From NCBI RefSeq assembly GCF_000337915.1, contig NZ_AOJE01000005.1, positions 27,636-72,067 on the forward strand: a DNA stretch of 44,432 bases, read 5' to 3'. Shown here one piece after another: positions 1 to 44,432 of this stretch. How positions within the stretch are numbered: the stretch's first letter is position 1; each line of letters starts with the position of its first letter. The translations under genes were made by a program, and so were the position numbers. Below the pieces are notes generated by a model. That model searched no databases. It saw nothing but the letters and a program-made list of their open reading frames with translations, and had not been told where the DNA came from. Source of the DNA: Halorubrum saccharovorum DSM 1137. Lineage in GTDB: Archaea; Halobacteriota; Halobacteria; Halobacteriales; Haloferacaceae.

Positions 1-73
1 GATCGGGTTCGGGCGCCCTCGGAGCGTGAGAACCGATCAGACGTTTCAAGTCCGCCAGCGCGTCATACCACCC

Positions 74-1087
74 ATGGACGGGAGCCAGCGGCGGGGACTG
101 ATCATCGGCGGGATCGCGGCGCTCGCGGTCCTCGCCGTCCTCTTCGTCGTCGTCGGAGCGGACCGCGTGATCGAGACGCTGCTCTCGGCGGACCCGGCCC
201 TGGTCGCGGCGACGTTCGGGTTCGCGCTCTGCTGGCTGGTCGCCTGGAGCCTCATGCTCCGGACCGTGCTCGGCTCGCTCGACGTCCCCCTCTCGGTCGC
301 CACAGCGTTCCTCGTGTACTCCGGGGCCGTGTTCGCCAACAACGTGACCCCGTTCGGGCAGGCGGGCGGCGAGCCGGTGGCGGCCGCGCTCATCTCTCGG
401 GTCTCCGGGTCGCGCTACGAGACGGGGCTCGTCGGAATCGCCAGCGTCGACGTGCTCAACGTCGTCCCCTCGATTTCGATCGTGCTCCTCGGCGTCGGCT
501 ACTACGCGACCACCGCGGCGGTCGGCGAGCGCCTCGAAGTCGCCGTCGCGGTCGCCGTGGCGCTGATCGCGGCGATCGTCACGGCGATCGCCCTCGGCTG
601 GCGGTACCGGAGCGCCGTCGTCGACCGCCTCCCGAGCGCGGTCGGTCGGCTGGCCGGGCGGTTGGACCGGTTCGACGCCGACACGGTCGCGGCGGGGATC
701 GCCACCCGGCTGCGGAACTTCTTCGACGACATCGAGCGCGTCGGTACGAGTCCCGGGCGGCTGGCCGCCGCAGTCGGGCTCTCGCTCTCCGGCTGGCTGT
801 TTCAGGCGGCCGCGCTCACGGTCGCGTTCGCCGCCGTCGGCCACCAGGTCTCGCCGGTGATACCGCTGTTCGCCGTCCCGCTGGCGTACGTCGCGGGCGC
901 GACCCCGCTCCCCGGCGGACTCGGCGGGATCGAGGCGGCGTTCGTCGCGCTTCTCGTCCCGACGACGGGCGTCTCGGCGTCGGCGGTCACCGCCGCCGTG
1001 CTCGTCTTCCGCGGCGGCGTCTACTGGATGCCGGTGGCGATCGGCGGCGTGTCGGCGTCGGTGCTCGGCGTCCGCACGGTTCGATGA
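74..1087 (+). CDS. UPF0104/YbhN-like (LPG synthase transmembrane domain) integral membrane protein
   Basis: A polytopic membrane protein of about 337 residues with roughly eight hydrophobic segments. It carries the two loop signatures of the lysylphosphatidylglycerol synthase transmembrane/UPF0104 family: NNVTPFGQAGGEP near residue 90 and TPLPGGLGGIEA near residue 280. The bacterial LPG synthase catalytic domain is absent, so this is the stand-alone transmembrane (flippase-like) version common in archaea; its substrate is unknown. I chose ATG at 74 (MDGSQRRG) because the following residues run straight into the first membrane helix. An in-frame GTG at 26 would add a polar stretch of 16 residues. 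No operon partner is visible; the kinase gene begins 128 nt downstream. Confidence 0.85.
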   Translation: MDGSQRRGLIIGGIAALAVLAVLFVVVGADRVIETLLSADPALVAATFGFALCWLVAWSLMLRTVLGSLDVPLSVATAFLVYSGAVFANNVTPFGQAGGEPVAAALISRVSGSRYETGLVGIASVDVLNVVPSISIVLLGVGYYATTAAVGERLEVAVAVAVALIAAIVTAIALGWRYRSAVVDRLPSAVGRLAGRLDRFDADTVAAGIATRLRNFFDDIERVGTSPGRLAAAVGLSLSGWLFQAAALTVAFAAVGHQVSPVIPLFAVPLAYVAGATPLPGGLGGIEAAFVALLVPTTGVSASAVTAAVLVFRGGVYWMPVAIGGVSASVLGVRTVR

Positions 1088-1215
1088 GTTCGCCTCGGTC
1101 GGCCGGGTGACCCCGCCGGCCGTCCGGACGCGGGGGACAGCTGGCGTCCGGAATGAATGTAGCAGCGTCCGACAGGGTCACTTTTGTCGGTGGGGTCGCT
1201 ATCCCGGACGTTATC

Positions 1216-2397
1216 ATGGGCGACGAGGCTCGCAGCGCGATGGCGGCCCGGGAGCGACTCTACGAGGTGATGGACCGGGACCTGCCGTTCGAGGAGAAGG
1301 CGACGCTGGCGCTCTCCGTCGGGGAGGAGTACTTGCGCGTGGAGAACGGGCACCTGACGCGGATCGACAGCGAAAGCGACTACTGGAAGGCGATCGCCAG
1401 CACGGACTCGGCGGACGGGCGGTTTCCGTCCGGGCTCAAGTTGGACCTCGGGACCACCTACTGTCGCCGCACCGTCGGCGGCGAGAGCCCCGTCAGGCTG
1501 CACGACGCGCCGAATCAGGGATGGGACGACGACCCCGCGTTCGAGCGACACGGACTGCGCTGTTACCACGGCAGCACGCTCACCGTCGACGACGAGCTCT
1601 TCGGAACGCTGTGTTTCGTCTCCCCGGAGCCGCGCGCGGAGCCATTTTCCGACGGGGAAACGCTGTTCGCGGAGCTGATCGCGAGGATGTTGGAAACGGA
1701 GCTTCAAGAGGAGCGGACGGAGGCGAAGATCGACCGGCTCGACCAGTTCGCTAGCGTCGTCTCTCACGACCTCAGAAGCCCGCTGAACGTCGCGCAGGGA
1801 CGCGTCGACATCGAACGCTCGACCCGCGACAGCGACAACCTGGAGATCGCCGCGCGGTCGTTAGACCGGATGGAGGACCTGATCGCCGACGTCCTCACGG
1901 TGGCCAGACAGGGACACGAGATCGAGGAGACGGGGCTCGTCTCGCTCGACGCGATCGCCGAGGGGTGCTGGGACGCGGTCCGGACCGGCGACGCGACCCT
2001 GACCGTCGGGGAGGATCTACGCTTCAAGGCGGACCCCGACCGCCTCCGACAGCTCTTCGAGAACCTGTTCCGGAACAGTGTGGAGCATGGCTCCACTGGC
2101 AGCCGGGCGGGGCCCGGCGACAGCGTGGAACACGGGGGATCCGACGTGTCGGTCCGCGTCGGAGCGCTCGGCGACGGAGACGGGTTCTACGTCGAAGACG
2201 ACGGCCCCGGAATCCCGGCGTCCGATCGGGAGCGAGTGTTCGAGACGGGGTACACGACCGGAACGGAGGGAATCGGACTCGGACTCGCGATCGTCGAGGG
2301 CGTCGTCGACGCACACGGGTGGACGATCACGGCCGGAGAAAGCGCCGACGGCGGCGCGCGGTTCGAGGTGTCCGGTGTGGTCGTTCCGCCGGGCTGA
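1216..2397 (+). CDS. Sensor histidine kinase with N-terminal GAF-like domain
   Basis: A soluble histidine kinase of 393 residues. Residues about 25-160 form a GAF-like sensor. A coiled linker then leads to the HisKA dimerisation helix with the phospho-acceptor His184 in SHDLRSPLN. The HATPase_c domain follows: N-box at NLFRNSVEHG, G1 box at DDGPGIP, G2 box at GIGLGLAI. There is no membrane segment and no receiver domain. The N-box is followed by an insertion that repeats the SVEHG motif. I start at ATG 1216 (MGDEARSA); an upstream ATG at 1153 would add 21 residues unlike a domain start. No response regulator lies nearby, so its partner is unknown. The GAF domain suggests a cytoplasmic small-molecule, light or redox signal, but the ligand cannot be told. 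Confidence 0.88.
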   Translation: MGDEARSAMAARERLYEVMDRDLPFEEKATLALSVGEEYLRVENGHLTRIDSESDYWKAIASTDSADGRFPSGLKLDLGTTYCRRTVGGESPVRLHDAPNQGWDDDPAFERHGLRCYHGSTLTVDDELFGTLCFVSPEPRAEPFSDGETLFAELIARMLETELQEERTEAKIDRLDQFASVVSHDLRSPLNVAQGRVDIERSTRDSDNLEIAARSLDRMEDLIADVLTVARQGHEIEETGLVSLDAIAEGCWDAVRTGDATLTVGEDLRFKADPDRLRQLFENLFRNSVEHGSTGSRAGPGDSVEHGGSDVSVRVGALGDGDGFYVEDDGPGIPASDRERVFETGYTTGTEGIGLGLAIVEGVVDAHGWTITAGESADGGARFEVSGVVVPPG

Positions 2398-2495
2398 GTG
2401 TCAGCGGCGGGGTCTCCGGTCGGTGCCGGTCGGCGACGAGCGCGCGTTAACTGCGGAGTGTTCCGTCGACCACGAGGAGCGATGTCACGGATAAG

Positions 2496-2502
2496 TATTA
2501 TA
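2496..2502 (+). promoter_or_regulatory. TATA-like box of the 2530 small gene
   Basis: TATTATA in an AT-rich patch, centred about 30 nt before the ATG at 2530. This fits a nearly leaderless transcript and favours that start over the in-frame ATG at 2482, which lies upstream of the box. Confidence 0.5.
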
Positions 2503-2529
2503 CAATTGTGGCGTCCAAACTGTCATTCG

Positions 2530-2712
2530 ATGATTGGTGCGTCTGTTCAACGACTTGCTATCCTGTTGGGCGTGATCGCTTGCTTCGGGGCGATCCGCAC
2601 CTACGGACAGGGGTTCGGCCTCGTCTGGCCGTATCGAGCTCTAATGTGGATCGCGGCGATCGTCGGACTCTACGGGTTTTACCTGTCCCGCGAAGAGCCG
2701 GTCTCTCGGTGA
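2530..2712 (+). CDS. Small two-helix membrane protein, unknown function
   Basis: A 60-residue protein with two predicted membrane helices (about residues 5-22 and 33-52) separated by a short polar loop, ending in a charged tail (SREEPVSR). The start is placed at ATG 2530 because a TATA-like box sits about 27-34 nt upstream. An in-frame ATG at 2482 would include a polar segment lying over the box. I do not recognise a family. The gene stands alone between the kinase and a repeat-containing spacer. Confidence 0.55.
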   Translation: MIGASVQRLAILLGVIACFGAIRTYGQGFGLVWPYRALMWIAAIVGLYGFYLSREEPVSR

Positions 2713-2804
2713 ACCGCCCGCCCGCGACAGCAACAAGCGATGAAGCCCGTGTCCGGGTTCATTGGCCGATATGTGTGTCTACTTGCGAGTGAGATAAACC
2801 ACAG

Positions 2805-2852
2805 TACAGCCGCGTTCGGGATCGTCTGTACAGCCGCGTTCGGGATCGTCTG
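2805..2852. repeat. Perfect 24-nt tandem duplication
   Basis: Two identical head-to-tail 24-nt copies (2805-2828 and 2829-2852) beginning TACAGCCGCG, in the non-coding spacer between the small membrane gene and the DUF2070 gene. I see no other structure in 2713-2905. Confidence 0.9.
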
Positions 2853-2905
2853 CGTTACTCGTCGAGGGTTCCATAGGGGGCGAATCAACGCCCCCGTTTC
2901 ATCGG

Positions 2906-4561
2906 TCAGAAGAACAGCCAGATGACGAGCAGCGCGTACAGCACCACGAGCGCGATGATCGTCAGCCGGATCAGGATGTTGACGCTGAACACGAGCCCGT
3001 TGTAGTCATTTTTCAGGAGCTTGAGCGGCTGAGTCCGCCGGCTGGCCAGACCGACCGTCGCGGGGGCCACCTCGTCGGTCGCGCGCTCGACCGCCTCGGT
3101 CAGGGCGTCGATGTCGGACCGCGTCGTGTTCGCGAGCTCGTGGATGGAGGCGTGGGTGTCAGTCGAGAAGATCAGGACCTCGTCGAACGACTCGCGGTAG
3201 TCGGCCGCCAGCTCCCGCACGTCCGGCGTGACCCCGTTCGTGTCGATCCCCATGAAAAGGACTTCTTGGCCGCCGACCGACTCGACGACCGCGGTGACGT
3301 CTTGGTCCGCGCGGCGGACCGCGAAGCCCGCCGCGTAGTCGGAAAGCGGCGCGTCGGCGAGCCGGTCGCGGAAGTCGTCGAAGTGGCGCTTCAGTCGGTC
3401 CGCCTCGGAGGAACCGTACAGCACCTCCTTCTCCGGGCCGTTCTGGAGGTCGTGTTTGTGGAGGTCCACGAGTAGCACCTCGGACTCGTCGACGCCGCTC
3501 ATGAACACGCCCGTGTCGTAGTCGTCGATCCCCTCGCCGTGGAGGAAGATAACCTGCTTGTCGCCGATCCGTCGGCCGTAAAACTCGATCTCGCCGTAGT
3601 CGTGGTGTATCAGCCGCGACGCGCGAGCGACGCGCTCGGGATCGGCGACGGCGTCGAGGATCTTCGCGGCGTCGTCCGGGTTCGAGAGGTCCTCCTTGTG
3701 CGTGCAGGGAACGTGGAGGAAGAACCCGTTCTCGCCCTCGCTGCCGTCGTTCAGGGCGTCGATGACGTTCCCGCTCAGCTGGCCTCCCCCGAACCCGCCG
3801 AGCGGGCCGGGGTGGACCCACGGCGCGGCGAGCGTCAGCCGGTCGCCGTTGTCGATCGCGAGCGTCTCGACGGCGGGCTCGGCCTCGACGCCCAGATCGA
3901 GCGAGGCGCGGTCGTTCCGCAGGATGCCGGAGGTGAGTTCGAACGCGGAGACGTCGGTGTTGCTCCGGATGAGGTAGTCGACGATCCCGAGCACCAACAC
4001 GAGGAACGCCGCCGCGATGAGCAGCGAGGCGAACGCGAACACGTGGCGGTACGTCGAGAACCCGAGATCACCGCCGGCCAACGCGTAGAACGCGACGATC
4101 AGCGCTGCCGGCTCCGCGAGCGCGACGACGAGGATCCGCTTGTAGCGGTCGATACCCGTCGAGACGACGAGCACGAGGATGTTGATCAGGTAGACCGTGA
4201 TGAAGAGGAGCCAGACGATGCTCCACGCGTTCCCCACGTCGTTGGCGCCGGAGAGGACCAACGCGTAGACGAAGGTGACGAACTGGTTCGTCAGGGCCAG
4301 GAAGAAGCTCCACGTCCGCGGATACCGCGGGAGGACGCGGTGGAACAGCTCCCCCGCGAACAGGAAGGGAAGCAGGAAGAGCACCACCACGACCGGGAGG
4401 AGGGTCGACGGCTCCGGGGATAGCGGCGTGAACTCCGAGACGGCGACGAACGCGACGACGCTGTAGACGACCCCGAGGACCGCCATCGCGGGGAGCTGTC
4501 GCGAAAGCGGCGGGACGCTGAACACCAGCCGTTGGAAGACGTCGACGTTGTCCGCGCCCAT
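2906..4561 (-). CDS. DUF2070 family membrane protein
   Basis: A 551-residue protein matching the archaeal DUF2070 family in size and layout. There is an N-terminal block of about six or seven membrane helices (residues 25-215), a long soluble domain rich in His and Asp (HPGPLGGFGGG near residue 250, LVDLHKHDLQNG near 370, STDTHASIHEL near 465), and one C-terminal helix. The scattered conserved His/Asp residues suggest a metal-dependent or hydrolytic soluble domain, but the biochemical role is not known. Its ATG directly follows the stop codon of the glycosyltransferase upstream on the same strand (0 nt gap), so the two are very probably translated from one message. Confidence 0.85.
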   Translation of the reverse strand: MGADNVDVFQRLVFSVPPLSRQLPAMAVLGVVYSVVAFVAVSEFTPLSPEPSTLLPVVVVLFLLPFLFAGELFHRVLPRYPRTWSFFLALTNQFVTFVYALVLSGANDVGNAWSIVWLLFITVYLINILVLVVSTGIDRYKRILVVALAEPAALIVAFYALAGGDLGFSTYRHVFAFASLLIAAAFLVLVLGIVDYLIRSNTDVSAFELTSGILRNDRASLDLGVEAEPAVETLAIDNGDRLTLAAPWVHPGPLGGFGGGQLSGNVIDALNDGSEGENGFFLHVPCTHKEDLSNPDDAAKILDAVADPERVARASRLIHHDYGEIEFYGRRIGDKQVIFLHGEGIDDYDTGVFMSGVDESEVLLVDLHKHDLQNGPEKEVLYGSSEADRLKRHFDDFRDRLADAPLSDYAAGFAVRRADQDVTAVVESVGGQEVLFMGIDTNGVTPDVRELAADYRESFDEVLIFSTDTHASIHELANTTRSDIDALTEAVERATDEVAPATVGLASRRTQPLKLLKNDYNGLVFSVNILIRLTIIALVVLYALLVIWLFF

Positions 4562-5593
4562 CTACGACACCCCGTAGATCTCCTCCAACTCGTCTATCGT
4601 GCGCTCGACCGAGTAGCCCTCGACCGCCGCGCGCGTCGGCCTGTCGCCGTCCAGGCAGTCGACGACGGCGCGCTCCATGTCGTCGATATCGCCGTGTTCG
4701 AACCGAGCACCGTTGTCGTCGCCGATGGTGCGGTCGAACGGGGGCACGTCGGCGGCGGCGACCGGGGTCCCGCAGGCGTTCGCCTCCAGCGTCGAAAGCC
4801 CGAGCGTGTCGCAGGTCGAGGCGGTGACGAAGACGTCGAGCGCGGAGTAGAACGCCGGGAGGTCCTCTCGCGGGAGGAAATCGCGGAATCGGACGTTCTC
4901 CGGCGCCCCCGCTTCGAGGTCGTCCCGGACCGGTCCCTCGCCGACCAGTTCGAACCGGAGGTCCGGCCGCCGGTCGGCCAGCCGGAGAATCTCGTCGACG
5001 TGTTTCTTCCGGGTCATCCGGCCGCTGTACCCCACCGTCGGCTCGTCGCTCTCGAACCGCGAGTCGCTCACGGGGCGGAACGTGTCCGTCTCGATGCCGA
5101 CCGGGAGCTTCCGCGGCGTCACGTCTCGGCGGATCCGAGAGGTGGACGCGGTGACGCAGTCGAACGACCGGAGAAAGCGGTTCTCGTAGGTCACGTACGC
5201 CCGCCCGGCGATCCCCGCCAGCGACTCCAGTTTCAGCCCCTGCACGAAGTAGTCCTCCACGGGAGTGTGGTGGGTGTACACGGATTTGACGCCGCGCTTC
5301 TTCGCGTAGCGGCGCCCCATCAGCCCGGTGGAGGCCGGTCCGTGACAGTGAACCACGTCCAAGTCGGGCAGCGTCGAGAGGCGCCGGTACAGCGGGACGC
5401 GGTACTGACGGTAGAAGGGGTTCGGAAGCGACGGCACGGGGACCTCGCGCTCGTCGGGCTCGTGGCTGCTCGCCGGGTAGACGACGTACACGTCGTGACC
5501 CCGGTCTTCGAGCCGGTCCCGCCACGCGCGGATCGTGTACGTCACGCCGTCGATGCCGGGGAAGTAGCTGTCAGTGAAGAATCCGATGTTCAT
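4562..5593 (-). CDS. GT4-family glycosyltransferase
   Basis: A 343-residue GT-B glycosyltransferase. The N-terminal Rossmann half opens with MNIGFFTDSYFPGIDGVTY, typical of GT4 enzymes. The C-terminal half contains VGYSGRMTRKK and the donor-binding stretch TLGLSTLEANACGTPV. The closest general resemblance is to diacylglycerol or inositol glycosyltransferases, so glycolipid or surface-glycan synthesis at the inner membrane face is likely; donor and acceptor cannot be told. I start at 5593 (MNIGFF): the in-frame extension to 5905 is Arg-rich and unlike this acidic proteome. The stop codon abuts the ATG of the DUF2070 gene. Confidence 0.87.
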   Translation of the reverse strand: MNIGFFTDSYFPGIDGVTYTIRAWRDRLEDRGHDVYVVYPASSHEPDEREVPVPSLPNPFYRQYRVPLYRRLSTLPDLDVVHCHGPASTGLMGRRYAKKRGVKSVYTHHTPVEDYFVQGLKLESLAGIAGRAYVTYENRFLRSFDCVTASTSRIRRDVTPRKLPVGIETDTFRPVSDSRFESDEPTVGYSGRMTRKKHVDEILRLADRRPDLRFELVGEGPVRDDLEAGAPENVRFRDFLPREDLPAFYSALDVFVTASTCDTLGLSTLEANACGTPVAAADVPPFDRTIGDDNGARFEHGDIDDMERAVVDCLDGDRPTRAAVEGYSVERTIDELEEIYGVS

Positions 5594-5934
5594 GCGAGGG
5601 CTGACCGTGTCGTCTGTCGCGCGTCGCCGTCGGGGCACTCGTCTCCGTCGGACGGACGGGCCGATCGGTCGTCGACCGGTGTGAAGGCCGCGGAAACGCC
5701 GCCGCGCCCGGGCCGTTCCGCAGCGCCGTCGTGTACTGACTGTGCCACGGTTGCTACGCCGCGGTTTTCCTCGGACGTGCATCAACATTTTCATTCCGTG
5801 TCGCGCGCGACGCGCCCGCTTCCGTCGCGGTCGCGCGCAGCGGCGCACCCGCTCGTCGACGGGCGTCGGTGTCGACGTCGGTGTCGCCGACCCACGGCCC
5901 CACAATTAATCACCCGGCGCGCGAACGCCCGCCC
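5594..5934. other. Divergent intergenic region between glycosyltransferase and nnr
   Basis: About 340 nt without a convincing gene. All open frames here encode Arg-rich composition typical of antisense frames in high-GC DNA. An ACAATTAATC stretch near 5911-5920 lies about 20-25 nt before the nnr ATG and could be its TATA region. I see no clear box for the glycosyltransferase and no RNA gene. Confidence 0.5.
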
Positions 5935-7407
5935 ATGATCACCACCGATCGGATGGCGGCCGTCGACGCCAACGCCGCCGCCCTCGGCGTCCCGCGGAAG
6001 CAGCTGATGGAGTCGTCGGGTAACGCGGTCGCCCGCGAGGTCCGAGCGCTCGCCGACCCCGGCGCGAGCGTCGAGCTCCTCTGCGGACGCGGGAACAACG
6101 GCGGGGACGCGTTCGTCGCGGCGCGCTTCCTCTCCGCGTACGACGCGACCGTCAGCCTGCTCGGGCGTCCCGAGTCGATCCGGACCGAGATCGCGCGCGA
6201 GAACTGGGACGCCCTCGAGAACAGCGAGATTCCGGCCGAGACCGTCACCGACGCCGTCGACCTCGCGCTCGACGACCCGGACGTGATCGTCGACGCGATG
6301 CTCGGGAGCGGGGTCACCGGCGCGCTCCGGGAGCCGGAGCGGACCGCCGCGAGACTGACGAACGAGAGCGACGCCGCGGTCGTCGCCGTCGACGTGCCCT
6401 CCGGGGTCGACGCCGACACCGGAAAGCCGGCCGCTGGCGAGGCGGGAGTCGCGGGCGAGGCGGGGGCCGCCGACCCGGTCGCGGTCGACGCCGACCGCGT
6501 CGTCACCTTCCACGACGAGAAGCCCGGACTGGCGGCGCTCGACGCGGACGTGACCGTCGCGGACATCGGGATCCCGACCGCGGCGGAGCGGTTCACCGGC
6601 CCCGGCGACCTGCTCGGGATCGCGCGCGATCCGACCTCGCACAAGGGCGAGAACGGCGAGGTGCTGGTGATCGGCGGCGGCCCGTACACCGGCGCGCCCT
6701 CGCTTTCGGCCCGGTCGGCGCTCAGAACCGGGGCCGACCTCGTGCGCGTCGCGTGCCCGGAGACGGTCGCGCGGACGGTGCAGGGGTACTCCGCCGACCT
6801 GATCGTCCGCGGGCTCCCGGGCGACCGGATCGGCCCCGCCCACGTCGACCGCGCGCTGGAGCTCGCCGCCGGCAACGACGTGGTCGTGCTCGGTCCGGGG
6901 CTCGGCGACGGCGACGGGACGCGCGAGTTCGTCCGGCGGTTCCTGTCGCGGTACGACGGGCGCGCGGTCGTCGACGCCGACGCGCTGCGGGTCGTCCCGG
7001 AGGTCGACACCGACGCCGAGCTGATCTGTACGCCGCACCAGGGCGAGCTGGTCGGGATGGGCGGCGAAACGGCGGACGACCCCGACGAACGCGCGGCGCT
7101 CGTGCGGTCGTTCGCAGCCGAGATCGGTCACACCCTCCTCGTGAAGGGCGCGAAGGACGTGGTCACGGACGGCGACTCGGTCCGGCTGAACCGCACGGGC
7201 AACCCGGGGATGACCGTCGGCGGGACCGGCGACGTGCTCGCCGGCGCGGTGGGCGCGCTCGCGGCCGTGACCGACCCGTTCCACGCGGCCGCGGTCGGGA
7301 CGTACGTCAACGGGCTGGCCGGCGACGCGGCGGCCGACGACATGGGGTACGGCCTCGTGGCGACGGACTTAATCGACCGGATTCCCGAGGCGATGCGTGA
7401 TGAGTGA
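5935..7407 (+). CDS. nnr: Bifunctional NAD(P)H-hydrate epimerase / ADP-dependent NAD(P)H-hydrate dehydratase
   Basis: A 490-residue fusion protein that repairs hydrated NAD(P)H. The N-terminal YjeF_N epimerase half (about 1-215) shows MESSGNAVARE, GRGNNGGDAFVAAR and the VDAMLGSGVTG motif. The C-terminal YjeF_C dehydratase half (about 225-490) has HKGENGEVLVIGGG, TPHQGELVGM and the substrate-binding NPGMTVGGTGDVLAG. Length fits the usual fused bacterial/archaeal enzyme. A Gly/Ala-rich linker near residues 163-182 repeats GEAG. The ATG at 5935 gives the family's usual N-terminus. Its end overlaps the moaC start by 8 nt, so the two are probably co-transcribed. Confidence 0.94.
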   Translation: MITTDRMAAVDANAAALGVPRKQLMESSGNAVAREVRALADPGASVELLCGRGNNGGDAFVAARFLSAYDATVSLLGRPESIRTEIARENWDALENSEIPAETVTDAVDLALDDPDVIVDAMLGSGVTGALREPERTAARLTNESDAAVVAVDVPSGVDADTGKPAAGEAGVAGEAGAADPVAVDADRVVTFHDEKPGLAALDADVTVADIGIPTAAERFTGPGDLLGIARDPTSHKGENGEVLVIGGGPYTGAPSLSARSALRTGADLVRVACPETVARTVQGYSADLIVRGLPGDRIGPAHVDRALELAAGNDVVVLGPGLGDGDGTREFVRRFLSRYDGRAVVDADALRVVPEVDTDAELICTPHQGELVGMGGETADDPDERAALVRSFAAEIGHTLLVKGAKDVVTDGDSVRLNRTGNPGMTVGGTGDVLAGAVGALAAVTDPFHAAAVGTYVNGLAGDAAADDMGYGLVATDLIDRIPEAMRDE

Positions 7408-7936
7408 CGAGCGCGCGGACGACCCCCCCGGCGAGCCGACCGACCGCCCCGCCGACGACCTGACCCACACCGACGCGTCCGGCGAGGTCCGGATGGTCGA
7501 CGTGGGCGACAAGCCCGACACGAGCCGCCGCGCGGTCGCGCGCGGCGAGATCCGGCTGACGCCCTCGACGATCGCGGCCGTCGAGGCCGACGAGGTCGGG
7601 AAGGGCGACGTGCTCGCGACCGCCCGCGTGGGTGCGGTGCAGGCCGTCAAACACACTTGGGAGGCGATCCCGATGTGCCACCAGATCCCGATCACGAACG
7701 TCGACACCGACTTCGCGGTCTGCGACGACCGGATCGAGCTGACGGTGGCGGTGGAGACGACCGGGAAGACCGGCTGCGAGATGGAGGCGCTGGAGGGCGT
7801 GACCACCGGACTCAACGTGGTCTGGGACATGGTGAAGGCCGCGGAGAAGGACGACGACGGCGGCTATCCCGACACCGGAATCTCGGGCGTCGAGGTCGTC
7901 GCGAAGGAGAAGCGGGCGCTCGGCGGCGACGACTGA
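7400..7936 (+). CDS. moaC: Cyclic pyranopterin monophosphate synthase MoaC
   Basis: A 178-residue MoaC, which converts the GTP-derived intermediate made by MoaA to cyclic pyranopterin monophosphate in molybdenum cofactor synthesis. Recognised by MVDVGDKPDTSRRAVA, the IPMCHQIPIT motif carrying the catalytic His region, and TGCEMEALEGVT. A short acidic N-terminal extension of about 25 residues precedes the conserved domain. Start is ATG 7400, inside the nnr 3' end; a GTG at 7397 is in the same frame. MoaC would serve the molybdopterin formate dehydrogenase encoded 1.9 kb away. The stop codon lies in a short tandem duplication. Confidence 0.95.
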   Translation: MSDERADDPPGEPTDRPADDLTHTDASGEVRMVDVGDKPDTSRRAVARGEIRLTPSTIAAVEADEVGKGDVLATARVGAVQAVKHTWEAIPMCHQIPITNVDTDFAVCDDRIELTVAVETTGKTGCEMEALEGVTTGLNVVWDMVKAAEKDDDGGYPDTGISGVEVVAKEKRALGGDD

Positions 7937-7968
7937 GAGCGCAATCGGCGACTGAGAGCGCCCGCGGC
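7931..7968. repeat. 19-nt tandem duplication across the moaC stop codon
   Basis: Two copies of a 19-nt unit starting GACTGAGAGCGC (7931-7949 and 7950-7968), differing at a few bases near the end. The first copy contains the moaC TGA stop; the second is non-coding. Confidence 0.75.
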
Positions 7969-7996
7969 GCCCGAGCGCCGAACTGCGGACTGCACC

Positions 7997-9721
7997 TCAG
8001 AACAGCCCGCTCACGTCCCCGTCGGCGTCCACGTCGATGTCCTCCGCGGCCGGCTCGGCGGGGAGCCCCGGCATCGTCATCACGTCCGCGGTCTTGACGA
8101 CGACGAAGCCGGCGCCCGCCGAGGCCGACACCTCGCGGACGGTGAGCGTCCACCCCTCCGGCACGCCCGTCAGCGAGGCGTCGTCCGCGAAGGAGTACGG
8201 CGTCTTCGAGACGCAGACGGGGAGATCGCCGTACCCCCACGACTCGACGCGGTCGATATCGTCGTCGGCGCCGTCGACGTACTCCACGCCGTCGGCGCCG
8301 TACACCTCTCTGGCGACGGTTTCGATCTTCTCTCGGAGGGGCGCGTCGAGGTCGTACAGCGGCGCGAACTCGCCGGTTCCGGCGCGCTCGCGGACCAGCT
8401 CCGCCAGGGACGTCGCCCCCTCGCCGCCGTCGCGGTAGGCGGTCGACCGCGCGACCGGAATCCCCGCCTCGGAAAGCGTCGACTCCAAGGCCGCGAGCTC
8501 CGACTCCGCGTCGTCCGGGAAGACGTTGACTGCGACGACCGCCGGGATCCCGAACGACTCAACGATCTCGACGTGCCGTTTCACGTTCTCGACGCCGGCC
8601 CGCACCGCCTCGGGGGCCGTCTCCTCCAGCGCCTCGAAGTCGGTCGGCCACATCTCCAGCCCGTGCCGTTTCGCGCCGCGGACCGTCGCGACGACGACCG
8701 CCACGTCCGGGACGATCCCCTCGCGGGCGACGATGTGCGCGAACTTCTCGGCGCCGAGGTCCGCGCCGAAGCCGGCCTCGGTGACGAGGTAGTCCGCGAG
8801 CGAGGCGCCGACCCGGTCGGCCACGAGCGTGTTGGTCCCGTGCGCGATGTTGGCGAACGGGCCGCCGTGGACCAAGGCGGGGACCCCCTCGACCGTCTGG
8901 ACGAGGTTCGGACGGAACGCGTCGCGTAAGAGTGCTGCCGCGGCCCCGGTGACGCCGAGGTCGTCGGGCGTGACCGGGTCACCGTCGGCGTCCTCTGCCA
9001 GCGCGATCCGCCCGATCCGGTCTTTCAGATCCGCGAGGTCCTCGGCGAGTCCGAGGACGGCCATCAGCTCCGAGGCCGCGGTGATGACGAACTCGTTCTC
9101 CCGGGGGACGCCGCGAGCGGGTCCGCCCAGTCCCACGACGGTCTCGCGGAGCGCGCGGTCGTTGACGTCGAGCGCGCGCGGCCAGTCGACGCGGCGCACG
9201 TCGATCCCCTCGTCGTTCCCCTGATGCAGGTGGTTGTCGAGCGCCGCGGCGATCAGGTTGTGCGCGGCCGTGAGCGCGTGAATGTCGCCGGTGAAGTGGA
9301 GGTTGATCGCCTCCATCGGGAGCACCTGCGAGTACCCGCCGCCCGCGGCGCCGCCTTTGATCCCGAAGACGGGACCGAGCGAGGGCTCACGGACCGCGAC
9401 CGCCGCGGACTCCCCGAGCCCCGCGAGCGCCTGCCCGAGCCCCACCGAGGTCACGGTCTTCCCCTCCCCCTTCGGCGTCGGGGTCATCCCCGTGACGAGG
9501 ACGGTCGTCCCGTCGGGCTCGCCCGCGGTCGCCGAGCGGACGGCGGACTGGGTGAGCTTCGCGACCCCGTCGCCGCGGCGTTCGATCTCGTCGGGGCCCA
9601 GTCCGAGGTCGGCCGCGACATCCTCGATGGGTCGGGGCGTCGCGGCGCGAGCGACCGCGAGGTCCGACTCCGGTACCTCCCTCGCGTCGGCTCCATCGGC
9701 CGCCGGATTTTGGTGCACCAT
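7997..9721 (-). CDS. fhs: Formate--tetrahydrofolate ligase
   Basis: A 574-residue formyl-THF synthetase that joins formate to tetrahydrofolate with ATP, giving 10-formyl-THF. Diagnostic features: the P-loop TPKGEGKT at residues 82-89, EPSLGPVFGIKGGAAGGGY, the NLHFTGDIHAL stretch, FANIAHGTNT, and the C-terminal MTMPGLPAEP. Length is close to the usual 555-560 residues plus a short acidic N-terminal extension. It lies 84 nt downstream of the formate dehydrogenase gene on the same strand, separated by a T-tract, so it probably has its own promoter. The context suggests a formate-handling module. Confidence 0.96.
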   Translation of the reverse strand: MVHQNPAADGADAREVPESDLAVARAATPRPIEDVAADLGLGPDEIERRGDGVAKLTQSAVRSATAGEPDGTTVLVTGMTPTPKGEGKTVTSVGLGQALAGLGESAAVAVREPSLGPVFGIKGGAAGGGYSQVLPMEAINLHFTGDIHALTAAHNLIAAALDNHLHQGNDEGIDVRRVDWPRALDVNDRALRETVVGLGGPARGVPRENEFVITAASELMAVLGLAEDLADLKDRIGRIALAEDADGDPVTPDDLGVTGAAAALLRDAFRPNLVQTVEGVPALVHGGPFANIAHGTNTLVADRVGASLADYLVTEAGFGADLGAEKFAHIVAREGIVPDVAVVVATVRGAKRHGLEMWPTDFEALEETAPEAVRAGVENVKRHVEIVESFGIPAVVAVNVFPDDAESELAALESTLSEAGIPVARSTAYRDGGEGATSLAELVRERAGTGEFAPLYDLDAPLREKIETVAREVYGADGVEYVDGADDDIDRVESWGYGDLPVCVSKTPYSFADDASLTGVPEGWTLTVREVSASAGAGFVVVKTADVMTMPGLPAEPAAEDIDVDADGDVSGLF

Positions 9722-9773
9722 ACAGGCGCTTCCGTCGGAGGGGTAATCAGTCTTGGACGCGTTCCCGTCGGAT

Positions 9774-9805
9774 AAAAAACCGGCCGCGAGACGGCGGGCT
9801 GGCGA
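9774..9805 (-). terminator. Candidate T-tract terminator after the fdh gene
   Basis: Just downstream of the formate dehydrogenase stop, the minus strand reads a GC-rich stretch followed by six Ts (AAAAAA at 9774-9779 on the plus strand). This fits an archaeal U-tract terminator before fhs. No strong hairpin is visible. Confidence 0.45.
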
Positions 9806-11971
9806 TCAGTCGTCCGCCGGTTTCGCGTCGCCCGATTCCGCCCCGTCGCTCGCGCTCTCTCCACCGTCGGTGACGGTGACCGCGATGTCCGCCGCGGCGG
9901 CCTTGTACTCGGGGATCTTCGCCCGTTCGTCGAGCACGTCGTTCGTGAGCCGGTTCGCGGAGGAAGCCGCGAAGTGCGGGGTCGTCCAGACGACGCCCTC
10001 CTTGATGTCCTCGGTCACCTGCGCTTTCACCTCGATCTCGCCGCGTCGAGACCGGAGCGTCACCATGTCCCCGTCCTCGATGCCGTACTCCTCGGCGTCG
10101 TTCGGATGCACGTCGACGAAGTTCTCCGGGTGCTGGCGCGAGAGCGTCGGCGACCGCCGGCTCATCGTCCCCGTGTTGTAGTGCTCTTCGAGCCGAGCGG
10201 TGGTGAGGATCAGCGGGTACTCCTCGTCGGGCACCTCCGCTGGCGGCTGGTGGCGGACGCCCTCGATCTGCCCGAGGCCGCTCTCGGTGTCGAACGAGTC
10301 GGCGTAGAGGTACTGGTCGCCCTCGTCGCCCTCCTCGTAACAGGGCCACTGGATCCCGGTCTCGCCGAGCGCGTCGTAGGTCATCCCGTGGTAGATCGGA
10401 CACACCTCTCGGAGCTCCTCGAAGACGGCCTCCACGTCGTCGAACCGGAACTCGTCCTCGCTGAAGAGGCGACTACCGACCTCCATCAGGATGTCGAGGT
10501 CGTGCTTCGTGTTCTCGTGGACCTTCTCGGCGCCGCGCATGCGCTGGACCCGCCGGTCGGTGTTGGTGACGGTGCCGCCGCGCTCGGCCCACGTCGTCGC
10601 CGGGAGGACCACGTCCGCGAGCTCCGCGGTCTCGGTCATGAAGATGTCCTGTGCGACCATGAAATCGAGCGACCGAAGGCGCTCTTCGACCTCGTTGCCG
10701 TCGGGCTCGCTCATGATCGGGTTCTCGCCCATCACGTACAGCCCCTTCACCGAGCGGCCCGCCTCGTGGGAGATCTCCACGTTGGTGAGGCCGGGCTCGT
10801 CGGGCACCTCGAACCCCCACACGTCCTCGACGCTCTCGCGGGCCTCGTCGTCGTCGACGAGCTGGTACCCGGGGAGGACGTTCGGCATCGCGCCCACGTC
10901 GCTCGTCCCCTGGACGTTGTTCTGTCCGCGGAGGGGGTTGACGCCGGTACCGGGCTTCCCGAGGTTCCCCGTGATCAGCGCGAGGTTGATCTCGTTTTGA
11001 ACGTTGTCGACGCCGCAGGTGTGCTGGCTCATCCCCATCCCGGTGAAGATGGCGGCGTTGTTCGCCATCGCGTACTTCTCGGCGGCGAGCTCGATGTCTT
11101 CGAGCGGGACGCCGGCCTCCTCGGCGGCCGCCTCCTTGTCGAAGTCTTCGAGCGTCTCCTTCAGGTCCTCGAACCCCTCCGTGCGCTCCTCGATGAACCC
11201 CTCGTCGATCCAGCCCGCGTCCGGCTCCTCTTCGTGGCGTTCGAGGATCGTCTTCAGGACGACGTTGAGAAGCGGGATGTCGGCGCCGGGGTTGAGCTGG
11301 AGGTGCATGTGCCGCTCGGTCTCGTCGATCTCGAACGACCGGGTGGTCTTGTTGGCGTGCGGGTCGACCTGGATGACGGTCGCGCCCTCCAACACGGCCT
11401 GTCGGAAGTACTGGCTGTTGGCGATCGGGTGCTGCTCGCCGGGGTTCGCGCCCTGGATCCAGAGCACGTCGGCCGACTCCTCCAAGTCGGCCATGCTGTT
11501 CGTCATCGCGCCCGCGCCGAGGCTGGTCCGGAGCGCCCACACCGTCGAGGCGTGGCACATCCGGGTGCAGTTGTCGACGTTGTTCGTGCCGTAGCGGCGC
11601 GCGATCTTCTGAAGGAGGTAGTTCTCCTCGTTCATCGTCTTCGAGGAGCCGAAGAATCCCATCGCGTCGGGGCCGTGCTCGTCGCGGATTCCCTCCATCT
11701 CCGAGACGATCCGCGAGTAGGCCTCCTCCCACGTCGCCTCGCGGAACTCTCCGTCCTCTCTGATCAGCGGCTCCGTCAGTCGGTCCTCGTGGTCGACGAC
11801 CTGCGTCGCCGCGCCGCCTTTGATGCACACTCGCCCCTCGTTGACGGGCGCCTCTCCCCACGGCATGAAGTTCACGTCGCCGGGGTCGTCGCCTTGATTC
11901 ACCTTGATCCCGCAGCCGACGCCGCAGTACGGACAGATCGTGTTCACCGGTTCGTCGTCCTCAGCAGACAT
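9806..11971 (-). CDS. Molybdopterin-dependent formate dehydrogenase, catalytic subunit (Cys type)
   Basis: A 721-residue member of the DMSO-reductase superfamily. The N-terminal [4Fe-4S] site is Cys13, Cys16, Cys20 and Cys49 (CPYCGVGC, then RVCIKGG). The active-site block NCTRMCHAST places Cys139-His140 where E. coli FdhF has selenocysteine140-His141, identifying it as a formate dehydrogenase with cysteine encoded by TGC. Molybdopterin-binding regions follow (QGANPGEQHP, GMGMSQHTCG, the C-terminal domain from about residue 590). There is no Tat signal, so it is cytoplasmic. No electron-transfer subunit is adjacent, so its acceptor is unknown. Start ATG 11971 is preceded at about 27 nt by TAAATCA on the minus strand. 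The neighbouring fhs and moaC support a formate role. Confidence 0.92.
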   Translation of the reverse strand: MSAEDDEPVNTICPYCGVGCGIKVNQGDDPGDVNFMPWGEAPVNEGRVCIKGGAATQVVDHEDRLTEPLIREDGEFREATWEEAYSRIVSEMEGIRDEHGPDAMGFFGSSKTMNEENYLLQKIARRYGTNNVDNCTRMCHASTVWALRTSLGAGAMTNSMADLEESADVLWIQGANPGEQHPIANSQYFRQAVLEGATVIQVDPHANKTTRSFEIDETERHMHLQLNPGADIPLLNVVLKTILERHEEEPDAGWIDEGFIEERTEGFEDLKETLEDFDKEAAAEEAGVPLEDIELAAEKYAMANNAAIFTGMGMSQHTCGVDNVQNEINLALITGNLGKPGTGVNPLRGQNNVQGTSDVGAMPNVLPGYQLVDDDEARESVEDVWGFEVPDEPGLTNVEISHEAGRSVKGLYVMGENPIMSEPDGNEVEERLRSLDFMVAQDIFMTETAELADVVLPATTWAERGGTVTNTDRRVQRMRGAEKVHENTKHDLDILMEVGSRLFSEDEFRFDDVEAVFEELREVCPIYHGMTYDALGETGIQWPCYEEGDEGDQYLYADSFDTESGLGQIEGVRHQPPAEVPDEEYPLILTTARLEEHYNTGTMSRRSPTLSRQHPENFVDVHPNDAEEYGIEDGDMVTLRSRRGEIEVKAQVTEDIKEGVVWTTPHFAASSANRLTNDVLDERAKIPEYKAAAADIAVTVTDGGESASDGAESGDAKPADD

Positions 11972-11990
11972 AGTTCTCACCCTGACGTAC

Positions 11991-12028
11991 GATCATGATT
12001 TACGATCTATGATCCACTCGCATGAGTG
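11991..12028 (-). promoter_or_regulatory. fdh promoter region with direct and inverted repeats
   Basis: On the minus strand a TAAATCA box (around 11996-12002) lies about 27 nt from the fdh ATG. It is bracketed by GATCAT (11991-11996) and ATGATC (12009-12014). TACGATC occurs twice on the plus strand, and a further inverted repeat CACTC-GCAT-GAGTG covers 12015-12028. Such symmetry around the TATA/BRE region would suit a regulator, which is not identified. Confidence 0.4.
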
Positions 12029-12100
12029 TATCGGTGGCCCTTGCGAAGGAGACGCAGCCGGTCGCCGAACCGTTTTGTCGACCGGGGCCGTTCGACGGGT

Positions 12101-12745
12101 ATGGACCCGTCGCTCGCCGACGTCGAGGACCGCGTCGACGACCACGTCGAGACGTATCGGGAGTCCGCTCCTTTCCACCCCGTGGAGGCGGAGGCGATCG
12201 GGTCGCTCTCGGACGCGTTCCGAGCCGGCGAGTACGGGAAGCGGGACGTCGAGTGGGTGGTTCGCTGGTACTTCCGGCGGGCCGTGACCGACATCGACCA
12301 CGACGAGCGGCGTGCGGCCGAGGAGGCCGTCTCCGACACGGAGCCGCGAGACCTCCGCGGCGCGCTGTGGGACGCGATCGACGCGCTGGACGAGGCGGAC
12401 GCGGCTGACGACGCCCGAGGCCCCGCGCACCGCCGCGCCCTCGACGCGCTGACGCAGATTCCGGGAGTGGACGTGGAAGTCGCCTCCGCGCTGCTGTGGT
12501 TCCTCGATCCGGACGAGCACCTCGTCGTCGGCGAGCGCGAGTGGGCGGTCGTCGCCGCGCTGACCGACGACTCCCCCGCCGCCGGCGACCTCGACGACGC
12601 GTATCCGGAGCCAATGACGATCGACGCGTACGACCGGTATCTCGACGCGGTACGAGACATCGCGGACCGGCTCGGCGTCGACCACTGGCACCTGTACATG
12701 GTGCTCCGGAGCGTCCACGCGGAGGCGTTCGAGGGCGAGGCGTGA
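12101..12745 (+). CDS. Haloarchaeal protein with helix-hairpin-helix-like segment
   Basis: A 214-residue acidic soluble protein that I cannot assign to a named family. Residues about 111-140 read TQIPGVDVEVASALLWFLDP, which resembles the helix-hairpin-helix of DNA glycosylases (I/LPGVG, then ASxxLxF). It is followed by HLVVGEREW, similar to the VID region after that motif. No catalytic Lys/Asp of the HhH-GPD type stands out, so a DNA- or RNA-binding role is only an inference. ATG 12101 is preceded by CCGTTTTGTC about 27 nt upstream. It is convergent with gcvT. Confidence 0.7.
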   Translation: MDPSLADVEDRVDDHVETYRESAPFHPVEAEAIGSLSDAFRAGEYGKRDVEWVVRWYFRRAVTDIDHDERRAAEEAVSDTEPRDLRGALWDAIDALDEADAADDARGPAHRRALDALTQIPGVDVEVASALLWFLDPDEHLVVGEREWAVVAALTDDSPAAGDLDDAYPEPMTIDAYDRYLDAVRDIADRLGVDHWHLYMVLRSVHAEAFEGEA

Positions 12746-12773
12746 CCGGCGGAGAAGAGGGCAGTGACCGATC

Positions 12774-13946
12774 CTACCGGTCGAGGAACGGCGGAACGAC
12801 GACCTCGGCACGCTTCTCGTCGCCGCGCACGACGACGCTCACCTCGGTGCCCGGGTCGGCGTAGCGCTCGTCGAGATACCCCAGCCCGATCGGCTCGCCG
12901 AGCGTGGGGCTCATCGTGCCGGAGGTCAGCTGACCGACCCGCGTGAGGTCGCCGTCGGTGACGGCGTACCCGTTCCGGGGAACGCCGCGTTCGAGCAGGC
13001 GGACCCCGACGAACGTCTCGTCGACGCCCTCCTCCGTCTGCGCTTCGAGGGCGTCGCGGCCGACGAACTCCGTGTCGAGCTTCACGACGAAGCCGATCCG
13101 GGCCTCGTAGGGGGTCCGCGGCTCGGTGTCCGGGTCGAAGTCCTGTCCCGAGAGCAGGAACCCCATCTCCGTGCGGAGGGTGTCGCGCGCGCCGAGCCCG
13201 CAGGGCTGGGCGCCCCGCGGCGCGTCGGCGAACGCCTCCCAGACGCTCTCGGCGTCGCCCGCGGGGCACATCACTTCGAAGCCGTCCTCGCCGGTGTAGC
13301 CGGTCCGGGCGACCCAGCTGTCGACTTCATCGACGGCGGCGACCGTCGCCTCGAACTTCGAGAGATCGACGACTCGGTCGTCGGGGGTCGCCTCGCCGAG
13401 CGCGTCGGCCGCGTCCGGCCCCTGCACCGCGAGCATGGCCCAGTCGTCGGTGGCGTTCACGACCGCGGCGTCGAGCCCCTCCTCGTCCCGGTAGTCGACC
13501 CACCGGTCGTACATCTCCTCGTCGTGGCCCGCGTTGGGGACGAAGAGGTAGGCGGGGTCGCCGGAGCTGGCGTCGAGGTCGCGGTCGAGCCCGGCGAGCG
13601 CGTCGGCGCCCTCTCCCGCTTCGATCCCATCCGGGAGGCGGTAGACCACCGTGTCGTCGAGCATGACGCCGTCCGCGTTCGTGACCGCGGCGTACTGGGA
13701 GTCGCCAGGGTCGAGCGCCGTCACGTCGTTGGTCGTGAGCCGGTTCATCAGCGCCGTCGCGTCCGGCCCCGAGACCTCGATCTCGCCCATGTGCGACACG
13801 TCGAAGACGCCGAGCGAGTCGCGGACCGCGGCGTGCTCCTCGCTGATCGAGTCGAACTCGACTGGCATCTGCCACCCGCCGAAGTCGGTGAACTTCGCGC
13901 CGCGTTCCTCGTGGATCTCGCGGAGGGGAGTGCGTCGGTCTGGCAT
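12774..13946 (-). CDS. gcvT: Aminomethyltransferase (glycine cleavage system T protein)
   Basis: A 390-residue GcvT that transfers the aminomethyl carbon of glycine to tetrahydrofolate, giving methylene-THF. The N-terminus TPLREIHEERGAKFTDFGGWQMPVEF and the substrate/folate-binding stretches FDVSHMGEIEV, RLTTNDV and RTGYTGEDGFEV are characteristic. The C-terminal barrel contains VGVRLLERGVPRNGY and GQLTSGTMSPTLG. Slightly longer than bacterial GcvT because of acidic loops. A TATA-like CCTTAGG lies about 27 nt upstream of the ATG, implying a leaderless message. gcvH and gcvP are not adjacent here: the next gene downstream is convergent. Confidence 0.95.
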   Translation of the reverse strand: MPDRRTPLREIHEERGAKFTDFGGWQMPVEFDSISEEHAAVRDSLGVFDVSHMGEIEVSGPDATALMNRLTTNDVTALDPGDSQYAAVTNADGVMLDDTVVYRLPDGIEAGEGADALAGLDRDLDASSGDPAYLFVPNAGHDEEMYDRWVDYRDEEGLDAAVVNATDDWAMLAVQGPDAADALGEATPDDRVVDLSKFEATVAAVDEVDSWVARTGYTGEDGFEVMCPAGDAESVWEAFADAPRGAQPCGLGARDTLRTEMGFLLSGQDFDPDTEPRTPYEARIGFVVKLDTEFVGRDALEAQTEEGVDETFVGVRLLERGVPRNGYAVTDGDLTRVGQLTSGTMSPTLGEPIGLGYLDERYADPGTEVSVVVRGDEKRAEVVVPPFLDR

Positions 13947-14010
13947 ACCTCATCCGTCTCTCGGCCCGACCTAAGGTCTTGCCATCCCTCGCACTTGGTC
14001 CCGCCCCGCC

Positions 14011-14088
14011 GCCGGGATACCGGGTCCTGCCCCCTTGCCGGGATATCGGGCCCCGTCTCGCTGCCGGGACACCGCCGCGACTCCGCCC
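14011..14088. repeat. Imperfect 26-nt tandem repeat, about three copies
   Basis: GCCGGGA recurs at 14011, 14037 and 14063 with an exact 26-nt period. The first two copies share GCCGGGATAYCGGGYCC and the third is more diverged. It sits in the divergent spacer between gcvT and the signal peptidase gene. Nothing else is evident in 13990-14132. Confidence 0.7.
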
Positions 14089-14132
14089 GTTCCGCCGACA
14101 GTCTCAAGCCGTTTCCACCCCCGGTACCGTAC

Positions 14133-14804
14133 GTGACGCGGAACCTCTCCGGGCTGCTCGCGCCCGCCGTCGCGGTCCTGCTGGTCGCGGTCGTCGTCGC
14201 CGCGGTCGCGGGCGCGTGGCCCCCGTTCGTCGCCGTCGAGAGCGGGAGCATGGCCCCGGAGGTCGAGCGCGGCGACCTCGTCGTGGTCACGTCTACCGAC
14301 CGGTTCCCCTGGGGCGGGCTGGTCGGCGCAGCGGAGACCGGGGCCCCGGCCACGTTCGGGAGCGCCGGCGACGTGGTCGTGTTCGACCCGCCGAGCGACG
14401 GGCAGCGGCCGATAATGCACCGGATCGCCTTTCGGGTGTCCGCCGGCGAGGACTGGACCGATCGGGCGGATCCCGCCCTGCTGGAGGGCGACTGCCTGAC
14501 GATCACGGCCTGTCCCGCACCCTACGACGGGTACGTCACCTACGGCGACGCAAACGGCGAGTACGACCAGAGCGCCGGGATCGCCCCGATCGTCCGCGAG
14601 GAGTGGATCACGGCCAAGGCACTGTTCGCCGTCCCGAACCTCGGCTGGTTCCGGGTCGGCGTCGACGCCGCGATAGCGCGGGTTGGCGTCTTCCCGGCGG
14701 CGGTCGGTTTCGGGGGCCTCGCCGCCGCTACCGGTGGATTCGGTGCGCTCTTCCTCGGTCGGATCGCGGCGCGTCGGAGGGGCCGCGACGAGCGCGACCG
14801 CTAG
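14133..14804 (+). CDS. Signal peptidase I, archaeal/ER (S26B) type
   Basis: A 223-residue signal peptidase that removes Sec signal peptides at the outer membrane face. An N-terminal membrane helix (about residues 8-28) leads to the catalytic Ser39 in ESGSMAPE. Box D contains PIMHRI with His96 in place of the bacterial Lys, as in archaeal and eukaryotic Sec11 enzymes. The acidic box follows in YGDANGEYDQ. A C-terminal membrane segment (about 190-212) ends in a basic tail. I choose GTG 14133 because the upstream in-frame sequence is non-globular and antisense to gcvT. The last bases run close to the convergent NYN gene. Confidence 0.85.
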   Translation: MTRNLSGLLAPAVAVLLVAVVVAAVAGAWPPFVAVESGSMAPEVERGDLVVVTSTDRFPWGGLVGAAETGAPATFGSAGDVVVFDPPSDGQRPIMHRIAFRVSAGEDWTDRADPALLEGDCLTITACPAPYDGYVTYGDANGEYDQSAGIAPIVREEWITAKALFAVPNLGWFRVGVDAAIARVGVFPAAVGFGGLAAATGGFGALFLGRIAARRRGRDERDR

Positions 14805-14853
14805 CGACGAGCGTAGGAACGGCGGGGGCGCTTCGCCGCGGGCGCGTCGGCAG

Positions 14854-15324
14854 TCACGAGTTGTCGCCGTCCGCGTCGCCCTCGCTGCCGTCGAGCGTCA
14901 CCGAGTCGGTCGTGGCGTTTCGGAGGGCGTCGGACCGCCCGAACTCGCCGGGCGCGATCGCGAGCGTCCGGATCCCGTAGCCGTTCGCGGTCTCGACGAC
15001 CGGCTTGAAGTCGGTGTCCCGCGAGGCGATCGCGAGCGTCGACATCCGTCCCTCGGCCGCGAAGCGCGCGGCGTCGACCGCGAGCTTCACGTCGACGTCG
15101 CCGCTCGTGACGACGACCTCGAAGCCGCGGGCCTCCGCGGCCTGAATGAGTCCCGGCGTCGCGTGCTCGTCGAGGTAGAGCCGCGTCGTCACGAGCTGCC
15201 CCTCCGCCTCCGCCGCCACCCGCACGTCGTCGAGGTCGACGTCGAACTCCTCTCGCAACACGTTCGGTCCGTCGACGAACAGCGCCACGCCGACGGGCTC
15301 GTCGTCCGCCCGACTGGATTCCAT
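14854..15324 (-). CDS. NYN domain protein (LabA/DUF88-like putative nuclease)
   Basis: A 156-residue single-domain NYN protein. It shows the first acidic motif ALFVDGPNVLR, a central VVVTSGDVDVKLAVDAARF with two Asp residues, and SRDTDFKPVVETANGYG near residue 107. These match the PIN-like Asp set of COG1432 proteins. The likely role is metal-dependent RNA processing or decay; substrates are unknown. ATG 15324 follows a CATATC-type box about 27 nt upstream on the minus strand (15346-15351). The C-terminus is an acidic tail. Confidence 0.85.
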   Translation of the reverse strand: MESSRADDEPVGVALFVDGPNVLREEFDVDLDDVRVAAEAEGQLVTTRLYLDEHATPGLIQAAEARGFEVVVTSGDVDVKLAVDAARFAAEGRMSTLAIASRDTDFKPVVETANGYGIRTLAIAPGEFGRSDALRNATTDSVTLDGSEGDADGDNS

Positions 15325-15457
15325 GCCTCTTGGTGCGTGATCCGCGGAGATATGCGTGCTGGTCTGGCGCGGCGGCGCCCGCGATCCGCGACCGGGACAA
15401 AGTGGCGGAGCGACGGGATGATCAGACGGGAACCCGGTTGGTTCGTGAGAACATATC

Positions 15458-15465
15458 ACTTATCT
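15458..15465 (+). promoter_or_regulatory. TATA-like box of the UspA gene
   Basis: ACTTATCT-type box in an AT-rich stretch, 27 nt from its centre to the ATG at 15488, as expected for a leaderless transcript. Confidence 0.5.
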
Positions 15466-15487
15466 GTGCGTCGGATGTAGGTGAACC

Positions 15488-15907
15488 ATGATATCCCGCG
15501 TGCTGGTACCGATGGACGAGTCGGAGATGGCGGAGCGGGCGCTCCGATTCGCGCTGGAAGCGCACCCGGACGCGGAGATAATCGTGGTCCACGTGGTGGG
15601 CCAACCCTCCTCGATGATGGGCAGTGCGGCCGGGCTCGCACTCGCCGACGACACGGAAGAGGAGGCGGAAGAGCAGGCGAGCGACCTGTTCGAGCGTGCA
15701 CGCGAGATCGCCGCCGAAAGCGGGGTCGAGATCGAGACCGAGGTGATGGCCGGTCACCCGGCGCGGGCGGTCGCCGACGCGAGCGAGGGGTTCGACGTCG
15801 TCGTCATCGGCAGCCACAGCGGGAGCATCGCGGACCGACTGCTCGTCGGCAACGTCGCCGAGAAGATCGTTCGCGGCTCCGCGGCGCCCGTGACCGTCGT
15901 TCGGTGA
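15488..15907 (+). CDS. Universal stress protein (UspA family)
   Basis: A 139-residue single-domain Usp. It opens with the beta-strand ISRVLVPMDESEMAERAL and contains VMAGHPARAV. The C-terminal nucleotide-loop region is VIGSHSGSIADRLLVGNVAEK, followed by SAAPVTVVR, the usual family ending. Met-rich loop residues 39-43 (SSMMG) are not unusual in haloarchaeal members. Function in the cell is not known beyond stress or nucleotide binding in the family. It has its own promoter and no operon partner. Confidence 0.92.
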   Translation: MISRVLVPMDESEMAERALRFALEAHPDAEIIVVHVVGQPSSMMGSAAGLALADDTEEEAEEQASDLFERAREIAAESGVEIETEVMAGHPARAVADASEGFDVVVIGSHSGSIADRLLVGNVAEKIVRGSAAPVTVVR

Positions 15908-16057
15908 GGCGCCAGGGGCCGGCGATGGCAGCCGCGAGGGCGACGCGCCGCGCTCGGTGCGGCTTTTGAACACCTTATATTCGTATTACCACCTGATCGA
16001 CGACTGTAGTGAATATACGAAGTATTGAAGTAGGATGTCCAAGAATAACGGAGTAAG

Positions 16058-16312
16058 ATGTCGGAACCCAACTCATACACCGTCATTTCTGAGCAGAACG
16101 ATCACGATTGCACCACAGTTCGTGCACATCCGCGCAACGAGACGTTCCACGTCGTCGAGTACGCCGACGAGGACGCGCGCGACCGCGTCGCGGACCTCCC
16201 GGTCGGCTCGGTGGTCAAGATGGAACTGTCGCGCGCCGGGCGCCGGAGCAACGTCTGGCGCGCCGAGTCCGTCCGGACGGCCCACACCGACGGCGGGACG
16301 GCGGAGGAGTAG
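16058..16312 (+). CDS. Small conserved-looking haloarchaeal protein, unknown function
   Basis: An 84-residue acidic protein (MSEPNSYTVIS...) without membrane segments. It looks like a compact beta-rich domain: TFHVVEYADEDARDRVADL, then GSVVKMELSRAGRRSNVWRA. I do not recognise a named family. One Cys (residue 18, HDCTT) is present. AT-rich boxes at 15972-15980 (CTTATATTC) and 16011-16019 (GAATATACG) are upstream. If the second is used, the leader is short. An ATG at 16035 opens a different frame that lacks haloarchaeal composition. Confidence 0.65.
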   Translation: MSEPNSYTVISEQNDHDCTTVRAHPRNETFHVVEYADEDARDRVADLPVGSVVKMELSRAGRRSNVWRAESVRTAHTDGGTAEE

Positions 16313-16381
16313 GTAGCGGGAAACGAAGCGAAGAGCGGCTCGGAGCCGCTTATGACCGCTCGGAGACCGTCGTTCGCGTCC

Positions 16382-18169
16382 TTATAAATCGCGGGTCAGC
16401 CGCGGGTTCGTCACGGCGCCGTCGGACGCGCCGGCGAAGTCGCGGGCGTACTTCGCGAGGATGCCGCCCTCGTACTGCGGTTCCGGCGCCTCCCACTCCT
16501 CGCGGCGCTCGGCCAGCTCTTCATCGCTGAGATCGACGCTGAGGTCGCGCTCCGGGATGTCGACGGTGACGTGGTCGCCGTCCTCGATAAGTCCGATCGG
16601 GCCGCCGTCGGCCGCCTCAGGCGCGACGTGGCCGATCATCGGGCCGCGGGTCGCGCCGGAGAAGCGGCCGTCGGTGAGCAGCGCCACGTCGTCCTCGTGG
16701 CCCGCGCCGACGACGGCGGCGGTGACGCCGAGCATCTCGCGCATTCCCGGGCCGCCGGTCGGTCCCTCGTTGCGGATCACGATCACGTCGCCGGAGTCGA
16801 CCCGGCCCGACTGGACGTACTCCATCGCGTCCTCCTCGTTCTCGAAGATCCGCGCCGGCCCCTCGTGGTAGAACTCGTCGTCGCCGGTCACCTTCAGCAC
16901 CGAGCCGTCGGGCGCGAGGTTCCCCTTGAGTATCTTGATGGCGCCCTCCTCCTCCTTGGGGTCGTCGACGGTGTAGAGGAAGTCCGCCTCGACCTCGTCG
17001 TCGTCGGGAAGCTCGCCGCGCGCCTCCAGCTCCGCCAGCTCCTCGACGAGGGTGCGGCCGGTGACGGTCATCGCGTCGCCGTGGAGTAAGTCGGCCTCAA
17101 GCAGGCGCCGGAGCACGACCGGGACGCCGCCGATCTCGTGGAGGTCGTTCATGACGCTGTTCCCGCCGGGCTGGAGGTCCGCGATCTTCGGGGTGCGCCG
17201 CGAGATCTCGTCGAAGTCCTCGATCGACAGGTCCACGTCGGCCTCGGCGGCCAAAGCGAGCAGGTGGAGCACGCCGTTCGTGGAGCCGCCGATGGCGGTC
17301 TGTAAGGCGATCGCGTTCTCGAACGACTCCCGCGAGAGGATGTCCGAGGGGCGGCGGTCCTCCTCGATACACTCCAGGGCGAGCTCGCCGGCGCGCTCGG
17401 CGACCTCGTAGCGCTCCGGGTCCTCGGCGGGCGCGGAGGCCGAGCCGAGCGGCGCCATCCCGAGCGCCTCGGAGATGGAGGCCATCGTGTTCGCGGTGAA
17501 CATCCCGCCGCAGGAGCCCGCGCCGGGGCAGGCGTGGCGCTCTAAGTCGTCGAGCTCCTCGCCGCTCATGTCGCCCTCGGCGTAGGCGCCGACGCCCTCG
17601 AACACCTGCACGATGGTCACGTCGCGCCCGTCGTGTTGGCCGGGCATGATCGAGCCGCCGTAGAGGAACACCGAGGGGAGGTCGGTGCGGATCGACGCCA
17701 TCAGCATGCCGGGGAGGTTCTTGTCACAGCCGGCGACCGTCACCAGCGCGTCCATCCGCTCGCCGAAGGAGACGAGTTCGACGGAGTCGGCGATCACCTC
17801 GCGGGAGATGAGGCTCGCCTTCATCCCCTCCGTCCCCATCGAGATGGCGTCGGAGATCGTGATCGTCCCGAACTCGATCGGCATCCCGCCCGCCGCGTCG
17901 ATCCCGTCGATCGCGGCGTCCGCCACGTCGTCGAGGTGGACGTTACACGGCGTGATGTCCGCCGCCGGGTTCGGCACGCCGATGATGGGCGACGAGAGGT
18001 CCTCGTCGTCGAACCCCATCGCCCGGAACATCGCGCGGTGCGGGGCCTTGTCCGCCCCCTCCGTCACGTCTCTGCTCCGCAGGTCCTCGTCCTTCTCGCC
18101 CGCGAACCGGTCCGCGTCGTCGCGGCCTCGGGAGGTCTCTTCTGCCGACCGCGGCTGCTGTTCGCTCAT
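16382..18169 (-). CDS. ilvD: Dihydroxy-acid dehydratase
   Basis: A 595-residue IlvD, the Fe-S dehydratase that forms the 2-keto acids of valine and isoleucine synthesis. Cluster ligands are visible as [16 protein letters not shown] and [16 protein letters not shown]. Other signatures are [12 protein letters not shown] and [15 protein letters not shown], and the C-terminal [12 protein letters not shown] with the catalytic Ser. It has a longer acidic N-terminus (about 40 residues) than bacterial forms. A TCTTAAAC-type box at about 18192-18199 lies 27 nt from the ATG, pointing to a leaderless message. No other ilv gene is in the window. Confidence 0.96.
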
Positions 18170-18193
18170 ACCTGCCCCTGTCGCTCGGGGGTC

Positions 18194-18199
18194 TTAAAC
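18194..18199 (-). promoter_or_regulatory. TATA-like box of ilvD
   Basis: TTTAAG on the minus strand, about 27 nt before the ilvD start codon. Confidence 0.5.
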
Positions 18200-18252
18200 G
18201 GCCGCAACGGGGCGAGGGTTGCTCCGTGTGGCGAACCGGTTCGGGGTGAAGG

Positions 18253-18309
18253 CTACCACTCGCCGTCGAAGGAGATGTCACCGCGTTCTAACTCCTCGAA
18301 CGCAGTCAC
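18253..18309 (-). pseudogene. Truncated N-terminus of a PemK/MazF-like toxin gene
   Basis: An 18-codon frame (MTAFEELERGDISFDGEW, GTG start) that ends at TAG. It begins with a 4-nt GTGA overlap with the stop of the winged-helix gene, the typical coupling of an antitoxin-toxin pair. FEELERGDI resembles the N-terminus of PemK/MazF-type proteins, where ERGDIVW opens the first beta-strand. The remainder (about 90 more residues in an intact toxin) is missing: only 83 nt separate this stop from the ilvD start, and none of it reads as toxin. I infer a decayed toxin; the family assignment rests on a short motif. Confidence 0.5.
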
Positions 18310-18614
18310 TGGACCTGTTCCATCTCGTCGGTCCGTAGCTCTTCGAGGCGTTCCTCTCCGTACTGTTCGTCTGCACCCTCGTGGTGTCGGTGGAACCGGT
18401 ACGCGGCTCGGAGCCGGTCCGTATCGTCCGTGATCGCCCAGTACGGGCTCTTGTGACGCACGAGATCTCGTTCCTTCGGTCGGGAGAGGATCGCGCTGAC
18501 GGCGTCCGTCTCCAGCCCGAGTCGCTCGGCGATCGTCGCCGCCTTCCACGCGCGGTCGTCGTTCCGATCGAGGAACAACAGGGCCTGTTCTGTGTCATTT
18601 TGTGTTTCAAGCAT
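18306..18614 (-). CDS. Winged-helix (MarR-like) protein, probable antitoxin of a decayed module
   Basis: A 102-residue protein with an N-terminal winged-helix region. RAWKAATIAERLGLETDAVSAILSRP fits the recognition-helix pattern, and SPYWAITDDTDRLRAAYRFH the wing. It is followed by an acidic C-terminal helix ending EEMQVQ-like (TDEMEQVQ). Such proteins occur in haloarchaea as transcription regulators paired with PemK-like toxins. Here the paired frame is only 18 codons long. It begins 8 nt after the VOC gene on the same strand, so it may be transcribed with it. The start ATG 18614 gives the natural N-terminus MLETQNDTEQ. Confidence 0.75.
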   Translation of the reverse strand: MLETQNDTEQALLFLDRNDDRAWKAATIAERLGLETDAVSAILSRPKERDLVRHKSPYWAITDDTDRLRAAYRFHRHHEGADEQYGEERLEELRTDEMEQVQ

Positions 18615-18622
18615 AGATGCGC

Positions 18623-19015
18623 TCAAACCCGCGCTTTGAGCTCGATCCGGTACCCGAACGGGTCGCGGACGTACACCGCGGGCGACTCGCCGACCGCACC
18701 GAGCGGCTCGTCGAGCGACTTCTCGATCTCGACGCCCGCCGCGTCCAGTTCGGCCTCGATCTGGTCGGCCGACCCCTCGACGACGACGGCGACGTGGTCG
18801 TAGTTCGTCGCGGTCGGCGGCTCGAACTCGTCGGTCGGCCACAGGTGGACGACCGCCGTCGTCGACAGCCGCACGTCGAAGAAGGGCTTCTCCCCGGCCG
18901 CGTACAGCGCGTCCTCGATCCCGAACCCGAGCCGCTCGCCGTAGAACTCCCGGGCGTCGCCGACGCCGTCGGCGGGGATCCGGAGGTTGACGTGGTCGAT
19001 GTGGCGCGCTTGCAT
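18623..19015 (-). CDS. VOC superfamily (glyoxalase/dioxygenase-fold) protein
   Basis: A 130-residue protein with two beta-alpha-beta-beta-beta halves of the vicinal oxygen chelate fold. It starts MQARHIDHVNLRIP (metal-ligand His in IDHVNL), continues with FYGERLGFGIED, then VVHLWPTDEF, and NYDHVAVVVEG with a second ligand His. The C-terminal YVRDPFGYRIELKARV contains the usual Glu ligand. The reaction is not predictable (glyoxalase, ring-cleavage dioxygenase, or resistance). A box ACTTTTGCG about 27 nt upstream on the minus strand supports ATG 19015. Confidence 0.87.
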   Translation of the reverse strand: MQARHIDHVNLRIPADGVGDAREFYGERLGFGIEDALYAAGEKPFFDVRLSTTAVVHLWPTDEFEPPTATNYDHVAVVVEGSADQIEAELDAAGVEIEKSLDEPLGAVGESPAVYVRDPFGYRIELKARV

Positions 19016-19112
19016 GGAACGCGGTTCGGAGCCGAAGCGCAAAAGTCAATGGGGATCTTCGGGTCTGAGATCGGTCGTGTGAGATATATGCGTAGCAGTG
19101 GATACACTCCAC

Positions 19113-19553
19113 ATGACCAATTTTGATCGGGCCACACGCGTCGCCGCCGGTATCGGGCTCGTCGCGCTCGGAGGCGTCGCGTTCCTCGCGCTCGTGATCG
19201 GCCTCCCGGCCTCGACCGCGTCCGGCGGCATGGGCACGATGGGCGGCGGCGGGATGATGGGCGGACCGGGGTTCCCGGTCGTCCTGTACCCGCTCGTGCT
19301 CCTCGCGTTCACGGCCCTCCTCGCGTTCGGCTACGCCGGAGTCCGTGCAGTCGCGAGCGCAAGCGACGACGCCCCAACCGACGATTCGGAAGAGTCCGAT
19401 CCGATCGCCCGACTCCAGCGGCGGTACACCGAGGGGGAACTCACAGAGGAGGAGTTCGAGCGGGCGCTGGATCGCGAATTCGCCGACAAGGCGCTCGACG
19501 GGGACGAGGAACGCAACGGGACGGAGCGCTCGGCGCCCCTGCGAGAGCGGTAA
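19113..19553 (+). CDS. SHOCT-domain membrane protein
   Basis: A 146-residue protein. It has a short N-terminus, membrane helix 1 (about residues 10-31), a Gly/Met-rich loop (GGMGTMGGGGMMGG), helix 2 (about 55-78), an acidic linker, and a C-terminal SHOCT domain (DPIARLQRRYTEGELTEEEFERAL). The SHOCT segment is a short helical oligomerisation or interaction motif; the protein's role is unknown. ATG 19113 is preceded by GATATATG about 27 nt upstream (19083-19090), consistent with a leaderless transcript. The Met-rich loop might bind copper, but this is only a guess. Confidence 0.82.
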   Translation: MTNFDRATRVAAGIGLVALGGVAFLALVIGLPASTASGGMGTMGGGGMMGGPGFPVVLYPLVLLAFTALLAFGYAGVRAVASASDDAPTDDSEESDPIARLQRRYTEGELTEEEFERALDREFADKALDGDEERNGTERSAPLRER

Positions 19554-19578
19554 CGAACCGCGATCGGGGTGCGACCAG

Positions 19579-20256
19579 TCAGGCGAACGCGTCGAGGATC
19601 CCCGCGCCGTCCGTGCTCCGGCCGAGGTCCGGGAGCGTTGCGCGCTCGGGGTGGGGCATCAGGACGGCGACCGTCTCGCGCTCGCCGAGGACGCCGGCGA
19701 CGTTGTCGGTGGAGCCGTTGGGGTTGGCCGCGTCGGTGACGTTTCCGTCGGCGTCGCAGTAGCGGAAGAGCACGCGGTCGTCGGCGACGAGGTCGGCGTG
19801 GGCCGCCTCGCTTATCTCGAAGCGCCCCTCGCCGTGCGCGATGGGGACCTCGATCACGTCGCCCTCGTCGTAGGCGGCGGTCCACGGCGTGTCCGCGCGC
19901 TCGACGCGCAGGTGGACCGGCTCGCACTGGAAGCGCGCGGAGGCGTTAGTGGTGAACGCGCCGGGGGTGAGCCCGGACTCGGAGCCGATCTGGGCGCCGT
20001 TGCAGACGCCGATCACGGGGACGCCCTCCTCGGCCGCGGCCCGGACCTCCGCCATGATCGGAGCGCGGGCGGCCATCGCACCGGCGCGGAGGTAGTCGCC
20101 GTAGGAGAACCCGCCGGGGAGGACGATCCCCTCGATGTCGGCCGGGAGCCCGTCCTCGTGCCAGACGCGCTCGGCGTCGACGCCGAGGTGGTCGAGCGCG
20201 CGGACCGCGTCGCGGTCGCAGTTCGAGCCGCCGAACTGGACGACGGCGACCGTCAC
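19579..20256 (-). CDS. purQ: Phosphoribosylformylglycinamidine synthase, glutaminase subunit PurQ
   Basis: A 225-residue class I glutamine amidotransferase that supplies ammonia to PurL for FGAM formation in purine synthesis. It starts MTVAVVQFGGSNCDRDA. The oxyanion and nucleophile motifs are VLPGGFSYGDYLRAGA and GVCNGAQIG with Cys85. The His/Glu of the triad lie in LMPHPERAT near the C-terminus. The GTG start at 20256 overlaps by 4 nt (GTGA) the stop codon of a 31-codon ORF that itself overlaps the end of purS. A GTG three codons upstream (20265) is an alternative start. purL is not in the window. Confidence 0.94.
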   Translation of the reverse strand: MTVAVVQFGGSNCDRDAVRALDHLGVDAERVWHEDGLPADIEGIVLPGGFSYGDYLRAGAMAARAPIMAEVRAAAEEGVPVIGVCNGAQIGSESGLTPGAFTTNASARFQCEPVHLRVERADTPWTAAYDEGDVIEVPIAHGEGRFEISEAAHADLVADDRVLFRYCDADGNVTDAANPNGSTDNVAGVLGERETVAVLMPHPERATLPDLGRSTDGAGILDAFA

Positions 20257-20348
20257 GCCGACCACCTCGCGTGGGCGGCCGCGACGGTGGCGGAGGCCCC
20301 CGTCGCACCGGTGACGATCGGCGTCGTCTCGACGACGGCGACCGTCAT
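20253..20348 (-). CDS. 31-codon ORF coupling purS to purQ
   Basis: A short frame (MTVAVVETTPIVTG..., 31 residues, Ala/Thr/Val rich). Its ATG overlaps the purS stop (ATGA at 20345-20348) and its TGA overlaps the purQ GTG (GTGA at 20253-20256). Its first 18 nt repeat the start of purQ: 17 identical nt, TGACGGTCGCCGTCGTC, occur at both starts 92 nt apart. It is therefore probably derived from a local duplication of the purQ 5' end. It may act only to carry ribosomes from purS to purQ; whether the peptide is stable is unknown. Confidence 0.5.
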   Translation of the reverse strand: MTVAVVETTPIVTGATGASATVAAAHARWSA

Positions 20349-20596
20349 CGCTCCGCGACCGCGACCTCGTAGTCGTGGATCGTCGGGTTCGCGAGCAGCC
20401 GCTCGGCCATCTCGTCGGCGCGGTCGGCCGCCTCGTCGGCGTCGGCGGCGTCGAGGTCGACCTCGAACCGATCGGCCGACCGGAGGTCCGACAGCTCGAA
20501 CCCGAGGCGTTCGAGGGCCTGCTGGGTCGTCTCGGCCTCCGGGTCGAGGACGCCCCGCTTCAGGCGGACCGTCACCGTCGCGGTGTATGCCGTCAT
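20345..20596 (-). CDS. purS: Phosphoribosylformylglycinamidine synthase subunit PurS
   Basis: An 83-residue PurS, the small subunit that bridges PurL and PurQ in the archaeal/Gram-positive FGAM synthetase complex. Sequence MTAYTATVTVRLKRGVLDPEAETTQQALERLGF and the C-terminal ADEMAERLLANPTIHDYEV are typical. ATG 20596 is natural. On the minus strand a GGTTTTTACAC stretch lies 25-35 nt upstream and a second TATAAAAG box is farther out (about 20638-20646), overlapping the palindrome at 20644-20665. First gene of purS-ORF-purQ, divergent from purU. Confidence 0.93.
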   Translation of the reverse strand: MTAYTATVTVRLKRGVLDPEAETTQQALERLGFELSDLRSADRFEVDLDAADADEAADRADEMAERLLANPTIHDYEVAVAER

Positions 20597-20643
20597 GTCC
20601 GGTAGTGCGAAGTCGTGTGTAAAAACCGTTTTGGAACGACTTT

Positions 20644-20665
20644 TATATCCACGTTCGTGGATATA
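20644..20665. promoter_or_regulatory. Palindromic operator candidate between purS and purU
   Basis: Perfect 10-bp arms, TATATCCACG and CGTGGATATA, separated by TT, in the 180-bp spacer between divergent purine and folate genes. It overlaps the TATA-like sequences (TTTTATAT on both strands), so a bound regulator could control both directions. The regulator is unknown. Confidence 0.6.
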
Positions 20666-20694
20666 CACCGGTCGATCGTGTGAGCGGCAGGGAC

Positions 20695-20728
20695 GGCGCG
20701 GAGCGAAAGGGGCAAACCCCTCCGCGCC
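20695..20728 (+). promoter_or_regulatory. Stable hairpin in the purU leader
   Basis: GGCGCGGA pairs with TCCGCGCC (8 bp). Inside it GGGG pairs with CCCC around a CAAA loop, leaving GCGAAA bulged on one side. It lies between the palindrome and the purU Shine-Dalgarno, in the region that would be the purU 5' leader. Confidence 0.55.
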
Positions 20729-20741
20729 TTCGATGGGGTGT

Positions 20742-20780
20742 ATGCAGCCGCTCGAACCCGCGGAGGTGATCGTCGCATGA
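20742..20780 (+). other. 12-codon leader ORF overlapping the purU start
   Basis: ATG at 20742 (also ATG 20733 in frame) opens a 12-codon frame, MQPLEPAEVIVA. It stops at a TGA sharing bases with the purU ATG (ATGA). Translation here would place ribosomes at the purU start. It contains no obvious regulatory codon run. Confidence 0.35.
20762..20769 (+). promoter_or_regulatory. Strong Shine-Dalgarno of purU
   Basis: GGAGGTGA, a full match to the archaeal 16S rRNA 3' end, 7 nt before the purU ATG. It is one of the few real ribosome binding sites in a window dominated by leaderless genes. Confidence 0.75.
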
Positions 20781-21760
20781 CCCGCGAACTGACCGAAATC
20801 ACGGTCGTCGGAGGAGACAAGACCGGACTCATCGCGCGGGTCACCTCCCTGCTGTTCGAGCGGGGAATCAACATCGAGGACCTCGACCAGGCGGTCCGCG
20901 AGGGCGTCTTCCGGATGACGACCCGCGTGGACGCCTCCGAGATGGAGACCTCTCGGGGCGAGCTCCGGCGCGCGCTCGCCGAGCTCGGTCGCGAGCTCGA
21001 CGTGGACATCCAGGTGCGGTTCCCGAGCGACCGCGACGCCCGCCGGATCGCGCTTCTCGTCACCAAGGAGACGCACGCGCCCGAGGCCCTCTTGGAGGCC
21101 GAGGCCAACGGCGACTTGGCCGACGACGGCGAGGACGCCGATATCCCGGTCGTCATCGGCAACCGGGGCGACCTCCGGTCGCTCGCGGAGCGCTACGACA
21201 AGCCGTTCTACGACGTGGGCGACGGAAACGGCAACACCGACGAGGAGCGCCTGCTCGACCTGCTGGCCGAGTACGACGTGGACCTGATCGCCTTGGCCCG
21301 CTACATGCGCATCCTCTCGCCCGAGGTCGTCTTCCGCTACGAGGGTCGGATCATCAACGTCCACCCCTCCCTGCTTCCAGCGTTCCCCGGCGCGGAGGCG
21401 TACCGGCAGGCGAAGGACGCGGGCGTCCGCGTCGCCGGCGTCACCGCCCACTACGTGACCACCGACCTCGATCAGGGGCCCGTGATCGCCCAGCGCGCGT
21501 TCGACATCCCCGCGGGCGCCGGCGTCGACGAGATCAAGCGCCGCGGGCAACCCCTCGAGGCCGACGTGCTGCTCGACGCGGTCCGGCTCCACCTCGCGGA
21601 CGCGATCGCGATCCACCGCGGCACGGTCCACGTGCGCGAGGACGCCGACGTCGACGCTCAACTGGGGCTCAGCGAGGCCGCGATCGGCGCGAACCCGGAC
21701 GAGCCGGTCGACGGCGAGCCCCTGTCTCGCTCGGAGGCGCCGACCGCCGGGAGCGACTGA
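20777..21760 (+). CDS. purU: Formyltetrahydrofolate deformylase PurU-like
   Basis: A 327-residue protein. An N-terminal ACT domain (about 1-85, ITVVGGDKTGLIARVTSLLFERGINIEDL) joins a formyltransferase domain (about 90-280). The catalytic Asn-His and Asp lie in RIINVHPSLLPAFPGAEAY and TDLDQGPVIAQ, and GVTAHYVTTDLD is diagnostic. The C-terminal 45 residues are an acidic tail. PurU hydrolyses 10-formyl-THF to formate and THF, which would link with fhs and formate dehydrogenase. The start is fixed by a strong Shine-Dalgarno. The leader contains a hairpin and short upstream ORF, suggesting regulation. Confidence 0.88.
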   Translation: MTRELTEITVVGGDKTGLIARVTSLLFERGINIEDLDQAVREGVFRMTTRVDASEMETSRGELRRALAELGRELDVDIQVRFPSDRDARRIALLVTKETHAPEALLEAEANGDLADDGEDADIPVVIGNRGDLRSLAERYDKPFYDVGDGNGNTDEERLLDLLAEYDVDLIALARYMRILSPEVVFRYEGRIINVHPSLLPAFPGAEAYRQAKDAGVRVAGVTAHYVTTDLDQGPVIAQRAFDIPAGAGVDEIKRRGQPLEADVLLDAVRLHLADAIAIHRGTVHVREDADVDAQLGLSEAAIGANPDEPVDGEPLSRSEAPTAGSD

Positions 21761-21832
21761 TCCGGGTCGTATCGGGCGCTGCGACGGGGAGCGCCCCGCC
21801 TTTTTAACTCCCCGCGAGGCGTATCCTCGCCA

Positions 21833-22030
21833 ATGCGACCGCAGCGGTCCCCCCACCGGTTCGTCGCCGACGCCTGCGCGGTCGTGCGCAGCGACGAGCG
21901 GCTTATCCTGCTCTTCCTGGTCCTCCTGTCGGTCGTCGCGCTCGCCGTGTTCCTGCACTACACCGTGTCCCTCCTCGACTGGCTTCCGGACGTGCTCCCG
22001 CCGGAGCTGCCGCGGCCGGGGAGCGCTTAA
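21833..22030 (+). CDS. Small single-helix membrane protein, unknown
   Basis: A 65-residue protein with a basic, polar N-terminus (about 1-23), one long hydrophobic stretch (LILLFLVLLSVVALAVFLHYTV, residues about 24-45, two runs given as one helix) and a Pro-rich tail. TTTTTAAC at about 21801-21808 lies 25-30 nt upstream of the ATG, as expected for a leaderless gene. Its stop overlaps by 3 nt the stop of the convergent helicase gene inside CTTAAG. No family recognised. Confidence 0.6.
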   Translation: MRPQRSPHRFVADACAVVRSDERLILLFLVLLSVVALAVFLHYTVSLLDWLPDVLPPELPRPGSA

Positions 22031-24918
22031 GAATCGTCTATCGCCGTCCGCACCCGGTCGTGGAACTCGCGGAGCGCCGCGGACTCGTCGCCCGCGAGCA
22101 CCGCGTCCGAGTCGACGAGCGTCGCGAGCCCGAACGCGAGGGGGGTCGGCGAGTCGACCGTCCGATCGACCACCGCGAGGTCCCCGCCGGCGATCCGCTC
22201 GGCGACCGCGCGGATCCGGGGCGCGTCGAGCCGGTCGTCTAAGAGTTCGCGGTACGTCTCCTCGATCACCGCGAAGTCGTCGAGCCCCTCGGCGAGCGAG
22301 AGCAGCGTCTCCGCGGACACCTGCTGTTCGGCGGCCGACTTCTCGTGGCCCTTGTACCGCTTGAGGATCATGAGCGAGCGCGTCGCGTCGATCCGGAAGT
22401 AGCGCTGGAGGAGATCGGTCCCCCGCAGCGCGGCTCTGAGGTCCTCTCGCACCGTCTCGGGGTCAAGATCGCGGAGAATCCCGGCCACGTCGACCTTCCG
22501 GTTCAGCGGGAGCGCGAGACTGAACCCCCGGTCGGCGACCGCGACCGTCGGCTCGGCGTCGGTGCGGGCCCTGCACTCGGCGGCGACCAGCCGCGAGAGC
22601 CCCTCGTTGAACCGCCGACCGTACGTCGCGTGGACGTGGAACCGCCGCTTGTACGCGTCGCGGTCGAGCACCTCTTCGACGGCGAGCCGCGACGGAGTCG
22701 ACACGCTCTCGACGCCCGCGTACGCGACCTGTTCGTCGTACATGCGGGTGATCGCTCGCACCGAGTTCCCGTCGATCGGGAGCTCCCGAAGCCACGCGCG
22801 GACCGCGGGGGGACCGCCGCGTTTCAGCCGGTCGAGCAGGTCGGCCTGAAACGCGAGCACCTCCGCCGCGAGGTCGGCCGACAGCGGGAGCCGCTCGGCG
22901 TACCACGTGGGGACCGTCGGGCGCTCGTCGGTCCGGTCGACGTACACCTTCGAGCCGCGGCGGTAGCGGAACGCGAACCGCTCGCCGCCCAGCGCGAACA
23001 CGTCGCCCGGCGCGAGCGTGTCGAGGTAGTTCTCGTCGAGCGTCCCGACGGCGTCGCCGTCGCGGGTGACCACGTCGCAGCCGAACGAGTCCGGAATGGT
23101 CCCGACGTTCGTCATGTAGATCACCCGCGCGAGCCGCCCGCGCTTCCCGACGAGCGTCTCGCCGACCGGGTGCTCCTCGCGGTGGTGCTCGCCGTCCGGC
23201 GGGTCGTTGGCGTCGCGCCACACCTTCGGGTAGACGTTCCGCTCCGCGAGCCCCTCGTGGTCGCCGGTGAGGTACCGCATGAGCCGCTCGTAGGCGTCGG
23301 TTCCGAACTCGCGGTAGGGGTGCGCGCGCCGGAGGACCTCCCGAATCTCCCGGTCGGGGCGGACTCGGTTGATCGCCATCCCGTAGACGTGTTGAGCGGC
23401 CACGTCGGCCGCGCCCTCCGGGATCGAGACGCCGTCGACGAACCCCGACTCGGCGCGGGCGAGCATCGCCGCGCACTCGACCAGCTCGTCGCGGTCGAGC
23501 GCGAACACCCGCCCCTCGACGGTCTCGCCGGGGCTGTGGCCCGCCCGCCCGACGCGCTGGAGCAGCGCCGCGACCGACTTCGGCGACCCCACCTGCACCA
23601 CCAGATCGAGGTGGGGCATGTCGATGCCGAGTTCGAGGCTCGTCGAGGTGGTCACCACGTCCAGCGTGCCTCCCTTCAGCCCCTCCTCGATCCGGGCGCG
23701 CCGGCCCTCGCCGAGGCTCCCGTGGTGACAGCCCGAGTCCGACTCGTCGTAGTCGAACCGCTCGCGGAGCTCCCGGAGGGTGCGCTCGGCGCCCGACCGC
23801 GAGTTCGCGAACACCAGCGTGTTCTCGTGGCTCTCGATCAGCTCGTCGAGCGCGTCGTAGAACCTGTCCGTGACCACCGAATCGTCCGCGTGAACGAGGT
23901 CGGCGGCCGGCGTCCGGAGCCGCAGGTCGAACTCGCGCCCGAAGCGGGCGTCCACGACCTCGCAGTCGCGCGGGGCGAACCCCTCCGCGTCACCCACCTC
24001 GCCGGCGACGCGCTCCCGGCCGACGAGGAAGTCGGCGACCTCGTCCAGCGGTTCGACCGTCGCGGAACAGCCGATCCGCGTCGGGGAGCCGTCGGAGATC
24101 TCCGTCAGACGCTCCAGCGAGGCCGAGAGATGCGTCCCGCGCTTGTTGTCCGCCAGCGCGTGGATCTCGTCGACGACGACGTACTCGACGGTGCGGAGCT
24201 TCTCCCTGAACCGCGGGGCGTTGAGGAGGATCGCCAGCGTCTCCGGCGTGGTGTTGAGCACGTGCGGTGCCTCCTCGAGCATCGCCCGCCGGTCGGCCTC
24301 GCTCGTGTCGCCGTGCCGGATCGCCTGGCGGACGCCGGGGTCGGGGGCGGTCTCCCCGTCGCCCTCTTCGTCCACGTCGCCCTCTTCGTCCACGTCGCCC
24401 TCTTCGTCCACGTCGCCTCGTCCGCCTTCGGACCGCATCTCCGCCGCGATCCCCGCGAGCGGCGCTTCCAGGTTCCGATCGATGTCGTTCGCGAGCGACT
24501 TCAACGGGGAGACGTACAGGCAGTAGACGGAGTTGTCCAGATCGCCGGCCCGCTCCCGCGCGAAGAGGTCGTCGAGGACCGCGGTGAAGGCGGCGAGCGT
24601 CTTCCCGCTGCCCGTCGGCGCGGCGACGAGGCAGTTCTCCCCGTCGTCGACGCGGGGGATCGCCCCGCGCTGCGGCGGGGTGAACAGGCCGCCGTTCTCC
24701 CCGACGTGCGCCGCGAACTCCGAGACCCACCAGCGCCGAGCCGGCGGGGAGAGCCGGTCGAGCACGTCGGCGTCGGGGAGCGGGATCGTCTCCGGGTCGA
24801 ACTCGACGGCGGGCGCGTCGTCGTCCGCGAGCGCCTCTCGGAGGAGCGCTCGCGCGGAGGCGGACCGCTCGGTCGCGTCCGCGCTCGCGTTCGGGGCGGC
24901 GTCCCTGCGTTCGCTCAC
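22027..24918 (-). CDS. Lhr-type DEAD/DEAH box ATP-dependent helicase
   Basis: A 963-residue SF2 helicase of the Lhr (large helicase-related) family. Domain 1 shows LVAAPTGSGKTLAAF (motif I), VSPLKSL, VVDEIHAL (DEIH, motif II) and GCSATVEPL (motif III). Domain 2 shows VFANSRSGAERTL, VTTSTSLELGIDMP and LQRVGRAGHSPGE (motif VI). The Lhr winged-helix and C-terminal DUF4145/WH-like region fills the rest. The family acts in DNA repair and 3'-5' unwinding. An acidic insertion with three DVDEEG repeats sits between motifs Ia and II. The gene is divergent from cmk. Confidence 0.92.
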   Translation of the reverse strand: MSERRDAAPNASADATERSASARALLREALADDDAPAVEFDPETIPLPDADVLDRLSPPARRWWVSEFAAHVGENGGLFTPPQRGAIPRVDDGENCLVAAPTGSGKTLAAFTAVLDDLFARERAGDLDNSVYCLYVSPLKSLANDIDRNLEAPLAGIAAEMRSEGGRGDVDEEGDVDEEGDVDEEGDGETAPDPGVRQAIRHGDTSEADRRAMLEEAPHVLNTTPETLAILLNAPRFREKLRTVEYVVVDEIHALADNKRGTHLSASLERLTEISDGSPTRIGCSATVEPLDEVADFLVGRERVAGEVGDAEGFAPRDCEVVDARFGREFDLRLRTPAADLVHADDSVVTDRFYDALDELIESHENTLVFANSRSGAERTLRELRERFDYDESDSGCHHGSLGEGRRARIEEGLKGGTLDVVTTSTSLELGIDMPHLDLVVQVGSPKSVAALLQRVGRAGHSPGETVEGRVFALDRDELVECAAMLARAESGFVDGVSIPEGAADVAAQHVYGMAINRVRPDREIREVLRRAHPYREFGTDAYERLMRYLTGDHEGLAERNVYPKVWRDANDPPDGEHHREEHPVGETLVGKRGRLARVIYMTNVGTIPDSFGCDVVTRDGDAVGTLDENYLDTLAPGDVFALGGERFAFRYRRGSKVYVDRTDERPTVPTWYAERLPLSADLAAEVLAFQADLLDRLKRGGPPAVRAWLRELPIDGNSVRAITRMYDEQVAYAGVESVSTPSRLAVEEVLDRDAYKRRFHVHATYGRRFNEGLSRLVAAECRARTDAEPTVAVADRGFSLALPLNRKVDVAGILRDLDPETVREDLRAALRGTDLLQRYFRIDATRSLMILKRYKGHEKSAAEQQVSAETLLSLAEGLDDFAVIEETYRELLDDRLDAPRIRAVAERIAGGDLAVVDRTVDSPTPLAFGLATLVDSDAVLAGDESAALREFHDRVRTAIDDS
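24358..24411. repeat. 18-nt tandem repeat, three copies, coding DVDEEG in the helicase
   Basis: Three identical 18-nt units, GTCGCCCTCTTCGTCCAC on the plus strand (24358-24375, 24376-24393, 24394-24411), plus a partial fourth. In frame, they add an Asp/Glu-rich loop to helicase domain 1 without disrupting the gene. Confidence 0.9.
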
Positions 24919-24984
24919 TGTCGGCCTCTGGGCGCGGCGCCGGAAAGCGGTTGCGTCGGGAGCGGTCCGCGTCGCCGGGCGGCC

Positions 24985-25029
24985 GCGCGGGTCGACTCGA
25001 TCTCGCGCGGGTCGACTCGATCTCGCGCG
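24985..25029. repeat. 20-nt tandem duplication between lhr and cmk
   Basis: GCGCGGGTCGACTCGATCTC at 24985-25004 is repeated exactly at 25005-25024, followed by five more matching bases. It lies in the 153-nt divergent spacer, just upstream of the cmk TATA-like GTTTATCC at 25039-25046. Confidence 0.85.
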
Positions 25030-25071
25030 AACCGGCCCGTTTATCCGCGATCCGCCCGTGGCGGCGCACGT

Positions 25072-25686
25072 ATGAGTGGAACCTCGGCGACGGCGGAACG
25101 GGAGATCGACCGGAACCTCTTCATCACCGTCTCGGGGCCGCCGGGCTGCGGCGCGACGACGCTGGTGGAAGGGATCGCGGACGCGCTCGACTGCGGCTAC
25201 GTCTCCGGCGGCGAGCTGTTCCGCGAGATCGCCGCCGAGCGCGACATGAGCCTCTCACAGCTGATCGCGAAGGCCGGCGAGTCCGAGGAGATCGACCGCG
25301 CGCTCGACAAGCGACTCCGCCGTATCGCCGAGAAGTGGGGGGCCGCGAACAAGGCGTTCGTCCTCGAATCGCGGCTCGCCGGCTGGATCGCCGGCAACCG
25401 CGCCGACATCCGGATCTGGCTCGACGCCCCCGACGAGGTGCGCGCCGACCGCACCCTCGACCGCGAGGAGATGACCTCGGAGATGCAGGTCCGCGAGGTG
25501 ATCGAAGAGCAGCGCTACCAGTCGTACTACGGGATCGACCTGTCCGACCGCTCGATCTACGACCTGGCGATCAACACCGGGCGCTGGGACGCCGAGGCGA
25601 CGCTAGACCTGGCGCTCACGGCGATCGAGGGGTACGACGTGGAGGCCGACGAGGGGGCGTTCGACACGCCCGACTTCGATATCTGA
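25072..25686 (+). CDS. cmk: (d)CMP kinase, archaeal type
   Basis: A 204-residue cytidylate kinase of the short archaeal class. The P-loop is SGPPGCGATTL (residues about 20-30). It continues with DCGYVSGGELFREIAAERDMSL, the LESRLAGWIAG stretch, and the lid LDREEMTSEMQVREVIEEQRYQSYYGID. The enzyme phosphorylates CMP/dCMP with ATP. A 10-residue N-terminal extension precedes the first strand. GTTTATCC about 27 nt upstream fits a leaderless start at ATG 25072. In many archaea cmk lies near ribosomal or tRNA-modification genes; that context is absent here. Confidence 0.93.
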   Translation: MSGTSATAEREIDRNLFITVSGPPGCGATTLVEGIADALDCGYVSGGELFREIAAERDMSLSQLIAKAGESEEIDRALDKRLRRIAEKWGAANKAFVLESRLAGWIAGNRADIRIWLDAPDEVRADRTLDREEMTSEMQVREVIEEQRYQSYYGIDLSDRSIYDLAINTGRWDAEATLDLALTAIEGYDVEADEGAFDTPDFDI

Positions 25687-25709
25687 GGCGGCTCGCGGGT
25701 CCAGGCGGG

Positions 25710-26093
25710 CTACAGCGTGATCACGTGGTCGACGCCGACCTCGCCGAGCGCCGCGTAGAGGTCCGGGAAGCAGCCGACCGTCGCGCCCTCGACCGTGTCC
25801 GTCGGCTCGTAGTGGTCGCGACCGTGCTCGTCGGTGTGATCGAACTCCGCGAGCCCGCGGCGGGTCGCGCACTGGTCGCACAGCATGAGGAGGATCTCCT
25901 GCTCGGCGGCCACGTCCGCGAGCCGCTGTCCCAGCGGGTCGTCCTCGCGGAGCGCGTAGGTGTTGTCGTGGAAGAAGAACATTCCGACCACGTCGACGCC
26001 GTGGGCCTCGGCCTCCAACTGCGGGAGGATCATGTCTCCAAGCACGTAGTCGATGGTCTGTCCGGCCGTCGCGAAGACGTACGCTACCTTCAT
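25710..26093 (-). CDS. DsrE/F-like small sulfur-relay protein
   Basis: A 127-residue protein with the DsrE/F fold pattern: MKVAYVFATAGQTIDYVLGDMILPQL, a central hydrophobic strand VVGMFFFHDNTYAL, and LLMLCDQCATRRGL with Cys72 and Cys75. A third Cys is near residue 107 (GATVGCFPD). Family members accept or pass persulfide sulfur on such cysteines, usually with TusA and rhodanese partners. Last gene of a minus-strand run with the propeller, rhodanese-like and second propeller genes, so a cytoplasmic sulfur relay is likely. Its exact partner is not shown. Confidence 0.8.
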   Translation of the reverse strand: MKVAYVFATAGQTIDYVLGDMILPQLEAEAHGVDVVGMFFFHDNTYALREDDPLGQRLADVAAEQEILLMLCDQCATRRGLAEFDHTDEHGRDHYEPTDTVEGATVGCFPDLYAALGEVGVDHVITL

Positions 26094-26161
26094 AGATCGA
26101 CCACGGCGAGCGGGGGAATGGCTCGCGCGACTCCGGCGGCTTTCCCCGCCATCGGTGACAG

Positions 26162-27187
26162 TCAGACCACGACCGATCCGAACGGGTACGCCGGCGTGTC
26201 AGCCGTCCAGACGGTCCCCGACTCGACGTCGACGAGGGACACCCGGTCGTCGTCGTAGTGCGAGACGGCGAGCCGCCCGCCGCCGACGGGAGTCGCGACC
26301 AGCCCGGGCGCCGGCGTCTCGACGACCGCCCCGTCGAGCGATCGGAGCCGGGCGGCACCGGCGTCGAGCACCCACCAATCGCCGGCGATTTCGAAGAGCT
26401 CGACGGGCCGGGAGAACCCCTCGTGGACCACGATCGGCTCCAGGTTCCGGCCGAGCTCGTGGACGACGCCGTCGCCGCGGCCGGGAACGAATACGCGGTC
26501 CTCGGTCGCGACGAGGTCGTAGGGATCGGCGCCGACCGCGGCTTCCGTGTGGACCGGCTCGGCTGAGGCGGCGTCTCCCCCGACATCGCCGCCGGGATCG
26601 AAGGCGATCACGCGGGCGCCGCGCTGGTCGACCGCGTACCCGCGGTCCCCGTCCGGCGAGAGCGCGACGCCCTGGACGCGGACGCCCGGCCCGGCGTCGA
26701 TCGCGCCGATCCGCTCGCGGCGCTCGGTGTCGACGACGTCGACGACGCCCTCGCGGCGGCTCCCGGAGTAGAGCCGGTCGCCGTCGGGAGCGACCGCGAT
26801 CTCGTGCGGCTCCGCGCCGACGGCGACGCGGTCGACGAGCGTCAGGCCCTCGGGGTCGATGACGGCGAGCGCGTCGCCGGCGGAACAGGAGACGTACAGC
26901 TCCCCGTTCGCGGTCGCGAAATGGGACGGTCCCAACACGCCGGTCTCGATCCGAGTCACCTCGCCGTCCGGGTCGACCGCGGTGACGGCCCGCTCGCCCA
27001 TGGTCGCGACGACGGTCCGCCCGCGACAGGTCGTCGCGTGGACCGGGTGGCTCCCGACCGGGACCTCGCCGAGCCGCGCTCCCGTATCGAGCGCGAACAG
27101 CGCCAAGAGGTCGTCCCCCTCGCAGGGGACCGCGAGGACGCGGTCGGCGGACGTGCCGGCGCCGCTCCCGTGGCCGTCCGCGGTCAT
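26162..27187 (-). CDS. Cytoplasmic YncE-like beta-propeller protein
   Basis: A 341-residue protein of repeated beta-propeller blades with YncE/PQQ-like motifs (DTGARLGEVPVGSHPVHAT; IDPEGLTLVDRVAVGAEPHEIAVAPDG; VDTERRERIGAIDAG). It has no signal peptide or lipobox. It contains only a few Cys residues (PCEGDD, TTCRGR, VSCSAGD). The role is not known, but it lies 4 nt after the rhodanese-like gene's stop on the same strand and 68 nt before dsrE, so it belongs to the sulfur-linked operon. It may bind a small ligand or scaffold its neighbours. Confidence 0.8.
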   Translation of the reverse strand: MTADGHGSGAGTSADRVLAVPCEGDDLLALFALDTGARLGEVPVGSHPVHATTCRGRTVVATMGERAVTAVDPDGEVTRIETGVLGPSHFATANGELYVSCSAGDALAVIDPEGLTLVDRVAVGAEPHEIAVAPDGDRLYSGSRREGVVDVVDTERRERIGAIDAGPGVRVQGVALSPDGDRGYAVDQRGARVIAFDPGGDVGGDAASAEPVHTEAAVGADPYDLVATEDRVFVPGRGDGVVHELGRNLEPIVVHEGFSRPVELFEIAGDWWVLDAGAARLRSLDGAVVETPAPGLVATPVGGGRLAVSHYDDDRVSLVDVESGTVWTADTPAYPFGSVVV

Positions 27188-27191
27188 GAGC

Positions 27192-28292
27192 TCATCCCGT
27201 ACAGGAGAAGTCGCCGCCGTCGTCGTCGCCGCCGACGCTCCCCTCCGTCTCGATCACGACGTTCGTCGCCGTCTCGACGGGGTACCGCCCGCGGTCGCTA
27301 TCGACGTTCGCCCACTCGCCGAAGCCGCCGTCGTAGAGCCGCACGTCCTCGAACCCGATCGCCTTCAGCGTCAGCCACGTCGAGGTCGGGTCCACGTTGT
27401 CGTCGCCGTAGACGACGACGGTCCCGCCTCGGTCGAGTTCGGCCTCGACCTCGTACAGCCGGACGAGCCGTCCCGGCTCCGTCATCTGCCGCCCCGCGAC
27501 GTTCCCGACCCAGTGGACGTCGACCGCGCCGGGGAGGTGCCCGTGCCGGTCGTGGTCGTCGTTCAGTGCGTCGGAGCCCGCGGCGGCGAGGTACGCCTCG
27601 GGCACGCGCACGTCCACCAGCCCGGGGCCGTCCCCGTTGAACGTCCCGACCCGGTCGGCGAGCCACTCGCGGGTGACCCACGTCGACGACGCGGGGTCCG
27701 GCTCGTAGTCGGTCGACGAGACACCGTCCCGCGACCCCGTCCCGAGGCGGCCGTTCCAGGCCGAGAGCCCGCCGTTGAGGACCCGAATCTCCCCCTCGTG
27801 GCCGACCGCGGCGAGCGCGAACGCGACGCGGGTGACCCGGGAGCCGACGCTCGCGCCGTAGACGAGCACGTCGTCCTCCGGGCTCACGCCGATCTCGCCG
27901 AACGCGGTCGCGATCGCGTCGGTGTCGGGCGCGTCGCCCGCCTCGGTCGACTCGCGGGCCGTGATCGCGTCGAAGGGGACGCGTCGGGCGCGGTAGACGC
28001 GCTCCTCGCGGAACCGATCCGCGTCGCGTGCGTCGAGAACGACCGTGTCCTCGCGGTTGTCGGCGAGCCAGCTCGGCCCGACGAAGTGGCCGACGTTCCC
28101 CGACACCTCGCTCCGCGCCGCCACGTCGGCGGGGGTCGTCACGCCGAGACAGCCCGCCGTGCTCGCCGCGCCCGCGACGGTCGCACCGGCCGCCGCGCGC
28201 AGGAGGCCGCGGCGAGTCGCGTTCTCCGAGGCGCCAGAGGCGTCGGAGTCGTCTCCGGCCTCGCCGTCGTCTGTCGAACGTTCTCGTGTCAT
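27192..28292 (-). CDS. Tat-exported lipoprotein with tandem rhodanese domains lacking both catalytic Cys
   Basis: A 366-residue protein. The Tat signal TRRGLLRAAAGATVAGA ends at a lipobox TAGC (Cys48), so it is exported and probably lipid-anchored. Two rhodanese domains follow (about 70-185 and 205-340). At the catalytic loop, where active rhodaneses have Cys, domain 1 reads VYGASVGSR (Gly146) and domain 2 VYGDDNVDPTST (Gly296). The only other Cys is Cys364 in the last four residues, on a flexible Gly/Asp tail (GGDDDGGDFSCTG). This suggests a structural or carrier role with sulfur on the tail. ATGA overlap with the upstream propeller gene; cytoplasmic partners follow. Confidence 0.85.
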   Translation of the reverse strand: MTRERSTDDGEAGDDSDASGASENATRRGLLRAAAGATVAGAASTAGCLGVTTPADVAARSEVSGNVGHFVGPSWLADNREDTVVLDARDADRFREERVYRARRVPFDAITARESTEAGDAPDTDAIATAFGEIGVSPEDDVLVYGASVGSRVTRVAFALAAVGHEGEIRVLNGGLSAWNGRLGTGSRDGVSSTDYEPDPASSTWVTREWLADRVGTFNGDGPGLVDVRVPEAYLAAAGSDALNDDHDRHGHLPGAVDVHWVGNVAGRQMTEPGRLVRLYEVEAELDRGGTVVVYGDDNVDPTSTWLTLKAIGFEDVRLYDGGFGEWANVDSDRGRYPVETATNVVIETEGSVGGDDDGGDFSCTG

Positions 28293-29644
28293 CCGCAGTA
28301 GCAGTGGTCGTCCATACACCACGACGCCTCCATCTCGCCGAACGTGACCCCGAGCGAGGCGAGCGACGCCTGTACCCTCGCGACGGCGTCGCCCTCCGGG
28401 CGGACGGTCCCGCCGGCGGCCCCCGTGGGCGCCTCGCCCACCCCGATCGTCTCGACGACCTCGCGGCTCGCGTGGTCGATCACGGCGACCTGGTTGGCGT
28501 CCTGTACGGGGACGTACAACTTCTCGCGGGTCGGCCCCCACGAGGCGGAGATGGCGCTTCCCCCCACGTCCAGCGTCGTCTCGTACTCGAAGCTCTCCAG
28601 ATCGATCACGCCGACGCCCTCGCCGGGGATGAGGAGGTACGCGGCCTCGTTGTCCGGGGACACCTCGCTCGTGATCGGCGCGCCCGGGAGCCCGTCGTCG
28701 CGGGTGATCTTCCCAATCTCCTCGGGGCTCTCCGGGTCGGAAATGTCCCAGAGGCTCTCGGAGCCCTCGCGGGGAACCTCGGGCTCGCCGCCGAGCGTCC
28801 CCTCCCCGTTCTCGACGAGGAGGTACTCCCCGTCGAACGCGGCGGTACACATGAACGGGAGGACGTTCCCCTCGGTGACCGGCTCGCCCGCGTCGACGCG
28901 GGCGACCGTCTCGAACGGGTCGACGCTCAGCACGCGGATCGCCTCGTCGGCCACGTCGACGACGAACGCGTAGTCGCCGTCGGGCCCGAGCGTCATGTCG
29001 CAGGGGCCGACGTAGCCCGTCTCGATCTCCGCGGTCACCTCGCCGAACGCCTCGCTGTCGCGGTCGGCGTCGACGCGGAAGATCGCGTGGTTCTCGTCGC
29101 CCTCGGGCGCCATCCCGGTGGTGCCGCCCGACGCGATCAGCAGGTGATCACCGTCGGGCGTGACGTTCGGGTAGTTCGGGCCGTAGCCGGTCTCGACGAA
29201 GGCGACCTCCTCTAACGTGCGCTGGTCGATGCCGCGGACGCCGCCGGAGACGTTGAGCCAGAGCACGTCGTGGTCGGCGTCGGTCCCGGTGGAGTACTGG
29301 TTGGCCGGGAACGAGGCGGTCGTCCCGAGGAACGCGGAGGTGAGCAGCTCGTCGGACTCGGCGTCGATGACACTGACGGTCCGGTCCCCGTTGTTGAACA
29401 CGAACATCGTCGGCGCGGGGTCGTCGCCGCCCCCGCCTCCCCCGCCGGAACAGCCCGCGAGCGCGGCCGTCGCCCCGACGGCGCCGGACGTTCGGAGCAG
29501 CCGACGCCGGTCGATCCCCTCCGCGAAGGGGTTCCGGCGGTCGTCGTTCGCCAGGTCGCTCCCCTTCGCGGGGCGCGGGGGCGCGTCCCCCTCCGAGGGA
29601 CCCGAAGCCGGGTCGGTCGTCCCGCAGCCGCAGTCGTCGCTCAT
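28289..29644 (-). CDS. Tat-exported YncE-like beta-propeller lipoprotein with Cys-rich C-terminus
   Basis: A 451-residue protein. After a polar N-region containing CGCG (Cys5, Cys7), it has the Tat motif DRRRLLRTSG and lipobox ALAGC (Cys65). A Gly-rich linker leads into a YncE-like seven-blade propeller (FVFNNGDRTVSVIDAESDEL; YGPNYPNVTPDGDHLLIASGG; DYAFVVDVADEAIRVLSVD). It ends in CMDDHCYCG (Cys443, Cys448, Cys450). This tail could bind metal or carry sulfur. A TTTAGCC box about 27 nt before the ATG at 29644 makes it the likely first gene of a four-gene operon. It lies divergent from the YeeE/YedE transporter, 154 nt away. Confidence 0.83.
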   Translation of the reverse strand: MSDDCGCGTTDPASGPSEGDAPPRPAKGSDLANDDRRNPFAEGIDRRRLLRTSGAVGATAALAGCSGGGGGGGDDPAPTMFVFNNGDRTVSVIDAESDELLTSAFLGTTASFPANQYSTGTDADHDVLWLNVSGGVRGIDQRTLEEVAFVETGYGPNYPNVTPDGDHLLIASGGTTGMAPEGDENHAIFRVDADRDSEAFGEVTAEIETGYVGPCDMTLGPDGDYAFVVDVADEAIRVLSVDPFETVARVDAGEPVTEGNVLPFMCTAAFDGEYLLVENGEGTLGGEPEVPREGSESLWDISDPESPEEIGKITRDDGLPGAPITSEVSPDNEAAYLLIPGEGVGVIDLESFEYETTLDVGGSAISASWGPTREKLYVPVQDANQVAVIDHASREVVETIGVGEAPTGAAGGTVRPEGDAVARVQASLASLGVTFGEMEASWCMDDHCYCG

Positions 29645-29663
29645 ACCCCAGCGACGCGTCTCA

Positions 29664-29671
29664 CGGCTAAA
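29664..29671 (-). promoter_or_regulatory. TATA-like box of the propeller-rhodanese operon
   Basis: CTTTAGCC on the minus strand, about 27 nt before the operon's first ATG at 29644. Confidence 0.45.
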
Positions 29672-29769
29672 GGCTCCCCGGACGCCCCGTTCGTTGCCCC
29701 GTGTGTCACGTATCGGCAACTATTGCTTTTTCCTCCGATCCGAGGGAGCCGTTACCGTCTCCAGCGACG

Positions 29770-29776
29770 CTTTACG
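29770..29776 (+). promoter_or_regulatory. TATA-like box of the YeeE/YedE gene
   Basis: CTTTACG centred 27 nt before the ATG at 29799. It faces the opposite-strand promoter of the propeller operon, so both could be co-regulated from the shared 154-nt spacer. Confidence 0.45.
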
Positions 29777-29798
29777 TGCGGGAGCGTGTGTTCCGGTA

Positions 29799-31007
29799 AT
29801 GTTGCTGTCGCCCGTCGCCTACGTCGGCGTCTCTATCGCGGTCGGGTTGTCGTTCGGGATCCTGCTACAGAAGGCGCGGTTCTGCTTCGTCAGCGCCTTC
29901 CGCGACTTCGTCGCGTTCAAAGACACCCGCGTGCTGAAGGGGCTGCTCGCGGGGATCGCCGTGATGACCGTGTTTTGGAGCGTGCAGGCCACGTTTGGCT
30001 ACTTCCGCGGCTTCTGGACGCCCGCGTGGGGGCTCGGCTCGCTGTTCGGCGGGTTCGTCTTCGGGCTCGGCATGACGCTCGCCGGCGGCTGCGCCTCCGG
30101 CACCCTCTACCGCGCCGGACAGGGGTACCTCCAGTTCTGGCTCGTCCTCCTCTTCATGTTCGTCGGCTACGTCCTCTTCGCGTTCGCGTTCCCCGTCGCC
30201 GAGACGTACTACTTCGCGACGCTGAACCCGTTCGAGGGGCAGACGCTGTACCTCTCCTTACCGTTCTCGCCCGCCGTGACGGGGGTGTTGGCGGTGTCGC
30301 TCGGTACCGTCGCGTACGCGTTCGTGAAGGGGAAGAGCCAGCTCCCCGACGACCCCTCCGGCGGGGCCGGCGTGGGCGCCGACACCCGCGCGCAGGCGGC
30401 GGTCGGCGCCTCCCGAACGCTCTCGGCCGTCTCGGTCGGCCTGCGCGGCATCGCCGACGGCACGGTCGCGTACGTCCGCGCGCTGCGCGACGACGACCGC
30501 CCGCTGAAAGTCCGACTCCGCGACTCGTGGGACGCGCGGACCGCGGGCGTGGCGATGGCGCTCGTCGCGAGCCTCTGGTTCTACGTCCACGGCCACTGGG
30601 CGATCACCGGCAGCGAGGCGCGCTGGGCGGGCTACCTGCTGGCGGGCGCCGGCTTCGACGTGGCCAGCGTCGAGTACTGGGGCTCGATCCTGTTCCGCGA
30701 CGGCAACATCTCGCTGACCATCGACATGGTGATGATCGCGTCGCTGATCGTCGGCTCCTTCGTCGCCGCGTACGCCTCCGGCGACTTCCGGATCCGCAAG
30801 CCGAAGCTGAATCGGGTGCCGAACTACGCCGCGGGGGGCCTCCTGATGGGCGTCGGCTCGCGGCTCGCCGCCGGCTGCAACATCGCGAACCTCTTCTCCG
30901 GCGTCGCGCTGCTGTCGGTCCACTCCTTCATCGCCGGCGCGGGGATCATCCTCGGCGTCTACGTGATGACCCACTACATGTACCGGGAGGTCGGCTGCGC
31001 GATCTGA
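29799..31007 (+). CDS. YeeE/YedE family sulfur-compound transporter
   Basis: A 402-residue membrane protein made of two similar halves, each with several helices. Conserved Cys occur in KARFCFVSAF (Cys29) and in the paired motifs LAGGCASGTLYRAGQG (Cys98) and LAAGCNIANLFSG (second half). Such Cys line the thiosulfate path in YeeE. A long polar loop (about residues 190-245) links the halves. The family imports thiosulfate, or selenium-linked compounds in YedE members. It is divergent from the Tat-exported rhodanese-like and propeller genes, which fits uptake of an extracellular sulfur species. Confidence 0.9.
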   Translation: MLLSPVAYVGVSIAVGLSFGILLQKARFCFVSAFRDFVAFKDTRVLKGLLAGIAVMTVFWSVQATFGYFRGFWTPAWGLGSLFGGFVFGLGMTLAGGCASGTLYRAGQGYLQFWLVLLFMFVGYVLFAFAFPVAETYYFATLNPFEGQTLYLSLPFSPAVTGVLAVSLGTVAYAFVKGKSQLPDDPSGGAGVGADTRAQAAVGASRTLSAVSVGLRGIADGTVAYVRALRDDDRPLKVRLRDSWDARTAGVAMALVASLWFYVHGHWAITGSEARWAGYLLAGAGFDVASVEYWGSILFRDGNISLTIDMVMIASLIVGSFVAAYASGDFRIRKPKLNRVPNYAAGGLLMGVGSRLAAGCNIANLFSGVALLSVHSFIAGAGIILGVYVMTHYMYREVGCAI

Positions 31008-31061
31008 GGCATACAGCAGTATCGGATTCGTGGGGCCGTCTCGAACCGCCGCGAGCCTTCG

Positions 31062-31637
31062 TCAGACCTCGACGTCGAAGGCGACGGATACGGACCTGAC
31101 TTCTCCGGTTTCTCCGTCGATCAGGCCGTGGTAGACGAACCGGTACCGCCCCGAAACGAGATCCGGACAGACCCGAACCCGATCCGGATGCCGGCTCGCC
31201 TCGACGATTCCGGCCTCGGTCAGTTCAAGATGCCACGTGTGTCCGCCCTCGACATCCTCGTCGGTGTTGCTCAAGGGACGGCCCTCCTCGGCGGCGCGCA
31301 CTTCGGTCCACCCCTGTTCCGTGTATATCTCGACGTTCCACTTGTCCGCGTTGCCCCTCACGGGCGCCGTCAGTGTGATTTCGGTCGTATCACCGTATTC
31401 GTACGAGAGAGCGTCCACCCGTAGCGAGGCGCTCCCCGCGTCGCCCCACCGCAGATTTGCCGATTCGTACCCAGTGGGATATCGTTCGAGCGCGTCGTCA
31501 TCGCACGCGAACTCCGTCGGAACGTCGTCCGGGTTCGCCTCTGGTCTAACGTTTCCCTTGGAGCCGCCGAGACACCCCGAAATAGCCGTGAGCGCCGATC
31601 CAGAGCCGACGATCGCTAGAACTGTTCTCCGTCTCAT
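31062..31637 (-). CDS. Haloarchaeal lipoprotein, unknown function
   Basis: A 191-residue protein with a signal peptide (MRRRTVLAIVGSGSALTAIS) ending in lipobox ISGC (Cys22). The mature part has a pair of Cys (ACDDDAL, VCPDLVSGRY) and reads as a beta-rich Ig-like fold: ANLRWGDAGSASLRVDAL, YGDTTEITLTAPV, GRYRFVYHGLID. It resembles many haloarchaeal surface lipoproteins of unknown role. It starts 16 nt after the DUF5615 stop on the same strand, so it may be read from the toxin-antitoxin promoter. Confidence 0.78.
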   Translation of the reverse strand: MRRRTVLAIVGSGSALTAISGCLGGSKGNVRPEANPDDVPTEFACDDDALERYPTGYESANLRWGDAGSASLRVDALSYEYGDTTEITLTAPVRGNADKWNVEIYTEQGWTEVRAAEEGRPLSNTDEDVEGGHTWHLELTEAGIVEASRHPDRVRVCPDLVSGRYRFVYHGLIDGETGEVRSVSVAFDVEV

Positions 31638-31653
31638 CGTTGAAGGCAGGAGA

Positions 31654-32022
31654 TCACTCGTGGAGCCATTCGTACCACTCACCGAGATCGACGAGGTGGT
31701 TTTCGACCCCCTCTGACCCGTACTGGGAGAACACCTCGTCGACCGTTCGAGCGAGTCCCTCCGGATCAGCGTCGGGGAGCTTCTGGTCGTGGTAGAGTAA
31801 GATCCCCGCGTGGTCGTGTTCGTCGTGTAGCGACTCGAAATCCTTCGCGTTGTTCGTCAGCAGGACCGTGCCGGACTCGCCGCACCACGAGACCAGTTCG
31901 GCGTCGGTTGTACGTTCACCGAACCTGTCTTTCGCCTGCTCGATGTCGTACCCGCGTTCTCGGAGTGTCCGTTCGAAGACGCGACCGACGTGTTCGTCGA
32001 GGAGGATCTGAGGCCCCGTCAC
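31654..32022 (-). CDS. DUF5615 PIN-like protein (probable toxin)
   Basis: A 122-residue protein of the DUF5615/Mut7-C-like PIN fold. It starts ILLDEHVGRVFERTLRERGYDI with the first acidic residues (Asp9, Glu10), continues DAELVSWCGESGTVLLTNNAKDF, and ends GILLYHDQKLPDADPEGLARTVDE. Family members are predicted ribonuclease toxins paired with DUF433 antitoxins. Its start overlaps the DUF433 stop by 4 nt (ATGA), the standard coupling. Putative active-site Asp residues are retained, so it looks intact. Confidence 0.85.
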   Translation of the reverse strand: MTGPQILLDEHVGRVFERTLRERGYDIEQAKDRFGERTTDAELVSWCGESGTVLLTNNAKDFESLHDEHDHAGILLYHDQKLPDADPEGLARTVDEVFSQYGSEGVENHLVDLGEWYEWLHE

Positions 32023-32294
32023 TGCACGGTCTCTTTCGGCTTCAGCGACGATTCTCGGAGACGCTCGAACGCCGCCTCGTTCTCCTGTTCGAGTTCCCGC
32101 ATCTCTTCGATGTGAGCGTAATAGTGAGAGAGGGACTCGTACACCTCTGCGAGGGACACGTCGAACTGATCCGCGACCTGAGCGGGGGACTGTCCGCCAC
32201 CGATCACCCGCGCGGCGACGTGGCGCACGCCGACCCGCGTTCCGTCGATTCGGGGTTCGCCGCCAAGTACGTCGTCGTCGCGGATGATACTCAT
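32019..32294 (-). CDS. DUF433 family antitoxin
   Basis: A 91-residue protein. SIIRDDDVLGGEPRIDGTRVGV is the DUF433 signature: GxPxIxGTR followed by a winged-helix stretch, SPAQVADQFDVSLAEVYESLSHYYAH. A charged C-terminal helix follows. It is the expected partner of the downstream DUF5615 PIN-like gene, and it probably binds DNA and neutralises the toxin. A TATATTTTT box on the plus strand at 32321-32328 (AAAAATATA on the coding strand) lies 27 nt from the ATG, giving a leaderless, autoregulated-type promoter. Confidence 0.86.
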   Translation of the reverse strand: MSIIRDDDVLGGEPRIDGTRVGVRHVAARVIGGGQSPAQVADQFDVSLAEVYESLSHYYAHIEEMRELEQENEAAFERLRESSLKPKETVQ

Positions 32295-32318
32295 ACGGTC
32301 AGGTTAGTTCCCTCATCG

Positions 32319-32328
32319 GTTATATTTT
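32319..32328 (-). promoter_or_regulatory. TATA box of the DUF433-DUF5615 operon
   Basis: AAAAATATAA on the minus strand, about 27 nt before the DUF433 ATG. It is the clearest TATA element in the window. Confidence 0.65.
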
Positions 32329-32407
32329 TCCGGCTGACGGCCCGTCGCAACGGGTCCCGATCGACGATACCCACTGCCCGTGTCGAGGACTATTAAGGCC
32401 GCTTGGG

Positions 32408-32426
32408 GCGGTAAAACCGCTTAAAA
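32408..32426 (-). terminator. Candidate hairpin and T-tract terminator after the rhodanese gene
   Basis: GCGGT-AAA-ACCGC inverted repeat (32408-32420) next to a TTAAAA run, just downstream of the rhodanese stop on the minus strand. It is a plausible but weak terminator for the TusA-rhodanese pair. Confidence 0.4.
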
Positions 32427-32443
32427 GGGTCGCCGACCGTCGC

Positions 32444-32779
32444 TCAGGCGTCCGCCGCCGCGCCGGTCTCCAGGTCGAAGTCCCACTCCTCGTAGCCGCC
32501 GGACATGCTGGCGACGAGCACGCCGTCCTCGACGCCCTCGTAGCTCTGGATTAACATTGCGGCCTGCTTCGACGACTGGCCGACCGGACACGCGCAGACC
32601 ACGTCGGTGTCGTCCCAGTCGATGTCGGGGACGCGGGAGGGGAGATCGCCCAGCGGGACGTTGATCGCGCCGGGGATGTGGCCCCGCTCGTACTCCGCCG
32701 GCGGGCGCGTGTCGATGACGCGGACGTCGCCCTTCTGGACTCGCTCGTTGACTTCCTCGGGGGTGAGTTCCTCGACCAT
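32444..32779 (-). CDS. Single-domain rhodanese sulfurtransferase
   Basis: A 111-residue rhodanese. It reads VRVIDTRPPAEYERGHIPGAINVPLGDLP, the standard CH2A region, then the active loop ACPVGQSSKQAA, in which Cys64 is the likely persulfide-carrying residue (Cys62 is two residues before). It ends VLVASMSGGYEEWDF. It probably receives or donates sulfur in concert with the TusA-like protein, whose gene ends only 2 nt upstream of its ATG. The C-terminal eight residues are a short acidic/Ala tail. Confidence 0.92.
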   Translation of the reverse strand: MVEELTPEEVNERVQKGDVRVIDTRPPAEYERGHIPGAINVPLGDLPSRVPDIDWDDTDVVCACPVGQSSKQAAMLIQSYEGVEDGVLVASMSGGYEEWDFDLETGAAADA

Positions 32780-32781
32780 GA

Positions 32782-33081
32782 TTACTCCTTCCGCATGAAG
32801 ATCCGGTAGCGACCGTCGCCCGACTTCCACACCTTGGCGGTCGCGTCGTCGCCGACCGCCTTCGGGACGTTCTCCGTGCTCGGGACGTGGTCGGTCTTCT
32901 GGACCAGCACGTCGCCGGCGTCGAGCCCCGCGATGGCCTTCTTCGCCTCGACCTGCGGGTACGGACAGACCTCGCCGGTCATGTCCTGTACCTCGGTCGC
33001 GTCGTCCAAGAGCGACTCGGCGGTCGCGTCGTCGAGCTCGTCGGGCATCTCGACGACGTCGTCCCACGATGGTTGACTCAT
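32782..33081 (-). CDS. TusA-family sulfurtransferase with acidic N-terminal extension
   Basis: A 99-residue protein. The C-terminal 68 residues are a TusA (SirA-like) domain with the CPYPQVEAKKAI motif (Cys39 as sulfur carrier) and PSTENVPKAV later. The first 33 residues form an acidic extension (DDVVEMPDELDDATAESLL). TusA passes sulfur to thiouridine, Moco or sulfur-oxidation pathways. Here the immediate partner is the rhodanese 2 nt downstream. A TATA-like TTACC around 33108 and the ATG at 33081 fit a leaderless start. It is divergent from cysteine synthase. Confidence 0.9.
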   Translation of the reverse strand: MSQPSWDDVVEMPDELDDATAESLLDDATEVQDMTGEVCPYPQVEAKKAIAGLDAGDVLVQKTDHVPSTENVPKAVGDDATAKVWKSGDGRYRIFMRKE

Positions 33082-33231
33082 GGCGAGTCGTACGCGTCTG
33101 CCCCGGTAACCCCTTTCGTGACCGGCAGGCTTCTCCCGTATCTCTGACGGATGATCGCCGCGTACGACCGCGGTGACCGTCGAGAACGCCGTTTCCGTCG
33201 GACTCTTATCGGGGAGCGATCTACGGGACCC

Positions 33232-34251
33232 ATGAGCGAATACGTCGTCGACGAGTCGGCGATCTTCGAGACGCCGCTTCTGGAGCTCGATCTCGACATC
33301 GAGTCCGACGCGGACGTGTACGCGAAAGCCGAGTGGTTCAACCTCTACGACGCCCCGCACGGCGGCGGCTCGGTCAAGTCGCGGATCGCGAAGGGAATGT
33401 TAGACGGCGCCGAGGAGCGCGGCGACCTCGACCCCGGCGTCACCGTGATCGAGCCCACCTCGGGCAACACCGGCAGCGAGGTCGCGCGCCTCGCGAACGC
33501 CCGCGGCTACGACGTGGAGATCGTCATGCCGGACAACGCCGCGGGCGGGAAGGTCGACGCCGTCCGCGACGCCGGCGCGGAGATCCACTTCGTCGACGCC
33601 AACCTCGGCTACGACGCCGTCATCGAGCGCTGCGAGGAGATCATAGACGCGGATCCAGGCGCCTACTACCGGCCGAACCAGTACGAGAATCCCGACAACC
33701 CCGGCACACACGAGCGAACGACCGCCCGAGAGATCTACGAGGCGACCGACGGCGAGGTGACCCACTTCGTCGCGGGCGTCGGCACGGGCGGGACGGTCAC
33801 CGGAACCGGCCGAGGGCTGACCGACCTGACCGACGGCGCGGCCGAGATCGTCGGCTTCGAGCCGGACGAGCAGCTCCACGCCATCGACGGGCTGAAATAC
33901 CTCAAGTCGGGCGACCACTACCACCCCGACACGTACGACGAGTCGGTCCTCGACCGGACGGAGTACGTCACGACTTCCGACGCCTACGACCGCGCTCGGG
34001 CGCTCCGCGAGCGCTACCTGGACAGCGAGATCCCGATCGCGGACCCCGGCCAACACGACGAGGCGACGATCCGCGAGCACCTCCGGGTCGACGACCAGTT
34101 CGTCGTCGGCACCTCCGCGGGCGGCGGCGCGGCGGCGGTCGCGGGGCTCGACGAGGCCGGCGCGATCGCGGACGACGACGTGGTCGTGTTCATGCTGTGC
34201 GACCGCGGCGACAAGTACGCGGACATCCCGCTGTGGGAGGAGTATCTCTGA
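33232..34251 (+). CDS. PLP-dependent cysteine synthase family protein
   Basis: A 339-residue fold type II PLP enzyme. The PLP lysine Lys49 is in GGGSVKSRIA, the substrate loop is PTSGNTGSEVARLA (residues 75-88), and GVGTGGTVTGTGR is the phosphate-binding turn. These match O-acetylserine sulfhydrylase/cystathionine beta-synthase relatives; the sulfur donor could be sulfide or protein persulfide. ATG 33232 follows TCTTATC about 27 nt upstream. The neighbouring TusA, rhodanese and SAMP/UbaA genes suggest it belongs to a sulfur-assimilation neighbourhood. The start site of the longer frame at 33151 is not supported. Confidence 0.91.
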   Translation: MSEYVVDESAIFETPLLELDLDIESDADVYAKAEWFNLYDAPHGGGSVKSRIAKGMLDGAEERGDLDPGVTVIEPTSGNTGSEVARLANARGYDVEIVMPDNAAGGKVDAVRDAGAEIHFVDANLGYDAVIERCEEIIDADPGAYYRPNQYENPDNPGTHERTTAREIYEATDGEVTHFVAGVGTGGTVTGTGRGLTDLTDGAAEIVGFEPDEQLHAIDGLKYLKSGDHYHPDTYDESVLDRTEYVTTSDAYDRARALRERYLDSEIPIADPGQHDEATIREHLRVDDQFVVGTSAGGGAAAVAGLDEAGAIADDDVVVFMLCDRGDKYADIPLWEEYL

Positions 34252-34292
34252 GAAAACGACCGCGTCGCCGCCGGTGTCTGCCCGGCGTCGCC

Positions 34293-34376
34293 GTCGGGGT
34301 CGAATCGCCCGCCGCTGGCCGTCGTGGTCAAATCGCCTGCCGCTGGCCGTCGGGGTCCTATCGCCCGCCGCTGGCC
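34293..34376. repeat. 28-nt tandem repeat, three copies, over the SAMP stop codon
   Basis: Three units (34293-34320, 34321-34348, 34349-34376) sharing GTCG(G/T)GGTC, then ATCGCC and GCCGCTGGCC, with a few mismatches. The last copy carries the final codons and the stop of the SAMP gene (minus strand), and the first lies 42 nt after the cysteine synthase stop. Confidence 0.85.
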
Positions 34377-34621
34377 GCCGGGATGACCCGGACCTGCGCG
34401 TCGTCGGGCACGTCCGCATCGAGGCCGTCGACGGGCGTTCCCTCGACGTAGACGTTGATGAACTCCTTGATCTCGCCGTCCTCGACGACGCTGTCTCTGA
34501 GCTCCGGCCCGTGTTCGTCCGCGTGGTTCTCGAACAGCTCGCGGACCGTCTCGCCGGCGACTTCGACCTCGGAGGTCGAGGATCCCCCGACCAGCACGGC
34601 CGGCAGTTTGATCGTTGCCAT
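34358..34621 (-). CDS. Ubiquitin-like small modifier protein (SAMP/MoaD-like) with Gly-Gly-Arg C-terminus
   Basis: An 87-residue beta-grasp protein of the MoaD/ThiS/SAMP type: MATIKLPAVLVGG, FENHADEHGPELRDSVV, EFINVYVEGTPVDGL, ending VRVIPAASGGR. Haloarchaeal SAMPs are adenylated on a C-terminal diglycine by the E1 UbaA and joined to protein lysines, or carry sulfur. Here Arg87 follows Gly85-Gly86, so the protein would need trimming first. The stop is in a tandem repeat. A CTTTTTG box about 27 nt upstream supports ATG 34621. It is divergent from ubaA, 250 nt away. Confidence 0.83.
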   Translation of the reverse strand: MATIKLPAVLVGGSSTSEVEVAGETVRELFENHADEHGPELRDSVVEDGEIKEFINVYVEGTPVDGLDADVPDDAQVRVIPAASGGR

Positions 34622-34840
34622 ACCCCCCGGTTCGCCGTCCTCCTCAAAAAGGGACCCGCCGACGGCAATGTACACCCCGGTCTAACACGGCTCGTCGGAC
34701 GAAAAAACGGAGAGTGCCGGTCGTCTCCGTCGATCGCCGTCGAGACGCGACCCGCTCAGTTCGCGGCGGGACGCCACGGATCGGTCGTTCGTCGCGATCG
34801 CATCTCCGAGAAGGCGGCAGTTCCTCAGGCGGGCGGCCGG

Positions 34841-34847
34841 CTTATGG
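34841..34847 (+). promoter_or_regulatory. TATA-like box of ubaA
   Basis: CTTATGG, centred 27-28 nt before the ubaA ATG, consistent with a leaderless message. Confidence 0.45.
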
Positions 34848-34871
34848 GTTTCCGGCGCCAAGGGGTACCGA

Positions 34872-35735
34872 ATGAGCGATCTCGATCTCGATCCCACCCA
34901 GCTCGACCGGTACTCCAGACACATCATCATGGACGACGTGGGTCCCGAGGGGCAGAAGGCCCTGCTCGACGCCGAGGTGCTCGTGCTCGGGGCGGGCGGG
35001 CTCGGCGCGCCGATCATCCAGTACCTCGCGGCCGCCGGCGTCGGCACGCTCGGGATCGCCGACGACGACGAGGTGGAGCTGTCGAATCTCCAGCGCCAGG
35101 TGATTCACGGAAACGACGACGTGGGACGCAAGAAGGTCGACTCCGCCGCCGACTTCGTCGAACAGCTCAACCCGGACATCGACGTGCGGAAACACGAACT
35201 GCGCGTCCGGCCCGACAACATCGAGGAGCTCATCGACGGCTACGACTTCGTCGTCGACGGGACGGACAACTTCGCGACGCGGTACCTCGTCAACGACGCC
35301 TGCACGCTCGCCGGGATCCCCTTCTCGCACGGCTCGATCTTCAAGTTCGAAGGGCAGGTGACCACGTTCGCGGGCGACGACGACTCGCCGTGTTACCGGT
35401 GTCTGTTCCCCGAGGCGCCGCCGGAAGGGATGGTCCCGAACTGCGCGACCGCGGGCGTGCTCGGCGTCCTCCCCGGCACCGTCGGCTGCCTGCAGGCGAC
35501 CGAGACGGTCAAACACATCATCGGCGAGGGCGAGACGCTCGACGGCTCGATGCTCTTCTTCGACGCGCTCGACATGGAGTTCGACAAGGTCGAGATCCCC
35601 AAGCGCGACGACTGCCCCGTCTGCGGCGACGACCCCGCCATCGAGTCGGTCCACGACGTGGAGTACACCGCCTCCTGCGCGATCGACGTCGGCGGCGACG
35701 ACGAGGCGGAGCCCGAGATCGAAGCGAGCGACTGA
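34872..35735 (+). CDS. ubaA: UbaA: E1-like SAMP-activating enzyme (ThiF/MoeB family)
   Basis: A 287-residue E1-type adenylyltransferase that activates SAMPs for conjugation and for thiouridine and Moco sulfur transfer. The nucleotide loop is LGAGGLGAPIIQ (residues 39-50), followed by DDDEVELSNLQRQVIH. The catalytic Cys191 lies in VPNCATAGVLGVLPG. Zinc ligands are Cys174 and Cys177 (CYRC) and Cys248 and Cys251 (CPVC). The last 30 residues are an acidic tail. Length and layout match haloarchaeal UbaA, which lacks the rhodanese tail of eukaryotic MOCS3. The gene lies beside SAMP and JAMM protease genes. Confidence 0.93.
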   Translation: MSDLDLDPTQLDRYSRHIIMDDVGPEGQKALLDAEVLVLGAGGLGAPIIQYLAAAGVGTLGIADDDEVELSNLQRQVIHGNDDVGRKKVDSAADFVEQLNPDIDVRKHELRVRPDNIEELIDGYDFVVDGTDNFATRYLVNDACTLAGIPFSHGSIFKFEGQVTTFAGDDDSPCYRCLFPEAPPEGMVPNCATAGVLGVLPGTVGCLQATETVKHIIGEGETLDGSMLFFDALDMEFDKVEIPKRDDCPVCGDDPAIESVHDVEYTASCAIDVGGDDEAEPEIEASD

Positions 35736-35784
35736 CCGGCAAAAGAATCAAAATTCGACAGCAGAACGGACAGATTTGCGCGGT

Positions 35785-36513
35785 CTATTCTTTATCCTCT
35801 GCATCTTTCTCAGTCAGAAGTAGACTTCTGAGATAGCTGTCGCCATCAACAGCGGAGTCTCGTTTTATATATTCATCAGGCATCGCACGTCCGAGAATTA
35901 GAAAGAAAAGGCCGCTGATCGCCAGGCCCAGGAAGGTCACATACCACTCAATTGGATCGGTTATTGTGGCAATTCCGGCCGTTGTTAGGCCGAGGATTCC
36001 AACGAAGATGTTTAACTTCCCAATCGCAAGTAGTGTCTCAAGTGACTGGATCACGCCGTTATTGCGCTCAATCCTATCTCGATAGCGTCTCAAACGTTCT
36101 CTCAGATAATCTTGTTCCGACTTGGTGTCTCCAGTGAGAACGCCCTCAATATCTGTAACCGTGCCAATCGAACCAATCGCCCTCGCTTCTGTACCGATCA
36201 TGCCGTTACATATCGCACTAATCGCAAGCGCAAGCCCAGAGAGGGTCAATATCCCGAATTGACTTAGACAATAATCGGGTATTACGTACACACTACAATT
36301 ATCTGTACCAGTTCGTGTAGAATACACCGTGATAGAAGAGACAAGTAAGCCGGCGAGAACTAGAATTATACGTAATGTCTGCCGTGCTTCTTTTGCGAAT
36401 GCTGTTAGAACGTTTCTCTGCTGATTCAGTCGCTCTTTCGCGTTATTGTACTCCTCATGGAGAGCGGAGGTGTCTAAATCGGGTCCACCGGGGTTAGATG
36501 AGTCGTAATCCAT
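35785..36513 (-). CDS. AT-rich four-helix membrane protein, unknown function (likely acquired)
   Basis: A 242-residue protein in visibly AT-rich DNA unlike its neighbours, with codons such as ATA, TTA and AGA that are rare elsewhere in the window. A polar, coil-prone N-terminus (residues about 17-45) precedes two helices (about 47-66, 86-107). A second coil (LRERLRRYRDRIERNNG) is followed by two more helices (about 167-190, 195-216) and a charged tail. The 2+2 helix layout with coils vaguely recalls membrane effectors such as SLATT proteins, but no motif confirms this. It separates ubaA from the JAMM gene and is probably a recent insert. Confidence 0.7.
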   Translation of the reverse strand: MDYDSSNPGGPDLDTSALHEEYNNAKERLNQQRNVLTAFAKEARQTLRIILVLAGLLVSSITVYSTRTGTDNCSVYVIPDYCLSQFGILTLSGLALAISAICNGMIGTEARAIGSIGTVTDIEGVLTGDTKSEQDYLRERLRRYRDRIERNNGVIQSLETLLAIGKLNIFVGILGLTTAGIATITDPIEWYVTFLGLAISGLFFLILGRAMPDEYIKRDSAVDGDSYLRSLLLTEKDAEDKE

Positions 36514-36602
36514 CTATAATTTGTACAGACATATGAGTGGTTAGTGTAAATAGATAATCCGAATCAGATCTGCTGTCGCTATTGTGCGTGGTATATTATC
36601 TC

Positions 36603-37031
36603 TTAGCGCTCGCTCCGCACGGAAACGGTCTCCTGTTCGAACCCCTCGTCGTCGCCGCGCCAGCGCCACGAGCCGACGAACGGGTAGCCGTCCAGCGCGC
36701 AGATGACGTACGAGTGGCCGGGCCACGTCGCTCGCGCGGCGTCGGTCTCGCTCGGGTGGGTCGGCCCGGTCGGGTGCGAGTGATAGAACCCCACCACGTC
36801 GAGCCCGTCGTCCTCGATCGCCTCGATGAGTTCGAACTGCTCCTCGGGATCGATCAGGTACCGGATCTGGGGCGTCTCGGCCACGTTCTCGGCCTGATAC
36901 GTGTCAGTGACGACGCTCGGCTCCCCGTCGTCGCCGTGGGTGCCGGCGAGCACGCCGCAGATCTCCGCCTCGCCGCCGCCGTACGCGTGGTAGACGATGT
37001 CGTCGTACGCCGCCCGTGAGAGCTCGATCAT
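36603..37031 (-). CDS. JAMM/MPN+ metalloprotease (SAMP desampylase, HvJAMM1-like)
   Basis: A 142-residue zinc protease of the JAMM family. The catalytic Glu23 lies in EICGVLAG and the JAMM motif is HSHPTGPTHPSETD (His84, His86, Ser94, Asp97). In Haloferax such an enzyme cleaves SAMPs from target proteins. There is no transmembrane segment and no extra domain. ATG 37031 follows an ACTTATCC box on the minus strand about 27 nt upstream. It is encoded 870 nt from ubaA with an AT-rich gene between, so the two may be functionally linked. Confidence 0.92.
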   Translation of the reverse strand: MIELSRAAYDDIVYHAYGGGEAEICGVLAGTHGDDGEPSVVTDTYQAENVAETPQIRYLIDPEEQFELIEAIEDDGLDVVGFYHSHPTGPTHPSETDAARATWPGHSYVICALDGYPFVGSWRWRGDDEGFEQETVSVRSER

Positions 37032-37156
37032 GGGTGATGCCAGGCCGCTCCGCCGGATAAGTCCGTCCCGTCCGGCAAGCGACGCGTCCCGTCCGAGGTA
37101 GCGGCAGGGGTTGGTCGGCGCGGTGACTTTTTACAGCCGCCTCCGGAAGCGCCCGT

Positions 37157-37621
37157 ATGAGCGACACTGCGGCCGAATCGCCCGCGCCGACCGCCGACGA
37201 GGCGCTCCACACGACCCTCGACGTGCCGTTCGACGACGCGGTCCCGTTCGTACAGATCGAACACGAACTGGCCGACTTCGAGACGGTCCGCGTCACTCGA
37301 CTCGACGAGATGATCGGGGGAATGCTCGGCCACGACGACGTGGAGCGCACCGCGCTGATCGTGGTCTGCCACCCGGAGATCGCGTACGACGCGCTCTCGA
37401 TCGACCCGACGCTCGCCGGGATGCTCCCGTGCACCACGCTCGTGTACGAGCGTGAGGGCGACGACCTGGTTCACGTCCACCACGTGTCGGCGACGAAGGC
37501 GATCCGCGACCTCGGCTGCGCGCCGGGCGACTGCGGCGACGCCGTCGACGACCTCGTCGAGAAGACGGGCGAGCTGATGGCCGTCGTCTGGGACAACATC
37601 GAGGAGCACGGCCGGAAGTAG
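37157..37621 (+). CDS. DUF302 domain protein
   Basis: A 154-residue protein with the DUF302 pattern (PFDDAVPFVQIEHELADFETVRVTRLDEM; RTALIVVCHPEIAYDAL; LAGMLPCTTLVYE). Cysteines occur at VCHP, LPCTT and CAPGDC. The family appears with respiratory, cobalamin and sulfur genes but its role is not established. A TTTTTAC box 27 nt upstream of ATG 37157 suggests a leaderless message. The stop codon TAG is within a three-copy 14-nt tandem repeat. Confidence 0.82.
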   Translation: MSDTAAESPAPTADEALHTTLDVPFDDAVPFVQIEHELADFETVRVTRLDEMIGGMLGHDDVERTALIVVCHPEIAYDALSIDPTLAGMLPCTTLVYEREGDDLVHVHHVSATKAIRDLGCAPGDCGDAVDDLVEKTGELMAVVWDNIEEHGRK

Positions 37622-37652
37622 CGGGCCGGAAGTAGCGGGCCGAAAGTAGCGA
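37611..37652. repeat. 14-nt tandem repeat, three copies, across the DUF302 stop codon
   Basis: GCCGGAAGTAGCGG occurs at 37611-37624 and 37625-37638, then GCCGAAAGTAGCGA at 37639-37652. The TAG stop of the DUF302 gene lies in the first copy. Confidence 0.8.
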
Positions 37653-37705
37653 GTCGGTCGTGGCCGAGGCCGCCGTCGCCATTCAGGCCGCGATCCGCGC
37701 GGTGA

Positions 37706-37745
37706 CGCGTTACAACCCTTCGGCGCGCGTTACAGCCCTTCGACG
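37706..37745. repeat. 20-nt tandem duplication over the 3' end of the MGMT-like gene
   Basis: CGCGTTACAACCCTTCGGCG (37706-37725) and CGCGTTACAGCCCTTCGACG (37726-37745) differ at two positions. The second copy encodes the last residues and TAA stop of the minus-strand MGMT-like gene; the first is just beyond the stop. Confidence 0.8.
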
Positions 37746-38194
37746 CGCCGCAGTTTCTCGCGCACGTCGCCCGGCGTGGCGTACGGGCCGCCCTGCACGC
37801 GGTGGTCCGGGAAGAGAATCGGGATCGGGTTCTCGCGGAGCGCGCTCGTCACCAACTCCAAATCCTCCGGGTCGTCCGCGTCGAGCGCGGCCAGTCGCGT
37901 CAGGCGACTGACCGAGACCTCCTCGCCGTAGGGGATCGTTTCGAGCGCTTCGAGGACCGCCCGCCGGTCGGTGGGAACCGTGAGCCCGGTCGCCACGTCG
38001 TCGAACGCGTCGCGCTCGCCGCCGAGGTGCGCCTCGATGCGGTCGAGCAGGTCGTGGTCCGCGGCCGCGTCCGCCGGCGCCGTCGCCGGGAACGACACCG
38101 AGATGACGCGGCCGCCGGCGAAACCGACCTCGATCGCCCGTCCGATCCCGTCGAACTCGCGGGCGAAAACGCCCGACGTTCCCGTCGTGTCCAT
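37730..38194 (-). CDS. MGMT-like (alkyltransferase-like) protein with Asp in place of the acceptor Cys
   Basis: A 154-residue protein with the MGMT/Ada C-terminal DNA-binding fold. IPYGEEVSVSRLTRLA (residues 87-102) is the usual helix-turn-helix region and ALRENPIPILFPDHRVQ the active-site segment. Normal MGMT has PCHRV; here it is PDHRV with Asp130. It therefore cannot take up alkyl groups and resembles alkyltransferase-like (ATL) proteins, which bind O6-alkylguanine and flag it for repair (ATLs usually have Trp there). A GGTTAAATC box 27 nt before ATG 38194 supports the start. Confidence 0.85.
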   Translation of the reverse strand: MDTTGTSGVFAREFDGIGRAIEVGFAGGRVISVSFPATAPADAAADHDLLDRIEAHLGGERDAFDDVATGLTVPTDRRAVLEALETIPYGEEVSVSRLTRLAALDADDPEDLELVTSALRENPIPILFPDHRVQGGPYATPGDVREKLRRVEGL

Positions 38195-38314
38195 ACCCGT
38201 AATCCGTGACCGCGACGGTTAAATCGACGGGAGACGCCCGACCCGGAGGTCGGCGTCGCGAGCGTACCCGGCGCCGAGACGACCGCGCCCGCAAGCCTTA
38301 TGAACAGATACGTG

Positions 38315-38332
38315 CATTAGTGTACACTAATG
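38315..38332. promoter_or_regulatory. Perfect palindrome with central TGTACA over the trpC start
   Basis: CATTAGTGTACACTAATG is an 18-nt perfect palindrome whose last three bases are the trpC ATG. A CTTATGAA box lies just upstream (38297-38304). TGTACA is the core of the TRP box bound by TrpY in Methanothermobacter. I infer an operator for the trp genes that would block the leaderless start site. Confidence 0.6.
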
Positions 38333-39181
38333 GAGGATCAAACCGAGCTGGCTCCCGCGGTCAGATCGATCCTGTCGGCGGCCCGGGACCGGGCGGCCGA
38401 GGGCCGATCCGGCGAGGTCGCCGTCGAGCCGCGCGGCCTGCGGGCGGCGTTCGACCGCGCCGAGGCGGACGGGCGCGTCCCCGTGATCGCCGAGGTGAAG
38501 CCCACGAGCCCGACGACGGAGGGCACCCGCGAGGACGACCCGGTCGCGCTCGCGGAGGGGATGGTCGCCGGCGGCGCGGCCGCGCTCAGCGTGCTCACCG
38601 AGCCGGCGCACTTCGGCGGGAGCACCGACACCCTCGAACGCGTGCGCGAGGCGGTCGACGTGCCCGTCCTCCGGAAGGACTTCGTCGTCGCCGAGGCGCA
38701 GCTCGACGCCGTCGAGAGCGACGTGGTCCTGCTTATCGCCCGGTTCGTCGGCGACGACCTCCCGGACCTGCTCGCCGCCGCGCGCGACCGCGGCTTCCAG
38801 GTGCTCGTCGAGGTCCACGACCGGGACGAACTGGAGCGCGCGCTCGACGCGGGCGCGACGCTCGTCGGCGTGAACAACCGCGATCTGGCCGAGCTGGTCG
38901 TCGACCTCGGAACCTTCGAGTCGGTGGCGCCCCGCGTCCCCGACGACGTGACCCTGATAGCCGAGAGCGGGATCGGCTCGCCCGCCGACGTGCGCCGGAT
39001 GCGCGCGGCGGGCGCCGACGCCCTCCTCGTCGGGAGCGCGATCATGGACGGCGACGTAGAGGCGAACACGCGCGAGTTGGTGCGGGCGGAGGCGAGGGGC
39101 GGTGCGGTCGGTTCGGACGCCGACGGAGACGGCGCGAACGACGAGAGCGACACCCGAGACACCACGGAGACATCCACATGA
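38330..39181 (+). CDS. trpC: Indole-3-glycerol phosphate synthase
   Basis: A 283-residue TrpC that closes the indole ring in tryptophan synthesis. It shows [47 protein letters not shown] (catalytic Lys), LVGVNNRDL and [15 protein letters not shown]. The acidic C-terminus from about residue 255 extends beyond the barrel. Leaderless start at ATG 38330 under the palindrome. Its TGA overlaps the ATG of trpB (ATGA). Start of a trpC-trpB-trpA operon. Confidence 0.95.
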
Positions 39182-40482
39182 GCGAGACCGACACGCGGAC
39201 GACGGACGAGACGGAACGGGCGCGACGACCCGGCCGCGAGCGCGGCCGCGACGACGGGAAGTTCGGCCGCTACGGCGGCCAGTACGTCCCCGAGGCGCTG
39301 ATGCCGGCGATCGAGGAGCTGACGGACGCCTACGAGCGCTACGTTCTCGGTAACGAGGACGGGTTCATGGACGAGTTCCGCGAGCGCCTCGCGGACTTCG
39401 GCGGCCGGCCGACGCCGCTCCAGCGCGCCGACCGGCTCTCGGAGCGCTACGACACGGACGTGTTCCTCAAGCGCGAGGACCTCGTCCACGGCGGCGCGCA
39501 CAAACTGAACAACGCGCTCGGACAGGTTCTGCTGGCGAAGTACATGGGCAAAGAGCGGATCGTGGCGGAGACGGGCGCCGGCCAGCACGGCACCGCGACC
39601 GCGATGGCGGCCGCCCACCTCGACATGCCCTGTGAGATATACATGGGCGAGCGGGACATCAACCGCCAGCGCCCCAACGTCTTCCGGATGAAGCTCAACG
39701 GCGCCGAGGTGAACCCCGTCACCGCGGGCCGCGGCACGCTGAAGGAGGCCATCTCGGAGACGATGCGCGACTGGGCGACCACCGTCGAGAACACCCACTA
39801 CGTCATCGGCTCGATCGTCGGCCCGCACCCCTTCCCGGTGATGGTCCGCGACTTCCAGGCGGTCATCTCCGAGGAGGCGCGCGAGCAGGCGATCGAGAAG
39901 ACCGGCGGCCTCCCGACCGACGTGGTCGCCTGCGCGGGCGGCGGCTCGAACACGATGGGCGCGTTCGCCGACTTCGTCGACGACGAGGCGGTCGCCCTGC
40001 ACGCGGTCGAGGCCGGCGGCTCGACGCTGGAGGTCGACGAGGAGGCGGGCGTCGCGCCGAACTCCGCGTCGCTGTGCGCGGGCGACGAGGGGGTTCTCCA
40101 CGGGGCCCGCACGAAGCTCCTGCAGGACTCCGACGGGCAGATCATGGAGAGCCACTCGATCTCCTCCGGGCTCGACTACGCCGGCGTCGGCCCCGAGCTC
40201 GCGTACCTCGTCGACGAGGGGCGGGTGAGTCCGGTCGCCGTCGACGACGACGCCGCGCTGGAGGGGTTCCACCGGCTCTCGCGCACGGAGGGGATCATCC
40301 CCGCCCTGGAGACGGCGCACGCGTTCGGCTTCTTAGAGGAGCACCACGAGGAGCTGGGCGAGCGCGTCGTCGTGAACGTCTCCGGGCGCGGCGACAAGGA
40401 CCTCGACGCCGCCATCGAGGAGACGGACAAGCGCGACATCGACGAGGCGCCGGACATGTCGATGTTCACGGGGGGGATCTGA
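39178..40482 (+). CDS. trpB: Tryptophan synthase beta chain
   Basis: A 434-residue TrpB that makes tryptophan from indole and serine with [27 protein letters not shown] opens the domain after a charged N-terminal tail of about 25 residues. The PLP lysine is in [13 protein letters not shown]. Other signatures are [24 protein letters not shown] and the C-terminal [12 protein letters not shown]. Length is somewhat longer than the bacterial enzyme because of acidic termini. It overlaps trpC by 4 nt and abuts trpA with no gap. Confidence 0.97.
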
Positions 40483-41358
40483 ATGGCGGACCCGAGCGCG
40501 GAGTCGGCGGAGACCGGCAACTCGGAGGCCATCGCCGAGGCGTTCGCCGACGGCCCGGCCTACATCCCGTACCTCGCCGTCGGCGACCCGGACTACGACT
40601 CCTCGAAGGCGTACGTCGAGGCGCTCGACCGCGGCGGCGCGGACGTGATCGAACTCGGGCTCCCCTTCTCGGAGCCGATCGCGGAGGGGTCGACCATTCA
40701 GGGGGCGCTGGTCCGCGCGCTCGACGCCGGGATGACGCCCGACCGGTTCTTCGCGTTCGCGGAGGAGGTAGACGTCGAGGCGCCGCTCGTCTGCATGACG
40801 TACTACAACTTGATCTACCAATACGGCTCGGAGTCAGGTCCGAGGCCGTTCGTCGAGCGCGCCGCCGCGGCCGGCATCGAGGGGCTCGTCGTCCCCGACC
40901 TCCCGGCCGAGGAGGCCGACCCGCTGCGGGAGGCCTGCGACGAGTTCGGGCTGGACCTCGTCTTCATCGTCGCGCCCACCACGGTCGGCGACCGGCTCGA
41001 CCGGATCATGAGCCGGGTGTCGGGGTACGTCTACGTGCAGGCGCGGCTCGGCACCACCGGCGCTCGAAGCGACGTCTCCGATCAGACCACCCAGAGCCTC
41101 GACCGGCTCCGCGAGTACGACGTGCCGAAGGCCGTCGGGTTCGGCATCTCGGCGGGCGAGCACGCCGAGCGCATCGTCGCCGGCGGCGCCGACGGGATCA
41201 TCGTCGGCTCGGCGCTCGTCGACATCGTCGCCGAGGGCGTCGAGAACGACCTGTCGACCGCGGAGGTCGCCGACCGTCTGGAGGCGCTCTCGCGGGAGCT
41301 GAAGGCGGGCGCGGAGCGCGGCTACGACGCGCGCGCCGAGACGGCGGAGTCGCGGTGA
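40483..41358 (+). CDS. trpA: Tryptophan synthase alpha chain
   Basis: A 291-residue TrpA that releases indole from indole-3-glycerol phosphate. The catalytic Glu lies in [20 protein letters not shown], the catalytic Asp in [14 protein letters not shown], and the phosphate-binding end in [27 protein letters not shown] is the usual barrel closure. It starts at the base after the trpB stop, so translation is coupled. The downstream ADH synthase gene begins 84 nt later with its own AT-rich region. Confidence 0.95.
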
Positions 41359-41441
41359 CCGCGGCTTCGAGCCAATAACGTCCCCGAACGAAACCGACTT
41401 ACCTACGATTGCCACACACTCACACAACGACCGACACCATC

Positions 41442-42233
41442 ATGACAGCAGGACTCTCGGCACGACTCGACCGCATATCTACGAACGACCGGTACCTCAT
41501 CGTCCCCATGGACCACGGGCTCACGATGGGCGCCGTCGACGGCCTCGTCGACATCGAATCGACGATCGACGGCGTGACGAGCGGCGGCGCGGACGCGGTG
41601 CTCACCCAGAAGGGGATCGCGCCGCGCGTCCACGAGAACAAGAACGACGCGGGCTACATCGTTCACCTCAACGGGTCGACGACGATCGGCCCCGACGAGA
41701 GCGACAAGCGCGTCACGGGCACCGTCGAGGACGCGGTGCGCGCGGGCGCCGACGCCGTCTCGTTCCACATCAACGTCGGGTCGGACCACGAGCCGAAGCA
41801 GATCGAGGAGCTCGCGGAGCTGACCGCCGACGCCGACCGTCTCGGCCTCCCGGTGCTCGCGATGGCGTACGCGCGCGGCCCCGGCGTCGACGAGACCGAC
41901 CCCGAGTCGCTCGGGCACGCGGTGCGGCTCGCCGAGGAGGTCGGCGCCGACGTGGTGAAAACGGGGTACTCCGGCGACGGCGACTCGTTCGAGCGCGTCA
42001 CGGAGTCGACCCGGCTCCCGGTCGTCATCGCCGGCGGCTCGAAGGGGACCGACCGCGACACCGTGGAGATGGTACGCGGCGCGATGGACGGCGACGCGGC
42101 CGGCGTGTCGATGGGGCGGTCGATCTTCCAGCACGGGGACCCCGAGGGGATCGCCCGCGCGGTGTCGGCGGTCGTCCACGACGACGCGGGCGTGGAGGAG
42201 GCGCTGCGCGCGGGCGGGTTCGTGGAGGCGTAA
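41442..42233 (+). CDS. 2-amino-3,7-dideoxy-D-threo-hept-6-ulosonate (ADH) synthase, archaeal shikimate entry
   Basis: A 263-residue class I aldolase-like protein of the DhnA/FbaB type. VPMDHGLTMGAVDGL is the substrate-binding start; LTQKGIAPRVH, VSFHINVGSDHEPKQIEEL, VVKTGYSGDG (Schiff-base Lys) and VVIAGGSKGTDRDTVEMV follow. In archaea this enzyme makes the seven-carbon precursor used by dehydroquinate synthase II in place of DAHP, which fits the partial aroB' gene at the window end and the trp genes upstream. ATG 41442 follows a C/A-rich leader. A fructose-bisphosphate aldolase role is the alternative. Confidence 0.88.
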   Translation: MTAGLSARLDRISTNDRYLIVPMDHGLTMGAVDGLVDIESTIDGVTSGGADAVLTQKGIAPRVHENKNDAGYIVHLNGSTTIGPDESDKRVTGTVEDAVRAGADAVSFHINVGSDHEPKQIEELAELTADADRLGLPVLAMAYARGPGVDETDPESLGHAVRLAEEVGADVVKTGYSGDGDSFERVTESTRLPVVIAGGSKGTDRDTVEMVRGAMDGDAAGVSMGRSIFQHGDPEGIARAVSAVVHDDAGVEEALRAGGFVEA

Positions 42234-42257
42234 CCCGCTCCGCCCCGAGGTCTCGGA

Positions 42258-43934
42258 TCAGCAGGCGACGCGCACCTGCCTTTGCGGCTCCGGCTCCCCG
42301 ACCGGCCCGCTCGGACCGACCGCCTGCTCGACGTGGAAGACGGTCACGGACGCGAGGCTGCGGTCCGATCGCTCACAGACGTACGCCGCCACCGGCCGAT
42401 ATCGCGCCTCTCCGGCGTTCTTCATCCGGAATCCGAACTGGTGCCAGAGGGTCGTCGGGTACGTCTCGGCCGCGTCCGGCGGTCGGTCGTACGTGACCGC
42501 CCGCCCGTCGCGAACGTCGATCGATTCGCCCGATTCGAGCGTTCCTCGGACGACGTACCAGCTGGAGGCGTCCGGCGGGTTCGGCGCGAAGAACGACCAG
42601 CTCACCTCCGACAGTTCGCCGGCTGATTCCGACGCCGGGAGGTCGACGAGCCCGACTCCCGCGGCCTGCCACCACACGAGCGCGAGGAAGAAGCTCACGA
42701 GCACCAGGGTAGCTCCCACCCGGACCCCGCGGCGAACCCGCGACGGATCCGGCGGGGCGGTGTCGGCCGCGCCGTCGCCGCCACTTCGGTCGACTCCGGT
42801 CTCGTCTCCGCCGTCACTTCGGTACGGACGGTCCGCCTCCGCGGGTCGATCGGATCCGCGCCGCTTCGACGCGACCGCCTCAACGCGGTCCCAGGCCCCT
42901 GGCGGGAAAAACAGGAGGAGGACCGAGATCATGACGAACGGGAACACGCCGAGCCGCATCGTCGCGGCCATGCCGATGTGTGCGGAGACGAACGCGAGGG
43001 CGACGCCGACCCTGAGCCGCCCGGTCGCGGCGATCAGCAGCACGGACGCCGAAAGGAGCGCGACCCAGAGCCAGTTCACCGTCGCGAGAACCGCGGCGTG
43101 TTCCGAGACGAACGGTCCCAGTCCCACGGTGAACTCCTCTAACTGGAAGATCCGAGGGACGGCGATACCCGACATCCACGCGTCGCTCCGGAACTTTGAG
43201 ACCGCGTTCGCCGCGTAGATCGACACGAGCGTCAGGAGCGTGACGGCCGTTCCGATAGAACAAACTCGCGGAGCGACGCCGCCCGCTCGCTCGTCGGTCC
43301 CACGCTCGTCGGCCCCACGCTCGTCGGCTCCTCGTTCGTCGGCCCCTCGTTCGTCGGCCCCACGCTCGTCGGCCCCTCGTTCGTCGGCTCCTCGTTCGTC
43401 GGCGTCGTCCCGATCGGTACGGCCGCTCCGGCGGCCCGCACTGACCGACCAGCGAGCGTCGAGCGGGAGAAAGAGGCTCAAAAACAGGACCACGACAAGG
43501 ATCGTGTTCCCGCCGTTGATCACGTACGGGTTCCGAGCGTACAGCGACGCGAGCAGGACGAGGGAGAGGACCGTCGACGCCCGCGTTCGATAGCCGACGA
43601 GCAGGCAGACTGCGGCGCAAGCCCCGACCGCGAGCAGTCCCGTTTGCACCCGCGCCGAACCGGACATCGCGTGGATCGAGACGGTCTCTAACAGCGGGTA
43701 TATCTCGGCGAGCGTCGAGCGGGGAAGGACGCCGTCGTCCGTGTAGAACGCGCTTACCGCGGGAATCCGATAGACCAGCAGGTCCGCGAGAAGGAAGAGC
43801 GCCACCGCGATTCGGAAGGCGCCGAGGGCTCTCGGGTCGATCCCGAGATGCGGCGTGGCGCGCTCGCGGAGGGACTCGCGCACCGCGGCGTATCGGGAGC
43901 GCGCTTTCGAGAGGCGCTGGCCTGGTTGCGTCAT
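42258..43934 (-). CDS. HTTM-domain (vitamin K gamma-carboxylase-like) membrane protein
   Basis: A 558-residue protein with an HTTM-type membrane domain. LGIDPRALGAFRIAVALFLLADLLVYR opens it. Several helices follow, then YVINGGNTILVVVLFLSLFLPLDARWS, typical of HTTM proteins. After an acidic repeat loop (ADERG repeats, about residues 180-220) further helices continue to about residue 460. The rest is a soluble beta-rich part (VSWSFFAPNPPDASSWYVVRG). Function in archaea is unknown; bacterial relatives include the vitamin-K-dependent carboxylase fold. It is inserted antisense between the ADH synthase and dehydroquinate synthase genes. Confidence 0.85.
   Translation of the reverse strand: MTQPGQRLSKARSRYAAVRESLRERATPHLGIDPRALGAFRIAVALFLLADLLVYRIPAVSAFYTDDGVLPRSTLAEIYPLLETVSIHAMSGSARVQTGLLAVGACAAVCLLVGYRTRASTVLSLVLLASLYARNPYVINGGNTILVVVLFLSLFLPLDARWSVSAGRRSGRTDRDDADERGADERGADERGADERGADERGADERGADERGTDERAGGVAPRVCSIGTAVTLLTLVSIYAANAVSKFRSDAWMSGIAVPRIFQLEEFTVGLGPFVSEHAAVLATVNWLWVALLSASVLLIAATGRLRVGVALAFVSAHIGMAATMRLGVFPFVMISVLLLFFPPGAWDRVEAVASKRRGSDRPAEADRPYRSDGGDETGVDRSGGDGAADTAPPDPSRVRRGVRVGATLVLVSFFLALVWWQAAGVGLVDLPASESAGELSEVSWSFFAPNPPDASSWYVVRGTLESGESIDVRDGRAVTYDRPPDAAETYPTTLWHQFGFRMKNAGEARYRPVAAYVCERSDRSLASVTVFHVEQAVGPSGPVGEPEPQRQVRVAC
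43291..43410. repeat. 15-nt tandem repeat, about eight units, coding ADERG
   Basis: Units of 15 nt (TCGTCGGCCCCACGC and variants) start at 43291 and recur every 15 nt to 43396, the last diverging. Translated, they give seven ADERG-type repeats in a cytoplasm- or surface-facing loop of the HTTM protein. The reading frame is kept. Confidence 0.88.
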
Positions 43935-44055
43935 TCGGTGGTGTGAATGGAACGATGTGATCTCAGTGATAAGTGCTTTGTCGTCCTCCGCGCCGTCACG
44001 CGCAACGCCCGACCCTTTCGCAGTTTTCAAGCCCGCCCGCCGTGAGGTTCCGACA

Positions 44056-44408
44056 ATGACACGCACGGTCTGGGTGAAAGCCGACGGCGACGTCGGCGAC
44101 TGGGAGGCGCGCAAGCGACGGATCACGGCCGCCATCGAGGCCGGCGCGGACTGGGTGCTCGTCGACGAGAGCGACGTGGGGCGCGTCCGCGACCTGGGCG
44201 ACATCTCGGTCGCCGCGTTCCGGTCGGACGCCGACGTGATCGACGACGCCGAGAGCGACGCCGAGGCCGACGCCTACTTCGTCGGGAAAGGCGGCGAGGG
44301 CGACGGCACCATCGACATGCCCGAGGACCTGTCGGGCTCCGCGGACCTCACGACCGTCCGCCGGCGCGACGACCGCGCCCAGGGCGTGTACGTCCGAGTG
44401 CTCGGCAC
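44056..44408 (+). CDS. 3-dehydroquinate synthase II (archaeal), 5' part only
   Basis: The first 117 residues of an archaeal DHQ synthase II: MTRTVWVKADGDVGDWEARK, GADWVLVDESDVGRVRDLGDI, FVGKGGEGDGTIDMPEDLSGSADL and QGVYVRVLG. The full protein is about 390 residues; the rest is missing because the sequence ends here in adapter. With ADH synthase it forms the DAHP-independent start of aromatic amino-acid synthesis. ATG 44056 follows TTTTCAAG about 27 nt upstream. Confidence 0.88.
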
Positions 44409-44432
44409 CTGTCTCTTATACACATCTCTGAT
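44409..44432. other. Tn5/Nextera mosaic-end adapter at the assembly edge
   Basis: CTGTCTCTTATACACATCT at 44409-44427 is the Tn5 transposase mosaic-end sequence used in Nextera libraries; five further bases follow. In frame it produces the CLLYTS residues that recur in contaminated database entries. These bases are not genomic. Confidence 0.95.

Follow-up and report, generated by a model that had tools for sequence, protein, structure and literature searches.

Could exported proteins with terminal cysteines hand sulfur to a YeeE-type importer? Outside presentation of sulfane sulfur to such importers is a matter of proposals even in SoxT1A, the best-studied case. The question is raised by a locus of Halorubrum saccharovorum DSM 1137. 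The window is the whole stretch of 44,432 nucleotides analyzed here, and its positions 25,710–31,007 contain five genuine ORFs, with yeeE divergent from the other four:

25710..26093, minus strand: dsrE, SaoD/DsrE family (NF040913), an optional member
26162..27187, minus strand: prop2, YncE/YVTN propeller, signal peptide absent
27192..28292, minus strand: rhod, 366 aa, predicted Tat-type exported lipoprotein, two rhodanese domains, catalytic Cys in neither
28289..29644, minus strand: prop1, 451 aa, predicted Tat-type exported YVTN beta-propeller lipoprotein
29799..31007, plus strand: yeeE, 402 aa, full-length YeeE/TsuA-type sulfur importer

The first-pass annotation described a tight operon of four minus-strand genes divergent from a YeeE-type transporter, and the ORF coordinates and families agree with this. 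The start codon of rhod overlaps the stop codon of prop1 (ATGA), prop2 starts 4 bp beyond rhod, and dsrE starts 68 bp beyond prop2. YVTN repeats are found in both prop1 and prop2. Prop1 and Rhod had been considered exported, and both carry RR signal sequences with a lipobox (LAGC, TAGC). Their tails are as quoted: Prop1 ends with ...WCMDDHCYCG and Rhod ends with ...GGDFSCTG.

YeeE matches Sulf_transp (PF04143) over its full length with 187.7 bits. In the phmmer alignment to 6LEO, its C29, C98, and C360 align with C22, C91, and C293 of TsuA of S. thermophila. An additional conserved Cys is present near the C-terminus (REVGCAI). The scores are under the NCBIfam TsuA cut-offs: 144.5 bits versus 400 for NF052577, and 99.3 versus 645 for NF041049.

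Rhod had been called rhodanese-like. Its two rhodanese domains (PF00581, 100.3 bits; only PF00581 was found) fit this name, but the absence of the catalytic Cys from both was overlooked, and Rhod is not an ordinary rhodanese. The protein matches the solved TSTs 3AAX and 3HWI with 56.9 bits and was also aligned to 8K55. The relevant sites of the exported proteins are as follows:

27195..27209, minus strand: tail at the rhod C-terminus, FSCTG (C364), following a Gly/Asp-rich linker; F362 and C364 invariant
27384..27419, minus strand: rhod domain-2 active-site loop VVVYGDDNVDPT, Gly296 at the usual rhodanese Cys position
28292..28318, minus strand: prop1 Cys tail C443-x4-C448-x-C450-G; C443, C448, C450, and G451 invariant in 17 sequences, also in L121

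G296 is invariant in the family alignments, and the loop aligns with YCRIGERSSHTW of 8K55. The Cys census and the alignments reveal no Cys in the active-site loop of domain 1 either. Despite the Cys loss, Y295, G296, N299, P302, and T303 of the domain-2 loop and V149, G150, R152, V153, and R155 of the domain-1 loop are invariant. At the other end of the protein, the F-[ST]-C end is kept in 25/25 distinct full-length tailed rhodaneses checked. Because the Cys is kept in all of them, the conservation of the tail is not due to chance. According to the census, 23 of 24 distinct mature Rhod proteins lacking the pocket Cys contain only the lipid-anchor Cys and the tail Cys, and the free Cys is 0–2 residues from the C-terminal end. 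Rhod has no catalytic Cys; therefore, the tail Cys is normally its sole free thiol. The Gly/Asp-rich linker suggests that the tail may be flexible. The structure model of Rhod is poor (pLDDT 47.9), and the reach of the tail is not readable from it.

Based on the phylogeny, the tailed rhodaneses form one group (98/90), and L122 rhod4 is the sister of the Cys-less set (100/99). This protein is an intermediate: it retains the catalytic VVVYCVSGEFASNTW and ends with ...AFSC, thus both Cys are present. Since it has both, and since the tree unites all tailed proteins, the tail Cys was probably gained first and the pocket Cys lost afterwards. Where exported rhodanese relatives of haloarchaea are encoded elsewhere than near yeeE, the pocket Cys is present and the Cys tail absent. 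Matches in Corynebacterium and other bacteria were set aside as ordinary rhodaneses, with the pocket Cys present where read. If the proposed order is true and the tail is a carrier arm, Rhod would clearly illustrate how a catalytic residue can leave an enzyme pocket for such an arm, and L122 rhod4 is the comparison protein.

The tailed rhodanese and the importer subtype occur together. Group-I YeeE, defined by a score >740 bits, is seen in 18 of 341 haloarchaeal genomes, and all 18 have a tailed rhodanese, with 0 exceptions (Fisher p ~5e-29, a value ignoring shared ancestry). One further genome (G029) has a tailed rhodanese, that of L122, with a less closely related YeeE as its neighbor. The linkage is rearranged yet kept in Halobellus, Salinarchaeum, and Natrononativus.

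Prop1 has its own conserved end. The tail C-x(3-4)-C-x-C-G is seen in every Prop1 recovered, down to 45–55% overall identity. In the structure model, the propeller core is mostly at pLDDT 70–95, and residues 413–451 are below 50. The nearest folds are YVTN/YncE-type propellers (YVTN S-layer, NirF, YncE, and, at low identity, thiocyanate dehydrogenase); this fold search returned generic propellers only, with no function indicated. C22 and C101 are invariant in Prop2. Prop1 is absent from Hrr. persicum and DsrE from several species, so not all parts are required.

The genes beyond yeeE include the following:

32444..32767, minus strand: rhdS, small cytoplasmic rhodanese (PF00581, 75.1 bits), syntenic
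32782..33081, minus strand: tusA, TusA/YeeD-like, VCPYP (CPxP) (PF01206, 46.1 bits), syntenic in most loci
33235..34251, plus strand: cysteine-synthase-like PLP enzyme (PF00291, 165 bits; cysKM, 231.8 bits, under cut-off)
34358..34621, minus strand: SAMP1/MoaD/ThiS-like carrier ending with AASGGR (ThiS, 25.7 bits versus 22.5), tail conserved across loci
34872..35735, plus strand: ubaA, SAMP-activating E1 (NF047750, 479.5 bits versus 450)
36603..37031, minus strand: JAMM protease (desampylase) (NF041370, 153.8 bits versus 130)

TusA and rhodanese genes had been noticed nearby, and tusA and the small rhodanese gene are indeed at 32444–33081, ~1.4 kb past yeeE. The best NCBIfam match of TusA is TsuB/YeeD, with 35.7 bits, under the cut-off. 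The usual companions across the loci are the genes for TusA, the small rhodanese, cysteine synthase, SAMP/ThiS, E1, and JAMM. The conservation of the terminal Cys and these sulfur-related neighbors (tusA, small rhodanese, cysteine synthase, ubaA) agree with what the first-pass annotation expected of a sulfur system; its emphasis on the Cys tails and the sulfur-gene setting stands.

Uptake of thiosulfate or sulfane sulfur for biosynthesis, in which an exported carrier arm feeds the YeeE importer, is the reading we modestly favor. Rhod and Prop1 would be anchored at the outer membrane face. The C-terminal thiol of Rhod would take sulfane sulfur, with thiosulfate, polysulfide, or Prop1 as the source, and the loaded arm would bring it to the YeeE mouth. 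Sulfur would then pass inward via the three YeeE Cys and be picked up in the cytoplasm by TusA and the small rhodanese, with DsrE as an optional extra acceptor. It could enter biosynthesis through cysteine synthase and the UbaA/SAMP/JAMM thiocarboxylate relay. One divergent operator would be common to the transporter and the exported operon. We infer that the tail carries sulfur, which way it is passed on, what the substrate is, and what the sulfur is used for. Sulfate assimilation may also be present, since the same genome contains a weak PAPS-reductase match, and this makes the need for an importer route less certain.

A more specific version can be put forward tentatively, with somewhat less than even confidence. 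A rhodanese might have become an extracellular SoxY-like shuttle that loads YeeE from outside: it would first have gained an arm Cys that could accept sulfur from the pocket persulfide, the pocket Cys would have been lost later, and the three-Cys propeller would be a donor or redox partner. The conserved terminal Cys could instead be a metal ligand or form a disulfide.

The high conservation of both rhodanese loops after the Cys loss would also be expected if Rhod and Prop1 were exported substrate-binding or docking proteins for plain YeeE-TusA thiosulfate uptake. The Cys-less pocket would then bind thiosulfate, and the tail would be anchored by a disulfide to YeeE or to Prop1, which offers partner cysteines. 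Bacterial thiosulfate uptake needs just YeeE and YeeD (PMC11073785). However, the presence of catalytic and tail Cys in one protein, L122 rhod4, is easier to reconcile with sulfur hand-over than with anchoring alone, and the Gly/Asp-rich linker ahead of the tail is typical of a mobile arm. This alternative seems rather unlikely.

The region between prop1 and yeeE contains putative control elements:

29668..29672, minus strand: TATA-like box (TAAAG on the plus strand), 24–28 nt upstream of the prop1 ATG; AAAG invariant in 12/12 rows
29694..29719, no strand assigned: candidate operator TTGCC-N16-GGCAA between the divergent prop1 and yeeE
29770..29774, plus strand: TATA-like box CTTTA, 25–29 nt upstream of the yeeE ATG; TTTA in 11/12 rows

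The back-to-back promoters proposed earlier are consistent with this 154-bp divergent region, where the TAAAG and CTTTA boxes are 24–29 nt from each ATG. A sigma-70 promoter scan found nothing, sigma-70 being not applicable to archaea. The palindrome TTGCC-N16-GGCAA is seen in the shared promoter region of three genera. Every Halorubrum locus tested has it with at most 1 mismatch; Natrononativus and two loci of the Halobellus group have the exact form. It arises in 0–3 of 10,000–20,000 shuffles.

Such a palindrome suggests a dedicated regulator, and YeeE-like SoxT1B acts in signalling (PMC11582611). The locus might respond to reactive sulfur outside the cell, sensing or detoxifying it in the manner of SoxT1B or persulfide-stress systems, and not supply sulfur for growth. 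Yet no recognizable regulator gene is seen among the conserved neighbors, these neighbors are biosynthetic (cysteine synthase, SAMP/UbaA/JAMM), and no wider regulon is visible because the palindrome occurs only twice in its own genome. A sensing or detoxification role is quite improbable.

DsrE matches NF040913 ("SaoD/DsrE family") (190.3 bits, cut-off 152), and weakly matches DsrE 2HY5, with the LMLC/MVVC Cys aligned. About one third of the loci lack the gene or have a broken copy; members of its family are also encoded in Thermus and Thermomicrobium, but the partner genes are missing there. DsrE was rejected as a defining member because many loci have no intact copy and because no sulfur genes adjoin it in Thermus. 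Its earlier assignment as the inside receiver is the weakest part of that proposal for the same reasons. TusA is more likely the cytoplasmic acceptor, because it is the partner of YeeE-type importers.

SaoD comes from the selenocysteine-assisted organometal (SAO) system, and in T. roseum the dsrE relative adjoins a metal ABC transporter. The Prop1 C-x3-4-C-x-C tail and the Rhod terminal Cys might then bind soft metals, with DsrE acting as in the SAO system. But DsrE is under the SaoD cut-off (125.9 versus 169, passing NF040913 only) and dispensable, the conserved neighbors are sulfur genes and not metal genes, and the importer belongs to a thiosulfate/sulfur family, so that metal or metalloid handling is very doubtful. 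Selenium transport of the YedE type is hardly credible: the second half of YeeE matches the YedE/FdhT model (NF033796) with 167.6 bits, but this is under the cut-off of 350, as are all YedE scores under theirs (51.7 versus 200 for TIGR04112), and the best SelD score in the genome is 81.5 versus a cut-off of 125.

The favored reading, uptake through an exported carrier arm, has partial precedents, which qualifies the first-pass remark that no described system of this composition was known: YeeE with TusA is TsuAB, YedE with TusA and DsrE is the YTD cluster, and carrier-to-importer transfer was already proposed for SoxT1A. TsuA-TsuB (YeeE-YeeD) takes up thiosulfate in E. coli and Spirochaeta thermophila (PMC11073785). 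The locus resembles it in the full-length YeeE, the three Cys, the CPxP TusA-family partner encoded nearby, and the presumed use of sulfur for cysteine. It differs in the exported propeller, rhodanese, and Cys tails, absent there, and in a YeeE under the TsuA model cut-offs. The exported operon is missing from group-II YeeE loci, which are mostly yeeE-tusA(-rhdS) alone, so the exported operon can be considered an add-on to a TsuAB-like core. For SoxT1A of Hyphomicrobium denitrificans, sulfur was proposed to leave the carrier Cys of exported SoxYZ, reach the YeeE-like importer through DsbA/SoxS, and continue to rhodanese, DsrE, and TusA (PMC11582611). The proposed hand-over is alike, whereas SoxYZ and sulfur oxidation (sHdr) there correspond to a candidate modified rhodanese and biosynthetic neighbors here. 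The YTD cluster of sulfur disproportionators contains YedE, TusA, DsrE, and two conserved proteins (PMC8780430, PMC13047784). It shares the combination of YeeE/YedE, TusA, and a DsrE-like protein, although dsrE is missing from part of the loci here. Its two extra proteins are DsrF/DsrH-like, and family matches set them apart from the propellers and the rhodanese.

SoxY, the sulfur carrier of the Sox system, has a GGCGG C-terminus. Rhod is likewise an exported protein with a single conserved Cys near a Gly-rich C-terminus, with a putative carrier function. Their folds and sequences are unrelated: Rhod is a tandem rhodanese ending with FSCTG and lacks the SoxY Pfam domain. A SoxY search of the genome gave no match, and its controls were equally silent. 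Rhod shares two rhodanese domains with SseA/TST tandem rhodaneses, but has Gly for the catalytic Cys and a new terminal Cys. CysO-CysM-Mec and HcyS-HcyD are thiocarboxylate routes. The ThiS-like carrier, E1, JAMM, and cysteine synthase genes are all grouped here as in a CysO-CysM-Mec-like route, with adjoining genes for a carrier with residues after GG, JAMM, E1, and a PLP sulfur enzyme. The versions here are archaeal SAMP/UbaA/desampylase ones, predicted from sequence.

A known importer type with an exported rhodanese-like tail-Cys protein suggests an unstudied route of sulfur hand-over. The island supplies genetically tight candidate outside partners, one mutable Cys, and a candidate operator in a culturable Halorubrum. 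The cysteine-synthase-like gene adjoins yeeE in L121 and L052, too. In L122, tusA is present as well, together with a fusion of a rhodanese and a metallo-beta-lactamase domain.

The five genes named in the first-pass annotation (yeeE, for the importer, divergent from prop1, rhod, prop2 and dsrE) are present as described, with their borders confirmed. They constitute a genuine sulfur-import island, both conserved and coherent, and a variant that newly extends YeeE/TusA-type systems. The window is haloarchaeal DNA with a G+C content of 69%, and among named organisms Halorubrum species are closest. In the domain search, the product of yeeE belongs to the YeeE/YedE family over its full length, and its C29, C98 and C360 correspond in the alignment to C22, C91 and C293 of TsuA from S. 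thermophila. Both Prop1, a propeller, and Rhod, a tandem rhodanese, contain a twin-arginine signal and a lipobox. DsrE exceeds the cut-off of NF040913 (SaoD/DsrE family). Haloarchaeal YeeE of both groups defined below ends with R-[DE]-V-G-C and two more residues (C400 in yeeE of the window, 29799-31007; L121-L133), which adds a fourth conserved Cys close to the C-terminus. Between yeeE and rhdS, a small rhodanese gene, nucleotides 31062-32294 encode, besides a Tat-type lipoprotein, a DUF5615/DUF433 pair with the layout of a PIN-like toxin-antitoxin. The corresponding interval in many relatives spans just a few hundred bases.

Co-occurrence was surveyed by profile searches of 341 Halobacteria genomes. 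YeeE scores show a clear break: 18 genomes exceed 740 bits (group I), G029 lies below them at 566 bits, and a broad group II is seen at ~420–480 bits, plus a few weaker genomes. Scores for the tailed rhodanese, the Rhod type ending with F-[ST]-C, break between 19 genomes (at least 511 bits) and the next at 235 bits. All 18 group-I genomes contain it, and the 19th is G029 (group-I YeeE versus tailed rhodanese, Fisher p ~5e-29, ignoring shared ancestry). An intact copy of dsrE is missing in 7 of the 19 genomes, and DsrE is a frequent companion and not a core part of the island. Prop1 is absent in Hrr. persicum (L051/L119) and may thus be dispensable too. Intact dsrE is found in 13 of the 341 genomes, 12 with the tailed rhodanese; in the 13th, G306, the rhodanese is a fragment cut by the contig end. 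Several loci contain dsrE fragments. The SaoD/DsrE family is also seen in Thermus pTT27 and in Thermomicrobium (T. roseum) without the partners of the island. These megaplasmid genes (L142:9001-9402 and L143:10001-10405) have no sulfur neighbours and lie next to argonaute and a metal ABC transporter, respectively.

The exported operon is seen at none of the 11 group-II loci examined (L123-L133). Nine of them have tusA next to yeeE, eight of these also with a small rhodanese, and this yeeE-tusA arrangement is the TsuA-TsuB layout. These facts indicate that the exported operon was added onto a core resembling TsuAB.

Rhodaneses hold sulfur on a Cys of the active-site loop. In Rhod, Gly296 aligns with the catalytic Cys position (YGDDNVDPTSTW versus YCRIGERSSHTW in 8K55), a point overlooked by the first-pass annotation. 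G296 is invariant across the Cys-less family, and domain 1 likewise lacks Cys. Conservation elsewhere in the loop is high, which means that the domain is not merely degenerating. Among 24 distinct mature Cys-less tailed rhodaneses, 23 have no cysteines besides those of the lipid anchor and the tail, the exception being Halobellus clavatus with one additional Cys; the protein therefore normally has no free thiol other than the one on its tail.

The terminal cysteines were compared at corresponding loci from whole genomes and named species genomes. Rhod ends with FSCTG in Halorubrum, Halobellus and Natrononativus, FTCN in the Salinarchaeum MAG, and FSC in G029. Prop1 ends with C-x4-C-x-C-G (Halorubrum and Natrononativus) or C-x3-C-x-C-G (Halobellus and Salinarchaeum), and in some cases a short extension follows. 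The tail cysteines are retained while overall identity drops to 45–57%.

At the G029 locus (L122), four successive exported rhodaneses adjoin yeeE, tusA and a fusion of a rhodanese with a metallo-beta-lactamase domain. The last of the four, followed by prop2, combines a cysteine in the pocket (VVVYCVSGEFASNTW) with one at the terminus (...AFSC); the other three are canonical (L122:9194-14036). In the tree, all 25 tailed rhodaneses form one group (98/90), in which the two-Cys protein, on a long branch, is sister to the 24 Cys-less proteins (100/99). The simplest reading, resting on this one long-branched protein, is a single gain of the tail followed by loss of the pocket Cys. Haloarchaeal exported relatives not beside yeeE retain the pocket Cys and lack the tail Cys. 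A cyanobacterial MAG (L077:6638-8865) has an exported tandem rhodanese with the normal Cys directly 5' of a YeeE-type gene, so the pairing exists in bacteria too.

In the case of TsuAB, uptake by a YeeE protein together with TusA has been established (PMC11073785). For SoxT1A, a path from a persulfidated exported carrier through a YeeE-like importer to rhodanese, DsrE and TusA was proposed by its authors without proof (PMC11582611). The YTD cluster consists of YedE, TusA, DsrE and two DsrF/H-like proteins (PMC8780430, PMC13047784). No description of an exported propeller with a Cys-less, Cys-tailed rhodanese was found in the openly licensed literature searched. From anatomy and evolution, the best reading of the Rhod tail is a predicted exported-carrier role.

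The importer is neighboured by tusA, the small rhodanese and the following genes:
33235-34251, cysteine-synthase-like enzyme
34358-34621, SAMP1/ThiS-like protein
34872-35735, UbaA
36603-37031, desampylase-type JAMM protease

The last four show the same gene make-up as the bacterial thiocarboxylate routes to cysteine or homocysteine, CysO-CysM-Mec and HcyS-HcyD. This analogy favours biosynthesis rather than oxidation as the probable use of the sulfur, and the set could be an archaeal protein-thiocarboxylate cysteine route. The SAMP1/ThiS-like protein has conserved extra residues after Gly-Gly (SGGR, SGGRR or SGGCSP), which would require cleavage by JAMM. A caveat to the biosynthetic reading is that the host genome also yields a weak match to PAPS reductase, so sulfate assimilation may exist there as well.

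Two TATA-like boxes at leaderless spacing lie between the divergent yeeE and prop1, as does one palindrome:
29694-29719, TTGCC-N16-GGCAA

It is exact or has one mismatch in every Halorubrum locus tested. It is also exact in Natrononativus and in two loci of the Halobellus group that differ in spacing; searches of the Salinarchaeum MAG, of G029 and of group-II loci gave no copy. The Halobellus-group loci are outside the set that defined the motif, and their shuffles yield it 2–3 times in 10000. The motif occurs twice in the entire own genome, so single matches are meaningless and its weight lies in cross-genus conservation.

Halobellus and Salinarchaeum keep the parts together in a rearranged order; dsrE has moved, and in Halobellus tusA-rhdS as well. 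Halorubrum salinarum has the island on a megaplasmid and Natrononativus has it on a plasmid of 768 kb (L144, L145), and one MAG, Halorubrum sp. LUM.57, has two copies (L042, L049). Both the plasmid location and the duplication point to mobility of the island.

Follow-up and report, generated by a model that had tools for sequence, protein, structure and literature searches.

Halorubrum saccharovorum DSM 1137 encodes a tandem rhodanese lipoprotein, here called RHO, that lacks the catalytic cysteine of its fold family, ends in a conserved cysteine-bearing tail, and is encoded beside a YeeE-type membrane protein. We tentatively propose, at a little less than an even chance, that RHO is a membrane-anchored extracytoplasmic carrier of sulfane sulfur, derived from a retired tandem sulfurtransferase, whose swinging tail cysteine feeds the YeeE-type protein for cysteine synthesis. 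The gene lies in the stretch of 44,432 nucleotides analyzed here (the window), together with four genes with which it forms a cluster:

27192..28292, minus strand: RHO, tandem rhodanese Tat-type lipoprotein without catalytic Cys, with a Gly/Asp linker and Cys364 (translation, Pfam, alignment)
28289..29644, minus strand: PROP1, YVTN-type beta-propeller lipoprotein with terminal WCMDDHCYCG (Pfam, alignment, Foldseek)
26162..27187, minus strand: PROP2, beta-propeller protein with no apparent signal peptide (alignment, loci)
25710..26093, minus strand: DSRE, SaoD/DsrE-family protein (NCBIfam NF040913)
29799..31007, plus strand: YEE, YeeE/YedE/TsuA-type membrane protein ending in YREVGCAI (Sulf_transp, E 4.7e-55)

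RHO is a tandem rhodanese without its catalytic cysteine

RHO is translated as 366 amino acids containing two cysteines: Cys48, in a lipobox (STAGC) that, like the accompanying Tat-type signal, was read from the sequence, and Cys364, third from the C-terminal end in the tail (...GGDFSCTG). Pfam matches the Rhodanese domain twice (E 9.2e-29), the two-domain arrangement of tandem rhodaneses and TST/MST; this is the only Pfam match at E values up to 0.1, with no SoxY domain. The best NCBIfam match, PRK11493, falls far under its cut-off. A prior sequence-only reading of this DNA had described a tandem rhodanese with these two cysteines and with glycines at both catalytic loops (Gly146 and Gly296), a description that translation and Pfam confirm. 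Its further statement that both active cysteines have been replaced is right for Gly296 and not for Gly146. The N-domain loop, VYGASVGSR, has Gly146 at the active position, and the corresponding loop of the aligned, solved tandem enzymes 8k55 and 3hzu, YGDK, has no Cys there either; Gly296 is therefore the sole genuine Cys loss. The C-domain loop reads YCRIGERSSHTW in these two enzymes and YGDDNVDPTSTW in RHO, where Gly296 sits in VYGDDNVDPTSTW. With Gly in the C-domain loop position that holds the catalytic Cys of active enzymes, RHO is a member of the tandem rhodanese fold family that stands outside the active enzymes.

An AlphaFold2 model of RHO had a mean pLDDT of 81, with both domains mostly above 90. 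Its tail (residues 356-366) fell below 50 and is thus predicted to form a flexible arm. Foldseek placed mycobacterial CysA3, a Thermus rhodanese, and mycobacterial CysA2 in the top ranks (3aax, 3aay, and 1uar best).

The tail cysteine is invariant among RHO orthologues

High-scoring matches to RHO (at least 253 bits, E 6.4e-75 or better) were present in 10 of 293 genomes of the order, and all 10 keep Cys364. A scan of named genomes returned 64 loci, 23 of which (L049-L071) form the tail group; their hosts are mostly Halorubrum, joined by Halobellus clavatus, the uncultured archaeon A07HR60, a Salinarchaeum MAG, and Halobacteriales MAGs. After setting aside L003, L021, and L108, which have a stop inside the match, we kept 108 distinct rows. 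Six of these were dropped, including L017, L022, and L142 (edge), L070 (two pieces, ambiguous stretch), and L071 (partial), which left 27 complete tail orthologues, counting the window's own RHO, and 75 other relatives. All 27 tail orthologues have the tail Cys and terminate in F[ST]C, sometimes followed by TG or N; 26 are missing the loop Cys, which is present in the protein from genome G063. The other relatives keep the loop Cys in 61 cases and miss it in 14, Corynebacterium proteins with Ser among them, so that a missing loop Cys is not in itself exceptional. Among the 75, a Cys within ten residues of the C-terminus occurs once, in the unrelated row L105. The homologue comparison suggested by the sequence-only reading bears out the distinction it drew: no close orthologue combines a loop Cys with a missing tail Cys, and tailless relatives with a loop Cys exist as a separate paralogue group of approximately 30-35% identity, represented in the window's own genome by L002 (33-34%).

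As a baseline, a Cys lies within the last four residues of 2 of 252 neighboring predicted ORFs of at least 100 aa that match none of the cluster's reference genes; one of the two positives is at a locus edge, and the ORF calls at the loci are crude, with some genes missed. Against this baseline, three adjacent genes (RHO, PROP1, and YEE) with such a Cys are unexpected by chance. At the DNA level, the pattern D-F-[ST etc.]-C-T-G-stop had hits in 11 of 39 related genomes, two in G293 and one in every other, and its reversed control matched nowhere in the 39. The RHO gene is the only match in the window's genome.

The tail cysteine probably preceded loss of the loop cysteine

We constructed a tree from 41 rows with loop and tail columns excluded; 21 rows came from the 27 tail orthologues and 20 from the 75 tailless relatives. 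The 21 tail proteins form one clade (support 96/94), and the tailless loop-Cys paralogues, such as L002, fall in a group separate from them. The G063 protein (row L012), which has both Cys, is sister to the 20 tail proteins without loop Cys, a placement made less sure by its being among the long branches flagged by the tree program. Because this deeper member has both, the simplest reading of the sequences is that the tail Cys probably came first and the catalytic loop Cys was lost later. The notion of a relocated Cys, put forward in the sequence-only reading, is therefore not wholly accurate. Were Cys364 a relocated nucleophile reaching back into the pocket that lacks its Cys, RHO would still be a sulfurtransferase; the pocket loop is conserved and the 30-residue linker is in principle long enough, but disorder is predicted for the tail, which, given the G063 protein, probably did not arise as a replacement for the loop Cys, making this a very unlikely account. 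At the G063 locus (L041, 6194-11981), YEE is accompanied by four tandem rhodanese lipoproteins: three are tailless and keep the loop Cys, and one has both loop and tail Cys. PROP1 is absent there.

The loop that replaced the catalytic one is itself conserved: in the tail proteins without loop Cys, N299 and T303 occur in 20/20 and G296 and P302 in 19/20. Other group-specific residues, for example R95, R103, and R182, are each found in 20/20. This conservation argues for a core that was re-used, not one that decayed.

Several trivial origins of the tail were considered and rejected. An artefact or a decayed gene is ruled out by the open, conserved frame and the conserved replacement loop. In many Halorubrum loci an ATG overlaps the stop codon of RHO and can account for its final GGA codon; that the tail is kept merely through overlapping signals is countered by the use of two Cys364 codons (TGT in 23, TGC in 4) and by retention of Cys364 in loci with other endings. 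Selenocysteine at the tail was dismissed for want of any Sec sign, the tail stretch of L008 and L037 having no internal stop and a TGT tail codon. One TGA was reported in the L008 match, and its position was not located.

RHO is consistently encoded beside YEE

The PROP1 stop overlaps the RHO start (ATGA), and PROP2 begins a few bases after RHO. YEE, for which we picked the start codon by comparison with L049, is divergent from PROP1 and upstream of RHO; since the strands are opposite, YEE and RHO are not in one transcript. We followed this arrangement through two sets of 9 and 23 loci, which share some genomes. YEE adjoins RHO in 9/9 and 22/23 loci, the remaining contig (L071) starting inside RHO. 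PROP2 is adjacent in 9/9 and 23/23, PROP1 in 8/9 and 21/23. At the Halorubrum persicum locus L068 (8185-11677), PROP1 is missing, the gap between YEE and RHO is under 200 bp, and the RHO tail Cys is kept. DSRE is full-length in 5/9 and 12/23 loci; in the remaining loci it is broken or did not turn up in the stretch. It may be dispensable, since in L058, L063, and L070 the gene next to PROP2 is reduced to short or broken fragments.

YEE has both the Sulf_transp domain and the three transport cysteines that mark YeeE/TsuA proteins. C26, C95, and C357 (numbered in A3) are present in 10/10 and align with C22, C91, and C293 of Spirochaeta StTsuA; YEE reaches none of the NCBIfam cut-offs for TsuA or YedE. 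Its near-terminal Cys, found also in YEE homologues lacking RHO, probably faces the cytoplasm: going by PMC11073785, natural fusions of YeeE with YeeD would be joined at that end. Of the 50 genomes of the order that match YEE, 40 fall outside the 10 that have a tail orthologue, and YeeE proteins therefore do not need a carrier of this type.

PROP1 ends in C-x(3-4)-C-x-C-G in 27/27 aligned members, a few of them with residues after the G, and members away from the RHO cluster have this tail too. PROP1-type propeller lipoproteins constitute a wider haloarchaeal family, present in 50 of the 293 genomes of the order and often far from any RHO orthologue (L175-L190); retention of the tail there implies a use of its own. 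The neighbors of these off-cluster homologues (DUF3179, pyridine nucleotide-disulfide oxidoreductase, ABC-2, histidinol dehydrogenase, FAA hydrolase) are too mixed to assign a function, and Foldseek on PROP1 retrieved propellers in general. That RHO and PROP1 are neighboring lipoproteins, adjacent in most loci and both ending in Cys tails, would suit a structural role for Cys364, in which a disulfide between proteins, the simplest partner being the PROP1 tail, holds an extracytoplasmic complex on YEE. We find this rather unlikely, as the RHO tail Cys persists without PROP1 (G063/L041, L068) and the PROP1 tail persists in genomes without a RHO orthologue. In PROP2, the residues C22, C101, H50, H89, H128, and H310 are invariant in 9/9 and may constitute a metal or sulfur site.

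Genes for sulfur mobilization and cysteine synthesis surround the cluster

Beyond YEE, the window contains a further group of genes:

32444..32779, minus strand: RHD1, single-domain rhodanese with an active-type Cys (VCACPVGQ) (Pfam on relatives L037, L062)
32782..33081, minus strand: TUSA, TusA/YeeD-like protein with a CPYP motif (family of relative L037)
33151..34251, plus strand: CysK/CysM-type cysteine synthase homologue (PALP; best NCBIfam match cysKM, under cut-off)
34358..34675, minus strand: ThiS-family (SAMP-type) ORF (ThiS, 24.9 bits, cut-off 22.5)
34872..35735, plus strand: UbaA-type SAMP-activating E1 (NF047750, above cut-off)
36603..37031, minus strand: JAMM desampylase (NF041370, above cut-off)

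Rearranged loci, too, carry TusA, RHD1, cysteine synthase, UbaA, and JAMM near the cluster. Cluster-side cysteine synthase is found in L037, L038, L040, L062, and L069 (rearranged loci, other families), UbaA in L037, L038, L039, L062, and L069, and TusA in L037, L038, L039, and L069. This recurrence points to sulfur import and cysteine synthesis. A DUF5615/DUF433 gene pair, which we take to be toxin-antitoxin-like, lies between YEE and RHD1/TusA (31654-32294). Elsewhere in the window, a 648-aa ORF (42258-44204) has a weak HTTM-domain match, and formate-tetrahydrofolate ligase, molybdopterin oxidoreductase, and glycine cleavage T protein occur together at 7997-13946, possibly as a one-carbon cluster.

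These surroundings bear on two other readings of the cluster. SaoD belongs to the SAO organometallic system, and DSRE scores 190.3 bits against the SaoD/DsrE family model NF040913, above its equivalog cut-off of 152; against SaoD proper (NF040732) it scores 125.9, short of the cut-off of 169. Together with a C-x4-C-x-C-G tail on PROP1 that may resemble a thiolate ligand set, this family match would fit a cluster that handles a soft metal or metalloid, bound by the Cys tails. The surrounding genes, however, serve sulfur mobilization and cysteine synthesis, and the single tail Cys of RHO would be a poor chelator alone; we put little credence in this account. Alternatively, RHO and PROP1 might sense extracytoplasmic sulfur and gate YEE rather than carry its substrate. 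SoxT1B is assigned a signaling role in the part of PMC11582611 cited here, and a non-catalytic rhodanese core might suit a sensor, but RHO is anchored outside and no regulator gene was recognized among the shared neighbors scanned, which comprised part of the genes, so that we judge a sensor highly improbable.

A proposed model for sulfur delivery by RHO

In the carrier reading that we favor, sulfane sulfur from thiosulfate or polysulfide would be carried by Cys364 in persulfide or thiosulfonate form, with the rhodanese core serving in binding or docking. The tail of approximately 30 residues would then swing this sulfur to the outer Cys of YEE, C357 (the equivalent of C293 in StTsuA), from which it could pass via C95 and C26 to cytoplasmic TusA and on to RHD1, a UbaA/SAMP thiocarboxylate, and finally cysteine synthesis. 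PROP1 with its CYCG tail, where present, would probably be a redox or loading partner. The sequence-only reading had suggested a carrier or binding protein; the conserved, predicted-disordered tail and the cluster with YeeE-type, TusA, and cysteine synthase genes fit that suggestion, and we regard RHO as a putative carrier. A more general claim, which we consider possible and rather more doubtful, is that haloarchaea have a carrier-fed YeeE system in which a dead tandem rhodanese became a swinging-arm carrier independently of SoxY and, with a CxCG-tailed propeller lipoprotein, loads a YeeE channel with sulfur destined for SAMP/thiocarboxylate-linked cysteine synthesis.

For the step that hands sulfane sulfur to YeeE-type channels, a donor to SoxT has so far only been proposed. 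The relevant section of PMC11582611 calls hand-over from the SoxY tail Cys along YeeE-like channel cysteines conceivable; it also doubts direct Cys-to-Cys transfer, the channel cysteines being ~7 A apart, and reports hydrogen-bonded thiosulfate as a proposal of Ikei and coworkers. RHO, a defined lipoprotein whose one exposed Cys lies beside such a channel in Halorubrum species, would make the question approachable with one point mutant. If our proposal is true, terminal-Cys sulfur carriers evolved more than once, here from a sulfurtransferase minus its own nucleophile. Among open PMC papers, we found no description of the RHO cluster or of a Cys-tailed rhodanese.

Comparison with known systems

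RHO shares two rhodanese domains and its best fold matches with the tandem TST/MST enzymes (CysA2/CysA3/SseA), and differs from them in lacking the C-domain catalytic Cys, in being an exported lipoprotein, and in its Cys tail beyond the fold. Mycobacteria possess a thiocarboxylate route of cysteine synthesis that uses CysO, CysM, and Mec+, which the haloarchaeal surroundings of RHO resemble. With TsuA-TsuB (YeeE-YeeD) of E. coli and Spirochaeta, YEE has in common its domain, its transport cysteines, and a TusA-like protein nearby; unlike TsuA, it is longer (~400 aa), has an extra near-terminal Cys, and has extracytoplasmic lipoproteins in its cluster. A haloarchaeal rhodanese has been proposed before as a polysulfide-binding carrier, in the cited part of PMC6176080. 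That protein differs from RHO in its location in Psr operons, no Psr gene being recognized beside RHO.

The closest functional parallel may be SoxY (SoxYZ), whose C-terminal GGCGG Cys carries sulfur according to the portion of PMC6067878 cited here. Like RHO, it is described as extracytoplasmic, with a Gly-rich C-terminal arm that bears a Cys and a genetic tie to a YeeE-type transporter. The folds are unrelated, the RHO proteins lack the GGCGG motif and end instead in DFSCTG, FTCN, or FSC, and the context is cysteine synthesis rather than sulfur oxidation, with no Sox genes recognized around RHO. PF13501 matched neither G000 nor any control genome. Around SoxT1A, PMC11582611 places a rhodanese, DsrE3C, TusA, and a DsbA-like partner whose extreme C-terminus has a Cys motif. 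The RHO cluster is composed of the same kinds of parts, on scaffolds that are partly unrelated, and it is this likeness to the SoxY/SoxT setting that leads us to favor a swinging-arm carrier for RHO.
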